In this document: piece after piece, positions 1 to 64,000 of the stretch
How positions within the stretch are numbered: position 1 is the first letter of the stretch
Layout of the letters: each line of letters starts with the position of its first letter
DNA from: Magnetococcales bacterium
GTDB taxonomy: Bacteria; Pseudomonadota; Magnetococcia; Magnetococcales; JADFYX01
Length of the DNA: 64,000 bases
Reading direction: 5' to 3'
Assembly (NCBI GenBank): GCA_015232365.1
Contig: JADFZU010000004.1
Coordinates: 1-64,000, forward strand
The notes under the pieces: generated by a model
What the model saw: only the letters and a program-made list of their open reading frames with translations
What the model was told of the DNA's origin: nothing
Database searches by the model: none
Translations under genes and position numbers: made by a program

Positions 1-512
1 TTTTCACCCCAACATTTATGGGAAGCTCGGTGGATGAGGCTTTTGCCCTGGAAATTTTGTCAACTATTCTTGGTAGTAGTGCTTCAAGCAGAATCTACCG
101 GCAGTTGGTTGTTACTGATAAGCTGGCTGTATCCGCCGGCAGTAGTTATAGCGGTCTCTCACGTAGTGACGAACTTTTCTCACTCTCTGCCGTACCAATG
201 CCTGGGGTTACTTTAGAGCAGATAGAGGAGGCTCTGTTTGCCCAGATCGAACTGTTGGTATCTGGACCTATAACAGAACGGGAGTTGCAACGGGCAAAAA
301 ACAGCCTTATTGCTGACCATCTATTTGCTCAGGACTCCGTAGACCGGATCGCTTGGCTTATTGGCCGAATGAGTACAAATAATAGTGATTGGCGTTTGCT
401 GGTTGAAGAGTACCCAGATAGGATTCAAAAGGTAACGGCCAAAGAGGTGCGTCATGTTGCAGCCAGCTACCTTCAAAAGAGGCTTGCTGCTATAGGAACT
501 TTGCAACCATGA
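1..512 (+). CDS. M16 family peptidase, C-terminal part (5' end outside window)
   Basis: The reading frame is open to the first base of the window, so the gene begins upstream; the ATG at 18 is internal. The visible ~168 residues are the end of an M16 (pitrilysin/processing-peptidase-like) zinc peptidase: an ILGSSASSRIYRQL stretch followed by the helical C-terminal half typical of the second M16 domain. The HxxEH metal site would lie in the missing N-terminal half. The stop overlaps the start of the next gene (ATGA), so the two are translationally coupled. Paired M16 genes usually give one catalytic and one non-catalytic subunit; this would be the catalytic one by elimination, which cannot be seen here. 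Confidence 0.85.
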   Translation, partial: FTPTFMGSSVDEAFALEILSTILGSSASSRIYRQLVVTDKLAVSAGSSYSGLSRSDELFSLSAVPMPGVTLEQIEEALFAQIELLVSGPITERELQRAKNSLIADHLFAQDSVDRIAWLIGRMSTNNSDWRLLVEEYPDRIQKVTAKEVRHVAASYLQKRLAAIGTLQP

Positions 513-1834
513 GTATATTTTTTCGTCTACCGGCTTTTCTGTTAATTCCGTTTTTATTGGCAGTAAACCCTAGTTCTGCTGTCGCCGCATGGTCTCCCAA
601 AGTCTCACATTTTCAGGGGCCTGGAGGGATGATGGTTTATCATGTAGAGAGTAACGCCAACCCTCTACTGGTGGTTAAACTCTTGACTCGTGGTGGTGCT
701 GGATATGACCCCAAGGGCAAAGCTGGGGTGGCCTCTTTGGTGGGGTGGATGTTTAATGAGGGTGGTGGTGATCTTGACTCTGAAGCATTCCAGGAAAAGC
801 TGAACTATTACGGTATCTCCCTATCTGGCAGTGCAGGTCGGGATGCGATGACTGTGAGCATGTCCACGCTCTCCATGCATCTGGACATAGCCTGGGGCAT
901 GATGATGGATGCTCTACTCCGCCCCAAGTTTGCTGTTGCTGATTTTGACCGGGCAATAGCTGAACAGATCGCAGCAATAAAACAGGCCAAGGAGAAGCCT
1001 GATGTGCAGGCATCTAATGCCTTGGCTAAGGCTATTTATGGTGACCACCCTTATGGCCAGCCCACCTCAGGAGATTTAACCTCTCTTTCTGCTATTAAGG
1101 TTGCAGATCTAGAGCAGTTCCATGATCAGGCGTTTCGTCTTCCAGGTATGGTGCTTGCGGTAGCTGGGGATATCTCTCTACCTAAATTAAAAGAGCTGGT
1201 CAAAAGCAGCTTTGCCAAATTTAACCATATGCCAAGCTCATTTAGTCCAATTCCATTCGCCTTTACAAAAAACAAGAGCGATCAACAGCATATTGAGCTT
1301 GATGTGCCCCAGACGGCAATTCGTATTGGTGGGGTAGGAATTAACCGCCATGACCCCGATTACTACTCACTTGTGGTTATGAACCAAATATTGGGCGGTA
1401 GCGGTTTTACCAGTCGGTTGACTAAAGAGATAAGGGAGAAACGTGGTTTGACCTATGGTGTCTACTCCTACTTTTCTCCACTGGCAGGGCAGGGGCCGTT
1501 TGTTGTTGCTATGCAGACGAAGACCGAATCAGTTGCCGAGTCGATTACATTATTACGTCAGGAGTTGACCCGTATTTCAAATGAGGATGTTGATGCTGCT
1601 GAGCTGGAGGATATAAAAAAATATCTTACCGGATCTTTTCCTCTTAATCTGGATGGGCTGGGTAAGTTGGCCGGTATTTGGGGGGTGATTGGATTTTATC
1701 AGCGTGGTCTTGACTATCTTTCCATGTGGCCCGAACGAATCCGGGCTGTAACCAGCGGAGATATCCGCCGGGTAGCCAGGAGGATTTTAGATGCTAACAG
1801 GTTACACTTTGTGACGGTGGGACGTACTTCCTAA
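509..1834 (+). CDS. M16 family peptidase-like protein, probably non-catalytic subunit
   Basis: 441 residues with an N-terminal secretion signal (hydrophobic residues ~5-25, ending near AVAA), so it is exported. The two-domain M16 fold is recognisable, including the EIREKRGLTYGVYSYF element of the C-terminal domain. The position where catalytic M16 enzymes carry HxxEH reads GWMFNEGGG and has no histidine, so zinc binding and catalysis are not expected. It starts inside the stop codon of the upstream M16 gene. The likely role is the inactive partner of a heterodimeric periplasmic M16 peptidase; substrate unknown. Confidence 0.85.
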   Translation: MSIFFRLPAFLLIPFLLAVNPSSAVAAWSPKVSHFQGPGGMMVYHVESNANPLLVVKLLTRGGAGYDPKGKAGVASLVGWMFNEGGGDLDSEAFQEKLNYYGISLSGSAGRDAMTVSMSTLSMHLDIAWGMMMDALLRPKFAVADFDRAIAEQIAAIKQAKEKPDVQASNALAKAIYGDHPYGQPTSGDLTSLSAIKVADLEQFHDQAFRLPGMVLAVAGDISLPKLKELVKSSFAKFNHMPSSFSPIPFAFTKNKSDQQHIELDVPQTAIRIGGVGINRHDPDYYSLVVMNQILGGSGFTSRLTKEIREKRGLTYGVYSYFSPLAGQGPFVVAMQTKTESVAESITLLRQELTRISNEDVDAAELEDIKKYLTGSFPLNLDGLGKLAGIWGVIGFYQRGLDYLSMWPERIRAVTSGDIRRVARRILDANRLHFVTVGRTS

Positions 1835-2126
1835 AACCACCGGAATAGTGCTGTCTGGGGTAGTGGTTGAAAACTACATCAGCCTCTGCTGCGTTAAAAT
1901 CCATAATATGATAGGTTCCTACTCTGCAGTGACGGCAGCTACCATTATTTGTTGCCCATTGCGGATTTTTTGCACCAAAACTACCGGTACAGTTGTTGTT
2001 GCCGCAGCGGATCTCACCACAATCACTGCACTTATATACGTGCCTTGGGTGGTTCGCGCATATTGGACACTGATTATTTTTTCCATCTAATTCAGCTTTG
2101 ATCATGGAGTTGAATGTAGAAGTCAT
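1794..2126 (-). CDS. small zinc-ribbon protein, unknown function
   Basis: 110 residues with four closely spaced cysteine pairs (CPIC, CSDC, CGNNNC, CRHC) separated like two treble-clef/zinc-ribbon knuckles, which is unlikely by chance and argues for a real gene. It has no signal peptide or membrane segment. The 3' end overlaps the end of the convergent M16 gene by 41 bases. No strong Shine-Dalgarno precedes the ATG at 2126; an in-frame ATG at 2105 is an alternative start. Such proteins often bind nucleic acid or act as accessory metal-binding modules, but nothing here fixes a role. Confidence 0.6.
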   Translation of the reverse strand: MTSTFNSMIKAELDGKNNQCPICANHPRHVYKCSDCGEIRCGNNNCTGSFGAKNPQWATNNGSCRHCRVGTYHIMDFNAAEADVVFNHYPRQHYSGGFRKYVPPSQSVTC

Positions 2127-2240
2127 AGTCTTTATATTATCGTAAGCAGGTTGGTTGACGTATATTGTTATTCATACACAGTATATAGCAATAAGCGTGC
2201 TAAAATTTACTGAAACAGTTATGATTGGAAGAGATTTAAA

Positions 2241-2729
2241 ATGTTGATTGGAATTATTTCAGATACCCACGACCATATAGTTAATGTTAAAAAAGCTGCC
2301 AAAATCTTTATTGAAAGGGGTGTGACAAGGGTCCTTCATGCTGGTGATATTGGCTCCCCTTCTGTGGTCAAGCATTTTGCAGGGTTGGATTTTGCTTTGG
2401 TCTACGGTAACAATGATGGTGAACGTATTATGTTGAAAAAAAAAGTTGAGCAGATCAATGGCAAGATGGCTGGTGAAGTGCTGAACTGGGAGTGTGAAGA
2501 GGGCAAAATAGCTGTTTATCATGGTACTGTCCCCACATTTTTAAATGCCATGATTCGTTGTGGTGATTACCGGCTAGTCGTCAGTGGGCATACCCATAAG
2601 GTAGTCAACCGGTTAGAGGGTAATACCAGGGTCTTGAATCCCGGCACAGCACACGATGGTTTTGAGGAGTCTCCCACAATGATGATTTATGACACTGCTC
2701 TAGATGTTGCTGAGGTGATAAACTTGTAA
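2241..2729 (+). CDS. YfcE/MJ0936-type metallophosphoesterase
   Basis: 162 residues, the usual size for the YfcE family of soluble phosphodiesterases. All calcineurin-like motifs are visible: SDTHDH at the N-terminus, HAGDIGS, YGNNDGE, and the C-terminal SGHTHK, giving a complete dinuclear metal site. The family hydrolyses phosphodiesters in vitro; the physiological substrate is generally unknown. The start is supported by a GGAAGAG site 11 bases upstream. It lies just before the signalling gene at 2781 with a ~50 base gap and could be co-transcribed. Confidence 0.9.
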   Translation: MLIGIISDTHDHIVNVKKAAKIFIERGVTRVLHAGDIGSPSVVKHFAGLDFALVYGNNDGERIMLKKKVEQINGKMAGEVLNWECEEGKIAVYHGTVPTFLNAMIRCGDYRLVVSGHTHKVVNRLEGNTRVLNPGTAHDGFEESPTMMIYDTALDVAEVINL

Positions 2730-2780
2730 CATGAAAAAAGGTTTGATTTTGATTTTTATAAAGATAAATACGGACCAATA

Positions 2781-4856
2781 ATGACTAAACAGCCTCTTTT
2801 TTTTGTAGTAGATGACGATTCAGTTACAAGGCTCATGCTCTGTAGGTTTTTAGAGCAGTTGGGGTATGCAACTCTTGGTCTTAATAACGGTAAAGAGGCT
2901 CTTGCAGCTTTAGATAATGGGCTGCCTGATATTGTCTTGATGGATGCCAAAATGCCAGTGATGAATGGTTTTGAAACCCTGGCAGTCATGAAGAGCCGCC
3001 CTGATACAAAAAATATTCCTGTGCTAATGATTACCGGGCTAAATGATGACGCTTCGGTGGATGATGCCTACGGTGCAGGAGCTGCTGATTTTATTCCCAA
3101 ACCGATCCATTGGGCTATTCTTCGTAACCGGGTTCGCTATCTTCTTAAAGATATTGAGGCTGAGAGAAAGATCAATCTTGCATCCATCGTGTTTGACAAC
3201 ACCTCAGAGGGGATTGTTGTTACCAATTCAGAAGGGATTATTCAGTCGGTCAACCCAGCTTTTTCCATCATCACCGGTTATTTCCCTGAGGAAGTGCTGG
3301 GCAAAAGCATGAATATGGTTAGCTCTGGACGGCATAATAAAGCATTTTATAAAAAATTCTGGGACTCTTTAATGGTTTCTGGACGGTGGCAGGGGGAGTT
3401 TTGGAACCGGCGCAAGGATGGTTCGGTTTTTCCCCAGTGGGTAACAATCAGTGCTGTAAATGGGGCTGATGGTAAGTGTACGAACTATGTTGGAGTTTTT
3501 TCTGACCTTTCGGCATTAAAGGAGTCAGAGGCCAACCTACTCTATCTCTCTGGTCACGATACACTTACCGATCTCCCCAACCGCCATCTTTTCCAAGAGC
3601 GGCTGGCTTTGGCTTTGACTGAAGCTAAAGAGTGTAATGGCCGGGTTGGGGTAATGTTATTGGATCTGGACCGTTTTAAAGTGGTAAATGAGACCCTTGG
3701 TCATGATAAAGGCGACCAGCTTCTTGTCCAGGTTGGCAAGAGACTGACCAAATGTTTGACTCAGCCAGCCACATTAGGCCGAATGGGTGGGGATGAGTTT
3801 GGGGTGATTCTGCCACGAATGAAGCACTCTCAAGATGCGGCACGTATTGCTCAGGAAATGTTGGAGTCTTTAAAAAAACCTTTTCCAATAGATGGTGAGG
3901 AGATGGAGTTTTTTATCGGTGCCAGTATCGGTATTGGTCTGGCACCTTCGGATGGTGAAGATGTAAAAACACTCTTAAAGAGTGCTGATGCTGCTATGTA
4001 TCACGCCAAAGAGCAGGGACGAAATAATTTCCAGTATTATCGTGATGATCTAAATACCGCTTCCATGGCTAGAATGTTGATGGAGAGCAGCCTTCGTAGT
4101 GCATTGGACAAAGAGGAGTTTGTCCTCTATTATCAACCACAAATGGATGTGGCGACCGGTAAGCTGGTTGGAGCTGAAGCCTTGATCCGCTGGCAGCACT
4201 CTATGCAGGGGTTGATTGCTCCAGGAGAATTTATCACCCTGGCAGAAGAGACCGGCCTGATTGTCCCTATGGGGGAGTGGGCATTACGAACAGCATGTAA
4301 GCAGATGAAAAAATGGTCTAAGGCTGGACTGCCGCCTATCCGGGTTGCGGTCAACCTATCTGGTATTCAGTTTAAACAGCCAGACTTTACCGATTTGGTT
4401 CTTAAAATTATTAAAGAGACCGGCATAAAACATCGCTGGCTGGAGTTGGAGTTGACGGAAAGCATTGCTATGGGTGATGCTGAAGAGACTTTTCGCAAGT
4501 TAAATACCTTGTCAGAATATGATATACCACTGGCAATTGACGATTTTGGAACCGGCTTTTCATCATTGAGCTATTTGAAACGGTTCCCTTTTGGTACTCT
4601 AAAAATTGACCGTTCGTTTGTCCGTAACTGCACTACAGATGCTGAAGATGCGGCACTGGTCAGGACTATTATTGGCTTGGCTAATAGTTTGGGGCTGACG
4701 GTGATAGCTGAAGGAGTTGAAGAGCAGGATCATTTGGAGTTTTTGCGTGAACATGGTTGTAAAGAGATTCAGGGCTATCTATATGGTCGGCCTATGCCTG
4801 CCAAAGATTTTGCTACATTTATCAAAAATAATCCGGTTATGAAGGATGAAAATTAA
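2781..4856 (+). CDS. response regulator with PAS, GGDEF and EAL domains
   Basis: 691 residues. Receiver domain ~1-125 with phospho-acceptor Asp55 in VLMDAKMP; PAS domain ~140-255; diguanylate cyclase domain with an intact GGDEF motif at 336-340; phosphodiesterase domain with GAEAL (EAL at 466-468) and a conserved DDFGTGFSSL loop. Both catalytic domains keep their signature residues, so the protein could make or degrade cyclic-di-GMP, controlled by phosphorylation and a PAS ligand. There is no membrane segment. No histidine kinase gene is adjacent. The downstream metallopeptidase gene overlaps its 3' end by 11 bases. Confidence 0.93.
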   Translation: MTKQPLFFVVDDDSVTRLMLCRFLEQLGYATLGLNNGKEALAALDNGLPDIVLMDAKMPVMNGFETLAVMKSRPDTKNIPVLMITGLNDDASVDDAYGAGAADFIPKPIHWAILRNRVRYLLKDIEAERKINLASIVFDNTSEGIVVTNSEGIIQSVNPAFSIITGYFPEEVLGKSMNMVSSGRHNKAFYKKFWDSLMVSGRWQGEFWNRRKDGSVFPQWVTISAVNGADGKCTNYVGVFSDLSALKESEANLLYLSGHDTLTDLPNRHLFQERLALALTEAKECNGRVGVMLLDLDRFKVVNETLGHDKGDQLLVQVGKRLTKCLTQPATLGRMGGDEFGVILPRMKHSQDAARIAQEMLESLKKPFPIDGEEMEFFIGASIGIGLAPSDGEDVKTLLKSADAAMYHAKEQGRNNFQYYRDDLNTASMARMLMESSLRSALDKEEFVLYYQPQMDVATGKLVGAEALIRWQHSMQGLIAPGEFITLAEETGLIVPMGEWALRTACKQMKKWSKAGLPPIRVAVNLSGIQFKQPDFTDLVLKIIKETGIKHRWLELELTESIAMGDAEETFRKLNTLSEYDIPLAIDDFGTGFSSLSYLKRFPFGTLKIDRSFVRNCTTDAEDAALVRTIIGLANSLGLTVIAEGVEEQDHLEFLREHGCKEIQGYLYGRPMPAKDFATFIKNNPVMKDEN

Positions 4857-7230
4857 ATCTTTCATAGTTACAGTCCATGTTATGGTTTCCCTCTTTTTGA
4901 GTGTAGGCCATGGGCTATCTTACGCCTCTGGAATGGATGTTGTCGACCACTCTATTACAGTGGTGATAGATCCTGGCAGCAAGCATATAAAAGTTACCGA
5001 CACCATTAATATTCCCAATCAAGAACTTGCTGGTTTAGAAACCTCTGGGCTGTTGTTAAATGCTGGTTTACAGGTTACGACTTGGGAAGGGGCTACCATG
5101 GTCTCCCCGACAACTACAGAGTCGTGTGGTCAAGGAAGCTGTAACCGTTATTTTATAAAGATTGCTCCTGGTGCAAGCCAAACCGGGCAGCTCACCATGC
5201 ATTATCATGGCGAGTTAACCGATAGTTCATCACCAATTGAGGCTCAGGGAGTGAACTTGGGCGGAGCTTCGGTGTGGTATCCCCAGTTCGGGGCAGGGCT
5301 GTTGCGATTTGAGTTGACGGTATTACTGCCTGCAAAGTGGAAATCCGTCAGTCAGGGGCAGCAGGTTAATATCGCCTCTTCTGGTGACAGTTCCAAGAGT
5401 TTCTCTTGGTCAGGTTGGATAACAAGAGAGCCAAGCGACGAGATATCTCTGGTTGCTGGTCCATGGTTTGAATACAAAAAAAACATGGATGACGGAACAA
5501 CTCTGTTTGCCTTTTTCCGGGAAGATGACCCTGTCTTGGCTAAGAGTTATCTTGACTCTTCAGAAAAATATATAAAACTCTACAGTGATCTGCTTGGGCC
5601 TTATCCATATAAAAAATTTGCAGTTGTAGAGAACCACCGTCAGACCGGTCTTGGTATGGCATCGTTTACCCTGTTAGGGTCTAAGGTTCTGCGTTTGCCA
5701 TTTATTCTAAATAGTTCATTGCCCCATGAAATTTTGCATAACTGGTGGGGTAATGGAGTTTTTGTTGATTATAAAGAGGGTAACTGGAGCGAGGGCCTAA
5801 CCGCATATCTTGCCGATTATTGGTTACAGGAACGTCTAGGTAACGGAGTCGCTTATCGGCGGAATACTCTGATTGGTTATGGTGATTTTGTCGGAGAATC
5901 CAACGATTTTTCTCTGGAAAATTTTCACTCCAGGCATGATAAGTCCTCCCAAGCGATTGGCTATGGCAAAGGGGCGTTTTTATTTCATCAACTCCGTAAC
6001 ATTATTGGTGATGAACCTTTTGTTGCCGGGCTTCGCTATTTTTACCGGGAGAATAAGTTTAAACGGGCCTCATATGCTGATTTGCAGAGTAGTATGCTTT
6101 TAGCTTCTGAGCAGAATTTGAGTGAATTCTTCAGGCAGTGGACCAAGCGGGTCGGTGCTCCAGATTTAAAATTGGTCAATGCTAATGTAAAGGTAATTGC
6201 TGGCAATAAATTTAAAATAACCGTTACTCTTTGGCAGCTCGGTGATGCACCGCCATATCAGTTATTGATCCCTTTTACAGTGACTCAGGTAGGGGCGCCA
6301 GAGCCGGTAGTTTTTTGGCGAACAATGTCTGAACCATCACAAAGTTTTGAATTTACTACTAACCTGCGGCCTATGCGTCTTGATGTTGATCCCAGTTATG
6401 ATATTTTTCGTAAGTTGCACCCAGAGGAGCGTCCGGTCACTCTCTCCAAGGCGTTTGGAGCTAAACGTGGCTTGATTATCTATCCTGGAGAGGCGAAAAA
6501 AAAGGCAGTTGAGGCATACCGTCAGGTCGCAATAGCCTGGAATCTTGGCATCACTCCAGATGATGCAACCTCTGATTTGCCAACCGACCGAACGGTATGG
6601 TTGTTTGGCAAGTCCAACCGTTTTGGCCCTAAATTATTGGAGTCTCTCTATAAGTTTGATGTAGGTGAAGGGGTGCAGACCAGACGGATAAAAATTAATG
6701 ATGAATGGTATGATGATAGAAAAGAGGCAATAGTTTTAGTTGGCAATAATCCTGATGATAAAAAATCTACTCTTGTTCAGATAATGAGCAGGCCGGAAAA
6801 ATTTCCAGATCTTTACCAAATTCTAGCTAAAAAGCTGCCCCATTATGGTAGTTACAGTTATATGGTTTTTTCAGCTCCAGACGGTATAAACAAAATAAAA
6901 GGCCAGTGGCCATCAACCGGATCACCACTCAGTGTCACCTTTGATACAGACGGCCTATCTCGTCAGGCAAAAGAGCCGCCCAGGCCTCGTCCTGTGACGA
7001 TTTTAGAAGTTCCGTTACCGGAGCACTCATATACAATAAAAGCAGACCCTGAACAGCCAGAGGCAACTACGTTAACTCCACAAAGAGTTGTTCTTCCCGA
7101 TTCAGAAACCGAGCTTCTCCTGCCAGAAGATCCAAATAGCAATCTTCAGTTTATAAAAAAACCCAATCGTGGAATGAAAGGTAGCGACCTATTTCAAAAA
7201 CCGGTGGCAGTTCCTTTGTCGTCAGACTAA
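4846..7230 (+). CDS. M1-like (gluzincin) metallopeptidase, exported
   Basis: 794 residues. An N-terminal signal peptide (~1-28) precedes a beta-rich domain and a gluzincin catalytic domain with HEILH at 294-298 and a glutamate at 316 in WSEGLTAY as the likely third zinc ligand, one residue closer than in classical M1 enzymes. The MASFTLLG segment before the site is in the place of the M1 GxMEN exopeptidase motif but does not match it, so it may not be a classical aminopeptidase. A ~300-residue C-terminal region is unassigned and Pro-rich at the end. Translation is probably coupled to the upstream signalling gene. Confidence 0.85.
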   Translation: MKIKSFIVTVHVMVSLFLSVGHGLSYASGMDVVDHSITVVIDPGSKHIKVTDTINIPNQELAGLETSGLLLNAGLQVTTWEGATMVSPTTTESCGQGSCNRYFIKIAPGASQTGQLTMHYHGELTDSSSPIEAQGVNLGGASVWYPQFGAGLLRFELTVLLPAKWKSVSQGQQVNIASSGDSSKSFSWSGWITREPSDEISLVAGPWFEYKKNMDDGTTLFAFFREDDPVLAKSYLDSSEKYIKLYSDLLGPYPYKKFAVVENHRQTGLGMASFTLLGSKVLRLPFILNSSLPHEILHNWWGNGVFVDYKEGNWSEGLTAYLADYWLQERLGNGVAYRRNTLIGYGDFVGESNDFSLENFHSRHDKSSQAIGYGKGAFLFHQLRNIIGDEPFVAGLRYFYRENKFKRASYADLQSSMLLASEQNLSEFFRQWTKRVGAPDLKLVNANVKVIAGNKFKITVTLWQLGDAPPYQLLIPFTVTQVGAPEPVVFWRTMSEPSQSFEFTTNLRPMRLDVDPSYDIFRKLHPEERPVTLSKAFGAKRGLIIYPGEAKKKAVEAYRQVAIAWNLGITPDDATSDLPTDRTVWLFGKSNRFGPKLLESLYKFDVGEGVQTRRIKINDEWYDDRKEAIVLVGNNPDDKKSTLVQIMSRPEKFPDLYQILAKKLPHYGSYSYMVFSAPDGINKIKGQWPSTGSPLSVTFDTDGLSRQAKEPPRPRPVTILEVPLPEHSYTIKADPEQPEATTLTPQRVVLPDSETELLLPEDPNSNLQFIKKPNRGMKGSDLFQKPVAVPLSSD

Positions 7231-7265
7231 CCGACAGTTAAAAGTAGTTTCTGGGATTTTCTCCT

Positions 7266-7422
7266 AGATTTGGCAGTTGTTCGTACATTACTAGCACAAC
7301 CTCTTGATGCACTTGGCAAGTCAGAAAAAAGTTTCATCACCAATAAGGTGGTTTCGATTTTTCCTGATTCACCAGATAAACCAATATGTTATGTCATTAA
7401 TGCACGCCATATTTCTGAATCT
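7266..7422 (+). repeat. dispersed inverted-repeat-ended element, copy 1
   Basis: About 157 bp that closely match segments at 46327-46486 and 61780-61934. It begins AGATTTGGCAGTTG and ends with an inverted version of that end (..TTCTGAATCT). The interior shares the TCACCAATAAGGTGGTTTCG and GATTCACCAGATAAACC blocks with the other copies. It has no coding capacity of its own, which fits a MITE-like non-autonomous element or a large REP-like repeat. It lies between the metallopeptidase and the next gene, whose frame is open backwards into the repeat by chance. Confidence 0.8.
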
Positions 7423-7456
7423 TGGTTACATTAGAATGGATAATTGGAGAGTTGAA

Positions 7457-8383
7457 ATGGCTAAAAAACTAGTTCTACGTGCTTCAGCTAAAATCCAAGA
7501 TCTCTTTGGAGAGTTTAATCCTGGTTGTGAAAAGTTTGAAGCTAGTGGGGTTGTTAAACGTAACGATGATATTTTGGTGGTTTTTGATAGTTGTCTGCAG
7601 ATTGCCCAGTTGACCATAGATGGACCATCGACAAAGCCGGTTTTTAACGGTAGGGCATGGATTATTCCCACACTTACCAATGTTGAAGATGTTAAAGGTT
7701 TTGAGGGGATTACCCGTAACCGGATGTTAGGTGATGATAAGCTCTACATGGTTGCCGAGTCTCTTGAGAGAAGTGACGAAAAAGGTAAAAAATTTTATAA
7801 CGGTAAAGTTGTCACTCTAGATCAGAGTTATAGTGGGGCAGGGGAGTGGTTGGACTATAGGCTGCCTAGTTCAAACAAGGGGTTTGAGGGAGTTGCTGTC
7901 ATTACCAGCCCAGGTAAAAAAAAACCACGGCTTTTTGCTCTATGTGAGGGAAATCGTTGCCGGGCAGGAGAGGCGGGCAAAAAACCAGGAAAGGGGAGAA
8001 TCCGGGTTTTTAAACCAGGTGATGGCAAATGGATACACCTAGGTAAAATGTCCCTTCCTGAGCAGGTAAAGTTTATCGACTATTCCGACCTGGATATAGT
8101 AATAAATACCAAAGGCACTGAAGCTGTTGTGGCAGTGCTCTCTCAGGCCAGTAGGCAACTCTGGGTTGGGAAGCTGGGTATGCCATCTTTCAAGTGGCAG
8201 GGCCAAGGAAAGATTTACAACTTTCCGAGTAAGAGTAAAGGTAGTTTCTGCACAGTTGAGGGTGTGTCTTGGTTGGACGATAAATGCAACAAAATTATAG
8301 TGGTGTCCGATAAGAGAAAGAGTGACCATCCTGAAGGCTGCAAAAATTATGAGCAATCTATTCATCTGTTTGAGTTGCCGTAG
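7457..8383 (+). CDS. predicted beta-propeller protein, unknown function
   Basis: 308 residues from the ATG at 7457, which has a GGAGAG site 6 bases upstream. The frame continues open to 7304, but that extension lies in a repeat element and is rejected. The protein is beta-rich with repeated blade-like segments, including KGFEGITRN and KGFEGVAVI, which resemble the FEG(I/V) pattern of phytase-like or DUF3616-type propellers. No signal peptide is seen from this start. The family assignment is tentative. It sits outside the magnetosome operons, convergent with the cyclic-nucleotide-binding gene. Confidence 0.7.
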   Translation: MAKKLVLRASAKIQDLFGEFNPGCEKFEASGVVKRNDDILVVFDSCLQIAQLTIDGPSTKPVFNGRAWIIPTLTNVEDVKGFEGITRNRMLGDDKLYMVAESLERSDEKGKKFYNGKVVTLDQSYSGAGEWLDYRLPSSNKGFEGVAVITSPGKKKPRLFALCEGNRCRAGEAGKKPGKGRIRVFKPGDGKWIHLGKMSLPEQVKFIDYSDLDIVINTKGTEAVVAVLSQASRQLWVGKLGMPSFKWQGQGKIYNFPSKSKGSFCTVEGVSWLDDKCNKIIVVSDKRKSDHPEGCKNYEQSIHLFELP

Positions 8384-8429
8384 TGTATAGTTTGCTAACA
8401 GTATCGGTATCTAGCAAATAGTTGCAGCT

Positions 8430-8882
8430 CTACATTCTAACTCTTAAGCGTTCAGTTAGTTTGTCAATCCTGCTGATCATCTTTAGAATGCACTGATCTT
8501 TGATTTTTTCCCTTATTTCACAACCTAAACGTTGTAGAGAGTCTTGATCTAGACGAAAGAGAAAAACACTATCATGGGCAACTACAGAGGTGCTTCTTTT
8601 GGTGTTGGCGAAAAAGGCCATCTCTCCAAAAATCTCACCTTTCTCCATGTAGTTAAGTTCTACTCCTTGTTTAACTGTCGCAACTTTTCCCGTTAATAGT
8701 ATATAAAAACAGGTGTCTTTTTTACCCTCAGCTATAATCCGTGTTCCCGGGCCAAAAGTGACAAAACCGCCTTGAAAGCTAGCCATCCTCTTTTTTTCAT
8801 AGAGAGAAAAAGGTTCAAAGAATGGAATCATCTTCATCATATCAACAATTTGTTCTTGGGAGTAACCAGCAACTGTTGTCAT
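8430..8882 (-). CDS. cyclic nucleotide-binding domain protein, last gene of the mamXZ operon
   Basis: 150 residues consisting almost only of a cNMP-binding (CRP-type) beta-barrel: the phosphate-binding cassette appears as GEIFGEMAFFANTKRST, with the conserved GE and R residues. There is no helix-turn-helix, kinase or channel segment, so it is a stand-alone sensor or adaptor. Its ATG overlaps the stop of mamZ (TAATG), making it the third gene of a mamX-mamZ-cNMP operon. Co-translation suggests a link between cyclic nucleotide level and iron or redox handling at the magnetosome, but that link is inferred only from position. Confidence 0.88.
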   Translation of the reverse strand: MTTVAGYSQEQIVDMMKMIPFFEPFSLYEKKRMASFQGGFVTFGPGTRIIAEGKKDTCFYILLTGKVATVKQGVELNYMEKGEIFGEMAFFANTKRSTSVVAHDSVFLFRLDQDSLQRLGCEIREKIKDQCILKMISRIDKLTERLRVRM

Positions 8883-10813
8883 TAAATTTTTCTCCCTTTT
8901 TTTTCTTTAATTTGCTTCCACCTATATGCCAAAAGGGTAAAAACTGCGATAGCATATACATATGGTTCGCCATTTTCATGAGTTGCCGCCAACCAAAAAT
9001 GCAGGGCGATCAAGATGTTGACCAAGTATACTGATTTATGTATTTTTTTCCACTTTTCATTACCAAGCTCACGGCGTTTGCTTTTTGTCGAGGTCACGGC
9101 TAAAACGATTAAAATAGCAAACGCAAGCATACCAAGAATGATAAATGGCCGCTTGCTGATATCATCAATAATTTCGTGTAAGTTGAATAACCACTCCAAC
9201 CAAAAATATGTGGCCACATGAAGAGAGGCATAGAAAAATGCATAGAGGCCAATCATCCGTGAGTACTGCATCAGAAGCTTTACTTTGGTGATCTCTGCTA
9301 CAGGTCTCAGTGCCAAAGAGAGCAGAATAAAGTTAAAAGCCCAATCTCCAAGATAGCGGTTGATAAAGCCCACAGGCATCTGTCCTAGGGAGCTTCCAGG
9401 GGTAATGCCGCCAATCATTATTCTACCGACAAGCCAGATGATTGGAAGTAGAGAGAACATGAAAAGCAACGGTTTTAAATTGGAGCGACTCTTTTTTTCC
9501 AGTTTATGTTCCCGGCTTTCATCCATACCGCTTTTAATCAGCCATAAGGCGTATAGCATAACCAGAAGGTTGCTAGCCCCAATAAGAATAAATGGTGCTT
9601 TAGGGCCAACGGCATCAAAGTAATAGCCGCCGCTTTGGACCAGCATTACTACGCCAATTCCACTTACTAAAAAGAGCACCCCCTGTACCGAACCAAGCAC
9701 ATGTTTTGGAGCTAATTCAGCAGCTAGGATTTTTGGTGCAATCAGGCAGCCAGCTTGACCAATGCCAACCAGTAGTAGTGGGAACAACATCGTGTGCCAA
9801 TCAAATGGATTGGAGACCAACCAGCCAATAGCAACAAACCCCAATCCAGTTAATGAGAGGCTGGCTCCAATAGCGGAAATTCGGCTATTTGTCTCCATAT
9901 AACGACGCCACATTGGCATGGCTATTAGAATTACCAGGCCAATATATCCCAACATCAAACTGGCTTGTCCAGCGGCAAAAGCCCTGGAAACTCCTACAAC
10001 ATCAGCAAAAGAGATAAACCATAAGGATAGAAACAGGCTGATAACCAACATGTCAGCCCGAACATAAAAAGCTGCAGCAAAACAGAGCTGCATACGAGGG
10101 TCGCTTGAGATTAGCTCCCATGCTTGAGCAAAAGGAAGTTGGGTAGATGCTTCTTTTACAGGTTGCTGTTTTGGCATGTAGCGGTTGACAATATATGCTC
10201 CGGCACAGGCTACAAAAAATGGTATAAGCATAATAGCCGGGACGCTGTCTATACCTTTTGGGATCTGCATGAGAATTGCACAAATAACAGTGCTGCCCAA
10301 AGCCATCATGGTGATCATATTGGGAAGAAGAATTGGTTTTTTCTGGTAGAGGGTTGCATCTCCACCTAGTGTTGAGAGTTGCATCTGGACGGTGTCGGTA
10401 CCAAGAGAGATAAGAATCCGCATTATGTAGTAAAATGTCAGACTGCTAAAGCCGATTACTACCTCAATGTTTTTACTGAACGGGACTAAAGCAGCACCTA
10501 ATGCCGCCAATAAAAAACCGTAAAATACCGACTTCAGTCTTTTGCTGTTACTCCAGTATGGGCCAAGAAAAAAAATAAGGGCCAAACTGATGATTTGTGT
10601 TACCACCTGCAAGTGGGCGTTAATGGTTCCCTCTTCCTCGTAAGGGATGACAATAACCTCATCAAGAAATAGCGGTTGCAAGGCGACAGTTAGAGATATT
10701 ACCAGTGTGCTAACAGCCGAAACAAGATAGAACGTAGTCCAATCCTTTTGCTCTAAAGCACTCTTATATGGTGTAGCTTCCAGGCCATCAAATTCATTTT
10801 TATCCATATCCAT
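8882..10813 (-). CDS. mamZ: MamZ: MFS transporter fused to a ferric reductase-like membrane domain
   Basis: About 643 residues. The N-terminal ~430 residues form a major-facilitator transporter with ~12 membrane segments, closely resembling MamH of this window. The C-terminal ~200 residues are a YedZ/MsrQ-type haem-binding domain (RYLGDWAFNFILLSLALRP, a His in YASLHVATYFW and another in IALHFWLAATH). This fusion is diagnostic of MamZ, a magnetosome protein thought to transport iron and reduce it. The start is placed at ATG 10813, preceded by AAGGG; a GTG at 10852 would overlap mamX. It acts with MamX and MamH in known systems. Confidence 0.93.
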   Translation of the reverse strand: MDMDKNEFDGLEATPYKSALEQKDWTTFYLVSAVSTLVISLTVALQPLFLDEVIVIPYEEEGTINAHLQVVTQIISLALIFFLGPYWSNSKRLKSVFYGFLLAALGAALVPFSKNIEVVIGFSSLTFYYIMRILISLGTDTVQMQLSTLGGDATLYQKKPILLPNMITMMALGSTVICAILMQIPKGIDSVPAIMLIPFFVACAGAYIVNRYMPKQQPVKEASTQLPFAQAWELISSDPRMQLCFAAAFYVRADMLVISLFLSLWFISFADVVGVSRAFAAGQASLMLGYIGLVILIAMPMWRRYMETNSRISAIGASLSLTGLGFVAIGWLVSNPFDWHTMLFPLLLVGIGQAGCLIAPKILAAELAPKHVLGSVQGVLFLVSGIGVVMLVQSGGYYFDAVGPKAPFILIGASNLLVMLYALWLIKSGMDESREHKLEKKSRSNLKPLLFMFSLLPIIWLVGRIMIGGITPGSSLGQMPVGFINRYLGDWAFNFILLSLALRPVAEITKVKLLMQYSRMIGLYAFFYASLHVATYFWLEWLFNLHEIIDDISKRPFIILGMLAFAILIVLAVTSTKSKRRELGNEKWKKIHKSVYLVNILIALHFWLAATHENGEPYVYAIAVFTLLAYRWKQIKEKKGRKI

Positions 10814-10823
10814 AGACAGACCC

Positions 10824-11591
10824 TTACTCCTCTTCATGGGCAAGGGCTGCACCTGGTTCCCACATTCCGATCATATGTCCATTGCGCAGGTTACACAGTT
10901 GACCATTGACTGATATAGTTCTCACATACTGCATCTGAGGATTTCGCTGACCTATCTCTTTATATGCCGTCCCTTTTACAAATAGCCCAGTCTGCACACT
11001 ACACTCCTCTTTTTGTAAAAACCAATTTGGAGCCAAGTTATACCATGCGGGTTTGTTGATGCCATCGTTAATCAGTACGTTGATGTTTTCTCGTCCTGAC
11101 TGAACGGTTTTTGACAGAACTCGGATAATTTTGCCCTGAAAGCGGGTAATACCAAACCGCTCGTGCCACTCTGGGTCGAGGGTTGGATCTGGTCTGGGCA
11201 TAAGAGGAATACGTTGGGCAACTGCAATGGTTTTTGCTGTTTTATTCCCGGTTGCTGTTTTTGGGGGTTGTACAGTTTTTCTGGCAACAATTTTATGGCA
11301 ATGGGTGCAGAGCTGCTTTTCCCGTCCATCACGGTGGGGTGGAACAGCATTGCGGACGATAGCTGGCACAACTTTGGAGCGGCCTGACAGAGTTGGGGAG
11401 ATTATTTCATGACAGCTTGAGCAGACCATTTTTTGTCGACCAGCCCTATGTGGCGAGGCAACGCCAGCAGCAATGGGTGGGACGTTATCGTATACATGGT
11501 CTTCCCATGGGTCATTTTTAAAAATTGAGAGTAACAAAAGGCCGATGCCGAAGACAATTCCGACGGCCATAATCCATTCGGCAATATTCAA
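10824..11591 (-). CDS. mamX: MamX: magnetosome c-type cytochrome with two magnetochrome motifs
   Basis: 255 residues. An N-terminal membrane anchor (~4-24) is followed by two magnetochrome CXXCH motifs, CSSCH at 57-61 and CTHCH at 95-99, each with the family's preceding PHR(A/D)GR segment. The C-terminal ~120 residues match the MamS-type domain also seen in the gene at 31139. MamX is a redox protein needed for proper magnetite growth together with MamZ. The start codon appears to be TTG at 11591, weakly supported by an upstream GGAAT; no ATG gives a complete signal anchor. First gene of a - strand operon. Confidence 0.93.
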   Translation of the reverse strand: MNIAEWIMAVGIVFGIGLLLLSIFKNDPWEDHVYDNVPPIAAGVASPHRAGRQKMVCSSCHEIISPTLSGRSKVVPAIVRNAVPPHRDGREKQLCTHCHKIVARKTVQPPKTATGNKTAKTIAVAQRIPLMPRPDPTLDPEWHERFGITRFQGKIIRVLSKTVQSGRENINVLINDGINKPAWYNLAPNWFLQKEECSVQTGLFVKGTAYKEIGQRNPQMQYVRTISVNGQLCNLRNGHMIGMWEPGAALAHEEE

Positions 11592-11727
11592 GATAACTAC
11601 TTATTCCATCCAGAGCAGATAATTAAACTAAACTCAATACCATTGATACCTCATGTTACTGTACCAACGCAATTAATTCATGATATATAAGGTCAGAAAT
11701 GGCAGATTTAAAAGCGAGTTAACAGGA

Positions 11728-12039
11728 TTACTTTTTTGAAGGTTTTTCATACATGATCATATGAATAATGGTCATGCCGACAAAAGCCCAAGCAGCAATA
11801 GGGTGTATACGCATGGGGCGTAAAATTTTCAGGCCGGTCAACATAGAAACTGCTAATGAGCTTGCCATACCTGCTTTAACTACCTCACGACCCCTGCGGC
11901 GTTGATTTGAGCTTTTTCTGGAGTTTTGTCGGACAATTTTTCTTCTTTCCCGTTCTGCATTTTTTGCCCTGCTTACTGGAATCTCTACAGTAGTTGATTC
12001 TAACTTCTCTATTTGTAGTTCAGATGTTTTTGCATCCAT
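11728..12039 (-). CDS. small basic membrane protein of the magnetosome island, unknown
   Basis: 103 residues: a charged N-terminal half with a very basic block (~26-52, rich in Arg/Lys) and a hydrophobic C-terminal half with two possible membrane helices. The second helix carries two histidines ten residues apart (RIHPIAAW and IIHMIMYE), a spacing reminiscent of haem-ligating helices in cytochrome b561/DUF4405-type proteins. GAGAAAAG lies before the ATG. It is flanked by mamX downstream and a terminator-like hairpin upstream, so it may be its own unit. I do not recognise it as a named Mam protein. Confidence 0.65.
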   Translation of the reverse strand: MDAKTSELQIEKLESTTVEIPVSRAKNAERERRKIVRQNSRKSSNQRRRGREVVKAGMASSLAVSMLTGLKILRPMRIHPIAAWAFVGMTIIHMIMYEKPSKK

Positions 12040-12152
12040 GATCTTTTCTCACAAATCAATTGGTTGTGAATCTCTAGCCGGTATACTTTTGAAATACCAG
12101 AGTTAGTTGACAATACATCTCATTTAGATCTAAGTCTAGATTATTCACGCAA

Positions 12153-12184
12153 AAAAAAGGCCACAAATTAATGCGGCCTTTTTT
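12153..12184 (-). terminator. hairpin terminator after the mms6-like/mamF-like operon
   Basis: Inverted repeat AAAAAAGGCC / GGCCTTTTTT (arms 12153-12162 and 12175-12184, 12-base loop). It carries a T-run on both strands. It lies 60 bases beyond the end of the - strand MamF-like gene, so it probably ends that operon and separates it from the 103-residue gene. Confidence 0.75.
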
Positions 12185-12247
12185 ATTTAAATATTCAGAC
12201 ACAGAAATGGAGAGTTTATTCTCCTCTTTATCTAAACCCAATAGCTT

Positions 12248-12583
12248 CTAAAGTTTTCCAGCTACCATTCCAACAACAGGCAGACGCCAAGCCCGTGTCA
12301 ATAGTACTGATATGATACCAATTACTGCAAAGAGAGCTATTGCCAATACAGAGAAGCTAAAAAAGAAAGCTCCAACTACTGGAATGTGCAAGCTGAAAAT
12401 AGCAAGTACGCCCCAGATCCACAGGACCAATCCCTGGCGAGCATGAAAGTGAACATACTCATCATCTTTATTGAAAATCAGTGGCACTAAGCACAGTACT
12501 CCCAAGTAGCTAAGTAGAGACAAAACTCTTGATCTAGTGCTATGGCTGCTTTTTAGCATCCATGAAGTATTTGGCAAATTCAT
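12248..12583 (-). CDS. MamF/MmsF family magnetosome membrane protein (second copy)
   Basis: 111 residues with three hydrophobic segments and the family hallmark VHFHARQGLVLWIW, nearly identical in pattern to the gene at 19769. MamF/MmsF proteins are abundant magnetosome membrane proteins that influence magnetite crystal size and shape. It has an extra ~18-residue polar N-terminus. A clear AAAGGATAG site precedes the ATG. It is co-oriented with and 20 bases downstream of the Ala-rich Mms6-like gene, forming a two-gene crystal-shaping operon divergent from mamH. Which copy is MamF and which MmsF cannot be decided by eye. Confidence 0.88.
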   Translation of the reverse strand: MNLPNTSWMLKSSHSTRSRVLSLLSYLGVLCLVPLIFNKDDEYVHFHARQGLVLWIWGVLAIFSLHIPVVGAFFFSFSVLAIALFAVIGIISVLLTRAWRLPVVGMVAGKL

Positions 12584-12603
12584 TCTATCTATCCTTTAAA
12601 AAG

Positions 12604-13173
12604 CTAGCTGATTGCTTCGTCTAACTCACTGGTTAGTCCTTCACGATTTTTCATATAACTATATATGCCAACACCAACTGCAGCAACCGCACCTGCTAGA
12701 AGTACCGGTCCCCATGCCCCAAAGCCCATACCCAAGCCAAGGCTTGTACCGGTTCCAGACCAGATAGTTCCACTTGCAGCAGCAGCTTTGGCTGTGCTTC
12801 CAGTAACAGCAGCCGTTCCGCCACCAGTTGCAGCTTTAGTCGCTAGTGTTTGTCCTGTAGCAGTGGCTCCTGCAGTTGCTGCACCCTTGGCAGCAGCACC
12901 CTTGGCAGCGGCTGCTCCCTTTACCTTGGCAGCTTTTGCAACTTCAGGTAGTTCCCACTCACCCTGTAGCATCATTGGATTGGCAGCAGCACCCTTGGCA
13001 GCGGCTCCATTTGCAGCAGCACCCTTGGCAGCGGCTCCATTTGCAGCAGCACCTTTAGCTCCAGCACCCTTAGCCCCAGCGGCTTTGGCAGCTTTTGGTG
13101 CTTGCCATTCTGCCTCTTGAATAACTGCCCCTTGAGGTATGCCCATCATCTGCGGATTGGTAGCAACAGCCAT
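12604..13173 (-). CDS. Mms6/MamD-like protein with Ala/Gly/Lys-rich repeats
   Basis: 189 residues. Two copies of an N-P-x-M-M...EW-x-(A/L)-P-(K/E)-(A/V) motif (near residues 6-30 and 64-80) frame a low-complexity region built from (A)AAKGAAANG units. The C-terminus is the Mms6-type module: GTIWSGTGTSLGLGMGFG, a hydrophobic helix and an acidic tail (LTSELDEAIS). In Mms6 the LG-rich part drives assembly and the acidic tail binds iron or magnetite. A GGGGAA site precedes the ATG. The opposite strand has a long open frame only because of the repeat composition. Confidence 0.87.
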   Translation of the reverse strand: MAVATNPQMMGIPQGAVIQEAEWQAPKAAKAAGAKGAGAKGAAANGAAAKGAAANGAAAKGAAANPMMLQGEWELPEVAKAAKVKGAAAAKGAAAKGAATAGATATGQTLATKAATGGGTAAVTGSTAKAAAASGTIWSGTGTSLGLGMGFGAWGPVLLAGAVAAVGVGIYSYMKNREGLTSELDEAIS

Positions 13174-13793
13174 GTGATTCCCCTACATAAATTTAGTGAA
13201 TTATATTAACTAGAGCAACGGAGATAATAGAAATGGATCAATATCTGAATCAGTTCACCCCTCTTAACTTCTTACTCAAGGGAACTTATATTTTAGATCG
13301 TGCTCGCCTAATCATCACCAATTAAATAAAAAACTCAATTACTATTTGCTAATTTAGATACACCAAATACATGGTCTGACGCAACAAAAAATATTGTGTA
13401 AAATGAAAAAAAACCTGGTAAATAATAATGGTTCTTATTAACAGTATTATGTTAAATGTTAATATGTTGATTTAAAAGTAAATTATTAAACATTGACTAC
13501 TCTTTCTTTTGGTCGCAAGAATCTGTTGTTACTCATTGATATATTAATAAAAATTCTATCAAGATTTTGTCAAGCAAATACAGTCAAGTGAATTAAAAGT
13601 TTATTTATGAGTAAATATCTGGCGAAATAGGTGTGGAATTTGTTACTTTGCCCGGAGACTCAGCAGTGTGGTAAGTAGTCGCTGAGTCTAAATTGCTTGC
13701 AGATGATTTAATTTGTGTTTGCTATGGTTTTACCGATAAGATGTAGGACTACGCAAAAGTAGCTCTATTTATAATTTGGAGAAAAACACCACA
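13174..13793. promoter_or_regulatory. divergent intergenic region between the mms6-like operon and mamH
   Basis: 620 bases without a convincing gene, strongly AT-rich (especially 13310-13620). It must contain the promoters of the - strand mms6-like/mamF-like operon and of the + strand mamH-mamT cluster. TTGACT at 13493 with AAGAAT 18 bases further on is a weak sigma70-like candidate for the + direction. GGAGAA at 13778 is the mamH ribosome-binding site. No repeat copy or strong operator is visible. Confidence 0.5.
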
Positions 13794-15035
13794 ATGTCTC
13801 GTGCTACGGTTCAAGAGCGACACTGGAATACTCTGTTTCTCGTTGTTGCCTTGTCGATGATTTTCATGACGCTTGTTCTGGCTATCCAACCTCTGTTCCT
13901 TCGGAGTTTGGGGTTGGCTCGTGAAAATGCTGGTTTTGTAAATGCTAACATCCAGGTGATCACCGAGGTGGTTGACCTTTTGTTTGTTGGTTATCTTGGC
14001 TACCTGTCTGACCGTTTTGGTCGCACCCCTTTGATGGTGTACGGGTTTGTTCTAGCAGGGGTTACCGCTCTTCTTACACCGTTCAGCAAAGAGATTGCTG
14101 CTATGGTCGGTTTGAACGGGGTTGCTGTTTTTTATGTTGCCCGCTCAGTCATGTCTATTGGTACTACGGCGGTATGGCCTCAGGTTGCGACGTTGACTGG
14201 AGACTACACCGACAAAAAAAGCCGTCCTAAACTTCTGGCAAAAGTTGGTTTTATGATGGCCTTTGGTGCGACGCTGGTCTATGCCGTTTTAATGCAGCTG
14301 CCTAAACACTCTGGAATTGTCACCGTAATGTTGTTGCCTGTTGTTGTGGCTTTTGCAGGAGCTTGGCTATCCAGGGATTTTTTGATTGAGGTTGCTCCAA
14401 AACTTAAACAGGAGAGCTTTCCCTTTCAAGATGTTAAAGATCTGCTAAAAAAAGAGAGAAGGTTGCGCTTGAGTTTTTTTGCTGCTTTTTCATCTCGTAA
14501 TGATATGGTCATTGTCGGTCTTTTTTTAATGACTTGGTTTATCTATTATTCAGATCTGCTTAATGATGTCAGTCATGCACAAGCTGCTGGTCGGGCAGGG
14601 TTGGTTATCGGTTTTGTTGGTCTGGTTGTCTTGGTTACGATTCCAATTTGGGGTTGGGCTATTGCCAGGTTTGGCAGGGTTTCTGCTTTGGTAGCTGGTT
14701 TGATGTTGTCTGGTATTGGCTTTACGGCAATTGGTCTGGTTTATAATCCAATGAGTTGGTGGATTATGCTTCCAGCCGCTTTTGTCGGAACCGGGCAGGC
14801 AGGCTGTTTGCTGGCTCCTCAAACTCTAGCTCTGGATCTGGCTCCTGATAAGATTCGCGGTTCGGTCATGGGAGCCTTCAACACTGTCGGCTGTATTGGT
14901 GTTATATTTTTTCTACAAATTGGTGGGTTTTTATTTGATTGGATTAGTCCGACAGCCCCTTTTATTTTTACAGGAATTGCTAACTTTGTCATAATGTTGT
15001 ATGGTTTTTCAATTCTTAAAAGTGATTACAAATAA
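13794..15035 (+). CDS. mamH: MamH: magnetosome major-facilitator transporter
   Basis: 413 residues with ~12 membrane segments and the MFS loop motif GYLSDRFGRTP between helices 2 and 3. It aligns throughout with the transporter half of MamZ in this window. MamH is thought to carry iron into the magnetosome or cell compartment feeding it. The start is ATG 13794 with GGAGAA 10 bases upstream; a TTG 18 bases earlier would place the ribosome site inside the gene. It is the first gene of the long + strand magnetosome cluster and is followed by a ~240 base gap before mamI. Confidence 0.93.
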   Translation: MSRATVQERHWNTLFLVVALSMIFMTLVLAIQPLFLRSLGLARENAGFVNANIQVITEVVDLLFVGYLGYLSDRFGRTPLMVYGFVLAGVTALLTPFSKEIAAMVGLNGVAVFYVARSVMSIGTTAVWPQVATLTGDYTDKKSRPKLLAKVGFMMAFGATLVYAVLMQLPKHSGIVTVMLLPVVVAFAGAWLSRDFLIEVAPKLKQESFPFQDVKDLLKKERRLRLSFFAAFSSRNDMVIVGLFLMTWFIYYSDLLNDVSHAQAAGRAGLVIGFVGLVVLVTIPIWGWAIARFGRVSALVAGLMLSGIGFTAIGLVYNPMSWWIMLPAAFVGTGQAGCLLAPQTLALDLAPDKIRGSVMGAFNTVGCIGVIFFLQIGGFLFDWISPTAPFIFTGIANFVIMLYGFSILKSDYK

Positions 15036-15276
15036 GCTGATTTGCGTGAAATTGTTTAAGGTGGCTGTATAAAAAAAATGGTTTAATGCTGTTTTTATTT
15101 TCGATGTTGCGTATCAATAGTGTATACCTACACTGTTAAATTATTTTTTGATTTACGTTAACATACGGCTATTGCAAGCATTGGAAAAGTTAACCGATTG
15201 CTTTGTCAGTCTAAGTTAATAATTACAGGTTTTAATCTTAGTCGTGAAAAATTTGATTTTAAAGAGGATTCAATAG

Positions 15277-15513
15277 ATGGCCAACATAATATTTGGGTTG
15301 GTGGCACTTGCACTTGGTTTGTGGGGTGTTTCTGTTTGGTGGTGGTCAATAGTTGAAATTTTGCGTGGCATAGTGCCAATTGCACTGATTCTGCTTGGGT
15401 TGGTGGCTCTAGGTGCTGGTGTTACCCGTATGCGAGAGAGGGATTTAGATGACGGTGCTGAGTTTAGTGGATCTGTAGATCTGCAAGATGAAGCTATATC
15501 ATTGGAAAAATAA
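15277..15513 (+). CDS. mamI: MamI: small magnetosome membrane protein
   Basis: 78 residues with two membrane helices (~4-22 and ~31-50) linked by the conserved WWWSIVEILRG segment, and a polar acidic tail. Size, topology and position directly before mamE match MamI, which is essential for magnetosome membrane invagination in model strains. The AGAGGA site is well placed before ATG 15277. It is separated from mamE by only 10 bases. Confidence 0.93.
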   Translation: MANIIFGLVALALGLWGVSVWWWSIVEILRGIVPIALILLGLVALGAGVTRMRERDLDDGAEFSGSVDLQDEAISLEK

Positions 15514-15523
15514 GGTTTCATAA

Positions 15524-17656
15524 ATGTCTCAGTCCGATGCATTCTGTGGGAAGGTTTACCACAAATATCTCTATTTAGTCGGTGTAACCGCGGTTCTGGT
15601 TATGATCGGCAGTTATTGGTATGTTGAGTACTATTCTGGCCATCATCGTGGTGAGCATGGTGGTGGCAACGTAACAGCAGCAAATAGCCGACATTCTCCA
15701 GGCAATGTTGTCGGGACGAACCGTCCTATACCTTCAGCATCCCAGCCACAGATGCAGTCTCCTGCTGTCAAGCCACAGATGCAGCCTCCAGCAGTTCTGG
15801 AACAGCAGCTTCCTGCCCAGCCGGTTGCTGCACAGTTTCCAGCAGAGGGTAATACATTTTCTTCTGTTGCACGTGCTATGATGCCTAGTGTTGTCAATGT
15901 TAGTGCAACTACAGCTAAAAACCCGGAACCTGTTCCGCCAGAGCAAAAGCAGTCGCCTGGTTTGAAATTTGCGCAGCCGTTTAGCGGTATTGCTCAGGAG
16001 AGTATTGGTTCTGGTATTGTTATTACCAAAGATGGCTATGTGTTGACAAACTTTCATGTGATTGATAAAGCCCGGCATATCAGTGTTACAATTTTTAATG
16101 CCATGGGAACCAAACGCTACCATGCCGATGTTGTTGGTCGGGATGAGATGAAAGATCTGGCTCTTTTGAAAATATCGCCAGTTCGGGACCTTACTCCTGC
16201 TGCTCTTGGCAATAGTGAAAAAATGCAAGTTGGTGATTCGGTTATCGCTATCGGTAGCCCTTTTGGTCTTGACCAGACTGTGAGCAAAGGAATTGTCTCT
16301 GGTAAGAATAAGGTGGTCAATATTGGTGGGACAATCCATAAAGGCTTGTTACAGACCGATGCTGCTATCAACCGTGGTAACTCTGGCGGGCCTCTAGTCG
16401 ACAGAGGCGGTACGGTAATTGCCGTCAATACCGCTATATACACCACAACAAGTGCTTTTGCCGGCGTAGGTTTTGCTGTACCAATAAATAGTGCTAAGGA
16501 GTTTATGGAGGAGTTGATCCGTATTCCAAATGTCAAGCCTAAGCTTACAGGTCAGGGCGTGATGGCAGCTATGCCGGTTGCTGCAGCTACTGCACCGCCA
16601 ATCTCTGCAAATGCAGTTATGCCTCATGATGATCGGGGACCGTGTGAATCGTGTCATGAGATTCTTCCCGGCAACCAGCCGATTATGACTGTCGCCGCTA
16701 GAAATGCTCCACCAATCACAGCCGACGCTATTTTGCCCCACGGCGACCGTGGGCCATGTGAATCATGTCATGATATACTCCCCGGTCCTCAGCCGATTAA
16801 CTTTGGCCTTGGACCCCATGGTAAGATGGGGCGGGAAGCTTTGAGTAAATTTGGTTTTGCTCCCGGCGGAGCAATAGGTCTACCGGCGGCAAATGTTACA
16901 GGGGCCCCGGCAAGGATGGGGGCCAACCTCCAGCCTCTGGACCAAGCCAGTGCCAAACGTTTGAATTCACCTGTTCCTGGCGGGGTGCTTGTCGTCTCAG
17001 TTGAGCAGGGTACAGCATTCAATATAGCCGGTTTGCAGTTGGATGATATTATATTCAAAGTTGACGGTAGGCGGATTGCGTCTATTGAGCAATTTGATAC
17101 TGTGATCAATAGTTTTGAGGCTGGTGAAGAGGTCCGGGTCTCTGTAGTTCGTAATGGTGACCGACTTGATTTAACATTGATCGTTGATGCTCCAGGGGTA
17201 CAACCGGTAGCTTTGGTGCAGCCTCAGCAAAATTTTGCCGGTCCTGACACCCAACAGAACTTTCAACTCCAAAACATGCAGACTCAGCCTGCTATTCCTG
17301 GGCAGGCTGGCAATAATCCCATGCAACCAAAACGGGCTGGTGTAGTCGGCCCGGTTTTGACTGAGTTTGAGTGGATGGGAATGGAGATGAGTCCAGTTAA
17401 AGCAAAAACTGCTGCACCCAATCAACCTGGCCGCTTGCAAACTAGAAGTGCAGGGGCTTTGGTAGCCGATGTTGATGTTGGCTCTTCAGCACAGTTGGCT
17501 GGCATCAAGCGTGGTGATGTTCTTTTGGCTATCAACGGTAAGCCGGTTGATAATGCAGGAGCTTTAGATAAGGCTATCAAAGATGTAAAAGGTCAGGCTG
17601 GAGTTTTGTTGGAAGTAGAACGTAGAGGTCAGCGGTTGTTTACAGTGTTGCAATAA
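15524..17656 (+). CDS. mamE: MamE: HtrA-like protease with two magnetochrome motifs and two PDZ domains
   Basis: 710 residues. N-terminal signal anchor (~12-32), a Pro/Gln-rich linker, then a trypsin-like domain with a complete triad His178, Asp211, Ser287 (GNSGGP). Two c-type haem motifs follow, CESCH at 374-378 and 412-416, each in the HDDRGPCESCH/HGDRGPCESCH magnetochrome context. PDZ domains lie at ~445-545 and ~620-705. MamE sorts magnetosome proteins and triggers crystal maturation by proteolysis (including of MamO and MamP in model strains). All catalytic residues are present, so it should be active. Confidence 0.96.
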   Translation: MSQSDAFCGKVYHKYLYLVGVTAVLVMIGSYWYVEYYSGHHRGEHGGGNVTAANSRHSPGNVVGTNRPIPSASQPQMQSPAVKPQMQPPAVLEQQLPAQPVAAQFPAEGNTFSSVARAMMPSVVNVSATTAKNPEPVPPEQKQSPGLKFAQPFSGIAQESIGSGIVITKDGYVLTNFHVIDKARHISVTIFNAMGTKRYHADVVGRDEMKDLALLKISPVRDLTPAALGNSEKMQVGDSVIAIGSPFGLDQTVSKGIVSGKNKVVNIGGTIHKGLLQTDAAINRGNSGGPLVDRGGTVIAVNTAIYTTTSAFAGVGFAVPINSAKEFMEELIRIPNVKPKLTGQGVMAAMPVAAATAPPISANAVMPHDDRGPCESCHEILPGNQPIMTVAARNAPPITADAILPHGDRGPCESCHDILPGPQPINFGLGPHGKMGREALSKFGFAPGGAIGLPAANVTGAPARMGANLQPLDQASAKRLNSPVPGGVLVVSVEQGTAFNIAGLQLDDIIFKVDGRRIASIEQFDTVINSFEAGEEVRVSVVRNGDRLDLTLIVDAPGVQPVALVQPQQNFAGPDTQQNFQLQNMQTQPAIPGQAGNNPMQPKRAGVVGPVLTEFEWMGMEMSPVKAKTAAPNQPGRLQTRSAGALVADVDVGSSAQLAGIKRGDVLLAINGKPVDNAGALDKAIKDVKGQAGVLLEVERRGQRLFTVLQ

Positions 17657-17745
17657 AATTTTCCATGGTTAGCTAGCTTTGGTATTTTATAGAATATCAA
17701 GCTAATTAGGCGTTTGATTAATACTTTTGATGGGGGCTTGAAAAG

Positions 17746-18594
17746 ATGGCTGAGACCAATAAAGATGATGCTGCAAAAACCACTACCAAGACAGCAGCAA
17801 CAGGTCAGAGGAAATCTGCTGCAACAAAAAAGGCAACAACGACAAAGCCTGTGACTGCAAGAAAAGCCACAGCATCAACAGCTAATAAAAAAACAAGTAC
17901 TACAAAGGCTGCAACTGCCAAAGCTAGTGGCACTGATAAATGGAATGACATCCATCCAGCTTTAGCAAAAGCTACCAGTGCAAAAAAATCTGCTAAAACA
18001 GCCAAGAAGACTCCAGCAGCATCTAAGGGTGTAGCGGTTACCAAGGCAAAAGCAGCAACTAAACCAAAAGCAGCAACTAAACCAAAAGCGGCAACCAAAT
18101 CTGTAACCAAGGCAAAAGCAGCGGGCAAAAAAACCACGCGTAAAATTGCTAGCACTAGCAAGACAAAGGTGTCGGCGGCATCACTGCGTGGTAGTAATGA
18201 TAGTCCTACGGCGGCAGATAAATCACTCCAGCTAGCATATAAACAGGTTGAAGTCGAAAGTTTAGGTGCTGGCATTGCTGCGGTACTGGGTGATGCTGTT
18301 AATAAAGTGGTATCTGGTGGCAAAAAGGCCAAGAGTGCTGTTGGAGATGGTATTGGTAGTATCACTTCAGGCGGCAACAAAACCAATAATAAACAATCTA
18401 AAAAAAGTAACCCTTCAGTGATGGAGCAGGTAGCTGAAAAGGTTCCTAACGGAGCAAAAGCTATCATCGGTGGTGTTGGTCGTGTGGTAACTGGTGGTAA
18501 AGATATAGTTGTTGGTACTTTTGGTTGTCTTGGTGGAACAGCGGTCTGTATTGCTGATACAGTTACTGATGCTGTAAAGGGTAAAGGCAAATAG
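17746..18594 (+). CDS. MamJ-like candidate: basic repetitive N-terminus with shared hydrophobic C-terminal modules
   Basis: 282 residues. Residues ~1-150 are Lys/Ala/Thr-rich and histone-H1-like, with tandem KPKAAT units. The C-terminal half has VESLGAGIAAVLGDAV, then a Gly/Lys linker, then a hydrophobic segment GGKDIVVGTFGCLGG. Both modules recur in the protein at 44134, and the first also in that at 45948. Its place between mamE and mamK is that of mamJ in Magnetospirillum, whose product tethers magnetosomes to MamK filaments. The low-complexity part there is acidic, here strongly basic. Function by position only; homology to MamJ is unproven. Confidence 0.7.
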   Translation: MAETNKDDAAKTTTKTAATGQRKSAATKKATTTKPVTARKATASTANKKTSTTKAATAKASGTDKWNDIHPALAKATSAKKSAKTAKKTPAASKGVAVTKAKAATKPKAATKPKAATKSVTKAKAAGKKTTRKIASTSKTKVSAASLRGSNDSPTAADKSLQLAYKQVEVESLGAGIAAVLGDAVNKVVSGGKKAKSAVGDGIGSITSGGNKTNNKQSKKSNPSVMEQVAEKVPNGAKAIIGGVGRVVTGGKDIVVGTFGCLGGTAVCIADTVTDAVKGKGK

Positions 18595-18673
18595 TATAGC
18601 CTTTAGTTTTTTTGCTCGAACGGAGTTTTTTTAAAAAAAGAGCAGATGCAGTAATTTTTGGTGAGGAGTAATC

Positions 18674-19714
18674 ATGTCAATAGTTAAGCACAGTGATAAA
18701 ACGCTATTTTTGGGTATTGATTTGGGCACATCCCAGACTGCTATTATGGCAAATAATGGCAATAAAGAGCTGATTCGCTCTGTGGTTGGATACCCAAAAG
18801 ATATTATTGGTGTAAGGCTTCTCAATGATACCAAGGTGGTTGGTGATGAAGCTGTGGAAAAGCGCTCCTATATGAACCTTCATTACCCTCTTGAAGATGG
18901 TGTTTTAAAAGAGTCTGGCGAGCGCGACACCCAGGCGGCAAAAGAGCTGTTGGAGTATGCTATCTCCCGGGTTGCACCAGGAGACAGGGGTCGGGTTTGT
19001 GGTATTATCGGGGTTCCTGCCAGGGCTTCGGTCACCAATAAAAGCCAGTTGCTGAAAATTGCAGATGAGTTGATGGATCTATCCATGGTGGTCTCAGAGC
19101 CGTTTATGGTTGCTTATGGTCTCAACTGTCTGACAAATACAATTATTATTGATATTGGTGCCGGTACCATTGATATATGTGCTATGAAAGGTACTGTTCC
19201 TGCTCCTGATGATCAGGTAACACTCCTGAAAGCAGGCAACCATATTGATGATATATTGACTAGTGCAATTGCTGAATCATACCCAGAAGTGCAGATTACT
19301 CCACTGGTTGCCAAAAAAATAAAAGAGCAGTATGGGTTTGTTGGTAAGCCGGCTGCTGACGTTGTGGTTAACCTACGCTCCGGCGGCCGACCTAAGGCGT
19401 TTGATGTAACTGAGGAGTTACGGTTTGCCTGTGAGACAATTCTACCAGATATTCTGGAAAATGTTGAGCAGTTGATTACAGTCTTTGATCCTGAAGATCA
19501 AGAAGACGCCCTGCAGCATATTATTCTTGCAGGAGGCGGTGGACAGATTGTTGGTCTGCGCCAGGCACTGCTTGATTTTTTACAAGACCATGGCGATGTA
19601 AATATTATTCGTGTGGAAGATCCTGATTATGCTGGAGCTGCCGGTGCACTAAAACTAGCTACAGAACTTCCGCCAGACTACTGGACTCAGGTCGGTGATG
19701 TGATCGGTTCGTAG
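18674..19714 (+). CDS. mamK: MamK: actin-like magnetosome filament protein
   Basis: 346 residues, typical for MamK. The actin-fold motifs are visible: phosphate 1 GIDLGTSQTAI, phosphate 2 IIDIGAGTIDI and the adenosine loop ILAGGGGQIVGL. MamK forms dynamic filaments that position and segregate the magnetosome chain. GAGGAG precedes ATG 18674. It follows the MamJ-like gene and precedes mamF. It is the only actin-like gene in the window. Confidence 0.96.
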   Translation: MSIVKHSDKTLFLGIDLGTSQTAIMANNGNKELIRSVVGYPKDIIGVRLLNDTKVVGDEAVEKRSYMNLHYPLEDGVLKESGERDTQAAKELLEYAISRVAPGDRGRVCGIIGVPARASVTNKSQLLKIADELMDLSMVVSEPFMVAYGLNCLTNTIIIDIGAGTIDICAMKGTVPAPDDQVTLLKAGNHIDDILTSAIAESYPEVQITPLVAKKIKEQYGFVGKPAADVVVNLRSGGRPKAFDVTEELRFACETILPDILENVEQLITVFDPEDQEDALQHIILAGGGGQIVGLRQALLDFLQDHGDVNIIRVEDPDYAGAAGALKLATELPPDYWTQVGDVIGS

Positions 19715-19768
19715 CTTACAGATTTAAACTTAATAATTAAGGTATAATTTTTTGAAAAGGAGAGGTGA

Positions 19769-20095
19769 ATGGTTTCCTCAGGTACAGTAAGAAGAGAGAG
19801 CGGTATTGGATCACAAATAATGGCTGCAATGAGTTATTTGGGTATTCTGGCTTTAGTGCCATTGGTTACCAATGGTCGTGATCCTTATGTTGGTTTTCAT
19901 GCTCGGCAGGGTTTGGTTCTCTGGGTGTGGGAGGTGTTGGCGGTCTTTAGCCTAGCTGTTCCTGTTATTGGCCGTATTTTTTTCCAGACATCAAGCTTGA
20001 TCTGTTTTGTCTTATCGGTAGCTGGCCTTTTATCTGTACTACTTGGCAGGGCCTGGAAATTGCCTATAGTAGGGAATATAGCTACAAAGCTGTAG
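19769..20095 (+). CDS. mamF: MamF/MmsF family magnetosome membrane protein
   Basis: 108 residues with three membrane helices and the VGFHARQGLVLWVW hallmark, ending in LGRAWKLPIVG, which parallels LTRAWRLPVVG in the copy at 12248. Family members affect magnetite crystal size and morphology. A strong AAGGAGAGG site precedes ATG 19769. Placement between mamK and mamL differs from the separate mamGFDC operon of Magnetospirillum and may be a lineage marker. Confidence 0.9.
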   Translation: MVSSGTVRRESGIGSQIMAAMSYLGILALVPLVTNGRDPYVGFHARQGLVLWVWEVLAVFSLAVPVIGRIFFQTSSLICFVLSVAGLLSVLLGRAWKLPIVGNIATKL

Positions 20096-20157
20096 TTTGA
20101 ATTTTGTCCCGAATATTTAATTGGAGTTTGAATCGTGAAAATTAGAGGAGATTAGGT

Positions 20158-20379
20158 GTGGTCAGGCTAGTTGTTTCCCTGATTTTCGCTATATTTTTGC
20201 TGATTTTTGCCTCCCAAAATATGCATGAGGTTGAAGTCCGTTTTGTCTTTGGCGAACCGGTGGATATGCCGATGATTTTGGCAATCGCCGGTGCGTTTGT
20301 CTGTGGTTTTGCTTTGGCAATTTTCACGATTATCGTTAGGGGCAGCGATAAAAAGGACACTGATGAATTTGACTATTAG
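20158..20379 (+). CDS. mamL: MamL: small LapA-like magnetosome membrane protein
   Basis: 73 residues from a GTG start with AGGAGA nine bases upstream. Two membrane helices (~3-18 and ~38-60) flank a short loop with FASQNMHEVEVRF, the pattern of LapA/DUF1049 proteins to which MamL belongs. The C-terminus is polar and ends acidic, unlike the strongly basic MamL tail reported for Magnetospirillum. MamL is required for membrane invagination. It is followed by a 233-base gap before mamM, unusually long for this region. Confidence 0.88.
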   Translation: MVRLVVSLIFAIFLLIFASQNMHEVEVRFVFGEPVDMPMILAIAGAFVCGFALAIFTIIVRGSDKKDTDEFDY

Positions 20380-20612
20380 CCAGGATATCTCATCTATGTT
20401 ATCAGCTAGGAATTCTCCTGAATTATAGACATATTCTCTTAATATTTGTCCTAAAGGAACTGTTCTTGGCTGGTCGTGTCAATGAGTACAGCACTATCAA
20501 GAATAAGCACTTTGTAAAGCAAATTATTAAGCGATAGTTTCCATAGTTCATTAAATATCCTGGTTAGCAGATCTGATTATTAACTTTAGCCGTTGGAATC
20601 CAGTTTTATATT

Positions 20613-21578
20613 ATGAGGTATTCTCAGTGCGTCGTTTGTAATGAGACAGTAGGCTGGATTGGCTTGATGGCTAACTTGGCTCTGTCTACCTTGAAGCTCT
20701 TTGTGGGAGTGATCTCTGGTTCTCACGCTCTTGTAGCTGATTCATTATACTCTGCAAAAGATGTTGTTACCTCTCTCATAATAATAGTCGGACTGAAAAT
20801 TTCCAAGCAGCCTATAGATCAAGAACACCCGTTTGGTCATGGCAAAGTTGAGTTTATTCTTGCACTGGTCGTAAGTCTTATCTTGCTAGTGCTAACCGGA
20901 ATTCTATTCTATTTCTCAGCAGAGACTCTATTGGAAGGGATGCACACTGCACCCCATCTAATCGCCTTATGGACCGCTCTTTTGTCGGTTGCAGTCAACC
21001 TTTTCATGTACAAATATACCCGCTGTGTAGCAGTGGAGATTAATAGTCCGGTTGTTGGAATTCTTTCAACCCACCATTTTGCAGATGGTCTATCCTCTGT
21101 TGCTGTGTCTTTAGGTATTATTGGCTCACATTATTTAGGTATGCCTTGGTTGGATACAGTTGTAGCTCTTGGTGAGGCGTTGCACCTGATCTATTTGGGC
21201 AGTGAAGTTTTTTGGAATGCCTTTAAAGGTTTAATGGATGCAGCAGCCCCGAAAGAGACTGTTAATAAAATTAGGCAGGTGGCACTTGAGTGTGTTGGAG
21301 TTGAGAGTGTTGAACTTATTCGTACCCGCCTTGTTGGTCAGGAGTTGTGGATTGACATGACTGTTGGTGTTGACCCTGAACTCTCAGTTGGTTCTGCCAA
21401 GGTTATCAGTCGCAGGGTTGAAGAGCAGTTAGCGACTAATATTTCCCATGTTGGCGATATTGGCGTCCACTTCCTGGCTAAGCCTGGCTCTGTTCCGGAG
21501 ATGGTTGAGTTGAAAGAGGAGATTCTTCAGTTATCAGGTGGTAATGAAGATGAGGAACCGGAAAGAGGTTTGGTGTAA
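20613..21578 (+). CDS. mamM: MamM: cation diffusion facilitator (iron) of the magnetosome
   Basis: 321 residues. Six membrane helices carry the CDF metal-site residues (ADSLYSAKD in helix 2; HHFAD in helix 5), followed by a ~100-residue cytosolic ferredoxin-like domain. An N-terminal CVVC pair is shared in form with MamB. MamM stabilises MamB and transports iron into the vesicle; the HxxxD pair in helix 5 matches MamM rather than MamB. No good ribosome site precedes ATG 20613. It overlaps mamN by one base. Confidence 0.94.
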   Translation: MRYSQCVVCNETVGWIGLMANLALSTLKLFVGVISGSHALVADSLYSAKDVVTSLIIIVGLKISKQPIDQEHPFGHGKVEFILALVVSLILLVLTGILFYFSAETLLEGMHTAPHLIALWTALLSVAVNLFMYKYTRCVAVEINSPVVGILSTHHFADGLSSVAVSLGIIGSHYLGMPWLDTVVALGEALHLIYLGSEVFWNAFKGLMDAAAPKETVNKIRQVALECVGVESVELIRTRLVGQELWIDMTVGVDPELSVGSAKVISRRVEEQLATNISHVGDIGVHFLAKPGSVPEMVELKEEILQLSGGNEDEEPERGLV

Positions 21579-22912
21579 TGTTAATACCGCTGTTGGCGAT
21601 TCTGCTCTTTGCGACAACATTCTGGTTTATGTATGTTGGTAAATATGAGCGACGCACAGTGGCTTTGCTTGGTGGGGCGGGCTTTCTGTTATTAGGTACA
21701 GTGCTGGATTTCTATACTTTTGATATGGCTGTAGAGTCAATCTATTTTGAAACCCTAGCACTTATTTTTGGTCTTACCCTAATATCATCAACCCTGGCAA
21801 AATCTGGATACTTCCAGGTTTTGGCTGAGAGAGTGGCTCTATACTCCAGGGGGGACGGGTGGTTGATACTGGTTATTTTATCTTTGACCACATATTTTTT
21901 CTCTCTGTTTGTTAATAATCTTGCCACCATGGTGGTAATTTTACCGGTAACATTAAAGCTGTGTAAATCGGCTAAGATCAACCCGGTTCCGGTAGTGATT
22001 GCTGAGGTGATAGCTTCTAATCTTGGTGGTGCATCCACTATGATTGGTGATTTTCCCAACATGATAATCTCATCTGCTGGAGAGTTGCATTTTCTTGATT
22101 TTATTGGCGGTATGATGGTACCGACTCTTATTCTTCTAGCTGCTGCACTGCTATTTTTTCAGAGTCGCAGCCATGAAGTTTTTGTTAGGAAAACCAATAA
22201 AGGAACTGGAAAAGCTGCTTTCAGCCCTTTTTCCGGTTCTGGTTTAATTGCTGAGCAGCATGTAGATCAAACACTGCTTCGTTTAGGCAGTATTACACTT
22301 TTTTTGACTTTGGGTGGCTTTCTGCTCGCAGAGTTTGTCAATGTACGCCCAGGGGTAGTTGCATTGTTGGCAGGGTTTGTTCTGTTGGTTTTTGCTGGCT
22401 TTAACCGCAAAGAGCTTTTTGTTGCAACCGGAAGCGGTGACATACTGTTCTTCGTAGGGCTGTTTGTTATGGTGGGTGGTATTCAAGGGGCAGGGTTGCT
22501 TGATAGTGTCTCTTGGTTGATAAACGAGGTTAGTGGTGGCAAGCCGCTAATTGAACTTCTGGCCCTGTTGTGGATAGCCGGGATGGTGACGCCTTTTATG
22601 AATGCAGGTCCGGCAACCGCATTTTTTATTCCGGTTGCCGATGAATTGAACGGTTTTATTCCTGGTGATGCAGTTTGGTGGGCGTTATCCCTAGGGGTTT
22701 TAGCCGGTTCGTCAGCCTCTTTAACTGGAGCTACAGCAGGATCTATTGCTGCGAGCCAGATGGATGAGCATATTAAGGAGAACCCAGAGGTGTTAAGCTA
22801 TATACCTGGGGGTAGAAGTTTGGGTTTTGGTGAGTACGGTCGTTGGGGTTGGCCCATTATGGGGCTATTTTTAGGGATATCTTCTCTCTACATTGTTTTG
22901 ATCAGTCCGTGA
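21578..22912 (+). CDS. mamN: MamN: ArsB/citrate-transporter-like membrane protein
   Basis: 444 residues with ~11-12 membrane helices of the ion-transporter (ArsB/NhaD/CitM) superfamily; TMIGDFPNMIISSAG and FMNAGPATAFFIP form the two inverted-repeat signature loops. MamN is essential for magnetite formation in Magnetospirillum and is proposed to export protons released during iron mineralisation. Its start overlaps the mamM stop and mamO follows after one base, so mamMNOP is tightly coupled. Confidence 0.94.
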   Translation: MLIPLLAILLFATTFWFMYVGKYERRTVALLGGAGFLLLGTVLDFYTFDMAVESIYFETLALIFGLTLISSTLAKSGYFQVLAERVALYSRGDGWLILVILSLTTYFFSLFVNNLATMVVILPVTLKLCKSAKINPVPVVIAEVIASNLGGASTMIGDFPNMIISSAGELHFLDFIGGMMVPTLILLAAALLFFQSRSHEVFVRKTNKGTGKAAFSPFSGSGLIAEQHVDQTLLRLGSITLFLTLGGFLLAEFVNVRPGVVALLAGFVLLVFAGFNRKELFVATGSGDILFFVGLFVMVGGIQGAGLLDSVSWLINEVSGGKPLIELLALLWIAGMVTPFMNAGPATAFFIPVADELNGFIPGDAVWWALSLGVLAGSSASLTGATAGSIAASQMDEHIKENPEVLSYIPGGRSLGFGEYGRWGWPIMGLFLGISSLYIVLISP

Positions 22913-22913
22913 T

Positions 22914-24875
22914 ATGGCAAATAATAAACGCAAAAAAATAAATGTACCTTTTTGTCGACAGAAATGGAAATTTCCTTCAGTAGTGATGGTCTTGGCCATC
23001 TTGTCGACATTCGCGTGGGGGTTCCACCTGCTAAAGGATCACAAGCTTGAGCTAAAGGGAGTTAGTAAAGTCGACCTATCCAAGTCGCTAGTCTCCTCTG
23101 TTCTGCCTGTGGTGGCTGGTGGTGGTAGCCCTATGGATACAATTGTCCGAGCTTCGCTGGTCAATATTGCCGGTATTGAGGATGGAGCCAATGGCAGAAC
23201 CAGGGGGTTTGTCTCTCGTGGCTCAGGTGTGCTTATAACTGCTCAAGGCCATATTGCAACCTCCAACCATCTGCTGGACGGCCTCAAGGAGATTCTGGTT
23301 AGAGTCCAGACTCCAAACGGACCTCGTCAGTACTCTGCAAAGCTTTTAAAAGCTGTCTCTGAGCATGATCTGGCGGTACTTAAACTGGTATCAAGAGATC
23401 TTTTTCCCCACCTGATTCCTGGGGATTCCCGATCTCTTAAACCTGGGGATGCTGTCATATCCTGGGGCGACCCTGACGGAACAAATGCAGTACGGCGTGA
23501 TGGAACTGTAAACGGTCTGCCGTCACCTACTTCAGTTACTATAGCCGGACAGCCTTTGAGTGGCTTGATTCCAACCAATTCGGTTTACCACTGGACCCAG
23601 GGGGGCGGGCCGATGGTTAATAACCGTGGCCGTTTGCTTGGCATCAACTTGGCGGTTCAGGGGCAAATGGGCGAAATGATGGGGTTTGCGATTCCGGTTC
23701 ATGTACTCTTCACTGATTTTCAGGATGTTGTCAACTTTCCTGTACCTTTACCAGCACCAAAAACTGCGACTGGACAGGGGGTTGCTGGCACGCCCGTTTT
23801 TTTTCCAAACGGCAGTAATGCCCAAGCCATTCCGGTGGCAGCAACAGGGACATTATTGCCAGATCCAGAGAAAATTCTCGGTCGCTCCCGTCGACCATCA
23901 GACGATTGGTGGCATAAGGCAAAATCTATTCTTCACCTGAATCTAGGTCTCCAGCCACCACCAGTATCAAGCAGCTCTCTAGATGGTTTGATTCCACAAA
24001 AAAACAGTTCACATGTTGAAGTAACCAGGGTTCTTGGTTATCCGTTACGGACATTTCTTGGCCTGCTGTTTTTGGGATTTATATCAGGTGTGAGCGGCGG
24101 TATGATGACCATGGGTGGAGGGATCATCAAGGTTATCGGCTTGATGACCGTCTTTGAATATGGAATTTTATTGGTCCGTCCGGTTGCCTACATAACCAAC
24201 GTATTTATGTACGGTGCAGCAGCTCTGCGTTATCGTAAAAATGAGCTGTTTACCTGGGATACCGTCCGTCCTATGGTTCCCTGGGCCATGGTAGGTGTGA
24301 TTTTAGGCTACTTTATCGGTAATGTGCTAAATGTTTATGTTATCAACTATCTGTTAGGCGGCTTTGCATTTATGCTTGGCTTGAAGATGTTGGTAGAGCT
24401 ATCTGAATCTTCTGATAAACACGGTGGTCAGAGTTGGATACATTACTATTTTGGTAGTAGGGATATTGATAGCGGACTTGCCAGGACGAAACCAGCAACA
24501 GGTTTGGTTAAGGACGGTATTCTCGGGCTGCCAATGGGGGTTATAAGCGGTATTCTTGGTATTACTGGTGGAGTTGTTGAGGTTCCTCTGCAAAGATATA
24601 TTGCCCATGTTCCTCTACGCAACGCTATTGCCAATAGTGCAGTATTGGTGTTTTTTGCCTCTATTGTTGGTGCTATAGTTGCTTTGATTCACGGCGTGCA
24701 GTCCGGCAGCTTCTCTCTGGAAACACCTCTGACCATGGCTCTTATTTTAATTCCAGGAGCCTATTTTGGTGGTCAGCTCGGTGCTTGGTTGACTACTGTA
24801 GTCTCCTTGAAAATTCTCCGTTGGTTGTATGCAATTTTGATGTTTGCAGTTGCTATTAGGATGGTTTTAGCATGA
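22914..24875 (+). CDS. mamO: MamO: degenerate trypsin-like domain fused to a TauE-like permease
   Basis: 653 residues: N-terminal anchor (~20-38), trypsin-like domain (~70-270), then an 8-helix TauE/SafE-like membrane domain (~380-653). His119 and Asp152 are at the expected triad positions, but the nucleophile loop reads TQGGGP with Gly230 replacing serine. This agrees with MamO being a pseudoprotease that binds metal and promotes magnetite nucleation. [13 protein letters not shown] starts the permease part. It overlaps mamP by four bases. Confidence 0.95.
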
Positions 24876-25627
24876 GCCCCAGTGGCAATAACATAGTAGC
24901 TATAGGCTTGGTGGCAATTCTGATCTTTTTTGTCTACGGCCTTTTTTCCGGGCCTGATTTTTCGAGCCTGCCAGCCGCTTCGACGACAGTCAATAAATCA
25001 ATTGCTCTGACTGGAGCTGGGGCGGTTCCTGTTGCCATGGTTGCCATAGCACCAGCAGCAACTCCAGGAGTAGCCGGTTATACGGACCCTGCTATCCAGC
25101 TCTCTGAAGGTCATTGGCAGGGAATGGAGACATTGCCGCTCTCTATGGAGCTTAAGAAAAAATTAAAATTACCGAGAAGACTAAGAGGGTTGTTGGTTGA
25201 TGAGGTGACTCTTTATGCGGCAGAGTCAGGATTGATGGCAGGAGATGTATTGGTTGCAGTTAATAGTCGGCAGGTGTTCTCTATTGAAGATCTGGTTCGG
25301 GAGACTAAGCGGATTCAAGATAGAAATTCAGCGACATTGACTGCGTATCGTCGAGAAGAGTGGAAAACTTTTACTCTAAAGGTAGCACCTGGAGACAATC
25401 TTGGTTTTGCCCAGGTGGAGACAGCTCCTATGATATTACCAGGAGCGATGCGTCCCCATCCATATCGTGGTCCATGTTCTAGTTGTCACAGGATTGCCCA
25501 GACCGGGCAGCCTATGATGCCGGACCCTGATGGGATTATTCTACCACCGCCACCAATTCGTGCTGATGCCCCTATGCCCCATCAAGATCGTGGCCCTTGT
25601 TATGTTTGCCATAAAATTATTAATTGA
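24872..25627 (+). CDS. mamP: MamP: PDZ and double magnetochrome iron oxidase
   Basis: 251 residues: N-terminal membrane anchor (~8-26), PDZ domain (~95-185), and two magnetochrome motifs, CSSCH at 202-206 and CYVCH at 243-247, the second ending only four residues before the stop. MamP is a c-type cytochrome shown in model strains to oxidise ferrous iron and set the Fe(II)/Fe(III) ratio for magnetite. The PHPYRGPC and PHQDRGPC contexts match the motifs of MamE and MamT here. ATGA overlap with mamO. Confidence 0.95.
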
Positions 25628-25638
25628 GGTAACTTAAA

Positions 25639-26301
25639 ATGAGTTCTGATAAGCAAAATGTGAATATCCTTGATGAGGTCAGTTTTTTCTTGCACGCCAG
25701 TCGTCAGGTTATTAAAAAAGTTACCGTTGCAGCTATTAACGGCTTCAATTCTCTCTTTTCTTTTGAAGATGGTATGCGTAGCCATTTCTATCTTGATAAA
25801 GGTGTGCAGTACACCAAGCGAGGTCGTTATAATCAGGCGATATCTCTATTAGAGAACGTTCTTGCGGAGCATCCGCTGCAAAAAGATGCACTGTTTCATT
25901 TAGGGTTCTGCTATCTAAAAGTTGAGGAGACTGAGCGTGGTATTGAGATGCTTGAGAAAGCCGAGGTTTCTGGCGACCACAGCTCCCAGTTATACTCCAT
26001 TCTTGGTATGGCTTATCTACAGTCAAAAAATTATGAGAAAGCCATAACAATTTTGGAGAAGGCACTCATCCTTGATGAGAATAATTTCAACTTGAACTAC
26101 AGATTAGGCGTAGCTCTAGATAATATTAAAGAGTATGACCGGGCGCTATTGGCGTTTGAAAAAGCCTCGTCCCTACGACCTAATGAGGCTAAAGTTTATC
26201 AATCCATGGGTTTTGTCTATGAGCAGATGGATAGGCATGATGATGCCATTATCAATTTTAAAAAGGCTGCCCATTTGGAAGATGGAAAACAGGATCTGTA
26301 A
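25639..26301 (+). CDS. mamA: MamA: TPR scaffold of the magnetosome surface
   Basis: 220 residues, the usual MamA size. A short N-terminal segment is followed by about five TPRs (~50-215) with the W/LG-Y-A-F-A-P pattern. MamA self-assembles on the cytoplasmic face of magnetosomes through its TPRs. It starts 11 bases after mamP and is followed after 15 bases by a much longer gene whose C-terminus is a MamA paralogue. Confidence 0.94.
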   Translation: MSSDKQNVNILDEVSFFLHASRQVIKKVTVAAINGFNSLFSFEDGMRSHFYLDKGVQYTKRGRYNQAISLLENVLAEHPLQKDALFHLGFCYLKVEETERGIEMLEKAEVSGDHSSQLYSILGMAYLQSKNYEKAITILEKALILDENNFNLNYRLGVALDNIKEYDRALLAFEKASSLRPNEAKVYQSMGFVYEQMDRHDDAIINFKKAAHLEDGKQDL

Positions 26302-26316
26302 AATTAAGGTAGACTA

Positions 26317-28851
26317 ATGGTGGTGAGTGATAATAAGGCGCAGAATTCGTCTGTTGAGCTTGATTCTCAGCAACTCTACGGAGTTGGGGCGGATACTCAT
26401 GCCACCACACCAAGTCTGAGAGGCTCTACAACTGATATCGGGCAAACAGCATCTTTTGCCGAAAGAGTTCCTGATATGGTTCAGGCCAACCCATATAGTG
26501 GTATTAGCCTGAGACCGATGGGGATGAAAGAGAGTAAAGAGTTAGATAGTCTGCAAGGCCAGGATCTGCGAAATATTGAAAAAGATATTTCTGTTGGTAG
26601 TGATCCCCATCAACAACCTGCTTCGGCATCTAGTCAGCAGCCTGTTCCTACTGCTGACGAGCAGAGATGGCTTGATCGACTTGCTAGAACTGACAAATTG
26701 ATGAGCACAGTGATGCGTGGTTATCACCCGGCCACCACTACACCTAAAAAAACTAATCCTGCGTTTGCAAAGATTGATAAAAATCCTAAAGTAGAGCAGG
26801 CAGAGGCTGCTGGAGTTGATAATGATCCGGTTGTCAGTCGCCCTGGTAAAAAACAACTCGACGATGATCTGGCTGCACTTCATAAGGCAAAAAAAGGTAG
26901 TATTGCTGATACGCCAACTCCTAAGGCAAAGGTTGAACCACAAGCTCTTGCTGATAATGGAGAAGATGTTAAACTTGCAACTGCAACCATTACCGAGATA
27001 TCTGATAATATAAAGTCAACGGCTGTTGTCAGTAAACCTAAGGTTAGAACTCAACCGAGGATACTGAAAACGGCTCCAGAGACTCTTGATATTATCAACG
27101 ATGTAACTGGAACTGAGTCTAAGTTAGAGCCAGTTGTTAACAGTAAGCCAGTTGTTAACAGTAAGCCAGTTGTTAACAGTGAGCCAGTTGTTACAAGCCC
27201 TGAATTGCCGGCTGAAGAAGTCAAAGAGGAGTCTGCACCTGTTGTTGCTGGTGTGGCGATACGGTCGGCATCTACTTTAGATAAGATTAAAGAGATAGCT
27301 GATGCTATTAAGCAGAAAAGTGTTCCTGACTCTGTTGGTAAGATCCTTGAAACTGCAACAGGTCTGGAGTCTAAAACTGATTTAAGTTCTAAGAAAGCAG
27401 AAGATGTTGCTCCAGTTGTTGCCCCAATACCGGCTTTAGTAGACTCAACACCAAAATATGTTGAAGCAGTCAAACCGACCCAAGCACCTCTTAAAATAGT
27501 ACCACCACAACAAAAAGCGGCAGTTCCTGACCCGGTACCTTCTTTCTCTAAGCCGCAGTCTGAATTAGAGAAGATAGTTTTGTCTGCACCAAGCCAGGTA
27601 GTCAGCAGTAAAAATACCAGTAGTGCGATAGAAAAAAGTTTCCCTAAATTGGTAAGGGGTGATGGAGATTATCCTGGTGAGGTTGAGAAGCCAAGAACTG
27701 TATCTATAGTGGCGGTTGTGCCTGAAGTTGATCCTGGTAATAATGAAGAGGCTGTTGAGGTAAAAAAACCTACATCAAGTGTGACTAAACTTCATAAGAA
27801 GCCTGGTAAGAAAAAAGACCTTGTTTCACTATGCCGTGAACAAGCGGCTAAAAACCTCCCAGCAGTTAAACCGGCTCCAGAGAAAGTTGCTGCCAAGGAT
27901 CATCAACCAGCAGTAGAGATGGTTTCAGAGCCAGTTGCTGCCAAGGTTCAGCAACCAGAAGTAGATATGGTTTCAGAGCCTGTTAAGGTTGATAGAGAAA
28001 CTCATGCTTCGGCAGAAGATCCCAGTGCCACAAAGTTTGAAGTTTCGGCATTAGTGAAAGACTCTTTTAAAAATCAATTTAGCCATGGTCACATAGCGGA
28101 GAAACTACCTGAGTTTGAGGTTTTACCTGCTGATAGCCGGACAGAGAAAAATGATCGTGGTCTGGTTCGTGACAGTTTAAAAAAGAGTTATGGCCGTGAA
28201 GGGCCAAATGATCTTGGGTTCTATTTTTTCTCTGGTTTAGATTTTCTCAGGCGGATTTCCAGTTCAGCTATAGATGGTTATCTATCTGCTACCGCAATGG
28301 ATGGCAAAATAAAATATAAATACTGTGTGGAGCGTGGTAACTCATTTGCCAAATCAGGTCAGAATAAACGGGCGGCACGTTATTTTGAGATGGCTCTTAA
28401 AGAGCGACCTGATAGTAAAGAGTTTTTAGCAACTCTTGGTGTATGTTATCTTCATACAAATCGTTTGGACGATGGTGTCCAATGTATTGAAATAGCTGAG
28501 AAGAGTGGTATAACTCTACCACGATTGGATGAAATATTGGCTACAGCCTATCTTCGTCAGGGGGAAAACTCCAAAGCAGTTGCCAGATTGGAAAAAGCCT
28601 TGTTAGTATCTTCCGGCAGTTTTAATCTGAATTTTCGTTTGGCTCTCGCATTGGATAAGATGGGAGAGTATAATAGGGCTTTTCAGGCTTTTGAAAGAGC
28701 TCTCAAAATTAATCCAGAAAGTGCCAAAGCAAACCGCTCCATGGGGTTTAGTCTAGAGCAGGCTGGTAAACGGGATTTAGCAGTTAAATATTTTAAACGG
28801 GCCGCTGAATTAGAAGATAGCTCGATAGATAATTTTGCCGGGGTTGAATAA
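26317..28851 (+). CDS. giant MamA-like protein: long disordered N-terminus plus MamA-type TPR domain
   Basis: 844 residues. Residues 1 to ~630 are low-complexity, Pro/Val/Lys/Glu-rich and predicted disordered, with a triple PVVNSK repeat and paired AAKxxQPxVxMVSEP units. Residues ~631-844 align end to end with MamA: LRRISSSAIDGYLSA corresponds to its VTVAAINGFNSLF, followed by TPRs ending YFKRAAELEDSS, like FKKAAHLEDG. ATG 26317 has AAGGT seven bases upstream. It probably co-assembles with MamA through TPRs while the long arm reaches into the cytoplasm; that role is inferred. Confidence 0.85.
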   Translation: MVVSDNKAQNSSVELDSQQLYGVGADTHATTPSLRGSTTDIGQTASFAERVPDMVQANPYSGISLRPMGMKESKELDSLQGQDLRNIEKDISVGSDPHQQPASASSQQPVPTADEQRWLDRLARTDKLMSTVMRGYHPATTTPKKTNPAFAKIDKNPKVEQAEAAGVDNDPVVSRPGKKQLDDDLAALHKAKKGSIADTPTPKAKVEPQALADNGEDVKLATATITEISDNIKSTAVVSKPKVRTQPRILKTAPETLDIINDVTGTESKLEPVVNSKPVVNSKPVVNSEPVVTSPELPAEEVKEESAPVVAGVAIRSASTLDKIKEIADAIKQKSVPDSVGKILETATGLESKTDLSSKKAEDVAPVVAPIPALVDSTPKYVEAVKPTQAPLKIVPPQQKAAVPDPVPSFSKPQSELEKIVLSAPSQVVSSKNTSSAIEKSFPKLVRGDGDYPGEVEKPRTVSIVAVVPEVDPGNNEEAVEVKKPTSSVTKLHKKPGKKKDLVSLCREQAAKNLPAVKPAPEKVAAKDHQPAVEMVSEPVAAKVQQPEVDMVSEPVKVDRETHASAEDPSATKFEVSALVKDSFKNQFSHGHIAEKLPEFEVLPADSRTEKNDRGLVRDSLKKSYGREGPNDLGFYFFSGLDFLRRISSSAIDGYLSATAMDGKIKYKYCVERGNSFAKSGQNKRAARYFEMALKERPDSKEFLATLGVCYLHTNRLDDGVQCIEIAEKSGITLPRLDEILATAYLRQGENSKAVARLEKALLVSSGSFNLNFRLALALDKMGEYNRAFQAFERALKINPESAKANRSMGFSLEQAGKRDLAVKYFKRAAELEDSSIDNFAGVE
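27130..27195 (+). repeat. in-frame tandem 18-bp repeat in the giant mamA-like gene
   Basis: Three and a half copies of an 18-bp unit (CCAGTTGTTAACAGTAAG with one or two changes in the third) encode PVVNSK/E repeats. The near identity at DNA level suggests recent slippage, so this stretch may vary in copy number between strains. Confidence 0.85.
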
Positions 28852-28853
28852 TA

Positions 28854-29819
28854 GTGACGGGAAAAGATAGATTAAACCTGGATGATCTGGAGCCAGGCTC
28901 AGAAAATAGTGAACGTATGCGCCGTATGAAGCGGTTGATGCGTGAGCTATATAAAGAGGAGTTTGAAACCAAGAGGTTTCGCATGCCTCCGATTCGGGCA
29001 AAATCTCTGATTATCTACCTCTCTTTTGCCTCGATAGTTGTTTTTGGTGTTACTACCCTGTATAACTTCAATCGCTTCGTTAATTTGGAGGAGAGGGTTC
29101 TTTCAGCAAACGGCCACGTTGAGGATGTGTTGCAGCGGCGAGTTAATCTGTTTGATAACCTGATTAACTTAACCCTGAACCAATCAGCTCTGGAGCAGGA
29201 GGTTTTTCGTCATGTTGCCAATGTACGTTCAAACATTGGCCGTGGTATGAACCAGGAGAATAGTGGGGGAGTTGATGCTGGCCAAACAGCTCCAACGGCT
29301 GTAGAAGCCTCTCCAGGAGCCTCTCCAGAAGCAATAAAAGCTGTACCATCTTTAAATGGGCCATCGCAGCCATCATTAATGGCTAGCGGAATGATGACCA
29401 AGCTTGCTGGTCTACCGGCAATGGCTAAACTTCTGGCTGTTGTTGAGCAATATCCAGAAATTCGCTCTTCGGTAACATATCAGCAGTTGATGGATAAATT
29501 GGTAGAGATTGAAAACCGTATCGCCAAACGCCGGGATGAGTATAATGAGGAGGTGAGAATTTACAACACCTTGATCTCCTCTTTTCCATGGTATGTACTG
29601 GCAAGGGTTACTGGTTTTGAAAGGTATAATTATTTCCATATTGGTGCTGGGCTGAATTATGGTTTGTTTAAACTACCTGATGTATCTACCCATGTTTTTA
29701 AAAGACTTTTGCCGCCTCCATTAGATGCAGTCCAGCCAAAAGAGGCTATAGTAGAAAAACCACCTGTCAGTGATGTTAAACCACCAACTACTGATACTAC
29801 GAAGATTGAGAAACAATGA
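28854..29819 (+). CDS. mamQ: MamQ: LemA-like magnetosome membrane protein
   Basis: 321 residues from a GTG start. A single membrane helix (~50-70) is followed by LemA-type helices: a long coiled segment RVLSANGHVEDVLQRRVNLF before an insert, and IAKRRDEYNEEVRIYNTLI after it. A ~70-residue Ala/Pro-rich insert (~130-190) interrupts the two halves. MamQ is essential for magnetosome invagination in Magnetospirillum. It starts two bases after the preceding stop and overlaps mamB by four bases. Confidence 0.92.
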   Translation: MTGKDRLNLDDLEPGSENSERMRRMKRLMRELYKEEFETKRFRMPPIRAKSLIIYLSFASIVVFGVTTLYNFNRFVNLEERVLSANGHVEDVLQRRVNLFDNLINLTLNQSALEQEVFRHVANVRSNIGRGMNQENSGGVDAGQTAPTAVEASPGASPEAIKAVPSLNGPSQPSLMASGMMTKLAGLPAMAKLLAVVEQYPEIRSSVTYQQLMDKLVEIENRIAKRRDEYNEEVRIYNTLISSFPWYVLARVTGFERYNYFHIGAGLNYGLFKLPDVSTHVFKRLLPPPLDAVQPKEAIVEKPPVSDVKPPTTDTTKIEKQ

Positions 29820-30694
29820 AATACGATCATTGCAAAGCATGTAAAACTGAGGTGACCTGGTACTCTATCTTTGTGAATGTTTTTTTAGTTATATTCAAAG
29901 GTGTTTTGGGTGCTTTGAGCGGTAGTGCCGCTCTGGTTGCTGACTCTTTTCACTCTTCGGCTGATGTTATAGCAAGTTCTGTAACAATGATCAGTCTACG
30001 CATTTCCGGCAAACCAGCCGATGAAGATCACGCTTATGGTCATGGTAAAATTCAGTTTATTTCATCAGCTATTGTTGGTTTAATACTTTTGACCGGTGCT
30101 ATTTTCATCATGATTGGTGCAATCAAAAAAGTTGCTAGCGGTTACTATGAGGCTCCAGAGGCCATAGCTCTGCTTGGTGCCGGTGTTTCAATTCTTTGCA
30201 ACGAATTTATGTTCCGTTATCAGAGCTGTGTTGCTAATGAGAACAATAGCCCGGCTATCATGGCCAACGCCTGGGATAACCGCTCTGATGCCTACTCATC
30301 CATGGCGGTTCTGGTTGGAATCGCTTTTGCTGTTTTTGGTTTTCCAATTGCTGATGCTTTAGCTGCACTGGGTGTTTCGATAATGGTTATCCGTATCGGC
30401 TTGGAGTTGATCAACGACTCTATTGATGGTTTGATGGATGCCTCGCCAGAGATGGACGATCTTCAAGGAATCTATCGGGCAACCCGTAAGGTTGCAGGTA
30501 TTTTGGGCATCTCCTATATGCGGGCTAGAACCACAGGTGAAGATCTGCATGTTGAGATAAATATTGAGGTTGACGAGACGTTGAAGGTTTATGAGGGTGA
30601 TTTGATTGTTGAGGTTCTAAAACAAAAGATTGCTCAGGAGTTGGACCATGTGGGTACTGTTCAGGTATTTTTAACTCCGTTGACAATGAAATAA
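29816..30694 (+). CDS. mamB: MamB: cation diffusion facilitator, iron transporter and membrane-biogenesis factor
   Basis: 292 residues, CDF fold with six membrane helices and a cytosolic C-terminal domain. Metal-site residues appear as ADSFHSSAD in helix 2 and DNRSD in helix 5, the MamB-type pair, and the N-terminus has the CKAC pair typical of MamB. MamB is required both for vesicle formation and for iron transport, with MamM as partner. ATGA overlap with mamQ. Confidence 0.95.
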   Translation: MKYDHCKACKTEVTWYSIFVNVFLVIFKGVLGALSGSAALVADSFHSSADVIASSVTMISLRISGKPADEDHAYGHGKIQFISSAIVGLILLTGAIFIMIGAIKKVASGYYEAPEAIALLGAGVSILCNEFMFRYQSCVANENNSPAIMANAWDNRSDAYSSMAVLVGIAFAVFGFPIADALAALGVSIMVIRIGLELINDSIDGLMDASPEMDDLQGIYRATRKVAGILGISYMRARTTGEDLHVEINIEVDETLKVYEGDLIVEVLKQKIAQELDHVGTVQVFLTPLTMK

Positions 30695-30753
30695 TCTGAT
30701 TTTATTTGATAATAAATAACTATAATTAATGAACTTATTTAGGAGAAGTATCA

Positions 30754-31068
30754 ATGCCAGCAACTAATATTCAAGTTGATTTGATTGCAGGGGAGAGCAT
30801 GAAAATTGTTGGCCCTGGCACTCTTAGCTTTCAAGCTCCAGGGGCGGCAAAAGCTGCTGCTGGTGGTGTAAAAGGAGGCGGTGGTGCTACTGCCCTTGCA
30901 GCAAAGAGCTCTTCTGCAGCTTCTGGTACCATCTGGACAGGTAAAGGGGTTTCCTTGGGGTTAGGGCTTGGGTTGGGTGTTTGGGGGCCGGTGATTTTGG
31001 TTGCAGCTGCAGCAGGTGGTTATGCTTATTATCGTCACAAACGTTCACAAAGCTGGTGGCCTCTTTAA
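30754..31068 (+). CDS. Mms6-like protein with a non-acidic C-terminal tail
   Basis: 104 residues. The C-terminal half is the Mms6 module: GTIWTGKGVSLGLGLGLG, then a hydrophobic helix ending GGYAYY. The tail is short and basic/aromatic (RHKRSQSWWPL), not the acidic iron-binding tail of Mms6. The N-terminus carries a short IQVDL...GPGTLSFQ segment and an Ala/Gly-rich linker like the gene at 12604. AGGAGAAG precedes the ATG. It is probably a magnetosome membrane protein that assembles with other LG-rich proteins; direct crystal binding is doubtful. Confidence 0.85.
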   Translation: MPATNIQVDLIAGESMKIVGPGTLSFQAPGAAKAAAGGVKGGGGATALAAKSSSAASGTIWTGKGVSLGLGLGLGVWGPVILVAAAAGGYAYYRHKRSQSWWPL

Positions 31069-31138
31069 GTCATAGAATTGCTTAGAGATGTAACAAGATG
31101 TTAGCAATTGCAGGAGTTGAGCAGATGGGAGATTTAGC

Positions 31139-31738
31139 ATGAAAGTGGAGGAGGTGATTGGGCTGCTCGCCGTAGTATTTATCTTCGGCTTAATCGGAGC
31201 GGCAATGCTGCCTGAGGATATGTGGGAAGACCATTCACGTACACCAGGGATGGGTGGGGTACTCCAGGGCGTTATTGGTATTGCTCCAACTGGTAGTTCA
31301 TCCAGAGTTGCTAGTCCGTTGCAAGGGGTTGCTGTTGCTGCTGTAACTCCACAACCCAATACAAACGTTGATCAGAAAGTTCCCCGCACAACAATTGCTC
31401 AGCCCGGCTTAATCCCTTTCTCTCGTGCTCCATTAGTCCGTTTTGCTGGTACTATTCAGCAAATTACCGAGTTGCAACAACGGGATGGTCAGATACACCT
31501 TTGGGTTACTGATAATGTTACTGGTAATGAGCATGAAGTATCGGTAGCTCCATCTTGGTATCTGAAATATATGAACTGTACTTTATTGCATGATATGGAT
31601 ATTTCAGGAGTTGGTTTCCAGTTTGACAAGAAAAAAGGCTCATCAATTATCTACGCTAAGAAAATCAAGATAAAAAATCAACCATGTCACCTTCGTAATG
31701 ACGAAGGATTTGCTCTTTGGTCAAATAGATTGCGGTAG
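31139..31738 (+). CDS. mamS: MamS
   Basis: 199 residues: N-terminal membrane anchor (~5-23), a variable linker, and a C-terminal ~110-residue domain (PLVRFAGTIQQI ... WGPSWYL-like APSWYLKYMNCTL ... CHLRNDEGFALW) that is homologous to the end of MamX in this window. MamS affects magnetite crystal size; its biochemical function is unknown. GGGAGA lies 7 bases before ATG 31139. Five bases separate it from mamT. Confidence 0.9.
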   Translation: MKVEEVIGLLAVVFIFGLIGAAMLPEDMWEDHSRTPGMGGVLQGVIGIAPTGSSSRVASPLQGVAVAAVTPQPNTNVDQKVPRTTIAQPGLIPFSRAPLVRFAGTIQQITELQQRDGQIHLWVTDNVTGNEHEVSVAPSWYLKYMNCTLLHDMDISGVGFQFDKKKGSSIIYAKKIKIKNQPCHLRNDEGFALWSNRLR

Positions 31739-31743
31739 TTAAG

Positions 31744-32256
31744 ATGAATAACCGAAAGCGTATTAAAAAGAAAAAATTTAGTGCCTTCGGTGGTGCAATG
31801 GTAGTGCTGTTGGTGTTGACTGCTGGTTTGGTTGGTAGGGAGAGATTTGGTAACCTGCTGGACAACTGGTTTGAAGGTGATAAAGTTTCCCGGCGAATTC
31901 AGGGGCAGGTATTTGGCTCTATGCCATCACCGACCAGTCCAGCGTTTAACGAGCCGGTCATCAAGATTATAAAGCCAAAGAAAACCCGGAAAATGGTTGT
32001 AAAGCATATTCCCAGGTTAGTTCCTGGCACAAAAATGCCTCATGCGTATTGGGGGCCATGTACCAAGTGTCATCTTATCCGTGGTGGTGCACCTGCTGGT
32101 AGTCAGCCTATTACTCCGGTAGGCAAGGCATGGGAGAGGGCTTCAGCAACGATTATGAAGGTAGGCCCGCCAATTCTACCTAATACAAAAATAAACCATC
32201 CACCTTCTGGCCGTTGCATCAAGTGCCACGATATTGTTATTGAAGTCCCTATTTAG
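31744..32256 (+). CDS. mamT: MamT: magnetosome c-type cytochrome with two magnetochrome motifs
   Basis: 170 residues: N-terminal anchor (~16-34), then two c-type haem motifs, CTKCH at 106-110 and CIKCH at 158-162, each preceded by a P-H/G-P(or R)-C magnetochrome context. MamT is one of the redox proteins that tune magnetite growth. It is the last gene of the + strand cluster, followed by a repeat remnant and a strong terminator. Confidence 0.93.
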   Translation: MNNRKRIKKKKFSAFGGAMVVLLVLTAGLVGRERFGNLLDNWFEGDKVSRRIQGQVFGSMPSPTSPAFNEPVIKIIKPKKTRKMVVKHIPRLVPGTKMPHAYWGPCTKCHLIRGGAPAGSQPITPVGKAWERASATIMKVGPPILPNTKINHPPSGRCIKCHDIVIEVPI

Positions 32257-32286
32257 CTATTTTGCAACGGAATAAGCTTTTATCAT

Positions 32287-32353
32287 AGATTCGGCAGTTG
32301 GGGTGCTCATTAACCTATAAACGGTAGTTAGAAGCACGCGCAATGCCGAATAT
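32287..32353 (-). repeat. degenerate, internally deleted copy of the dispersed element
   Basis: AGATTCGGCAGTTGGGGTGC at 32287 matches the reverse complement of the right end of the copy at 61780. The segment ends AATGCCGAATAT, an inverted version of its own start. Only ~67 bp remain, and the middle (ACGGTAGTTAGAAGCACGCG) matches the degenerate copy at 43.9 kb. It lies between mamT and the shared terminator. Confidence 0.55.
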
Positions 32354-32403
32354 TTGTTTAAAGGTATGATAGGCCATCCAAGTTTTTGCTGTTATTCTCT
32401 AAG

Positions 32404-32461
32404 AAAAACAGGCAAAAAAAAACTCCCCAGATCTCTGGGGAGTTTTTTTTTGCCTGTTTTT
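32404..32461. terminator. bidirectional terminator between mamT and mamD
   Basis: A perfect 28-bp inverted repeat with a 2-base centre: arms 32404-32431 and 32434-32461. The core is CTCCCCAGA/TCTGGGGAG, flanked by nine A/T pairs, then AAACAGGC/GCCTGTTT. It gives a GC-rich stem followed by a T-run in both directions, ideal for convergent mamT and mamD transcripts. Confidence 0.92.
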
Positions 32462-32472
32462 GGAATAAGAGA

Positions 32473-33540
32473 TTAGCTCTCTAAAGATAGCTCTTCCATA
32501 TCTCCAGCTTCATCAGAAGGGTTGTTTTTCATGTAGCCATAAACCCCAACACCAAAGGCTGCTGCACCAACTAGAAGAAGTGGACCCCAAGCTCCAAGAC
32601 CAAGACCAAGACCCAAGCTTAAACCAGTTCCTTTCCAAATTGTTCCAGTGCTAGCAACTTTGGCAGCTTGTGCAGTTGTTGCAGATTTGCCAGCAACAGC
32701 GGCACCTGTTTTTCCAGCAGCTGCTCCGGTTTTGGCTACAGTGTTTTGGACAGCGATACCGCCATTGCCATTTAGTGCAGCAGGTGTTGCTACAGGGCAT
32801 GGACCGCCATTGAAAGCTACAGTTGATGCAACCGCACCTTTAGTTGCCATGCCGCCAGCAGCAGCCGGTTTAAACGCCAACCATTGTGGGCCGGCAACTC
32901 CAGAAGCCATTGGTGCTTTACTGACTACAAAACTTTTTCCAACCATAGATGAAGCTGTCGTGGAGCCTGTTCCTTGAATATTCAAGGCTACGATTTTTTC
33001 TCCAGCAGCACCAGCACCTGATGCAGGCTTCAAAAACATCCAGTTTGATGTTTTAGCACCAGCAACTGCAGGTGGCTTCATTACAGTGAAAGATTTTCCA
33101 GCAAATGTTGAGGAGTCGACAAATTTACGTGCTCCTTCGGCTTTAACCAGTACCATCTGCGAAGTGGTTCCAGCTTTGGTTGTCGCAGCACCTTTGCCGG
33201 CAGCGGCAAGAGCAGCTCCTTTAGCGGCAGCCCCTTTGCCAGAATTTAGAATTAAAAACTTACCAGTGCCACCAACTGTAGCCGGAGATTGACCAACTGT
33301 TACAGTTTTGCCTGCCAGCCCTGATAGTTGTGATATCTGGTTGGTTCCCTCAATTTTGAGAGCGACTGAACTCTGCTTGCCAGTAGCAGCAACAGGGTGG
33401 AGAAACAGCCATTTGGAAAGGCCGGTCTTTCCAGCTGCTGACACGTTGCCAACAGTGTATGTATTGCCTTGAAGGGCAGCCAATTGAGATGTCTGGTTTA
33501 TCCCGTTTATTTTAAAAATTGTTGTCTCGGCAGCTGCCAT
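32473..33540 (-). CDS. mamD: MamD (Mms7)-like magnetosome protein
   Basis: 355 residues from the ATG at 33540, which has GGGGAG six bases upstream; a further ATG at 33555 has no ribosome site. Residues ~1-250 are four diverged ~65-residue repeats, each with a G-x-(T/S)-(F/V/Y)-T/V-V core and a W-L-(F/A)-(L/F)-(H/K)-P end. An Ala/Gly/Thr-rich linker follows, then the Mms6-type GTIWKGTGLSLGLGLGLG segment, a membrane helix and an acidic tail (SDEAGDMEELSLES). MamD binds tightly to magnetite and helps control crystal size. It stands alone on the - strand, convergent with mamT. Confidence 0.9.
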   Translation of the reverse strand: MAAAETTIFKINGINQTSQLAALQGNTYTVGNVSAAGKTGLSKWLFLHPVAATGKQSSVALKIEGTNQISQLSGLAGKTVTVGQSPATVGGTGKFLILNSGKGAAAKGAALAAAGKGAATTKAGTTSQMVLVKAEGARKFVDSSTFAGKSFTVMKPPAVAGAKTSNWMFLKPASGAGAAGEKIVALNIQGTGSTTASSMVGKSFVVSKAPMASGVAGPQWLAFKPAAAGGMATKGAVASTVAFNGGPCPVATPAALNGNGGIAVQNTVAKTGAAAGKTGAAVAGKSATTAQAAKVASTGTIWKGTGLSLGLGLGLGAWGPLLLVGAAAFGVGVYGYMKNNPSDEAGDMEELSLES

Positions 33541-33801
33541 TAGAGTGCTCCCCATCTTAATAGTGAGTTAATTGCTATATTTAGTGATTCTTTAACATAT
33601 AAATTATTGTGCTGGACGTAAATAACAATCATTCTTAACTAGGTGTTATTCTACTAATTTTCAGCATACTAATACATTAATATGAAGATTGCAAAAAAAA
33701 CTATTATATAGTAGGATTATTTAGTATTAATTATTTCCCTAGAGTTTGTTAGCTAGTTTTTTCAACCTTCTCATCATCTGATTTTTTCAATAGGATTTTA
33801 T

Positions 33802-34389
33802 ATGCTTCCTCTTTTAATTCCAGCAGGTATCTCCGCAGTCCTTGGTGTTGTTGTTGGTCGTAAGGTAGCCGAGATTGCAAGGGAAGACCGTTTGCAAAAA
33901 GGTTATGCCAAAGCATTTAATAAACCTGTCACCGTAGAAATAGTTAAAGAGTATATAGTTAGTGATGAGAGTCTAATCCTGGCTACGGAAGATGTGCCTT
34001 TAGATAATCAATATGGAAATCAAGATCTCAGTAGCGAACATGAATTTATCAGGACGGCAACAATATCGTTGGAGATTGCTAAAAACCGGGAGGTTGGTTC
34101 AGCTCTGAATTCTGGTTTTTTCAAGGCATTTGAGACCAAGATAGCTGATGAGCTATCTAAGAGTTTGGGAACCAAAATCGGTAGCCAGATAACCAGAAGA
34201 GTACGCCTGAAATTTTCTGTGGGGCCGCAAAAATCCGCTAAGTATAGAATTATCTGGAAACAGGAGTCCCGGCGTGGTCTGTTTGAGATATTGGTGAGCA
34301 ATAAAAAGAGGTATAAAATACCATATATGGTGAACTATGGTCTAAGTCACTCTGTGGAGAGCATTTCTGATGAGGCTTTCTCTACTTGA
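33802..34389 (+). CDS. unknown protein with N-terminal membrane segment, next to mamD
   Basis: 195 residues. A hydrophobic N-terminal segment (~2-22) is followed by a soluble domain with an amphipathic stretch ALNSGFFKAFETKIADELS and a basic beta-rich end. I recognise no family. It is divergent from mamD across 246 bases and convergent with the unknown gene at 34458. The ATG at 33802 is preceded by TAGGATTT. A magnetosome role is possible only by location. Confidence 0.65.
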   Translation: MLPLLIPAGISAVLGVVVGRKVAEIAREDRLQKGYAKAFNKPVTVEIVKEYIVSDESLILATEDVPLDNQYGNQDLSSEHEFIRTATISLEIAKNREVGSALNSGFFKAFETKIADELSKSLGTKIGSQITRRVRLKFSVGPQKSAKYRIIWKQESRRGLFEILVSNKKRYKIPYMVNYGLSHSVESISDEAFST

Positions 34390-34457
34390 CCCTGTGAAGA
34401 GGTTGATAGGGGGCAGATAAAAAAGGTTTAATTGGCAAGTTTACAGTTTCTTCTATT

Positions 34458-34769
34458 CTATTGGCATTCGCCACTATCTACTTTTTTAATCCACTGCTTG
34501 ACCAGTAGCAGTGCACCAGCAGATAAAATTACAAAACCAAATATAGGTCCTAGAGCAGGAATGGTGGCACCTAGTTTTACAGCAGTCAGGGAGCCAACTT
34601 GACCTATGCCAGATGTTGAGCCACCTAACTTTGAAATAGTTACTGATTTTGCAACATTCAGCTTGACGTAACCTGGGCCACTTAAAACCAAGGATTGATC
34701 TGCTGCCAGTTCGCTTACTATTTTTGTCTTCAATTTTTTCTCCAATTCAGTTCTTAATGCGTGAACCAA
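34458..34769 (-). CDS. unknown small protein with a C-terminal membrane helix
   Basis: About 103 residues: an amphipathic basic N-terminal helix (ELEKKLKTKIVSEL), a beta-rich middle, a Gly-rich stretch and a hydrophobic helix (~75-95) before a short charged tail. There is no ATG: the frame offers TTG at 34769 with AAAGGA directly abutting it, or an ATT three codons further upstream with AGAGG at proper spacing, so the start is unsettled. The helix-TM-tail layout could suit a magnetosome membrane protein, but no family is recognised. Confidence 0.5.
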   Translation of the reverse strand: MVHALRTELEKKLKTKIVSELAADQSLVLSGPGYVKLNVAKSVTISKLGGSTSGIGQVGSLTAVKLGATIPALGPIFGFVILSAGALLLVKQWIKKVDSGECQ

Positions 34770-35166
34770 TCCTTTAATAGTACACCTCTTATAGATTGAT
34801 TAATAGTTAATTTCTTGCAAATTTAAATAAAATTTATTTCAAATTTTATAGTCATGATTCTAAATCTGTGACTTCTTAACGAAACATAGGCAAGCATATG
34901 TTGCACTATTATGTAAGTTTAAGCTGACGAATCCAGGTTAAACTATTATCAAAAGTCACTTATTCCGGTAAGAAAATTAATTTTGCCATTAAGTTTTTCT
35001 GTCACGTTTCGGCATATTTGTTGCGTTGGTATTAAGCTTATCAATTTTATAAATAAAAATTTTAAATGTTTGAAGCCATTATCCATTAGTCAAAGAGTAG
35101 TAGATTGAATAGTGATGGTTGTGAGCATTGTTATAACAGAAATGTGGAAGAGAGTTTTTTTCTAGT
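34770..35166. other. intergenic region upstream of the envelope gene set
   Basis: About 400 AT-rich bases between divergent genes. No coding frame, repeat copy or clear hairpin was found. It should hold promoters for the - strand small gene and the + strand PEGA-FGE gene, but no convincing -35/-10 pair can be assigned. No clear Shine-Dalgarno precedes the ATG at 35167; a GGAAGAG lies farther upstream. Confidence 0.4.
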
Positions 35167-36615
35167 ATGAGCAACTCTATAGAAAAGAAATTGTATTTAA
35201 TGGTGCTGTTTTCACTGTTGCTATTTTTTATTGCTCCAGTTCAAACTGTTTTGGCAGGAGAGGGGGTGGTTGAGTTGATAACCGACCCGCCAGGGGCTGC
35301 TGTATATGTTGATGGGCAGTTAAAGGCCAAAGCTACCCCGGTAAAGGTTCGCCTGCCTTCAGGGTTACGGCGATTCGAGTTGCGTAAGAGTGGTTATCGT
35401 AAGCTTGATTTTAGCCTCTTTCTATCTGGTGGTGTCACTCTTAGCAAATCTATGTTTTTAATTCCTGCTGGAGTTATTGAGTCTGGTGAAGATGGGCCTG
35501 TGCTGGATTTTTTAAAAATAAAAGCTCCTATTCGAGATAGCTTTGAAACCGATAAGGAGTATAACGATAGGGTTGTTATCTCAAAACAGTACCGCCTTGA
35601 AAAGCTGCATAGGTTTAACAGAATGGCTGGAAACCCAATTTTTTCTGCTGGTAAGGTGTCGCTGTTAAAAGAAAAATATGATATCGGCTCTGGCCGTTTT
35701 CCAGTCAATTTTGAGCCGCGCAAGTGGTCTTTAAAAGTTTTAAAGTTCAAAAAAAGTTTTTTGTTTGTAAATCGTAATATGGCTAGAAAGCTTTTTAGTG
35801 CCGGTGATGAGCATCCTGTCTATATTTCTTTTGCAGATAACGGCAATGTTAAAGATGCTTTTGTTATTTCTGGCACCGAAAAACTTTATCTTATGGGGGT
35901 TGGTCGTTTTAAACAGTTGTTACCTGATATGGGTTTTGTGGCAATCCAAGGTAGTTGTTTTACTATGGGTAGTGTTCGTGGTGCAAAAAATGAAAAGCCT
36001 GAGCATGAGGTCTGTGTCGACCCTTATTGGATAGGTAAATATGAGGTGACCCAGGGGGAGTGGATGAAAATAATGGGTAAAAACCCTTCACGTTTCCGTC
36101 GTGGAAAAAACCATCCTGTTGAAAGGGTTACCTGGAATGATGCACAGAAGTTTATCAAAAAATTGAATGCAAAAGGTGGTGTAAAATATCGTCTGCCTAC
36201 CGAAGCTGAGTGGGAATATGCTAATCAGGGCGGTCAAGGTGGTCTATACCCTTGGGGAGATAAAAAGCCGGTCTGTCAGCGGAAAGTAAATAATGGTGCA
36301 AAGTTTGATGATGATAGAGTGTGCAATGATACCGGAACCAATTATGTAGGCCGTTATGCTGCCAATTTATTTGCACTACATGATATGGCTGGCAATGTAC
36401 GTGAGTGGGTGCAGGATTACTATGGCAGTGATTATTACAAAAAGAGTAAGGGGTTGAAAAATCCAACAGGGCCGGCTGCTGGAAAATTCAGGGTTATGCG
36501 TGGAGGAAGCTGGTCTGAGCCTGGAAGTAAGTTGCGGTCTACTTTAAGATCTTTTGCTGGTCCAGATTTCAAAGCAGATAATCTGGGTTTTCGACTGGTA
36601 ATGTCTCCACAATAA
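35167..36615 (+). CDS. exported PEGA and formylglycine-generating-enzyme-like domain protein
   Basis: 482 residues. Signal peptide or anchor (~10-31); PEGA domain (~35-100: ITDPPGAAVYVDGQ ... LRKSGYRKLDF); a linker; and a C-terminal SUMF1/FGE-type domain (~255-482) with the usual landmarks FTMGSV, YWIGKYEVTQGEW, VTWNDAQ, YRLPTEAEWEYA, MAGNVREWVQDYY, MRGGSW and LGFRLV. Most bacterial relatives are not true sulfatase activators; they bind ligands or modify envelope proteins. The PEGA part suggests surface or peptidoglycan-side location. It opens the + strand gene set between mamD and the MamJ-like genes. Confidence 0.88.
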   Translation: MSNSIEKKLYLMVLFSLLLFFIAPVQTVLAGEGVVELITDPPGAAVYVDGQLKAKATPVKVRLPSGLRRFELRKSGYRKLDFSLFLSGGVTLSKSMFLIPAGVIESGEDGPVLDFLKIKAPIRDSFETDKEYNDRVVISKQYRLEKLHRFNRMAGNPIFSAGKVSLLKEKYDIGSGRFPVNFEPRKWSLKVLKFKKSFLFVNRNMARKLFSAGDEHPVYISFADNGNVKDAFVISGTEKLYLMGVGRFKQLLPDMGFVAIQGSCFTMGSVRGAKNEKPEHEVCVDPYWIGKYEVTQGEWMKIMGKNPSRFRRGKNHPVERVTWNDAQKFIKKLNAKGGVKYRLPTEAEWEYANQGGQGGLYPWGDKKPVCQRKVNNGAKFDDDRVCNDTGTNYVGRYAANLFALHDMAGNVREWVQDYYGSDYYKKSKGLKNPTGPAAGKFRVMRGGSWSEPGSKLRSTLRSFAGPDFKADNLGFRLVMSPQ

Positions 36616-36733
36616 TTTTTTAACAGAGTTGAGAATTGCTATCAAAAAGAAAATAAGTTAGATTCTTTATCTATATTTATTATTATGATCTGTTTTGGTG
36701 TGTGTTATTTTATAAATATAACAGGGTGTTGTG

Positions 36734-37033
36734 ATGTTTAGGTTTTTTGTTGTAGCGGTTTTTATGTTTGGTTTGCTCTCTTCAGGGCTATCTTTTGCAA
36801 TGGGTGAGGCGACAAACGGTTCATTGTTGGTAAAAGTCATCCCTCGTGGAGCTGAGGTAGTGATTAATGATAGGGTTGTTGGAAAAGCTCCTCTACTATT
36901 GACAAAAGTTCCAAAAGGCAAGGTATGGGTTCAGGCCAGATTAAACGGTTACAGAACCTGGGGTAAGAGTGTTGATATAAGTGAATCAGAGAAGAATACT
37001 GTCACTCTGATTCTAGCTAGATCATTGAAATAA
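36734..37033 (+). CDS. small exported PEGA-domain protein
   Basis: 99 residues: a signal peptide (~1-22) and one PEGA domain (LVKVIPRGAEVVINDRVVGK ... VQARLNGYRTWGKSV). It is a short paralogue of the PEGA part of the preceding protein. ATG 36734 follows GTG 36731, and AGGGTG lies 6-11 bases upstream. PEGA domains form small beta-sandwiches found on surface and S-layer-like proteins. Likely periplasmic partner of the neighbouring envelope proteins. Confidence 0.82.
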   Translation: MFRFFVVAVFMFGLLSSGLSFAMGEATNGSLLVKVIPRGAEVVINDRVVGKAPLLLTKVPKGKVWVQARLNGYRTWGKSVDISESEKNTVTLILARSLK

Positions 37034-37178
37034 AGGTTGGTAAAATTTTGCAAACAGGCTGCTTTTGCAGATATTTTGTTAATTATTGTAAATATCTCTA
37101 ACCTGATTGACCAATAAAGTTTTCCCAGTTATAGTTAAATGTCAATTTTCTTTTAATTTTTTCTACATTCTCGGCAAC

Positions 37179-40100
37179 ATGGCTGATATTACAGGGGCTG
37201 AAGAGGGCGAAATAGAATCCAACGCCCTTTTTCTTACTTACGGGGGAATTGTTGATTCCTTCTTTGCTGATGGCAAAGAGGCTGGGGAGCCTATATCTGT
37301 CGTACCAGCCAACCTTAACGTAAGTCAGTCACCTGTAACCGATACACTTCCTCCAATAACTTTTTCAGACTCTGTAGAGGATCATGAAGATTCCAAAGAT
37401 GATGCGGAAACTGCGTTATCTGAAGAGAGTGGCGAAAAGTCTCCAGAAGATACCACCACTCTTGTCACTAATAATCTCCCCAAAAAAGAGCTTGAAAAAA
37501 TTCAGGAGTTGGTCGATGGGTATCGACGTGTTCTTAGCAAGAAGAGTAAAAGTGGTGATCGTGTGGAGTTGGGCGAGGAAGAACAGCTTCTTGCCTCATA
37601 TCTAAAAGATTTTCGTAGTGCTCTAAAAAGTGAAGATGAATCCGCACTTGAGTCCAATCCATTTTATGATCTGACAAAACAGATCTACAAATTAAACCTA
37701 GACGGTGTCAGCGAAGCCTTTCAGAAGATAAGCAAGGGAGGGGATGAGCCTCTGCCACGGTCTATTTTTGTTGCTCGAAGCTTAAAAGAGATCTGGTCCG
37801 GATCTAACAGTTCAAGAAATGGGTTTTTTAATAAGTTGTCAGAAACTTTTGGCAAGTGGATGGCCTTTTTCAGAACCCCTCTATCACTACTGCTATTTGT
37901 AGGTTCCACATATACCACTGCAAGGGGTGTTAATGACCTTCTGCAGATGGATGATGTTGGTTTGGTGTTTGGTGATCTTTTTGCTGGTAGTTCTGGAGAG
38001 GCAAACCGCTATATAGTTTGCCTTGCTAGCGGTCTGGTTCTCTCTTCGGCTATTCTAGATTATAAAACCAGAATATTTCAATCCATGGTTGAATGTGGGC
38101 TGGTGTTCAAGGGAATAAAAGATGCTTTTTTACGTTTTCCTCGTTGGATGATTCTGGCGACACTTTTAGCCTTCGTCTCGGTTAAAACCAATTATGATGG
38201 TATTGTCTCCATCATCTCAAAAAAAGAGGATCTTGCCCAGCAGTCCCAAATTATCACCAGCCGGGTCCGTAAGGCTATCGGCAGCCCATTTTTTATGAAC
38301 GCCAATGATCCAGATTCACTGTTTGATCTGCAAGCCTCATTGCAGCAGACTACCAGAGAGATCCGAGGAGTTTTTAGGACTCTACCTGAAGATGAGATCA
38401 AGGGGGTTGCCTCAAGTGGCGACCCTCGTAAAGGCCCACGCTACTGGGCTAAACATTTTATTGTTCATGGTGGTTATGAGCCTGGTGTCAACGATGTAAA
38501 ATTGGCTTTTAATGATCATAGGTTTGCCAGACAAATCGATGACATGCTTAAAAATTCTGGTATTGATTTCAGTTCATCTTTTTCAGAAAAAGTTGAGATT
38601 CTCAGAGGTAAATACGAGGATCACCTGAATTCCACTGATAGTTTGGTTCGCAAATACCTTGGCGAACTGAATGTCCTGATGAGTATGGGTGGCTACTCTC
38701 TAGATGAAATTAAGCGGGTTTTAGCTCTTGAGCACTATCAAATTAATGATATTGTTCAGATTATTGTTAATGCACTAGAAGAGAATAAACAGGCATACAA
38801 AGAGACTACTGTTGATTTGAGTGAGCTGACCAATACCTATCTGGGGATATTACAGATGGTTGATAAGTCTGGAACCTCTGGTTTGAGTTCCTATCAGGTC
38901 AAAGCAGAAGTTGTTGTACCCAAAATCGAAGCTATTGATGAACTGAGAAAGGGAAAAATCCCTGCAGCCAAACATAAGAATTTTGAAGAGCTGCGGGAGT
39001 CTCTTATGCTGAAATACGGCATAAGCCTTGGTGGCATGCTTTTAATTTCGATTCTTTTCTTCTCTATCAGCATGGACTTTGGCGATCCTATTGTCTATAG
39101 CCGAATGACTGCTAGAAGAGGGAAAAAAGACCGGGTATTCTATAAAGACCGACTGGCCAAGCTTAAAAAATGGGAAGATGAGTTCTTTAGGAAAGCCAGC
39201 CTGTTTTTTGAGAATAATGAGGTTAGAGAGGTGTTTCTAGACCCTCAGCCTCCTGGTGAGACACTGGTTAAAAATGGATTTTATCTGCTGCTGGAGAAGG
39301 TAAACTTTGAGCTGAAAGATCATCAAGACAAGACCGGCTATGAGCGGTTTGACTCTTGGTTTCAAGGGATGTTCCGGTTTAGTAGAACTGCTGATATGGC
39401 AGGATTGAATAACCGTCTGGCATCTACTAGAACCATACTCAGTAAACCCAGCCGTTATTTTCCTGATTGGGGAAAGTTTATCTATCCGGATTTTTGTCTT
39501 GATAAAACTTTCAAACGCAGCACATTCCTTGAATGGCATACTGAGAAACAACGTATTTTAGAAGAGCAGCGTGTCAACTTTTATCAGGAGTTGCGGGATA
39601 TTTCAAAATCCCAACCCGGTTTGGTATCGAACTCTCCAACTGACCTATCTCCGAGACAAAAAAGATTAGCTGACTGGGCTGATAAAAAAGGCATGACGTT
39701 TGTTGGTAGAGCCTTGATGGCTGTTAACCGTTTCTGGTTTATTATGTTCCAAGCTGTAAAAAAAGAGCCTCTTGCTGGGTTTAGTTATACTAGAAGGGGG
39801 TGGCTCAAGGCGTTTTCTGAAGATAGTCAGGAGTCAGAAAAAATTGTTGAGTCTATTTATAGCTTTATTCCAGATTTGAAGAAGGTTGTTTTTGAGACCT
39901 TGCCATATATTCAAGAGAGTTATCTTGATCCAATATTGGAGTTTCTTGCCAAATATCCTGGTTACGACGGCTATAACGATGTTCTTAATGGTGAAAAGCT
40001 GCAAAAGCAGTTTGAGGAGATTGAAAAAGAGGCTTTGGATCTTTGGGGTGTCTCATTTTTTGCCACAGACGATCCTGGTGGTTATTTAGGTCTCTCCTCT

Positions 40101-41141
40101 ATAATGACACAAGAGGAGATTAACAACCTCCAGGAGATGGTAGCAAAAACCGGTACTGATTCTGTGGTGTTCTCCCGAAGAGTTGAAAAACTTACATCTG
40201 ATATGAAGCAGGCATATGTTATCGTCAGTACTACTGAGGAGATAAACCATCTGCTCACCCAGGTGCGGACCATATGTGTTGATGTTAACCAATCTTTGAT
40301 GAAAATCAAAATGCGAGCTTGGGAGCTTCGTAGTAGCGGTACTGCTAATGCAAACCAGTTTTTAAATACCGCCACTGATCTGCAAACAAACGCACCAAAA
40401 GAGGCTGATAGTATTTTGTCTGTAATGGAGGCAATTCTGCAATCAAATCAGCCATATACCAGAGAGAACCTTGCTACTCTGCGTACGCTGTATCAGCAAT
40501 CATCTGAGCTTCAGGACCGTATCATGGCTTTTGTCGATGTCGGCAAAGATAGTACCACCACAACCCAAGATTATAGTCCAATTGCACCTGTAATGTCTGA
40601 ACCTGTTTATGAAGAGCCAGAAGCAACTGAGGAGGTGCTGGCCGAATCTATGTCAGAGGTAGAAGAGCAAGCTGCAGTAGTGGAGCCTTACACCCACACC
40701 AGGCACAACTTACAGGAAATGCAGTCTCCAGAAGATGAAGTAGAACAAAGCTCAGAGGCTGTTATTCCAACATTTATCCAAGATGATTTTGATGATGATG
40801 GTCCTGTCGTTATGCCTTCATTACCAGAAGCTGATGAGTCTGTAGTGGCATCTCGCCAGGAAGAGCGGATAAACCGGAAGGTTTTTGCCATTTATCAAAC
40901 TAGCCGTGGTGCATTGTTTGAGGGGTATACCGGAGAGATCGGCACAAGCAGCCTTGATTTTATCTCCAACACAGACCCTTCTATGTTGCCAATAGGCAAT
41001 GAAGGCATTCTTCAGGTAACTGTTGATGATGCCAACTACCAGTTTGCAGGTAAAGTTGTTCGTGTTTCAGATGCTCGTATTGTAGTGCGTGTTCTTGCTG
41101 AGCAGGACAAGTTTAAGGAACTGCTGGCTCCCATGGCCTGA
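37179..41141 (+). CDS. 1320-residue membrane/coiled-coil protein with a PilZ-like C-terminal domain
   Basis: From ATG 37179; the frame is open to a TTG at 37107. An acidic N-terminus (~1-130) is followed by three membrane helices near 230-250, 277-297 and 323-340, a large helical region between, a fourth membrane helix at ~614-632, and a long helical cytoplasmic part. An acidic linker (~1130-1225) leads to a PilZ-like domain (~1227-1315) with RINRK and GEIGTSSLDF in the place of RxxxR and D/NxSxxG; the second motif is degenerate, so c-di-GMP binding is uncertain. No known family is recognised for the body. Confidence 0.8.
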   Translation: MADITGAEEGEIESNALFLTYGGIVDSFFADGKEAGEPISVVPANLNVSQSPVTDTLPPITFSDSVEDHEDSKDDAETALSEESGEKSPEDTTTLVTNNLPKKELEKIQELVDGYRRVLSKKSKSGDRVELGEEEQLLASYLKDFRSALKSEDESALESNPFYDLTKQIYKLNLDGVSEAFQKISKGGDEPLPRSIFVARSLKEIWSGSNSSRNGFFNKLSETFGKWMAFFRTPLSLLLFVGSTYTTARGVNDLLQMDDVGLVFGDLFAGSSGEANRYIVCLASGLVLSSAILDYKTRIFQSMVECGLVFKGIKDAFLRFPRWMILATLLAFVSVKTNYDGIVSIISKKEDLAQQSQIITSRVRKAIGSPFFMNANDPDSLFDLQASLQQTTREIRGVFRTLPEDEIKGVASSGDPRKGPRYWAKHFIVHGGYEPGVNDVKLAFNDHRFARQIDDMLKNSGIDFSSSFSEKVEILRGKYEDHLNSTDSLVRKYLGELNVLMSMGGYSLDEIKRVLALEHYQINDIVQIIVNALEENKQAYKETTVDLSELTNTYLGILQMVDKSGTSGLSSYQVKAEVVVPKIEAIDELRKGKIPAAKHKNFEELRESLMLKYGISLGGMLLISILFFSISMDFGDPIVYSRMTARRGKKDRVFYKDRLAKLKKWEDEFFRKASLFFENNEVREVFLDPQPPGETLVKNGFYLLLEKVNFELKDHQDKTGYERFDSWFQGMFRFSRTADMAGLNNRLASTRTILSKPSRYFPDWGKFIYPDFCLDKTFKRSTFLEWHTEKQRILEEQRVNFYQELRDISKSQPGLVSNSPTDLSPRQKRLADWADKKGMTFVGRALMAVNRFWFIMFQAVKKEPLAGFSYTRRGWLKAFSEDSQESEKIVESIYSFIPDLKKVVFETLPYIQESYLDPILEFLAKYPGYDGYNDVLNGEKLQKQFEEIEKEALDLWGVSFFATDDPGGYLGLSSIMTQEEINNLQEMVAKTGTDSVVFSRRVEKLTSDMKQAYVIVSTTEEINHLLTQVRTICVDVNQSLMKIKMRAWELRSSGTANANQFLNTATDLQTNAPKEADSILSVMEAILQSNQPYTRENLATLRTLYQQSSELQDRIMAFVDVGKDSTTTTQDYSPIAPVMSEPVYEEPEATEEVLAESMSEVEEQAAVVEPYTHTRHNLQEMQSPEDEVEQSSEAVIPTFIQDDFDDDGPVVMPSLPEADESVVASRQEERINRKVFAIYQTSRGALFEGYTGEIGTSSLDFISNTDPSMLPIGNEGILQVTVDDANYQFAGKVVRVSDARIVVRVLAEQDKFKELLAPMA

Positions 41142-41400
41142 CAAGGTTCCAGTAAAAAAAATCTTCTATGTTGCTTTTTTTACTACGTTAGCCCTATTGA
41201 AAAAAGATTTGCAAACAGCTAAGTATAGGCAGTTTTACAACATAGCAGTAGAAGTAAAACCGGTGCATTATAGATAACTTTTTTTGATCAGGCTCAAAAC
41301 ATTACCAGAATGTTTATTTTTCAGCCGGTAATCAGGCTGTGGAGTCATGGATTTTAGGTCTGTTAATATTAGAGCAGGTAAAATAGCTGAGGGGGGCGAT

Positions 41401-42591
41401 ATGAAATTAGGGGGTGATACAGCGCCAACCATTTTTTTGGAACTGGTTGCTGGGTTGATTTTTTTGTCTGTAATAATGGTTGTTGCTAGCCTGGCTAAAA
41501 CTCCTCCTGCCTCGGTGTCAAAACCACATCAAACTCTTAAGTCCACCTCTGTCGCTGCATATTCTGAGAAGTCCGCACTTGCAAACCCTGTGGACTATAT
41601 CCTCAATACAGTTCTAAATCAGGTTATGCAACGTTTTCAAGCTCTAGATCAAAAAGTTGATGCTCTGGTTGCCGTAAGAGATGAGCATGTCTTTTCAAAA
41701 GTAAACACAGTTACGGCAAAAGTTGCAGAGTTAAGGCAGAGCCAGCAAAAAAATATACTGCCTGGGGTTAATGAGCTACAGAGGAAAATAGACTTTATTA
41801 CTCTTGAGCATGAGAGGTATATAACTCCAACTATTGCCGGGCTAAGCGACCACCTTGCCAATTTATCCTCTATAAATGGTGTTGGTATTCCGGCCATAGG
41901 GGGAGGGGCAATAGTTGATGAAGATAGCGGTTCTGGAGCTACTGGGTATATTGCAGAACCAGAACCGGTATTGCTTGAAGAGTCGTCCTTAGATCCTGAA
42001 ACGGTAGAAGTAGCTAAACAGGCAACCATAATCAAAAGCGACTTATCTACTGCTGTTGATCCACCCCCAGTCGTTAGAAAGATGAGTAATCTTGAGCTTG
42101 CTAAGAGGCTGCAGAAGGTTTTGGCCCGTTACGGTATTGGCTCCACTATCGGTTTAAACAATAATGGATTACTATTAGAGGAGTTTTTCGATTTTGATAT
42201 AGGATCATCTTTTTTGCCCAAGGATAAAAGAGCCAAACTCTCTATACTGGCAGATGCTTTATCAGAAATTTTTCTCTGTTACGCCAATTCAACAGACATT
42301 TTAGTTATGGCGAAATGTCAGGGCAGGAGTAATCCTGTTGGTGTAAGTTCAGTTATAGTTAAAGCGTTCTCAATTGGTGACAATGTCGGTACTGAGCGGT
42401 TCAACTATAATTGGCGGTTGGCATCTGCAAGATCAATAGAGGTGTTGAAAGCAGTTGTTACTTCTCGCCCTGACCTGCTGGAGTTTAAAAATAGAGAAGG
42501 GTTAATTATGTTAAAAGCTGTAGCAGAGCTTGCAAAGTCTGGATCAAAAAGGACACGGAGTATTGAGCTTCAGTTTGTTATAGATAAATAA
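41401..42591 (+). CDS. MotB/OmpA-like protein with one membrane helix
   Basis: 396 residues from ATG 41401, which has GAGGGGGG upstream; ATG 41347 in the same frame has GGAG only two bases away. Short cytoplasmic tail, one membrane helix (~12-33), a coiled-coil periplasmic region (~65-150), a variable linker, then an OmpA-like domain (~255-396) with YNWRLASARSIEVLKAV and SIELQFVI, the MotB/OmpA signature region. The domain normally binds peptidoglycan. It follows the 1320-residue membrane protein and may anchor it to the cell wall, like stator or Tol-type pairs; that pairing is inferred. Confidence 0.78.
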   Translation: MKLGGDTAPTIFLELVAGLIFLSVIMVVASLAKTPPASVSKPHQTLKSTSVAAYSEKSALANPVDYILNTVLNQVMQRFQALDQKVDALVAVRDEHVFSKVNTVTAKVAELRQSQQKNILPGVNELQRKIDFITLEHERYITPTIAGLSDHLANLSSINGVGIPAIGGGAIVDEDSGSGATGYIAEPEPVLLEESSLDPETVEVAKQATIIKSDLSTAVDPPPVVRKMSNLELAKRLQKVLARYGIGSTIGLNNNGLLLEEFFDFDIGSSFLPKDKRAKLSILADALSEIFLCYANSTDILVMAKCQGRSNPVGVSSVIVKAFSIGDNVGTERFNYNWRLASARSIEVLKAVVTSRPDLLEFKNREGLIMLKAVAELAKSGSKRTRSIELQFVIDK

Positions 42592-42690
42592 TCACCTCTA
42601 AACCCTTGCATTGTCATGGCGACAGTGTAGATGATGTAGTGTGTTAAAAATTTGATCTGCTAAATTAGATAGGGTTCTTAGTCTATAATC

Positions 42691-43773
42691 ATGAAACTGC
42701 CTAAAATCATCATATTGCAAATTTTTCTCCTGTTAACATCTTTTCCGTTATTAAGCTGGGGAGCCGACTATTATCAACGAGAGGAGTCTATCTTGGATGA
42801 TCTTCGCTCGGCAGTTGATACTTTTGGAGCCAGGCATTACAACACTGTTCCTCACAGGCTGAAATTGGCAGATTTTTATATTGAAGAAGGCGAGTACTAC
42901 AAAGCCGAGCCAATGTTGCACCAGGTTCGTTCTCTGATGGAGAAGCGGTTTGGGGTTGGAAATGCAAAACTAATTCCTATACTAAAAAAACTGGCTGCTC
43001 TAGATCTTAGACAAAACCGCTATAGTTTTGCTTTAAGCCAATATAAACGGGCAGCGTCCATAGCCACAAGACATTATGGCAGTAACTCAACCAAGACCAA
43101 ACAGATCCAAACTATAATTGCTGAGACTAGAAGAACCGAGCGGGAGTGGAAGCGCCTCGGTAGTAAGCCAGCAGTATTTACTGAAACAAAGAGGAACCGT
43201 GCCCAGTCTTCAAATAAGTTTTCAAGAGCTGTGTTTCCTAGTACATCTTCAGCAAAACAGGCAGCAGTCAACAGCGGGGTAGCAGCAATATCGCCTATAA
43301 AAAGTAAGCCCCCAGAGGTAAAGAAAAAGAGCTTTAATGCTTCCAGTAGCAAAGTAACAGTTAAAAATAATGTGGTAGCCGCTGTCGCCTCTTCTCAATC
43401 CAAGAAAGTGCAAAATCCGGCAAAAAAAACTGAGCATGGAGTAAAAACGGTAACTTTACCTCCGGCAACAGTGGCATCTACGGCTAATGCTCCAATAAAT
43501 CTAGACTCTGAAGGAATTCCAAGAGAGCCTGCTGCTGAGTATAAAAAAGGCTTTTTTATATCAATGGGCTGTTTTGGCGATAAAAAATTTGCAGTTGGTC
43601 AGGTTAACCGGGTGATGGCTCTTAATGTGCCAATATATATGAAAAGTATTCGAGGAGACTCTCTACACTGTGTGTTTGGTGGACCGTTCCCAACAAGAAG
43701 TGCTGCCCAAGCTGCAGCTGACCTCTCTCGTGCCAAAGCCGGGGTTGAAGATACCTTGGTTCGTAGTTATTAA
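42691..43773 (+). CDS. exported TPR and SPOR domain protein
   Basis: 360 residues. Signal peptide (~1-24, ending LLSWGA), a kinesin-light-chain-like TPR region (~40-140: AEPMLHQVRSLMEKRFG ... ALSQYKRAASIATRHYG), a basic low-complexity linker, and a C-terminal SPOR domain (~285-360: GFFISMGCFGDKKFAVGQV ... HCVFGGPFPTRSAAQAAA). SPOR domains bind denuded peptidoglycan at division sites. Last gene of the envelope set, and the second putative cell-wall binder in it. Confidence 0.85.
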   Translation: MKLPKIIILQIFLLLTSFPLLSWGADYYQREESILDDLRSAVDTFGARHYNTVPHRLKLADFYIEEGEYYKAEPMLHQVRSLMEKRFGVGNAKLIPILKKLAALDLRQNRYSFALSQYKRAASIATRHYGSNSTKTKQIQTIIAETRRTEREWKRLGSKPAVFTETKRNRAQSSNKFSRAVFPSTSSAKQAAVNSGVAAISPIKSKPPEVKKKSFNASSSKVTVKNNVVAAVASSQSKKVQNPAKKTEHGVKTVTLPPATVASTANAPINLDSEGIPREPAAEYKKGFFISMGCFGDKKFAVGQVNRVMALNVPIYMKSIRGDSLHCVFGGPFPTRSAAQAAADLSRAKAGVEDTLVRSY

Positions 43774-43885
43774 TAACTGCAAACTATATATTTATCTAAA
43801 AAAAAGCATCAGGCAGTTTTTTTTGCCAATCACGATAATAATTTAAAAACTGCAATTAGAAGTGTGTAAATAGAACAATTTAGAA

Positions 43886-43999
43886 ACGGTAGATGGAAGC
43901 ACACACCTGGCACAACCTATTGGCTCACCAAGCATATCAGGGAAAAATCTTGTCACCAACAATGTGACTGCTATTTTGCTTGAAACAGCAGATAAGTCG
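43886..43999 (+). repeat. degenerate copy of the dispersed element
   Basis: GGCACAACCTATTGGCTCACC and TCACCAACAATGTGACTGC align with the interior of the copy at 46327 (GGCACAACCTATTTATTCACC; TCACCAACAAGGTGACTTC). The ends are not preserved. The rest of the 43774-44133 gap is AT-rich and shows no gene. Confidence 0.6.
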
Positions 44000-44133
44000 A
44001 TAGATTACACTATGCACATACTTTCACAGCCATTTCTTGGATAATACAAAAAAATATAGAAGGTCGACAGTTTTTTTTTGCTGTAGTTCCATGTTAGAAT
44101 TCCTGTTTATTTCTTTATAATCTGAGGTTGATA

Positions 44134-45864
44134 ATGGCTAAGGATAGATTTGATAACGATTCACCAACAACTCAAAGTCGGCAAGAGAGCGACGATTTAC
44201 AAAATATTGCTACTCTCAAAGGTGTAGATATATCTCTAGGTTTTGGCCGTAGGCCATCTCCTGATCAATTTGAAGAGACACAAGTCTCTGTTAAACTTTA
44301 TGAAAGTGCTGGTAAACTTGCGGCAAGAGCTGAGAAAAAAGTGATCACCGATCCTTGGAAAATTAAAGACGGTTCTGATAAATCTCCTATAAGCCGCCTG
44401 AAAAGCCTGGCTTCTGAAATAAGTAAAGAGGAGAGTACGCGGCCTAAATCTATCTCTCCTCTGGAGTCATTTATTCAGTCAAAAAGTTCTAAAAAACCTT
44501 CTGCTGTAAATGGTGGTAGTGCTGAAAATGTTGTTGTGGCAAGGGTTGCAGCAAACAGTGAGCAGCTAAAAAAACAGGGAGTACCTGATACGTTTGCAGC
44601 AGGTGATAATATAAAGCAGCCACAGCTTTCCAAGCAGATGGTTACCAGTGAACATAAAAAGCCAGTTAGGGTTCCAACTTCTGGCAATGCCAAGGCTGCA
44701 CCCCATCGCCAGGAGGTATATAAACCTTCTGTTGGTTTGCCATTTGCGCCTCTTTCAGAAAGCAAGATCATAACTACAACTACAACCAGATCCAAAACAG
44801 AACCTGCCCCTATTAAAAATCTTGCAGCTAGTGGTGCAGTCTCTATTATTTCAAGGTCTAGAGTTGTTAAAAGCAGCTCTGGATCAGGGCGTACTACAAT
44901 CAAACGCAAACAGATGATGAATCAGCCTACAATTTTGCATGCAATATTTACAAATAAGGGCCATGACCAACTACCTGTCACACCCACTAAAAAAGTTGCT
45001 GAAGTTTCTGCTAGCAAGGGAGCTGATGTAGTTGCATCAGAAGACAGTGCAGGACTGTTTACCCAGCTTAAACAGGTGAAAAAGGCACAGATTAGTAGAA
45101 AAAGCGTAATTAAAAATAGTCAGTTTGTCCCTGTATCACAGGACTCTCCAGATAGTGGGGATATCCATGAAGATGTTGAAGTGTCTCGACCTTCAACAGT
45201 TGACAAAATTGTTACTTTGGCCGAAAAAGCTGTTGACCGTCAGCAAAATGATCTTAACTCATCGACTTTTAAGCCGGTCTATTCTGGTGCGGAGGCGGTT
45301 CCCATGGGCTCTTCAAAAACTCTGTTCTCTATTTCTAAACCGGAAACAGAAGCGCAAAGTTTACAACCTGACTTTGGTGCAATATCTACACAAAAAAGTG
45401 AAGAACGGCCCTCTTATGAATTTACCATGACCGCTTCCATGGCTAGAACCAGAAATGCGGCAGGAGAAGAGGAGCAGTATTGGTCTGTACCTGTGGAGAC
45501 TCTTGGCTCTGGTGTTGCCAATATGTTGGGAAATGCGGTTGGCGGTGTTGTCCATGTCAGTCAGGTTATTACAGGCGGAACAAAACGCAAAGTGACAAGC
45601 AAACCTAAGGCTAAACCTCAGGCTGCAAAATCTGTAAATGTTGTGAATGTGCCGCTAAAGCGTGGACAGCGAGTAAAAAAGGCGATGGCTAATAAGATTG
45701 GCAGCGGTATTGGTGGCATCTTCAGTGGAGTTGGTGAAGTAGCAAAAGGTGGGGCTAATATTGTCGTTGGTACTCTCGGCTGTATTGGTGGTGCACTGGT
45801 CTGTGTTACTGGTGCAAAAGTTGGAGCCGATAATCGAGCACAAAAAAAAGAACTGTTAAAATAA
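44134..45864 (+). CDS. MamJ-like family protein with long disordered N-terminus
   Basis: 576 residues from ATG 44134 (GAGG seven bases upstream; a TTG six bases earlier is less likely). Residues 1 to ~450 are Ser/Lys/Thr-rich and disordered. The C-terminus carries VPVETLGSGVANMLGNAVGG, a basic linker, and GEVAKGGANIVVGTLGCIGG. Both are clear relatives of the modules in the protein at 17746 beside mamK. The hydrophobic GG-rich segment may insert in or bind the magnetosome membrane. Function unknown; chain organisation is a reasonable guess. Confidence 0.8.
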   Translation: MAKDRFDNDSPTTQSRQESDDLQNIATLKGVDISLGFGRRPSPDQFEETQVSVKLYESAGKLAARAEKKVITDPWKIKDGSDKSPISRLKSLASEISKEESTRPKSISPLESFIQSKSSKKPSAVNGGSAENVVVARVAANSEQLKKQGVPDTFAAGDNIKQPQLSKQMVTSEHKKPVRVPTSGNAKAAPHRQEVYKPSVGLPFAPLSESKIITTTTTRSKTEPAPIKNLAASGAVSIISRSRVVKSSSGSGRTTIKRKQMMNQPTILHAIFTNKGHDQLPVTPTKKVAEVSASKGADVVASEDSAGLFTQLKQVKKAQISRKSVIKNSQFVPVSQDSPDSGDIHEDVEVSRPSTVDKIVTLAEKAVDRQQNDLNSSTFKPVYSGAEAVPMGSSKTLFSISKPETEAQSLQPDFGAISTQKSEERPSYEFTMTASMARTRNAAGEEEQYWSVPVETLGSGVANMLGNAVGGVVHVSQVITGGTKRKVTSKPKAKPQAAKSVNVVNVPLKRGQRVKKAMANKIGSGIGGIFSGVGEVAKGGANIVVGTLGCIGGALVCVTGAKVGADNRAQKKELLK

Positions 45865-45947
45865 AGCTAGGCTAAACGGATTGCAACTATCAATGCTTAT
45901 AATCAAAATACAGTTAAATTTTCTGTATTTATTTATGGAGAGATATA

Positions 45948-46325
45948 ATGTCGTATAATAGTACAGATGATGATTATCTTGGTGAGTTGACCTTGGATGA
46001 TGAACAACCTACAGTTGCCCAAGATTATGTTGCCTCTGAGTCGGCAGCTACTGATGAAGTAGTGCACGAGCCTGTTTTTGTTCCTGTGGAGAGCCTTGGT
46101 GCTGGGGTAGTCAACTTTTTAGGTGAGATGGTCGGTGGCTTGATTGGTTTAAAAGGACCTGTTCAACAATCGCTAGAGAAGGGGGCACAGATTGTCAAAG
46201 ATAAGGTCGAAGGTTTAAAAGCAAAAAAAACCACCCCTCACGATGAGGAGACAATAATACTTGATCAAGAACCAATGGCTGAGCAGCCGGTTCAGGTCGC
46301 CAGGGAGGAAGATCCTCATCTATAA
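45948..46325 (+). CDS. short MamJ-like family protein
   Basis: 125 residues. An acidic N-terminus precedes FVPVESLGAGVVNFLGEMVGGLIGL, the same module as in the proteins at 17746 and 44134, followed by a basic amphipathic helix and an acidic tail. It lacks the second hydrophobic IVVGTxGCxGG module. GGAGAG precedes the ATG at 45948. It sits 83 bases after its longer paralogue and is the last recognisable island gene before the repeat copy. Confidence 0.78.
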   Translation: MSYNSTDDDYLGELTLDDEQPTVAQDYVASESAATDEVVHEPVFVPVESLGAGVVNFLGEMVGGLIGLKGPVQQSLEKGAQIVKDKVEGLKAKKTTPHDEETIILDQEPMAEQPVQVAREEDPHL

Positions 46326-46326
46326 T

Positions 46327-46486
46327 CCAGATTCTGCAGTTGTTTGCACATCACTGGCACAACCTATTTATTCACCTGGTAAACCAGAAAAAGTCTCATC
46401 ACCAACAAGGTGACTTCGATTTTTTCTGATTCACCAGATAAACCAATATTTTGCACCATTAATGCACACCCAACTGCCGAATCTGG
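46327..46486 (+). repeat. dispersed inverted-repeat-ended element, copy 2
   Basis: 160 bp with terminal inverted repeats CCAGATTCTGCAGTTG and CAACTGCCGAATCTGG (15 of 16 positions match). The interior aligns with copies at 7266 and 61780. It begins immediately after the stop codon of the last MamJ-like gene, so it marks the distal edge of the island. Confidence 0.88.
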
Positions 46487-46543
46487 ATAATTTATTCAAA
46501 GGAAAACTTAGGAGGCTTTGCGAATTAAAACTTTTAAAAAAGA

Positions 46544-48679
46544 TTAGCTCCTGGACCAGCGGTGTAACCTCTCCAGCCACAACATAACTCTCTTTGAAAC
46601 ATGGGCCTTTTTCCAGGCCCCGGCTGCATATTTGTTTGCTTCGGCCATAGTTGGGTAGATATGGATGGTCCCAAGTATTTTGTTCATGCCAAAGCCGTGG
46701 CGCATAGCGGCTACATACTCTGCAATTACATCTCCAGCATGGTTGCCAACAATCGTTGCTCCCAGAATTTTATCTTGGCCGGGAACAGTGAGTATCTTCA
46801 CCACTCCATGGGCCTCTTCATCAGCAATAGCCCGGTCCAGATCATCAATTCCGTATCTGGTTATCTCATAGGCAATATCCTTAGCCTTAGCCTCTTGTTC
46901 GTTCAATCCAACTCTTGCCACTTCCGGGTCGGTAAATGTAGCCCAGGGTATGACTGAATAGTCTACTTTAAACTTTTTAAATCGTCCAAAAAGGGCATTG
47001 ACTGCTGCATACCAGGCTTGATGAGCGGCGGTGTGGGTAAACTGAAATGGTCCTGCCACATCTCCACAGGCAAAAATATTGGAAAAATTTGTTCTAAGAT
47101 ATTGGTCGGTTTTTATAGTACCATCTTCGTCAAGTTCTACACCCAACTCTTCTAAACCAAAACCTGAAACGTTGGCGGTGCGACCGGTTGCTACAAGAAG
47201 TTGATCAAATACGACACGTTTTTCAACCCCGTTATGGCTACAGATCAAAACTTTATCTGCTCCATCTTTGATAAATTCCTGCATTGAGTGGTTGGTTAAT
47301 ACATTGATTCCTTCAGAAATAAATTGCTCTAGAACCATCTGTGAAATTTCCGGGTCCTCCTTTTTCATAAGCCGGTTACCTCTTAAAACCATGGTGGTGT
47401 CGCAGCCGAGGCGGGCAAAAGTCTGGGTTAACTCGCAACCGATAGGACCAGCTCCTAGGACCAGCAACCGTTTTGGCTGCTGCCTTATTGCCCAAATGGT
47501 ATCGGAGGTCAGAGGTTCCACACTCATAATGCCAGGTATTGATGGCATAGAAGGGCGTGCTCCAGTTGCTATGACAATATTTTTGCTGGAAATGGTTTTT
47601 CCGTTAACTTCAACATGGTAGGGGGAGGTGATGCGTGCTGCACCTTTTATACACTCAACTCCAAGCTCTGTGTATCGTTCTACTGAGTCGTGGGGCTCAA
47701 CCTTTTTGATTACCCGTTGGACCCGCTCCATAACCTCCGCAAACTCAAATTTTACATCTGCCGAGCGGAATCCAAACTCTTTGGCTCTACGGGCATTGGA
47801 TAGAAATTTTGCCGAACGGATTAGAGCTTTGGATGGGACACATCCGGTATTCAGGCAGTCACCACCCATTTTATGTTTTTCTATCAAGGTGACTTTGGCT
47901 TTAACAGCGGCACCAATATAGGTGGTGACCAACCCTGCTGCTCCGCCACCAATGGCGATTAGATTGCGGTCAAAAGTTTTAGGTCTAGGGTATTTTGCCA
48001 ATATTTTTCTTGATTGCATCCACAGGACAGATTTTTTTGCCAGTAGTGGGAAGATTCCCAGAAGGGCAAAAGAACCAATCATCCCTGGAGAGAGAATGCC
48101 AGAAATGGACTCCAACTGTGCAACCTGTGTCCCAGCATTTATAAAGACAACTGTGCCAGCCAGCATGCCAATTTGACTGACAAGATAGAAGACTGGTGTC
48201 GAAATAGGGGTCAGGCCCATAACCAAATTGATAACAAAAAATGGAAAAGCCGGCACTAAACGTAAAGTGAAAAGGTATATGGGGCCATCTTTTTTCATGC
48301 CGTCATTTACAGCCTGTAATTTATCAGCAAATTTGGTTTGAATAAGGTCGCGTAGCAGGTAGCGTGAGGCTAAAAAAGCTAGCGTTGCACCAATTGTTGA
48401 GGCGAAGGATACGATAATCGTCCCGTAAAAAACTCCAAAGACTGCTCCTCCAGCAAGGGTCATTATTGCTGCTCCAGGAAGTGAGAGACCGGTGACTATT
48501 ACATATGTGACAAAATAGACCAACACGGTTTTGCTTGGATTGCTCTCATAAAAACTGTAGATAGCTGCTTGTTGGGATTTTAAAAACTCCAGGGTTAGAT
48601 AGTCGCCAAGATCAAACCAAAAAAAAGCGTAGATCAGTCCGGCAATTATTAGTAGCAGAAAGATTCTTTTACCATTCAT
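46544..48679 (-). CDS. TVP38/DedA-like membrane domain fused to a FAD-dependent disulfide oxidoreductase
   Basis: 711 residues. The N-terminal ~225 residues are a TVP38/TMEM64 (VTT) membrane domain with five to six helices and GGAVFGVFYGTII. The rest is a mercuric-reductase/lipoamide-dehydrogenase-like flavoenzyme: FAD motif AIGGGAAGL, redox-active pair GGDCLNTGCVPSKAL, NAD motif VLGAGPIGCELT, and the C-terminal HIYPTMAE catalytic histidine. The fusion is known from other proteobacteria but its substrate is unknown; there is no MerA heavy-metal domain. Operonic with the DUF547 gene upstream (18-base gap). Confidence 0.9.
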   Translation of the reverse strand: MNGKRIFLLLIIAGLIYAFFWFDLGDYLTLEFLKSQQAAIYSFYESNPSKTVLVYFVTYVIVTGLSLPGAAIMTLAGGAVFGVFYGTIIVSFASTIGATLAFLASRYLLRDLIQTKFADKLQAVNDGMKKDGPIYLFTLRLVPAFPFFVINLVMGLTPISTPVFYLVSQIGMLAGTVVFINAGTQVAQLESISGILSPGMIGSFALLGIFPLLAKKSVLWMQSRKILAKYPRPKTFDRNLIAIGGGAAGLVTTYIGAAVKAKVTLIEKHKMGGDCLNTGCVPSKALIRSAKFLSNARRAKEFGFRSADVKFEFAEVMERVQRVIKKVEPHDSVERYTELGVECIKGAARITSPYHVEVNGKTISSKNIVIATGARPSMPSIPGIMSVEPLTSDTIWAIRQQPKRLLVLGAGPIGCELTQTFARLGCDTTMVLRGNRLMKKEDPEISQMVLEQFISEGINVLTNHSMQEFIKDGADKVLICSHNGVEKRVVFDQLLVATGRTANVSGFGLEELGVELDEDGTIKTDQYLRTNFSNIFACGDVAGPFQFTHTAAHQAWYAAVNALFGRFKKFKVDYSVIPWATFTDPEVARVGLNEQEAKAKDIAYEITRYGIDDLDRAIADEEAHGVVKILTVPGQDKILGATIVGNHAGDVIAEYVAAMRHGFGMNKILGTIHIYPTMAEANKYAAGAWKKAHVSKRVMLWLERLHRWSRS

Positions 48680-48697
48680 GTTAAAAAAGCCTGTTGA

Positions 48698-49444
48698 TTA
48701 TTTGCCGTTTAGAGACCAATTGTAGTTAAGGTATCCTGTTATTGTAGCATTTTTTGTAATTTCTGGCCGGTATTTACGAATAAATTCCAGAGGGTTGCCA
48801 AAATCTTCAGAAAACCAGTCGAGTATTTTTGATGTACGAAGAGAGCTTTTACTCACCTCCAGGCCCTTATCTTGATTATTGAAAAACTGTTTTACCTGCT
48901 CGTCTAGCTGAGCATCCAAGTTAGCAGCACTATATGGCTCCCGGCGAAGATCCGGGCAGCTTAGTGATGCACAGACAATAGCCATATGGATACGTGGTTC
49001 TCCCATGCTACGGAGAATGTTGTGTTCAATTTCGTTTAGAGTGGTTTTTTTTTCGGAAATTGTTCCTGCAGTTTTTTTCCAAACCGGGTTAAACCAGCTC
49101 CCCACATCTTTTATACTTTTTACAGGCCAGTGATCCAAGACCATCTTAATAGCCAGGATATTATAGGCGTTTATATAGAATGCTATTTTTTCTTCATCGC
49201 TTGCTAACCGTTCCACAGGAAAATTTTCCAAGGTCTCTAGGCTTTTTATATAGTCTTGGTCTACCTTTATAGCTGTATAGTCCAGCCAAGCCAGAGTTAC
49301 ACCCTGTTTTCTTTGTTGGGTTATATGTTTATCAAGAATTGAGGCGTAGTGAGTCCAATCCGGCTCATCTGATCTTAGTAGAGGAGGGTAGAGCAAGCCA
49401 AAAGCCATAAGTATAATAAATATGTGTAATGGTCTATTTGACAT
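48698..49444 (-). CDS. DUF547 family exported protein
   Basis: 248 residues with a signal peptide or anchor (~5-24) and the DUF547 core: AFYINAYNILAIKMVLDHWP, HNILRSMGEPRIHMAIVCAS and SCPDLRREPYSA. The family is widespread and biochemically uncharacterised, often next to TVP38-type oxidoreductases as here. No clear Shine-Dalgarno precedes ATG 49444. Confidence 0.87.
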   Translation of the reverse strand: MSNRPLHIFIILMAFGLLYPPLLRSDEPDWTHYASILDKHITQQRKQGVTLAWLDYTAIKVDQDYIKSLETLENFPVERLASDEEKIAFYINAYNILAIKMVLDHWPVKSIKDVGSWFNPVWKKTAGTISEKKTTLNEIEHNILRSMGEPRIHMAIVCASLSCPDLRREPYSAANLDAQLDEQVKQFFNNQDKGLEVSKSSLRTSKILDWFSEDFGNPLEFIRKYRPEITKNATITGYLNYNWSLNGK

Positions 49445-50237
49445 TTTAATATACCGTTGATTCTAGTTGTAAAACAAGCCATGCAAGACTCATCAAGGTG
49501 GTTAACCATAATGATGAAAAGCAGTATTAGTATTTAGGAAAAAATAGACTAAACCAATCCTCTGTTTGTATCTACAAAACAAGATTTTCTGTTCTAACTT
49601 GTTTAGTCGGGCAAAGTTTGGGTTTCTTATAGATAGATGAAAAAAATGAAAATTGGCTTTCTGTTAAGTTTATGTGTAAGAATTTATAAATGCTTACAAC
49701 TAATGGTTAGAGCAATACTGTTATGACTGTTATCTTTCTAGTGTTTGATGGTATTTACTCTTATTAGTAACAATCAGGTAGCTATAATGTTTCTATAGTA
49801 CAGGAAACGTTTGTCGTTTGCTAATTGCAGAGGGTTGGGTGCGTTATCTTGGTGTGTGATGCACCGTATCATCGGTTGGTATTCTTGCCAATGGTCTTGA
49901 TTCAAGAGTAGTTAATGTGATGGACCAAATTAGGAGTAGACATTCATGATCAAAAATCTACCATACTTGACCCAGAAGATATAGAACATGCAGGTTTTGT
50001 GGTTAAGGTTTATGACAACTACTAAGGATAGTCTGCCTGCTTTACCTTATGGCTGCAACTTTCCTATTGTACAACATGAAAATTTTTCCTCGTAAAGTGG
50101 GGCGGACCATATAATGATAATCACGTTCAATATCTGTTACTTGAGATTAAGAGGCAATTGCCAAAACCCAAGTAGGTCGGCTATATACTTTTTGAATTAA
50201 ATATAAACTTTATATACAAACTACTCTGGAGAAAGTA
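49445..50237. other. long intergenic region with possible decayed coding remnant
   Basis: About 790 AT-rich bases. Near 49860-50025 two frames read like coding sequence but are broken: a stretch GILANGLDSRVVNVMDQI, then after a frame change LGVDIHDQKSTILDPEDIE ending VYDNY. There is no start codon or ribosome site for the second part. This could be a dead gene or chance. The last ~20 bases hold the CTGGAGAAAG site for the gene at 50238. Confidence 0.35.
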
Positions 50238-50417
50238 ATGACTGCCCAACGAATGCTATTTCTGATTATGGCCACCTTTATCTCGGTTGGAATTTGGCTG
50301 ACCGGTATATCTGTTGCTCACTGGTTCTCTTTTGTTGCTCCTGCTGCACTTATTTTTGCAGGAGTCACCGGTATCTGTCCTGGATTAGTAGTTCTTAAAA
50401 AAATGGGTTTCAAATAG
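50238..50417 (+). CDS. small DUF2892-like membrane protein
   Basis: 59 residues from ATG 50238 with GGAGAAAG upstream. Two hydrophobic helices (~6-25 and ~29-46) and an end GVTGICPGLVVLKKMGF resemble DUF2892 (YgaP-type membrane domain) proteins, where a GxCP motif precedes the C-terminus. Ten bases separate it from arsS, so they are probably co-transcribed. Confidence 0.72.
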   Translation: MTAQRMLFLIMATFISVGIWLTGISVAHWFSFVAPAALIFAGVTGICPGLVVLKKMGFK

Positions 50418-50427
50418 GTTTTAGACT

Positions 50428-51432
50428 ATGCAATATAAATCCAGAACTGACCTAGATCTGGCATCTGAGACCCAACATTCTGGTAACAGATCACCTTCAG
50501 GGTTTCCTCTGATTAAACGTAGCCGTTTAGAGACTTTGCAGGCTAATCTTGGCTATCGTTGCAACCAAGCGTGTAGCCATTGCCATGTAGCGGCCTCTCC
50601 AAAACGTAGTGAAAGTATGGATTGGCAGACCATGGAGTGGCTGCTCCGTTTTGCTGCTCAGCATGATATCAAACTTTTTGATCTTACTGGTGGTGCACCA
50701 GAGATGAACGAATTTTTTCGGGATTTGGTTGTGGCTGCAAGAGAAATGGGAGTTGGGGTGATCGATCGCTGCAATTTGACTATTCTCTCAGAACCAGGTC
50801 AAGAGGATCTTGCTAGATTTTTAGCCAAGCAGCAGGTGGAGGTTGTTGCATCATTACCATGCTATCAAAAAGAGAATGTTGATAAACAGCGTGGCAGGGG
50901 AACATTTGAGGCTAGTATTGCTGGTCTAAAGTCTCTCAACGCTTTGGGGTATGGGGTTCCAGGCTCCGGTCTTTACCTTAATTTGGTCTATAACCCTGCT
51001 GGGCCAAGCCTCCCACCAAGTCAGGATAGTCTGGAGGCTGCTTATAAAACCCAGCTTAGCAGCGAGTTTGGCATCAAATTCAACCAGCTATTTGTTATGG
51101 TAAATATGCCCATTAGCCGTTTTGAAGAGCGAATAGCCGCTAATGGTCAGTTAGGTGAGTATAAAACTCTGCTTAAAAACTCTTTTAGTTCAGACAATCT
51201 AGATGGTGTGATGTGTCGTAGCCTGATATCTGTTGACTGGCGTGGTTATGTCTATGATTGTGACTTTAACCAAATGCTCGATATGCCTCTAAAACATGGC
51301 GATAGCGAGCGTCTCCATATCTCTGCATTAATGGCAAAAGATATATCTGGTAGTGCGATTCAGGTAGATGGACACTGTTTTGGCTGTACTGCTGGTCAAG
51401 GTAGTAGCTGTCAGGGGGCATTGGTTGCTTAA
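50428..51432 (+). CDS. arsS: ArsS-type radical SAM protein
   Basis: 334 residues. The radical-SAM cluster is C45-x3-C49-x2-C52 (CNQACSHC), followed by LTGGAPE. The C-terminal half carries further cysteines (MCRSLI, YDCDFNQML, CFGC, SCQG) in the DUF3641/ArsS pattern, likely for auxiliary iron-sulfur clusters. ArsS acts in arsenosugar biosynthesis by joining an adenosyl group to dimethylarsenic. The usual methyltransferase partner (arsM) is not in this window. Confident on family, less on substrate. Confidence 0.88.
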   Translation: MQYKSRTDLDLASETQHSGNRSPSGFPLIKRSRLETLQANLGYRCNQACSHCHVAASPKRSESMDWQTMEWLLRFAAQHDIKLFDLTGGAPEMNEFFRDLVVAAREMGVGVIDRCNLTILSEPGQEDLARFLAKQQVEVVASLPCYQKENVDKQRGRGTFEASIAGLKSLNALGYGVPGSGLYLNLVYNPAGPSLPPSQDSLEAAYKTQLSSEFGIKFNQLFVMVNMPISRFEERIAANGQLGEYKTLLKNSFSSDNLDGVMCRSLISVDWRGYVYDCDFNQMLDMPLKHGDSERLHISALMAKDISGSAIQVDGHCFGCTAGQGSSCQGALVA

Positions 51433-51450
51433 CTAAAAAATAGTCATGGG

Positions 51451-51507
51451 ATGGGGTCGGGAAGGGGGGGTGCCCCTTCCCAATGGGGTTTGGGGCAAAG
51501 CCCCAAC
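51451..51507. repeat. GC-rich double hairpin after arsS
   Basis: Two adjacent perfect hairpins: GGGAAGGGG/CCCCTTCCC (51459-51467 and 51473-51481) and TTGGGGC/GCCCCAA (51490-51496 and 51500-51506). The block is far more GC-rich than its surroundings and resembles dispersed hairpin repeats common in proteobacterial genomes. It lies between convergent arsS and the ABC permease and could stop transcription from both. Confidence 0.7.
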
Positions 51508-51511
51508 AAGT

Positions 51512-52294
51512 CTAACTAACAACAATAGAGCGTTCTTGACGATTAACCCGGTAAAGAGCCAGTATAAGACAGCCCACAGCCCATACAACAGCTACTGCCA
51601 AGGCTTTCTGGTATTCATGGCTGGAAATAAGCTCAGCAGCAGGTTGATAGAGAGGCAGTCGGATAAGAAGTAGAGCGTGACTCACTGGGTTAACCGTTAC
51701 CAGCCACTCTAACCATATTGGAGCTTGAGTTACTGGAAATAGTGCACCGGATAGCATCCATAATGGCAGAAGAAAAACCGACATAATTGCATGAAAACCG
51801 GCAGTGCTCTCCATATTCCAGGCGATGAGGAATCCTAAAGCAGTAAAACCAAGAGCAGCTATTGTTAATCCAAAAATCAACAATAAAACTCCGTCAACTC
51901 CCAGATCAATACCTAAAAACGGGATAGTTCCCATTAGTAGAAAAGCCTGTAACAGCCCTATTACCATCGCCCCAATAACCTTACCAAGAACAATAGCCAT
52001 CCGAGGTACAGGAGCGACTAAAATTCCTTGTAGCAGACCCTGGTTTCGATCTTCAATTACAGTGATGGTAGAAAAAATACCGGAAAAAAGCACGACCATC
52101 AATAGGATGCCAGGGAAGAAATATTCAGTGTATGTAACCCCTGGCAGGCCGGGAGCTTGGAAAGATGCCCCAAAACCGCTACCGAGAAAAACCCAAAAAA
52201 TCAGCGGCTGGGCAATGCTGCCAACCACACGGTGTCCTTGACGAAAAAAACGGACCAACTCCCGTTTTGCCATGGAGATAATTGCTCGTGTCAT
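51512..52294 (-). CDS. ABC-2 type transporter permease
   Basis: 260 residues with six membrane helices and the ABC-2 signature region around MESTAGFHAIMSVFLLPLWMLSGALFP (interrupted here for length). ATG 52294 overlaps the stop of the ATPase gene (TGATG); GTG 52297 is the alternative. DrrB/NosY-like exporters of this type pair with the ATPase encoded just upstream. Substrate unknown. Confidence 0.88.
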   Translation of the reverse strand: MTRAIISMAKRELVRFFRQGHRVVGSIAQPLIFWVFLGSGFGASFQAPGLPGVTYTEYFFPGILLMVVLFSGIFSTITVIEDRNQGLLQGILVAPVPRMAIVLGKVIGAMVIGLLQAFLLMGTIPFLGIDLGVDGVLLLIFGLTIAALGFTALGFLIAWNMESTAGFHAIMSVFLLPLWMLSGALFPVTQAPIWLEWLVTVNPVSHALLLIRLPLYQPAAELISSHEYQKALAVAVVWAVGCLILALYRVNRQERSIVVS

Positions 52295-53229
52295 CACTCA
52301 ACCTCCCCATTTTTTGCTGTTATATGGATAAAAAGATCTTCTAATGTTGGGCGTTTGATAGAGATTTCACAGAACTGCTCTCTATGGTTGGCAAGGAGGT
52401 CGTCAAGGGTTTTGCTATCAATACCCTCAACCCGCAACTCCCTCTGTCTAATCCAAACTTTTACCCCATCTCTATTAGCTAGTTTGCTATTAAGTGTTTC
52501 TGCCTGTTTATCATCAATGGTTTGGATGACCACCATCTCCCGACCCAGGCGGTTTTTCAACTCTTCTGGTGAGCCTACAGCCAGTAGACGTCCCTGGTGG
52601 AGAATACCAACCCGGTCAGCTCGTTCTGCCTCAGCAAAAATATGGCTGGTCATCAAGATTGTCATCTCCCGTTCTTCGCGCAACTTATCAACCATGTCGA
52701 GAAAATCCCGCCGCCCTCCAGGATCAAGGCCATTGGTCGGCTCATCCATAAGGAGGATTTTTGGTCGGTGTAGTAACGCCTTAACAAGCTCTACACGTCT
52801 AGCCATCCCCCCGGATAGTGTTCCAACAAGCTCTCCTAAACGGTCTTTGAGTCCGGTCCATGCCAGATCTTCATCTAGACGCTGCCTGAACAGTGATTGC
52901 TTCATACCATAAAGGTCGGCATGGATGGAAAAGTTCTCCATCAGGGTAAGATGTTTATCCAGTGCCGGATGTTGAAATACCACACCCATTAACTCACGAA
53001 TTTTGTTCTGATGTTGGACAATATCCAGTCCATCCATTTTAATCTCACCTTGATTGGCAATGGATAGGCCGCTAAGAGCACGAAACAGGGTTGATTTGCC
53101 GCTGCCGTTAGGCCCGGTTAGTGTGAACAGGGTGTTTCTGGCAATTTCAAGATCCAGGTCAGCCAGTGCTTGCCGGTTATCCTGTTTACCAGCTTTATAA
53201 AAATAATTTAATTTTTTAATGGAGATCAT
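52294..53229 (-). CDS. ABC transporter ATP-binding protein
   Basis: 311 residues: Walker A GPNGSGKST, Q-loop FQHPALD, signature LSGGMARRVEL, Walker B ILLMDEPTNGLD, and H-loop MTSH, followed by a ~80-residue C-terminal extension usual in DrrA-type exporters. Forms an exporter with the overlapping permease gene. Ten bases downstream of the oxidase-like gene, so the three are one - strand operon. Confidence 0.92.
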   Translation of the reverse strand: MISIKKLNYFYKAGKQDNRQALADLDLEIARNTLFTLTGPNGSGKSTLFRALSGLSIANQGEIKMDGLDIVQHQNKIRELMGVVFQHPALDKHLTLMENFSIHADLYGMKQSLFRQRLDEDLAWTGLKDRLGELVGTLSGGMARRVELVKALLHRPKILLMDEPTNGLDPGGRRDFLDMVDKLREEREMTILMTSHIFAEAERADRVGILHQGRLLAVGSPEELKNRLGREMVVIQTIDDKQAETLNSKLANRDGVKVWIRQRELRVEGIDSKTLDDLLANHREQFCEISIKRPTLEDLFIHITAKNGEVE

Positions 53230-53239
53230 TCGTAAGTTA

Positions 53240-54589
53240 TCACTTTGATTTAACAGAAGATAAAGCCCTAAAAGTCAGGGTTAAAAAAAGAATACCGCCA
53301 ACAACAGCCAAAATGCCGCCAAGCCCCATTATCCACATGGGGATTTTATCCGCCAGACTCTCCAACCCCTGGGCAGCTCCGGGAGTTTTACGTTGTACAC
53401 CGTGACCACCAGACCAAGCCAGGCCAGTAATATGCAACAAAGAGCCACTACTATAGAGCATCAGTTGCCGGTTGGACCAGACTATAGATGGCCGTTTATA
53501 ACCTAAACCTGGCAGAAGATGATAGGTAATGCCCATATAGGCCAGGGTAATACCAACTATGGAACCATGGTAGTGGGCTGGAATAGTAACGTTGACTGCA
53601 TTGATCATAAACCCGATCCAGCCGCCGGCACCAAATAGAATCAGTGAATAGAGCAAGGCTAAACGTAGAGGACGGTTCTCTTCAGCAATTTTTTTGTTGC
53701 CCAATAAGGAGCGAAAAATAATGACTCCAACAATAAGTGGGGCTATGCCGCCACCGTAATACATCAAATCTGTAAATGCCAGTCTATGCTCAATGGTGTC
53801 GACACCATACAAACTGTGAATAACGGGCCCCAACAGTGCAGGAAAAGCCCCAATTATAAAGAGCAAAATTAGTAGACCAGTTCGGGCTACAGGTTTTCCT
53901 GTTATTGCAGTTGCCAACCATAACCAAGCGACCATCAACAGTTGGGTATGGGTAAATTGTAAAATATGGCCTGGCCCCCAGAAGAGGGTCTCATAATATA
54001 GTTCGGTTTTATCAGATGAAAGCTCTTCAGGAGTTGCAAAATAGGTCCATATCAAGGAGGCTATAGCGATGATGGCAATGGCCATTGCTGTTTTTACACC
54101 AAAACTCAAGAGCTGTTTTTTGTTGGGAGTAAAGCAGACCTGTAGAGCGACTATGGCAAACCCTAAACCAAAGAGTATTAAACCGCTAAAAAATGCCCAG
54201 TTGGCAAGAACAGGAACATAGTTGTTTAAATATGGCTCATCCTTACCCAAAAAAGGCGAGAAGGTGATTAGAACTGCTCCAAGTACAGCAAGCCACAAAG
54301 CGGTTTTTCCAATAGCAACAGTACTTTTTGGTGTGGTTAGAATAGCAAAAATTCCAGCAAAAGAGAGAAACCAGACCAGTACTGACAGATCGACATGGAT
54401 AACCAGAGCAGTTTTAAATGAGCCAGCCCAGGGAATTAGATCGTGTATAATGGGAGTTCTTGCCAAGATTATCAAGATAACCACCAACCCAGAGCCAATT
54501 AGAGAGCTAAGCGCCAGAGTAAGCCATCCTGAGGCAAGCTGTTTATGGGGGCCTGTGGGGAAGTTGAACCGTAATAAATTGTCAGACAT
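53240..54589 (-). CDS. divergent haem-copper oxidase subunit I-like membrane protein
   Basis: 449 residues with ~12 membrane helices. Haem-copper landmarks are a helix-2 histidine in VIHVDLSVLVWF, GPGHILQFTHTQ in helix 6, and IPAHYHGSIVGITLAYMG with TYHLLP in helix 10. In helix 7 only one histidine is seen (IEHRLAF) where oxidases have two, so a normal CuB site is doubtful. It groups by eye with NorB/cbb3-like atypical subunits. It is divergent from the cox operon across 556 bases and co-directional with the ABC exporter. Confidence 0.78.
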   Translation of the reverse strand: MSDNLLRFNFPTGPHKQLASGWLTLALSSLIGSGLVVILIILARTPIIHDLIPWAGSFKTALVIHVDLSVLVWFLSFAGIFAILTTPKSTVAIGKTALWLAVLGAVLITFSPFLGKDEPYLNNYVPVLANWAFFSGLILFGLGFAIVALQVCFTPNKKQLLSFGVKTAMAIAIIAIASLIWTYFATPEELSSDKTELYYETLFWGPGHILQFTHTQLLMVAWLWLATAITGKPVARTGLLILLFIIGAFPALLGPVIHSLYGVDTIEHRLAFTDLMYYGGGIAPLIVGVIIFRSLLGNKKIAEENRPLRLALLYSLILFGAGGWIGFMINAVNVTIPAHYHGSIVGITLAYMGITYHLLPGLGYKRPSIVWSNRQLMLYSSGSLLHITGLAWSGGHGVQRKTPGAAQGLESLADKIPMWIMGLGGILAVVGGILFLTLTFRALSSVKSK

Positions 54590-55145
54590 TGTTAAAGACC
54601 TTCTTAAAAAATGAGTTGTATCTACCGATTAATTTGGCTTATGTAGCAAACATGGATTTGGTTTTTAGTCTATCTTGAGATTTGTATAAAGTGTGCAGAT
54701 CGATGTGGAAGCTGTGCACTTTTAAGTATATAACGAGGAGGCTACTTTTTTAAAAAAGTTAATAATATATTTTTGAGTCAGGTAGAGTTTAACTATCTCG
54801 GTTTGTAGTTACAATATTAAAAGTAATAAATAATTTTGTAATTAGGCTTTAAAAAAATTGTAAAATAATTATTAAGAAAATGTTAAGAAAAATTTTAGCA
54901 AATAATTTCAGAAAAATATATAGTTAAAACATCGATGTTTTCCAAAAAAAGTTTCAAAATTTAGGCAGACAAATGGTGTCAATAGCACGTTTTAGAATCT
55001 TTTGAGTTGACAGTGGAATGTTGAACGTGGTTATTTATTGAGATTGACATTGGTCAATTTGTACAGAATATAAAAGCACAAATTTTCATTACACCAAATA
55101 ACGCAGATCAAACTATACCAGTCTGGAATTTTAAGGAGAGTAAAT
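54590..55145. other. divergent intergenic region between the oxidase-like gene and the cox operon
   Basis: 556 bases, very AT-rich at 54770-54960, with no coding frame. It holds the FNR-type box and promoter listed separately, and AAGGAGAG before coxC. Confidence 0.5.
55044..55074 (+). promoter_or_regulatory. cox operon promoter with FNR/FixK-type box
   Basis: TTGACATTGGTCAA at 55044-55057 is a perfect TTGAC-N4-GTCAA palindrome, the shape of FNR/FixK/CRP-family operators. Its first six bases are also a perfect -35 (TTGACA), with TATAAA at 55069-55074 as a -10 candidate (19-base gap, or AATATA at 17). The overlap with -35 suggests repression or a dual role. It lies ~72 bases before coxC. Confidence 0.6.
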
Positions 55146-55910
55146 ATGTCTCAATCAAGCACATCTCAACATGTACATCATTGGGAAGTTAGTTGGGCTC
55201 CCATGGTTGCGACCTTCGGGATTTTGTTTGCTCTGCCGCTGGCTTTTTCAGCCTATTTTGTTTACGAAAATACTCTGCTGACAGTAATATTTGCAGGTAT
55301 AGGAACTCCAATGATGTTGGCTGGAATAGCCAAATGGGTTAGTGAAACCCTGCATGAAAAACCACTGATAGAGGGGATGTCACCTGTCGGACTACCCTAT
55401 TTTATTGTCTCAGAAGTTTTTATCTTTCTGGGATTTTTTGTCAGTTACTGGGCGATGCGCCTTTCTGCTGGTAATGCATGGCCTCCTGAAGGCACACCAG
55501 AATTCAACACGCAACTACCGATTATCATGACAGTGATTCTGGTAGCTTCGAGTATTACCTACCACGTTGCCGAAGAGAAATATGAGCATAACGATTTTCC
55601 TGGTTTTAGAAAATGGTTGATTATCTCAATCGCCTTGGGTTTAATTTTCCTCGGCTGTACATTTTATGAATACAACCATCTACTGCATCAGGGTTTCGCT
55701 CCATCAACCAACGCATTCAGCAGTATTTTTTACTCAATAACCGGTTTTCATGCTTCTCATGTGATTGTTGGTCTGGGAGTGTTTATTGCCATTTTAATAC
55801 CAGCTTTCTCCAACAAGGCTCATAAATCTCTAGTCTTCTGTGGCGGAGTTTATTGGCACTTTGTTGATGTAGTTTGGTTTTTTGTTGCCTCACAAGTATA
55901 TTTCTGGTAG
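55146..55910 (+). CDS. coxC: cytochrome c oxidase subunit III
   Basis: 254 residues with about seven membrane helices, including SEVFIFLGFFVSYWAMRL, TGFHASHVIVGLGVF and YWHFVDVVWFF, which is the subunit III signature with the conserved HFVD and HxxHV elements. AAGGAGAG precedes ATG 55146. First gene of the cox operon, an unusual III-sco-II-I order. Confidence 0.93.
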   Translation: MSQSSTSQHVHHWEVSWAPMVATFGILFALPLAFSAYFVYENTLLTVIFAGIGTPMMLAGIAKWVSETLHEKPLIEGMSPVGLPYFIVSEVFIFLGFFVSYWAMRLSAGNAWPPEGTPEFNTQLPIIMTVILVASSITYHVAEEKYEHNDFPGFRKWLIISIALGLIFLGCTFYEYNHLLHQGFAPSTNAFSSIFYSITGFHASHVIVGLGVFIAILIPAFSNKAHKSLVFCGGVYWHFVDVVWFFVASQVYFW

Positions 55911-55929
55911 AGCAGGCAAAAAATAGAGT

Positions 55930-56754
55930 ATGAGACATATTTTAGCTTTTTTCATTGGCACGATTTTCATTTTAGGAACAGTGCCGGTCGAGGCTAACTA
56001 CTTTCGGCAAAGAGAGTCTGATGTTGACTCAAATGTGTTTCGTATACTTGAAAAGGATTTTATGGGTGTCCAGTTTGATCAGGACCTTGAGTTAATTGAT
56101 CAAAATGGAGCACAGCTAAAAGTTGGTGACTTTGCCGGTAAGCCACTGGTTCTTGTATGGTCATATTATTCCTGTGATGGCAGTTGTTCGGCAGTTAATG
56201 CAGAGCTTAAACTTCTGTTGGAACAGGTAGACAGGCAGACAATTGGTGAAAACTACCGGGTTTTAACTCTCTCATTTGACAAAAATGATACAGTTGAAAC
56301 CATTAAGGAGTTCCGAAGTTTTCTACAGTTGCCGCCAAAGTGGGAGAAAGCATGGACATTTGCGGTTCTTAAAGATCCGCAGAAGATAGAAGAGATGACA
56401 AAAAAGACCGGTTTCAAGTTTTTCTGGGCTCCTCAAGATAAAACTTTCTACCATCCTAATGTTTTTATCCTGCTATCTCCAGATGGAAGAATTACCCGAT
56501 ACATCTATGCCCTGACCAATAATGAGAAGGATATGGGGTTGGCTCTGTTAGAGGCAAGAAAGGGTGATTTTAAAGTAAATGAGGTGATAGACTTTGTAGT
56601 TGGGCTCTGTTACAGCTACAACTATAAAGAGGGGCGGTATACCTATAACATACCTCTGTACGTTGGACTTGGTGCACTTTTTATCGGACTTTCACTGTTG
56701 TTTAGTTCGGTTTTGCTTTTTAGGAAAAAGAAATTAAAGGAGGGAACGCAATAA
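55930..56754 (+). CDS. SCO1/SenC-like protein with C-terminal membrane anchor
   Basis: 274 residues: signal peptide (~1-22), thioredoxin-like SCO domain with the copper-binding pair in YSCDGSCSAV and a distal histidine in FYHPNVFILL, and a C-terminal membrane helix (~240-265). SCO proteins deliver copper to, or reduce, the CuA site of subunit II. The C-terminal anchor differs from the usual N-terminal one. It lies between coxC and coxB and overlaps coxB by one base. Confidence 0.88.
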   Translation: MRHILAFFIGTIFILGTVPVEANYFRQRESDVDSNVFRILEKDFMGVQFDQDLELIDQNGAQLKVGDFAGKPLVLVWSYYSCDGSCSAVNAELKLLLEQVDRQTIGENYRVLTLSFDKNDTVETIKEFRSFLQLPPKWEKAWTFAVLKDPQKIEEMTKKTGFKFFWAPQDKTFYHPNVFILLSPDGRITRYIYALTNNEKDMGLALLEARKGDFKVNEVIDFVVGLCYSYNYKEGRYTYNIPLYVGLGALFIGLSLLFSSVLLFRKKKLKEGTQ

Positions 56755-57500
56755 TGAAAAAGATGCTTACGGCTTTGACCTGGATTGGGTTGATTATGTC
56801 GTCCGCTATCGCAATGGCTTCTGATTCTGCCGGGGTTATAAAAGATCCAGCGGAGAGTTGGAAACACCTTTGGATGGAAGTGATGATTGACCTCTACATC
56901 ATGGGCGGTATTTTCGGTGCACTTGCTATATACTGGTTGATTAAGTATAGAGCAAAAAGCCCGGATGCCGTAGGTAAGGGGCCAAAATTGACACGTTCAC
57001 AACGTTGGGCCTGGGCTATAGTTCCCTGTGTGCTTTTTCTTGCTGATGACCTGTATCTGGGTGCTAGTGGTTGGTCGGCCTGGAATGTCTACCGGAATGT
57101 TCCCGAGAATGCCATGGAGGTTAAGGTTACTGGCAGAATGTGGAACTGGGAGTTTGAATATGAGGACGGCACAACATCCAGCTATGATGTTGATGGTGAT
57201 GAGGGCGAAAAAGGAGACGGCTTGGTGGTTCCAGTTGGAACGCCAGTAGTGCTTCGCATGACCTCAGAGGATGTTGTACACTCCTTTGGCATAACCGAAT
57301 ACCGGGTTAAAGAGGATCTTATGCCCGGACGAATTACCTATATTTGGTTCTACCCCAAAAAAGAGGCAGAAAGCTGGGTAACATGCACTGAGTTTTGTGG
57401 TGCAAATCACTCTAGAATGTATGCACCAATCAAAGCAGTTCCAGCAGCAAAATATCAAGAATGGATAGCCAAACGTGCTAAGGAGGAGGCTGAAGGATGA
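56754..57500 (+). CDS. coxB: cytochrome c oxidase subunit II
   Basis: 248 residues: signal peptide, two membrane helices (~40-62 and ~83-103), and a cupredoxin domain with the complete CuA site: the histidine of VVHSFGI and CTEFCGANHSRM. No c-type haem is fused at the C-terminus. ATGA overlap with coxA. Confidence 0.94.
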   Translation: MKKMLTALTWIGLIMSSAIAMASDSAGVIKDPAESWKHLWMEVMIDLYIMGGIFGALAIYWLIKYRAKSPDAVGKGPKLTRSQRWAWAIVPCVLFLADDLYLGASGWSAWNVYRNVPENAMEVKVTGRMWNWEFEYEDGTTSSYDVDGDEGEKGDGLVVPVGTPVVLRMTSEDVVHSFGITEYRVKEDLMPGRITYIWFYPKKEAESWVTCTEFCGANHSRMYAPIKAVPAAKYQEWIAKRAKEEAEG

Positions 57501-59101
57501 GTAAGAAATCTGAAAAATTCAATTTAAGTGAATGGATTTTTACCACCGACCATAAGCGTATCGGTGTTATGTATCTCATTGGATCAATTGCCGCCTTTTC
57601 AGTAGCTGGAGTAATGGCGATATTGATTCGTATTGAACAGTCCAGCTTGGGACCAACCCTGGCTGCTGATGCCATGACCGCTGGCCAACAGTATAACCAA
57701 TGGCTATATTTTCATGGTGCTGCCATGATTCTGGCCTTTCTTATTCCTGGCCTTACAGGATTTGCCGCCAACTATTTTCTGCCGCTAATGATCGGTGCTG
57801 CAGATGTGGCTTTTCCACGGATTAATGCTCTGAGTGTCTGGCTGTTCTGGGCCGGTATCATTGTTGCCCTGCTCGGTTTTGTTATTCCTGATGCTCCAGA
57901 TATCATGTGGACCGGTTATCCGCCCTATTCAATATTGACAGGTGGTAATACGGCGTTCTATGTGTTTACAGTCCATCTTTTGGGGTTTGCCTCCATTTTG
58001 GGAGCGGTAAACTTTTTGGTAACTGTTATCTACATGCGTGCTCCTGGTATGGGTTGGAACCAGCTCAACATGTTTGTCTGGTCCACAGTTACAGCATTTG
58101 TCATCCAGTTGGTTTTTGTTCCTGTTCTCGCTGCTGCGGTTACCATGTTGCTGTTTGATAAGTATTTGGGAACCCACTTTTTTGATCCTTCGGCAGGTGG
58201 CGATGTTCTCCTTTATCAAAACCTCTTCTGGTTTTACTCCCATCCGGCAGTGTATGTGATCCTGCTTCCTGCCCTCGGCATTCTCTATGAGGTTGTTGCC
58301 ACATTCAGTAAAAACCGTATCTTTAACTACAAAGCTGCTGTTTATGGTGGAATGTGGGGTGTGGTTTTGATTTCTGGTGAGGTTTGGGTTCACCATTTAT
58401 ATGTATCCGGCATGCCAGATTGGATTCGTATCGGACAGATGATCAGCACCCTGCTTATCTCCCTTCCGGTTGGTCTATTGGCGATATCCTTGTTTGGTAC
58501 TCTGTACAAGGGAGCTATAACTTTTGAACTACCTATGAAGTATGCAGTATCCTGCCTGTTTTTATTCCTTATTGGTGGCTTGACCGGTATACCTCTTGCT
58601 ATTACTGCTCTTGATCTGCATCTATCTGATACTTCGTTCATCCATGCTCATTTCCACTATATAATGGGTATTTTTGCAACCTTCTCAGTGTTTGCTGCAG
58701 TCTACTACTGGTTCCCAAAAATGACTGGTAAAATGTACAATGACAAGTGGGGAACCATTGGTTTCTGGCTGAATTTTATCGGTGTTAATGTCACATTTAT
58801 GCCGCTTTTCAAAATCGGTGTTGATGGTATGCCTCGTCGTTACTGGAACTATGAGATGTTCCCGCAGTTTGAAACATGGCATTATATCGCTATGTTGGGA
58901 GCTTTGTTGGTAGCTTCAGGTATGATTATTACCATTCTTAACTGGATCATGAGTGCTATGAATGGTAAGAAGTCCGTTGACAACCCATGGAAATCAAAAT
59001 CTTTGGAGTGGACTCATACGGTCAACCCTCCTGGACCTGGTAACTTTCTGAAAGATGTAAAAGTTGCTGATGATTGGACACCTTATGACTACGGAAAATA
59101 A
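57497..59101 (+). CDS. coxA: cytochrome c oxidase subunit I
   Basis: 534 residues with 12 membrane helices. Haem and CuB ligands are all in place: YFHGAAMI (helix 2), YSHPAVYVILLP with the cross-linking tyrosine (helix 6), EVWVHHLYVSG (helix 7) and IHAHFHYIMG (helix 10). This is the proton-pumping aa3-type oxidase core. Starts in the coxB stop; the small gene at 59085 overlaps its end. Confidence 0.95.
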   Translation: MSKKSEKFNLSEWIFTTDHKRIGVMYLIGSIAAFSVAGVMAILIRIEQSSLGPTLAADAMTAGQQYNQWLYFHGAAMILAFLIPGLTGFAANYFLPLMIGAADVAFPRINALSVWLFWAGIIVALLGFVIPDAPDIMWTGYPPYSILTGGNTAFYVFTVHLLGFASILGAVNFLVTVIYMRAPGMGWNQLNMFVWSTVTAFVIQLVFVPVLAAAVTMLLFDKYLGTHFFDPSAGGDVLLYQNLFWFYSHPAVYVILLPALGILYEVVATFSKNRIFNYKAAVYGGMWGVVLISGEVWVHHLYVSGMPDWIRIGQMISTLLISLPVGLLAISLFGTLYKGAITFELPMKYAVSCLFLFLIGGLTGIPLAITALDLHLSDTSFIHAHFHYIMGIFATFSVFAAVYYWFPKMTGKMYNDKWGTIGFWLNFIGVNVTFMPLFKIGVDGMPRRYWNYEMFPQFETWHYIAMLGALLVASGMIITILNWIMSAMNGKKSVDNPWKSKSLEWTHTVNPPGPGNFLKDVKVADDWTPYDYGK

Positions 59102-59204
59102 GATACCGAAAAAAAAGTTATGGATTACTGCTGGTCTGTTGATGCTGTTGGCTATTTTGATCAACATCTCCATCTACTATAAGGTCAGCCGTTACGGTCC
59201 GTAA
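59085..59204 (+). CDS. 39-residue cytochrome oxidase-associated membrane protein
   Basis: ATG 59085 overlaps the end of coxA by 17 bases in another frame. The product has a basic N-terminus (KIPKKKLW), one membrane helix (~12-31: ITAGLLMLLAILINISIYY) and the short end KVSRYGP. Size and position fit small single-helix oxidase subunits or assembly factors. No Shine-Dalgarno is evident, so translational coupling to coxA is likely. Confidence 0.68.
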   Translation: MTTENKIPKKKLWITAGLLMLLAILINISIYYKVSRYGP

Positions 59205-59244
59205 CCAACGTTTGAATTAGCAGAAAATTCGTTCAATACTATTG

Positions 59245-59283
59245 CCCCTTCTCTTGCAGAGTACTACTCTTTGAGAGAAGGGG
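59245..59283 (+). terminator. terminator of the cox operon
   Basis: Stem CCCCTTCTCT/AGAGAAGGGG (59245-59254 and 59274-59283) with an inner AGAGTA/TACTCT stem and a following TTTT. It lies 40 bases after the small oxidase-associated gene. The rest of 59284-59528 shows no gene. Confidence 0.82.
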
Positions 59284-59528
59284 TTTTGCCATATTAGGTT
59301 GGCTTTACTCTAGAACTTCTTAAACAGCGTGTAGGCGACATGATCATTGGCTTTAGCTGTTGCTTATCTTGTTGTTATTAATCAGTTTCTTCTATCTGTC
59401 TCCATACTGCTCTTAAATTTTTTAGCGGATTTTTGGTTCTAAGCGTAATCTAGGAATTATTATTATCGCTATTATTAGCCGATGTTAACCAGCTCTTTTG
59501 GGCTAGACTTTAAAGTGATTTCTAATTG

Positions 59529-60191
59529 ATGAGCAGTAAAACAAATAAAATATCAGTTAAACAGCTTATTATTGTCAATATCTTGATATTAATAGGGCTG
59601 TTCAGTTGCTTTAAACTGTGGCAACACTATTTTGCCAGCCCTAAAATTCCTAAAGAGTTGCGTGGTATTGTCCTGCCTGAACCAATTTCTTTAAAACCAT
59701 TTCGGTTGGTTGACCATTTTAGTAAACCATTCAACATGGAACGCCTCCAGGGAAGTTGGAGTTTTGTTTTTTTCGGCTATACACAGTGCCCTGATGTCTG
59801 CCCTATTTCCATGGGTCTATTGGCAGATACATTTGAACGTTTGAGTAAAGTTCCTGGTGTTTTAGATAATACTCAAGCCGTATTCATATCTGTCGACCCA
59901 GGACGGGACACTCCAGAGTTGCTAAAATCATATGTACCTTACTATAACCCTGAATTTCTTGGTGTTACAGGCACAGCTGAGCAGTTGCGTGCTTTTGCCA
60001 AACAGATGTTAGCTAGTTATGTCATCTCTTCAAAAGTAGATGAGGATGGCGACTACACTGTGGCTCATACTTCAGCATTTTTTCTTGTTGACCCTAAAGG
60101 GCAACTTTTTGCTATATTTCAATCCCAGTTTCATGACCCGGAAAAAATGGCAGAATATTTTATTAGTATAAGAACTAATTATGAAAAGTAG
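59529..60191 (+). CDS. SCO1/SenC family copper chaperone
   Basis: 220 residues with an N-terminal membrane anchor (~13-32), the FFGYTQCPDVCPISM copper-binding motif, and the conserved histidine in VAHTSAFFLVDPKG. Classical SCO topology, in contrast to the anchored SCO-like protein inside the cox operon. ATG 59529 directly follows a TTG; neither has a good ribosome site. Confidence 0.92.
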   Translation: MSSKTNKISVKQLIIVNILILIGLFSCFKLWQHYFASPKIPKELRGIVLPEPISLKPFRLVDHFSKPFNMERLQGSWSFVFFGYTQCPDVCPISMGLLADTFERLSKVPGVLDNTQAVFISVDPGRDTPELLKSYVPYYNPEFLGVTGTAEQLRAFAKQMLASYVISSKVDEDGDYTVAHTSAFFLVDPKGQLFAIFQSQFHDPEKMAEYFISIRTNYEK

Positions 60192-60257
60192 ATGGTTTCT
60201 TCTATGTTGTATGTAAGTGCTGTCGAAAAAGTTATTTATAGGTTTATACAAACAAAA

Positions 60258-60353
60258 TCATAGTGTATTAGCCAAAAGCCAAATTAGAAATGGGGGCATC
60301 AAAACTCCAAAGCCATGCATCAAACTTTGTTTTAACCAATATTGATGTAACAT
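60258..60353 (-). CDS. possible 31-residue membrane peptide
   Basis: Begins at ATG 60353 with AAGGA nine bases upstream; the sequence is mainly one hydrophobic helix (~14-30: FGVLMPPFLIWLLANTL). The ribosome-site spacing is good and it lies antisense in an otherwise empty 494-base gap (60192-60685) between sco and ctaB. Such short frames occur by chance; no family is recognised. Confidence 0.3.
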   Translation of the reverse strand: MLHQYWLKQSLMHGFGVLMPPFLIWLLANTL

Positions 60354-60685
60354 AAATAGAGATCCTTGCGGTTCTGAAATATAGTTTAAATTTCTACAAA
60401 TTGCATAAATTTCTTAAATATTTCCAAGTTTTAGTATATATTGTACCAGATGGGCTGCTTTATAGAAAAAATAGGATAAAAAAATTAGTTTGAGTCAGGT
60501 ATTGTTCTGTGCAGTAGTTACCAGTTATGAAGTATAAATTTTTATAGAAATTTTAAGTTTTGCAATGCATAACTTTTTATTATTGCTGGCATTTTATTGA
60601 CTATCTTGTTTGTTTGACTATGTTGGCTTTGTTAAGTTCACGCACGTCGGCTGGGGTCTGAAAACAGAAATTAGGAATTGCAAAA

Positions 60686-61549
60686 ATGAAAAACATGACA
60701 TGGACACCTTATGTTGAATTGATGAAACTGAAGATAGGCGGCATGATTGCTCTGACCGCAGTTGTCTCTTATTTATCAATGATGGAGAGTTTCGACGTTG
60801 TTCATCTCATTGTTCTTATTACTATTATGCTGCTGGGTGCTTCTAGTTCTGCCGTTTTCAACCACTGGTACGACCGAGATATTGATCAGAAGATGGAGAG
60901 GACTGCAAACCGCCCGTTAGCTACAGCACAGATTAACCCTGACCATGCTCTGTGGATGGCAAAAGGGTTGTTGGTTGCTGGAGTAGGGCTTGGAATCTGG
61001 TTTTTCAACCCAATGGTTGGATTGCACCTATTTTTAGGGGCTTTTTTTTATGGCATCGTCTATACCGTTTGGTTGAAGCGGCGAACATGGCTGAATATTG
61101 TTCTCGGTGGTCTTGCTGGAAGTTTTGCTGTGATGGCTGGTGCTGCATCAGTCAACCCAGACATGTACGTTCTACCGCTACTTTTAGCCCTGGTACTGTT
61201 TTTCTGGACTCCGTCACATTTTTGGAGTCTTGCTATACATCTAAAGAAAGAGTACCAGAAAGTTGGTGTCCCCATGTTGCCGGTGGTTGTTGGTGATAAA
61301 AAAGCTGCCCAATATATCTTCATCAATACAATTTTACTGGTAGCTTCATCAATGCTCCCATGGGTATTTGACAAGTTGGGTCTCATCTATCTTAGCGGTG
61401 CCTTATTGGCTGGCGGTCTTTTTCTATTTGGCAATGTACAACTATTAAAAAATCCTACTTGTGAAAATGGCTGGAAAAACTTTACCGGCTCCATGCGTTA
61501 TCTTGGCATTCTATTTATTGCCATCGTAATAGATAAAAATTTCTATTAG
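60686..61549 (+). CDS. ctaB: protoheme IX farnesyltransferase
   Basis: 287 residues, UbiA-type prenyltransferase with about eight membrane helices. The first catalytic motif is NHWYDRDIDQKMERTANRPL (N-x3-D-x3-D), and WTPSHFWSLAIHLKKEY forms the second loop of CyoE/CtaB enzymes. It converts protohaem to haem O, the precursor for haem A of the nearby oxidase. TAGGA precedes the ATG at 60686. Confidence 0.94.
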   Translation: MKNMTWTPYVELMKLKIGGMIALTAVVSYLSMMESFDVVHLIVLITIMLLGASSSAVFNHWYDRDIDQKMERTANRPLATAQINPDHALWMAKGLLVAGVGLGIWFFNPMVGLHLFLGAFFYGIVYTVWLKRRTWLNIVLGGLAGSFAVMAGAASVNPDMYVLPLLLALVLFFWTPSHFWSLAIHLKKEYQKVGVPMLPVVVGDKKAAQYIFINTILLVASSMLPWVFDKLGLIYLSGALLAGGLFLFGNVQLLKNPTCENGWKNFTGSMRYLGILFIAIVIDKNFY

Positions 61550-61779
61550 AATCAGACCTATAAATTACCGTAATTACGCCTGTCAGGTGAATCAATTAAC
61601 GGTTTATAGAGAGTCCAGGTCTATACTGTTACCACTTTCAGAATCAGTAAGCTTTGATATATGTAGTAGAATTAGTCGGTTTTCTTTTTTTGGGAAATTT
61701 GTTGAGACAATTGAAATTTTACAAGCTCCATAAGAGATTCTATTAAAATCACAATACATTTATTTCCATGTTTAACCAT

Positions 61780-61934
61780 AGATTCTGCAGTTATTCGTAC
61801 ATCACTGGTGCAACCTCTTGACTCACATGGTAAATCAGAAAAAATCTCCTCACCAACAAGGTGACTTCGATTTTTCCTGATTCACAGACAAACCAATATC
61901 TCATGCTATTAATGCACCCCCAAATGCTGAATCT
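61780..61934 (+). repeat. dispersed inverted-repeat-ended element, copy 3
   Basis: 155 bp in the same orientation as copies at 7266 and 46327. Ends AGATTCTGCAGTT and AAATGCTGAATCT are inverted, and the symmetry extends outward (TAACCATAGATTC versus GAATCTAGGTTA). The interior blocks CACCAACAAGGTGACTTCG and CCTGATTCACAGA match copy 2 closely. Confidence 0.88.
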
Positions 61935-62150
61935 AGGTTAACAGTTTTTCAGTAGCTAAATAATCTACTATTTAACTCTATTCTGTTAACAAATAATTTT
62001 AATATTGATACAGGTAGTGTAGACTTAGGTAACACTGAACTACTAAGCAGCAATGTTTAATCAACTAAATATTGGGGGTATTTGCGTTGAAGTTGTTTGT
62101 ATTTTTTTTTCTCAGCAACACCATTCTAAAATCTCTTCCCATAACTGCTG

Positions 62151-62170
62151 CTCAACAAAAAATTGTTGAG
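62151..62170 (+). promoter_or_regulatory. hairpin covering the ribosome-binding site of the cyclase gene
   Basis: Perfect stem CTCAACAA/TTGTTGAG with an AAAA loop, five bases before ATG 62176. The right arm contains the start of the GAGAG ribosome site, so a folded leader would hide it. Regulation is inferred. Confidence 0.45.
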
Positions 62171-62175
62171 AGCTT

Positions 62176-64000
62176 ATGAATCCAATTTCCAAATTTACCA
62201 ACAACCGGGTTGTTACTGATGCCGGAGTATTCTTGTTCCTGCTAACGCTGTTGGTTGTTGGTCAGTGGTCAAGTGTATTTGAGAGGTGGGAGCTAGGGGC
62301 TTACGATTTGAGTTTGCGCTGGCGTATGGAAAAACCAGCCAATAGCGACAAAGTTGTGCAGATTCTAGCCAATGAAGAGGACCTTAACCAACTTGGCTGG
62401 CCTCTATCCGACCAGGTTTTAGCCAAGGTTTTAAATAAGCTTCATGTTGCAGCACCAAGAGTTATCGGGTTGGATTTTTACCGTGAGCAGCCCCGCCCTC
62501 CTGGACATGAAGAGTTGGTAGCTGCTTTTAAAAATGTCCCGGAAACTATAGCTGTTTTTAAATTTGGCGGCTCAAAAGCAAAAATGGTTCCACCTCCACC
62601 AGTTCTGGATGGTTTAGAGAGAAGCGGTTTTGCCGACTGGTTGGTTGATAGTGATGGGGTTGTCCGTCAGGGGCTTTTATATTTGAGCCGTGATGGTAGA
62701 GTCAGCTCCTCCCTTGCCCTACGTTTAGGGCTTGAATATCTGGCGGCAGATGGGATCACTGCCAAGCCCGACCCGGTCAACCCAAAATATTTACGCCTTG
62801 GTAAAACCACCCTGCGACCTCTAGGTGCAAAAGATGGTGGATATGCTGGCTCCAATAGCGGTGGATACCGTTTTCTTCTCGATTTTAGAGGAGGGGAGAA
62901 CCCCTTTCAGGTATACTCATTCCTTGATCTGCTAGAGGGACGAGTCCCTGCAGAGAAGATAGAAGACCGGATAGTTATTCTTGGCCCTGGTGCAGATAGC
63001 GTTAAAGATCAGTTCCTATCCCCGTTCAGCCTGGGTGGAAGTAGTGAAAATGCTTTCATGTTTGGCCCGGTTCTCCATGCCCATGCAGTTAACCAGTTAT
63101 TGCGTATTGCAGAGGGTGGCAGTGCCCAGATAATAACTATAAATGAGTTTTTTGAGCTTCTGTGGCTTTCATGCTGGATAGTTATGGGGTTGATTATCGG
63201 TAGAACTCCATTTAATACGGTTACTTTTGCCTGGCGTACCAGTTTAGCCGGTGTTGGACCTCTATTGATCCAGATAATTCTAATCCATGGGAATATCTGG
63301 TTGCCATCTGCGGTGGCTACCCTGGGCTTTGTTCTAGCAGCAATTCTAGCTACAGCCATGGCATCACATGAAGAGCGTAAACAGCGACGAATGCTGAGGT
63401 TTTTGTTGGACAAATCTGTTTCACCAGCAGTAGCTGAAGAGATTTTGGCAAATAGAGAGCAGGTAGTTGGTGGTGGAAAAATTCGTACCCAAAAGCTCAG
63501 TGCTTCGGTTCTATTTACCGACCTGGTAAACTTCACTCCAGTAGCTGAGCGTATGGAGCCGGAGGTGTTAATGCTCTGGCTTAATGAATATATGGGGGCT
63601 ATGGCTGGTAAAATCATGGTCAATGGAGGGGTGGTAGATAAATTTATTGGTGATGCTATAATGGCTCTCTTTGGTGTTCCTGTGGCAAGGGAGTCTGAGG
63701 AGGATATTGATCAGGATGTGGTTAATGCTGTCAGTTCTGCTATGGGCATGTGGGATATATTGGAACATGAGCTGATTCCGGCATGGAAAAAACGTGGCCT
63801 GCCTGAGATTTCAATGCGGGTTGGTATACACACAGGTATGTTGGTGGCTGGTGGTTTGGGACATGAGGAGAGAATGGACTATACTGTGCTTGGTGATACC
63901 GTCAACATTGCTGCCCGTTTGGAGAGTCTAAAGCCTGGGACTGAGTTTACAATTCAACCATCTATCTGTCGTATTCTTATCTCTGAGGCAGCTTGTGCCA
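62176..64000 (+). CDS. CHASE2-domain adenylate cyclase (3' end outside window)
   Basis: At least 608 residues, still open at the window end. N-terminal membrane helix (~15-33), an extracytoplasmic CHASE2 sensor (~35-310, with RVIGLDFYREQ), then membrane helices (~325-400) and a class III cyclase domain: metal-binding aspartate in VLFTDLVNFT, substrate lysine in VVDKFIGDAIMALFG, and YTVLGDTVNIAARLES. The Lys/Asp pair fits ATP rather than GTP. It could supply cyclic AMP read by the stand-alone cNMP-binding protein at 8430, though nothing links them directly. Confidence 0.9.
   Translation, partial: MNPISKFTNNRVVTDAGVFLFLLTLLVVGQWSSVFERWELGAYDLSLRWRMEKPANSDKVVQILANEEDLNQLGWPLSDQVLAKVLNKLHVAAPRVIGLDFYREQPRPPGHEELVAAFKNVPETIAVFKFGGSKAKMVPPPPVLDGLERSGFADWLVDSDGVVRQGLLYLSRDGRVSSSLALRLGLEYLAADGITAKPDPVNPKYLRLGKTTLRPLGAKDGGYAGSNSGGYRFLLDFRGGENPFQVYSFLDLLEGRVPAEKIEDRIVILGPGADSVKDQFLSPFSLGGSSENAFMFGPVLHAHAVNQLLRIAEGGSAQIITINEFFELLWLSCWIVMGLIIGRTPFNTVTFAWRTSLAGVGPLLIQIILIHGNIWLPSAVATLGFVLAAILATAMASHEERKQRRMLRFLLDKSVSPAVAEEILANREQVVGGGKIRTQKLSASVLFTDLVNFTPVAERMEPEVLMLWLNEYMGAMAGKIMVNGGVVDKFIGDAIMALFGVPVARESEEDIDQDVVNAVSSAMGMWDILEHELIPAWKKRGLPEISMRVGIHTGMLVAGGLGHEERMDYTVLGDTVNIAARLESLKPGTEFTIQPSICRILISEAACA

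Follow-up and report, generated by a model that had tools for sequence, protein, structure and literature searches.

A stand-alone cyclic-nucleotide-binding gene beside mamXZ in a Magnetococcales genome, probably one copy of an expanded and positionally labile family

In a Magnetococcales draft genome the magnetosome gene mamZ overlaps the start of a gene for a small cyclic-nucleotide-binding (CNB) protein. A preliminary description of this locus took the arrangement as a hint that cyclic nucleotides control the iron/redox proteins MamX and MamZ. Does the junction mark such a dedicated control switch, or is the pairing a local feature of one lineage? We addressed this question in a stretch of 64,000 nucleotides (the window) on contig 48 of the genome (G000; 2.84 Mb, 103 contigs, 82.7% complete), and in relatives that include four other species of the genus (G001 to G004).

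The gene and its junction with mamZ

The features on which the argument depends are as follows, in positions of the window.

8430-8882, minus strand: CNB gene, an open reading frame for a 150-aa stand-alone CNB protein (PF00027, E 1.4e-16; AlphaFold2 model; orthologues in G002 and G004 at 83%)
8882-10852, minus strand: mamZ, MFS and ferric-reductase-like membrane protein (PF07690, PF01794; NCBIfam MamZ, 878 bits)
10824-11591, minus strand: mamX, two magnetochrome haem domains (PF18509, two stretches; NCBIfam MamX, 321.9 bits, below the model cut-off of 400)
8880-8884, minus strand: TAATG junction, mamZ stop TAA (8882-8884) and CNB start ATG (8880-8882), one base common to both
8892-8896, minus strand: GGGAG, putative ribosome-binding site for the CNB gene, within the end of mamZ and 9 nt ahead of the CNB start
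8589-8627, minus strand: phosphate-binding cassette, residues 86-98 GEMAFFANTKRST with E87 and R96, aligning with the FGE...R of PKG CNB domains
8496-8516, minus strand: IREKIKD, residues 123-129, a motif of the long C-terminal helix (121-149)
7304-8383, plus strand: convergent phytase-like flank gene (start uncertain; PF13449 below cut-off)
2781-4856, plus strand: PAS-GGDEF-EAL response regulator of the chromosomal flank
4846-7230, plus strand: M1 peptidase-like protein of the chromosomal flank

The minus strand thus reads mamX (11591-10824), mamZ (to 8882) and the CNB gene (8882-8430). The identity of MamZ is secure, its NCBIfam score standing against a cut-off of 650 and both the MFS and the ferric-reductase domains being present; MamX scores below its cut-off (E 3.2e-96) and has both magnetochrome stretches. 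The overlap of mamX and mamZ amounts to 14 nt if mamZ begins at the ATG at 10837, which is the likely start because mamZ of G004 begins there. Elsewhere in the magnetosome cluster of G000, NCBIfam models matched MamH, MamE, MamK, MamM, MamN, MamO, MamP, MamA and MamQ, the matches of MamE, MamO, MamP and MamQ falling below the model cut-off.

The one-base overlap is as the preliminary description had it. Together with the fact that our scan listed no terminator-like site between the genes, it favours two readings. In the first, translational coupling keeps the CNB protein in proportion to MamZ, and the protein acts as a dedicated cyclic-nucleotide receptor that controls the iron/redox activity of MamXZ by binding the MamZ loops. 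In the second, it acts on a general target and is co-transcribed with mamXZ, which would provide a cAMP/cGMP sensor whenever magnetosomes are made; here the shared strand counts as well. The CNB gene, however, has a GGGAG of its own, which weighs against the first: coupling to mamZ is therefore possible and not required, and the gene may be read either way. A promoter scan of the window returned 14 promoter-like sites where 12.2 were expected, so these sites are uninformative.

Two further reading frames of the window deserve mention. A 103-residue frame before mamX (11728-12039, minus strand), with no Pfam or NCBIfam match, has a 53% relative upstream of mamX in G003 and a 62% piece elsewhere in G000 (L043:5583-5861), where a distant CNB gene and a gene that looks flagellin-like by eye lie close by. 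Right after mamA lies a gene for an 844-residue protein (26317-28851, plus strand) whose C-terminus (residues 633-834) matches MamA at 135 bits, below cut-off; it is possibly a MamA duplicate with a long extra N-terminus.

Domain, fold and binding residues

PF00027 is the sole Pfam domain of the protein (residues 41-119; 60.7 bits against a curated cut-off of 27.5), which bears out the description of it as a CNB domain only. An AlphaFold2 model built on 23 sequences (pLDDT 87.1, pTM 0.80) consists of N-terminal helices, a beta barrel that includes the cassette helix, and a single long helix (121-149). Among named entries, the CNB profile finds its closest matches in Magnetococcales MAGs. A pseudogene or chance reading frame was ruled out by the orthologues in G002 and G004, both of the same length and 83% identical, and by a dN/dS of about 0.05-0.07 at saturated dS (YN00), values that argue for a real gene under purifying selection; the window-G004 pair yields no ratio because its dS is saturated.

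The protein most resembles the CNB domains of PKA regulatory subunits and PKG, with which it shares the fold and the FGE...R cassette and which are its best PDB sequence matches; with cAMP or cGMP bound they are also, along with CRP/GlxR, the best Foldseek hits of the model. Unlike them it is bacterial and single-domain, and lacks a kinase, a second CNB domain and a docking region. To CRP/FNR proteins (MtbCRP, GlxR; VIA-align Z 16.2-16.5) it is similar in the CNB fold and the long helix after the barrel, but it has no DNA-binding domain and ends with helix 121-149. We accordingly rejected a CRP regulator: the 150 aa hold the Pfam CNB domain and no C-terminal HTH, and the NCBIfam CRP model gives 24.5 bits against 266. 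The Crp of a passage cited in our analysis is a transcription factor, unlike the CNB protein. Solved bacterial CNB entries of similar length and fold, 3gyd (Mfla_1926), 3mdp (Gmet_1532) and 5d1i (Brucella), are 17-26% identical to it in these alignments, and their titles give no function.

The Glu and Arg of the cassette, which we take to hold the ribose and the cyclic phosphate, are invariant in both of our alignments, in 18 of 18 rows of A1 and 23 of 23 rows of A2. A1 is the fairer count, the loci of A2 having been found partly through a pattern that spans the GE. Position 97 varies in A1 (S 9, T 3, N 3, V 2, Q 1; n=18), so the sequence does not point to one particular nucleotide. The loss of nucleotide-binding residues that would have spoken against the preliminary description is thus not seen, and since both residues are kept the protein likely binds a cyclic nucleotide.

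In the C-terminal helix R124, E125, K126, K128 and D129 are invariant in A1 (18/18), which, together with the model, makes this helix the likely signalling surface. A1 comprises 18 of 30 rows under 260 residues; the 12 rows left out (L095, L097, L098, L080, L081, L084, two of L086, two of L103, L043 and L044) retain the Glu and Arg by eye. IREKIKD was rejected as a family signature: it is invariant in A1 but absent in exact form from the distant members among the left-out rows, and A2, for which IREKIKD served as one search pattern, is no test of it.

Could the fold sense another ligand, such as c-di-GMP or a cyclic pyrimidine like cUMP, or none? The cUMP-bound CNB structure 8jsk_A (Z 16.8, rmsd 3.1, 142 aligned) shares the top VIA-align score with 3gyd_B (Z 16.8, rmsd 2.6, 144 aligned) and several others, and a PADLOC profile of Pycsar PycTIR matches at E 2.6e-12, over residues 38-121 only, its CNB part. 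An EAL/GGDEF gene lies in the flank, and a GGDEF gene occupies the same slot in G003. Against this, the Glu and Arg of the cAMP/cGMP cassette are intact and PKG and PKA domains are the best sequence matches in the PDB, so we consider a different ligand, or none, highly improbable. Effectors of the Pycsar anti-phage system are CNB domains fused to a TIR or membrane effector; the protein has neither, nor any other domain, and was not accepted as such an effector.

Conservation of the pairing in relatives

A CNB gene directly follows mamZ in two of the 25 mamZ loci that we examined, those of the window and of G004; among the other 23, the locus of G001 offers just 281 nt past mamZ. On this count we rejected a conserved mamX-mamZ-CNB trio, whose conservation the preliminary description had proposed to check. 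When 11 mamZ loci were followed over longer stretches (9-19 kb), the CNB gene of G004 was the only one present. The genome G009, which counts against a clean "none", encodes a two-CNB protein (L209:3-986) in the wider surroundings of a second mamZ copy (42-43% identity); the two genes converge and lie about 5.8 kb apart, and we took the former as unrelated to the pairing. That divergent copy (L209:6742-8598) is followed by a gene for a 1328-residue protein and by one that is response-regulator-like by eye, with the two-CNB protein further on.

Orthologues of the CNB gene occur in three of 48 genomes of the order, all within this genus (clade support 98/99), where the PAS-GGDEF-EAL and M1 peptidase-like flank is kept in all four other species. 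The order flank-CNB-mamZ-mamX is common to G000 and G004, with amino-acid identities of 83% for the CNB protein, 82% for MamZ and 80% for MamX; in place of the overlap G004 has a gap of 46 nt, so the overlap itself is not conserved. In G002 the same flank and the CNB gene are followed by a VTT/Pyr_redox gene; mamZ was not found in this genome (65% complete), which carries other magnetosome genes (a MamO piece at 78%, stretch L210). In G003 (99% complete) the order is flank-GGDEF-mamZ-mamX and there is no CNB orthologue; a HAMP-PAS-GGDEF gene (L045:7949-9625), 50 nt after mamZ, stands where the CNB gene would be. In G001 (82% complete) the flank is followed by the phytase-like and a DUF2189 gene, mamXZ lies on another contig, and we found neither an orthologue in the genome nor a CNB gene in the 281 nt past mamZ. 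The phytase-like gene adjoins the CNB gene in G000, G002 and G004, stands beside the DUF2189 gene in G001, and was not seen in the G003 stretch.

The pair is therefore broken in three of the five species of the genus, and in both directions: G002 has the gene without mamZ, and G001 and G003 have mamXZ without the gene, so each persists without the other. The genomes other than G003 are incomplete (65-90%), and some absences may consequently be gaps, most of all the missing mamZ of G002 and the missing CNB gene of G001. The gene's neighbours are thus not unrelated in all relatives, since G004 keeps the trio, and not the same in all either, given G002.

These comparisons bear on both readings introduced above. 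For the dedicated receptor, the same gene order in G004 and the intact cassette add support, but adjacency in two of 25 loci, the lack of one partner in three species (mamZ in G002, the CNB gene in G001 and G003), and the 46 nt that replace the overlap in G004 tell against it, and we regard it as quite unlikely. For a protein that is merely co-expressed, the shortness of the G004 gap speaks in favour, whereas the arrangement is not kept in G002 and no orthologue was found in G001 or G003; we hold this to be unlikely.

Known operons also differ. According to passages of PMC3847676, the MSR-1 operon runs mamY-mamX-mamZ-ftsZ-like, as had been said of model strains; this Magnetospirillum mamXY operon shares the adjacency of mamX and mamZ, and has no CNB gene as described in those passages. 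A component of the mamXYZ operon would be expected to stay beside mamXZ across magnetotactic relatives, and the CNB gene does not. Among the papers listed by our literature searches, none ties a CNB gene to mamXZ.

Paralogues expanded in number and labile in position

G000 contains 21 CNB matches at E<=1, two of them in one tandem-CNB protein. Besides the gene itself, four close paralogues (49-54% identity) lie on three contigs among unrelated genes: YCII and RF-2-like genes and, both assigned by eye, a glyoxalase-like/ECF-like slot and an ABC-transporter region. Such unrelated places weigh further against the dedicated receptor. In one paralogue line the domain follows, within the same protein, 330 residues that by eye resemble universal-stress domains; the sole Pfam match there is CNB. 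In the glyoxalase-like slot, G000 and G004 hold non-orthologous CNB genes, from different branches, between homologous flanks, indicating that CNB genes change place within the genus.

A CNB paralogue adjoins a YCII-like gene in L041:8070-8522, L090:5880-6332, L092:6265-6780 and L116:3683-4174, which represent G000, G003, G004 and a MAG of family f7; in three of the four stretches an RF-2-like gene is close by (Pfam in L041, the rest by eye). The neighbourhood of this paralogue is steadier than that of the copy adjoining mamZ. L042:4786-8343 encodes a protein of 1185 residues: two CNB domains lie at its C-terminus, and the N-terminal part, of about 860 residues, has no Pfam match. Two-CNB proteins of similar length recur in many Magnetococcales.

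Potential sources of ligand are numerous. Class III cyclases (PF00211) give 13 matches in G000 and 6-20 in the four other genomes of the genus, and one CHASE2-cyclase gene lies beside CNB paralogues in G002. The window itself ends within a class III cyclase domain (63499-64000, plus strand; G000:C48:63499-64074). The proposed control of MamXZ by cyclic nucleotides thus keeps part of its basis, namely a stand-alone CNB protein, E87 and R96 in every row of A1, and abundant cyclases, and loses the conserved tie to mamXZ; we give such direct control a small chance.

We regard as the best explanation, at a probability of about 0.62, that the gene is a single member of a Magnetococcales family of stand-alone CNB receptors, expanded in number and labile in position, and that its junction with mamXZ is itself labile. 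The pairing is then probably a local matter and no dedicated control switch. The family would consist of soluble receptors of about 150 residues that resemble single PKA/PKG-type CNB domains. The protein would most likely bind cAMP or cGMP, which the many class III cyclases of the cell would supply, and the ligand would alter the pose of the long C-terminal helix (IREKIKD...TERLRVRM), through which the protein may bind a partner or itself. Its place after mamZ would have arisen in this genus, where the end of the magnetosome cluster meets the chromosomal flank; the gene could ride on the mamXZ transcript, with a function independent of MamXZ.

Several points stand against this explanation, the incompleteness of every genome of the genus but G003 among them. 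G004 keeps the CNB-mamZ-mamX order with similar identities across all three proteins, and the pair thus occurs in more than one genome. Furthermore, G000, G003 and G004 suggest that the place of mamXZ beside the flank is old in the genus, and selection could therefore have favoured the arrival of the CNB gene next to mamZ. One may imagine that, in this one genus of magnetotactic cocci, a duplicated CNB receptor has joined the mamXZ transcript and uses cAMP/cGMP to gate the ferric-reductase/transport activity of MamZ. This would place magnetite formation under post-translational control by a second messenger, with the GGDEF gene of G003 as a different nucleotide-signal solution in the same slot; we find both the gating and its extension to G003 very doubtful.

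If the coupling were real, it would link a second messenger directly to magnetosome iron/redox proteins. The data serve better as a warning that a single shared base next to a well-known operon can be peculiar to one lineage, and they draw attention to the stand-alone CNB receptors of Magnetococcales, a large family, and to the class III cyclases of these bacteria.

Follow-up and report, generated by a model that had tools for sequence, protein, structure and literature searches.

Gene organization of the envelope gene set

The window, that is, the whole stretch of 64,000 nucleotides analysed here, is part of the genome of a Magnetococcales bacterium, which is designated G000; the other genomes are numbered likewise, C15, C18, and C88 are contig labels, and f1–f13 are family labels. 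The magnetosome genes mamE, mamK, mamM, mamN, mamO, mamP, mamA, mamQ, mamB, mamS, and mamT are located at approximately 15.5–32.3 kb. The envelope gene set lies beyond mamD (Table 1). In an initial annotation, made from the letters of the sequence, five envelope open reading frames were placed on the + strand; they were found at the same positions, and both the Pfam domains and the mamD flank agree with that description. However, mamD does not directly adjoin the set, because two small genes intervene.

From the envelope set through the MamJ-like genes, all genes are on the + strand with intergenic gaps of 74–355 bases. The set is found in the same order in G001 and G004, two further species of the genus. 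This conserved order means that the set is not a product of chance. In a promoter scan of the window, sites were no more frequent than in shuffles, and the number of terminator-like sites (16, versus 11.4 ± 3.5 in shuffles) was not significant. The SPOR domain of the last protein of the set scored 19.4 bits against a Pfam gathering cut-off of 21; a TPR-SPOR gene follows zorB in several other genomes as well.

Table 1. Features in and around the envelope gene set (positions in the window)
Feature	Position	Strand	Evidence and remarks
Protein at the MamJ position, between mamE and mamK	17746..18594	+	blastp from the 44128..45864 protein, 9.7e-10
mamK, main copy	18674..19714	+	NCBIfam MamK 7e-153, above the curated cut-off
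mamD	32473..33555	-	NCBIfam 1.7e-74
orf195, small protein with a single membrane helix at the N-terminus	33802..34389	+	adjoins zorB and the BIG gene in loci L027, L040, L041, and L058
Second small gene between mamD and the envelope set	34458..34769		
PEGA and FGE-sulfatase-like protein, probably exported	35167..36615	+	Pfam FGE-sulfatase 1.5e-47, PEGA 7e-6; N-terminal hydrophobic segment
Short PEGA-domain protein	36731..37033	+	Pfam PEGA 3.5e-11; N-terminal hydrophobic segment
BIG, large inner-membrane protein	37179..41141	+	1320 aa from ATG; 1344 aa from TTG at 37107
PilZ-like C-terminal domain of BIG	40860..41138	+	profile residues 1105–1196 to BcsA PilZ, 4.5e-5; Foldseek PilZ, prob 1.00
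Gap at the site of zorA in the sister species G003	41142..41346	+	tblastn, chance matches only
ZorB-like stator subunit	41347..42591	+	PADLOC ZorB1 8e-16; AlphaFold and Foldseek, top match ZorB 8vvn 8e-9
Codon of the ZorB membrane-helix glutamate, aligned with the ion-binding aspartate of ZorB/MotB	41440..41442	+	HMMER alignment to 8vvn_B
TPR-SPOR protein, probably periplasmic	42691..43773	+	Pfam TPR_12 6e-9; SPOR 1.3e-3, sub-threshold; N-terminal hydrophobic segment
MamJ-like candidate linker 1	44128..45864	+	homologues in G001, G002, G003, and G000 C18, flanked by zorB or SPOR and by a mamK copy
MamJ-like candidate 2, acidic	45948..46325	+	motif in common with the 44128..45864 protein, blastp 1.6e-7

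Identity of ZorA and ZorB

The fourth protein of the set had been described as MotB/OmpA-like. The OmpA-like domain is present, and the assignment was refined specifically to ZorB on the basis of PADLOC, the PDB profile search, and the fold. The PADLOC ZorB1 model matched the protein from the MC-1-like genome (6e-27) as well as that from the window. When the ZorB profile was compared with the PDB, the match to ZorB (8vvn) had a value of 6.5e-13, versus approximately 1e-4 for flagellar MotB. A membrane helix, a coiled coil, and an OmpA-like domain make up the AlphaFold model of the window protein; the type I ZorB is the top fold match.

In the membrane helix, a Glu is aligned to the ion-binding Asp of ZorB. 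This Glu is kept in nearly all ZorB copies linked to BIG, with Gln in G004, and Asp occupies the position in copies of the ZorC type. The acid is lost in ZorB of G012 and G013 (f9 and f10). Conservation of an acid (Asp or Glu) at this membrane position speaks for ion conduction.

In the relatives, ZorA is a MotA-type protein of 1000–2200 aa (1065–2200 aa next to BIG and zorB), which has three membrane helices at its N-terminus and a tail that forms a coiled coil. These proteins were called by PADLOC ZorA1 at 1e-16 to 1e-27, and their profile matched with high significance ZorA chains only in the PDB (2e-19 to 4e-15). ZorA and ZorB of the magnetosome island are related to the Zorya proteins in both sequence and fold, and a plain flagellar or Tol motor is ruled out by the ranking of the PDB profile matches.

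ZorA adjoins ZorB in G003, G014, G021, G025, G022, and G026, and also on contig C18 of the window genome. The gene is absent from the window cassette: a tblastn search of the whole window with six ZorA proteins gave chance matches only, and no remnant of zorA is hidden in the 205-base gap between the BIG gene and zorB. It is missing at the corresponding cassette in three species (G000, G001, and G004).

Linkage to magnetosome genes

Of the 48 Magnetococcales genomes, 47 carry ZorA-like genes; none of 13 outgroups does. In a scripted check, 32 of the 42 genomes with examined loci had ZorA or ZorB at most 20 kb away from mam genes. A random site would lie that close to the island in approximately 2–3% of cases, as estimated for 4-Mb genomes. 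With the addition of G019, G037, and G042 (the last on the same contig as magnetochrome), ZorA or ZorB is in the magnetosome island in at least 35 of the 48 genomes; this is a lower bound, the remaining genomes having short contigs or loci outside the examined set. It should be mentioned that the first batch of regions was chosen for magnetochrome matches on the same contig, and that the denominator is all 48 genomes. Magnetochrome genes are present in every one of the 48.

The gene order varies among the families. In the three genomes of f11, including the 4.72-Mb single-contig, MC-1-like genome G014, the order is mamQ-mamB-mamS-mamT-zorA-zorB-orf195-BIG on one strand, and mamT and zorA are separated by 3–12 bp. 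In G003 it is BIG-zorA-zorB-SPOR-MJ1-mamK-MJ2, with mamD nearby. Furthermore, the window genome contains a complete second set on C18, in which zorA (1244 aa), zorB (358), a mamJ-like gene (303), and mamK (346) are arranged in this order and adjoin mamD. The same arrangement of zorA, zorB, a mamJ-like gene, and mamK recurs on C88 of G003 and C15 of G001, and zorB and SPOR are followed, further along, by mamK in G002, G031, and G035. All mamK copies tested scored above the MamK cut-off.

ZorAB is thus linked with mamT, mamJ-like genes, and mamK, and with the island throughout the order. The gene set beside the magnetosome genes in most magnetic cocci, previously unrecognised, encodes a predicted membrane motor of the Zorya type. 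A literature search leaving out most subscription papers found no paper in which magnetosomes and Zorya are named together. Neighbourhood in the genome is no proof of physical contact with the magnetosome chain.

The large membrane protein BIG

BIG had been described as a four-helix protein with a PilZ-like end. The end was borne out by both profile and fold. Two transmembrane helices are clear by hydropathy; the other two are marginal and were taken from long helices of the AlphaFold model. This model (mean pLDDT 80) has a confident all-helical core and a beta-barrel end. The BIG sequence on its own gave no match in Pfam, and apart from the PilZ end no convincing match was obtained among solved folds (Foldseek) or PDB sequences. 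A type VI secretion reading (IcmF/TssM-TssL) of BIG and the OmpA protein was rejected, because the BIG core gave no convincing match and the OmpA protein is closer to ZorB than to TssL.

A search of 61 relatives revealed a multi-copy family with identities of 20–71%; a single genome had as many as 11 matched pieces. A 51-row profile detected the core in 27 of the 48 Magnetococcales genomes and in no genome among approximately 250 from the rest of the phylum; beyond the order, matches were essentially confined to the PilZ end. BIG represents a new fold with PilZ at its end, in a family confined to Magnetococcales. A plasmid origin was rejected, since BIG is encoded in no plasmid record. The absence of BIG from 21 of the 48 magnetotactic genomes means that magnetosomes as such do not require it; compared with ZorA, it was also rejected as the conserved part of the island.

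The c-di-GMP motif (RxxxR..D/NxSxxG) is missing from the window BIG in a motif scan. The canonical motif is present in BIG of f11 and f5 and in many non-island copies; G014, G025, and G021 are among the genomes that have it. In the BIG tree, the island-linked copies of f1, f11, f13, and f5 are all in one half, and the other half contains copies with histidine kinase or cNMP-domain neighbours. In G001 and G004, such second-half copies are on the same contig as a zorAB-mamK set, so that a position away from the island is relative.

MamJ-like genes

The two genes that follow the TPR-SPOR gene and the protein between mamE and mamK have in common the C-terminal motif VPVESLGAGVxNxLGxxVGG. In Magnetospirillum, mamJ also lies between mamE and mamK. 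The C-terminal module was detected in 31 of the 48 genomes. The curated MamJ model did not match the 44128..45864 protein, and the paralogue on C18 gave 1.5e-4 and 21.5 bits against a cut-off of 100. MamJ-like homologues adjoin mamK copies in G001, G002, and G003 and on C18 of the window genome, whereas in the window mamK is 24 kb off. The initial label "MamJ-like" is plausible in terms of position and module, not of family membership, since the curated cut-off was not reached.

Possible role of the cassette

The proposal of a trans-envelope device tied to the magnetosome genes is well supported by the synteny across families of the order and by operons that contain mamK and mamJ-like genes as well. 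As to the make-up of the device, the initial annotation missed that ZorB belongs to a two-part motor of the ZorAB type, the ZorA half of which is lost from the window cassette, and it also missed that BIG is multi-copy with copies outside the main island. The explanation that we prefer, at a probability of roughly 0.55, is that the cassette holds a partially reduced version of a ZorAB-type motor system of the magnetosome island, which would be peptidoglycan-anchored and ion-driven and would tether or move the MamK-bound chain.

In this model, five ZorA subunits would form an ion-channel wheel with a very long cytoplasmic coiled-coil tail around a ZorB dimer, and the OmpA-like domain of ZorB would grip the peptidoglycan. 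BIG might be the partner in the inner membrane, contributing large helical parts in the cytoplasm and the PilZ end, and the TPR-SPOR and PEGA proteins might hold the assembly to the wall from the periplasm. On the cytoplasmic side, BIG and the ZorA tail would contact the MamJ-like linkers and MamK; at 0.15 nm per coiled-coil residue, we estimate the reach of the tail to be approximately 120–300 nm. This would fasten the magnetosome chain to the cell wall; with an intact ion path, ion flow would push or turn it. Either ion flow or static tension might position the chain. We infer the stoichiometry, the contacts with MamK, and the force on the chain. Because ZorA is absent from the window cassette, this copy could be a passive anchor or could borrow ZorA from the C18 cassette of the same genome. 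The missing zorA in three species and the Gln of G004 ZorB indicate that motor function is not universal. The loss of the acid in G012 and G013 and the BIG copies outside the main island also speak against the preferred explanation. A bolder and rather unlikely extension is that a Zorya-type motor was recruited as an active chain mount, a wall-anchored rotary stator that pulls or places the chain or reads its torque; islands of the ZorC type would report load via Hpt and act as a magneto-mechanical sensor.

Other readings were weighed against the preferred one. The island-adjacent ZorAB might be an anti-phage Zorya system, or its remains, which settled there by chance and has no magnetosome role. 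The closest characterised relatives of both proteins are indeed those of Zorya, and in the families without BIG the island zorAB is followed by a ZorC-like protein. However, this protein matches EH_Signature only at profile positions of approximately 70–267, and in two of the three tested (G007 and G011) it ends in an Hpt domain; ZorD was not observed next to the island copies. In G000, EH_Signature gave no match, and the window cassette has no ZorC or ZorD neighbour. Apparently complete Zorya loci with full-length EH_Signature are found elsewhere in several genomes, e.g. G038, G024, and G046, where ZorD is identified by size and position as the next gene of 1100–1250 residues. A tree of ZorA separates the island ZorABC copies, as one clade, from those of the defence loci; the ZorA linked to BIG likewise branch separately, with weak deep support. 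The island linkage kept in many families and the mamK and mamJ-like genes within the BIG-type cassettes also speak against the anti-phage reading, which we consider quite unlikely.

The Hpt domain behind the ZorC part might instead point to a mechanical or energy sensor, in which the ZorAB channel senses tension in the wall or magnetic torque on the chain and signals via an Hpt phosphorelay in islands of the ZorC type or via PilZ and c-di-GMP in those of the BIG type, thereby tuning swimming. The canonical c-di-GMP motifs in other BIG copies and the proposal that Zorya senses wall disturbance (PMC11890865) are consistent with it, but the motif is lost in the window BIG and no cognate kinase was identified, and we consider this reading quite unlikely. 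Improbable to a similar degree is a general envelope machine of Magnetococcales (for division, flagella, or surface) that was duplicated and of which one copy landed in the island. The multiplicity of BIG, with copies adjoining histidine kinase and cNMP-binding genes and, beside such copies, ZorA-like genes whose reading frames reach 4147 codons, agrees with such a machine, whereas the single BIG core of G014 is inside the island, island ZorAB, unlike BIG, is near-universal, and mamK is part of the operons. The window cassette might also be a static peptidoglycan tether and no more, left after the loss of zorA, as the cassettes of G000, G001, and G004 and the change of Glu to Gln in G004 would suggest; the Glu kept in the window ZorB and the complete zorAB elsewhere in G000 make this decidedly unlikely.

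A motor gene pair found order-wide in the magnetosome island is a direct candidate for holding or placing the chain in magnetic cocci, and it is testable in the cultured Magnetococcus marinus MC-1. It bears on the question of chain placement because mamJ and mamY are reported to be absent from Ca. Etaproteobacteria (PMC6783814). If the preferred explanation is true, a motor best known from phage defence has been put to use on an organelle, and an actin-like filament is possibly coupled to an ion-driven stator. A gene set that includes copies of the filament gene aligning the magnets may fix or move the compass needle of the cell.

Comparison with known systems

MamJ, MamY, and McaA/McaB of Magnetospirillum probably serve the same task, namely attachment and placement of the chain; to our knowledge, no ion-driven motor or wall-binding part belongs to them. 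In the magnetosome island of UR-1, an EH-signature protein, MotB, and an apolipoprotein-like gene were reported between a mamD-like gene and feoA1 and left uninterpreted (PMC6783814, 2019). Very probably, these three genes correspond to a ZorC-ZorB-ZorA set of this kind; in that report ZorABC was not recognised, no link to BIG or mamK was made, and no function was proposed (PMC6783814).

Flagellar MotAB, TolQR, and ExbBD belong to the same superfamily of ion-driven inner-membrane motors. However, the PDB match to flagellar MotB was far weaker than that to ZorB, and the MotA, TolQ, and ExbB chains gave no match to the ZorA profile. The closest counterpart is ZorAB of type I Zorya (PDB 8qyd and 8vvn), which has adjacent genes, a ZorA with N-terminal membrane helices and a long coiled-coil tail, and a ZorB with one acid-bearing membrane helix and an OmpA-like domain. 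The island sets differ from it in several respects: the BIG-type cassettes are without ZorC and ZorD, and ZorC is truncated in the other island sets; the island ZorA is mostly longer (1000–2200 aa), and Glu replaces Asp in the BIG type. In addition, the island set sits with mamK, the MamJ-like genes, and BIG.

ZorAB-related and other genes inside and outside the magnetosome islands

In the magnetosome-island ZorC-like proteins, the EH_Signature domain is reduced to its middle. Of three that were tested, two have an Hpt phosphotransfer domain at the C-terminus. Judged from these sequences, this architecture suggests that a phosphorelay may be coupled to ZorAB.

The islands of genus g17 encode a short ZorA of 368-398 aa together with a very long ZorB of 827-975 aa: by these lengths, it is as if the long extension had passed from one motor subunit to the other. 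The next gene in L121 and L122 encodes a YcjX-like DUF463 protein.

Giant ZorA-like reading frames adjoin copies of BIG, the large inner-membrane protein, outside the main island. The gene that follows the 3291-codon frame starts MotB-like, with an Asp in the membrane helix. Other Magnetococcales, the MC-1-like genome among them, encode homologues of the 844-aa TPR protein at the corresponding position, with lengths of about 500-1025 aa.

Coordinates of the features in the window and in Magnetococcales loci (L-numbers)
Feature	Position	Context
TPR protein, 844 aa	window 26317-28851	between mamA and mamQ
Iron-dependent repressor fused to FeoA domain	L109:14772-15470	adjoins island zorA
ZorC-like proteins	L113:7234-8526; L114:6228-7571; L103:16832-18100	magnetosome island
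ZorA-like frame, 4147 codons	L087:282-12725	adjoins BIG copy outside main island
ZorA-like frame, 3291 codons	L088:108-9983	adjoins BIG copy outside main island
zorA-zorB regions, genus g17	L120:118-3794; L121:5758-9446; L122:14281-17208	island
Further ZorA-like long coiled-coil protein	L141:7651-13134 (G014, MC-1-like); L124:3263-8407 (G000, window genome)	off-island

No ZorB was detected beside the off-island ZorA-like protein in L141 or L124. In the ZorA tree, this protein is placed near one group of Zorya ZorA.
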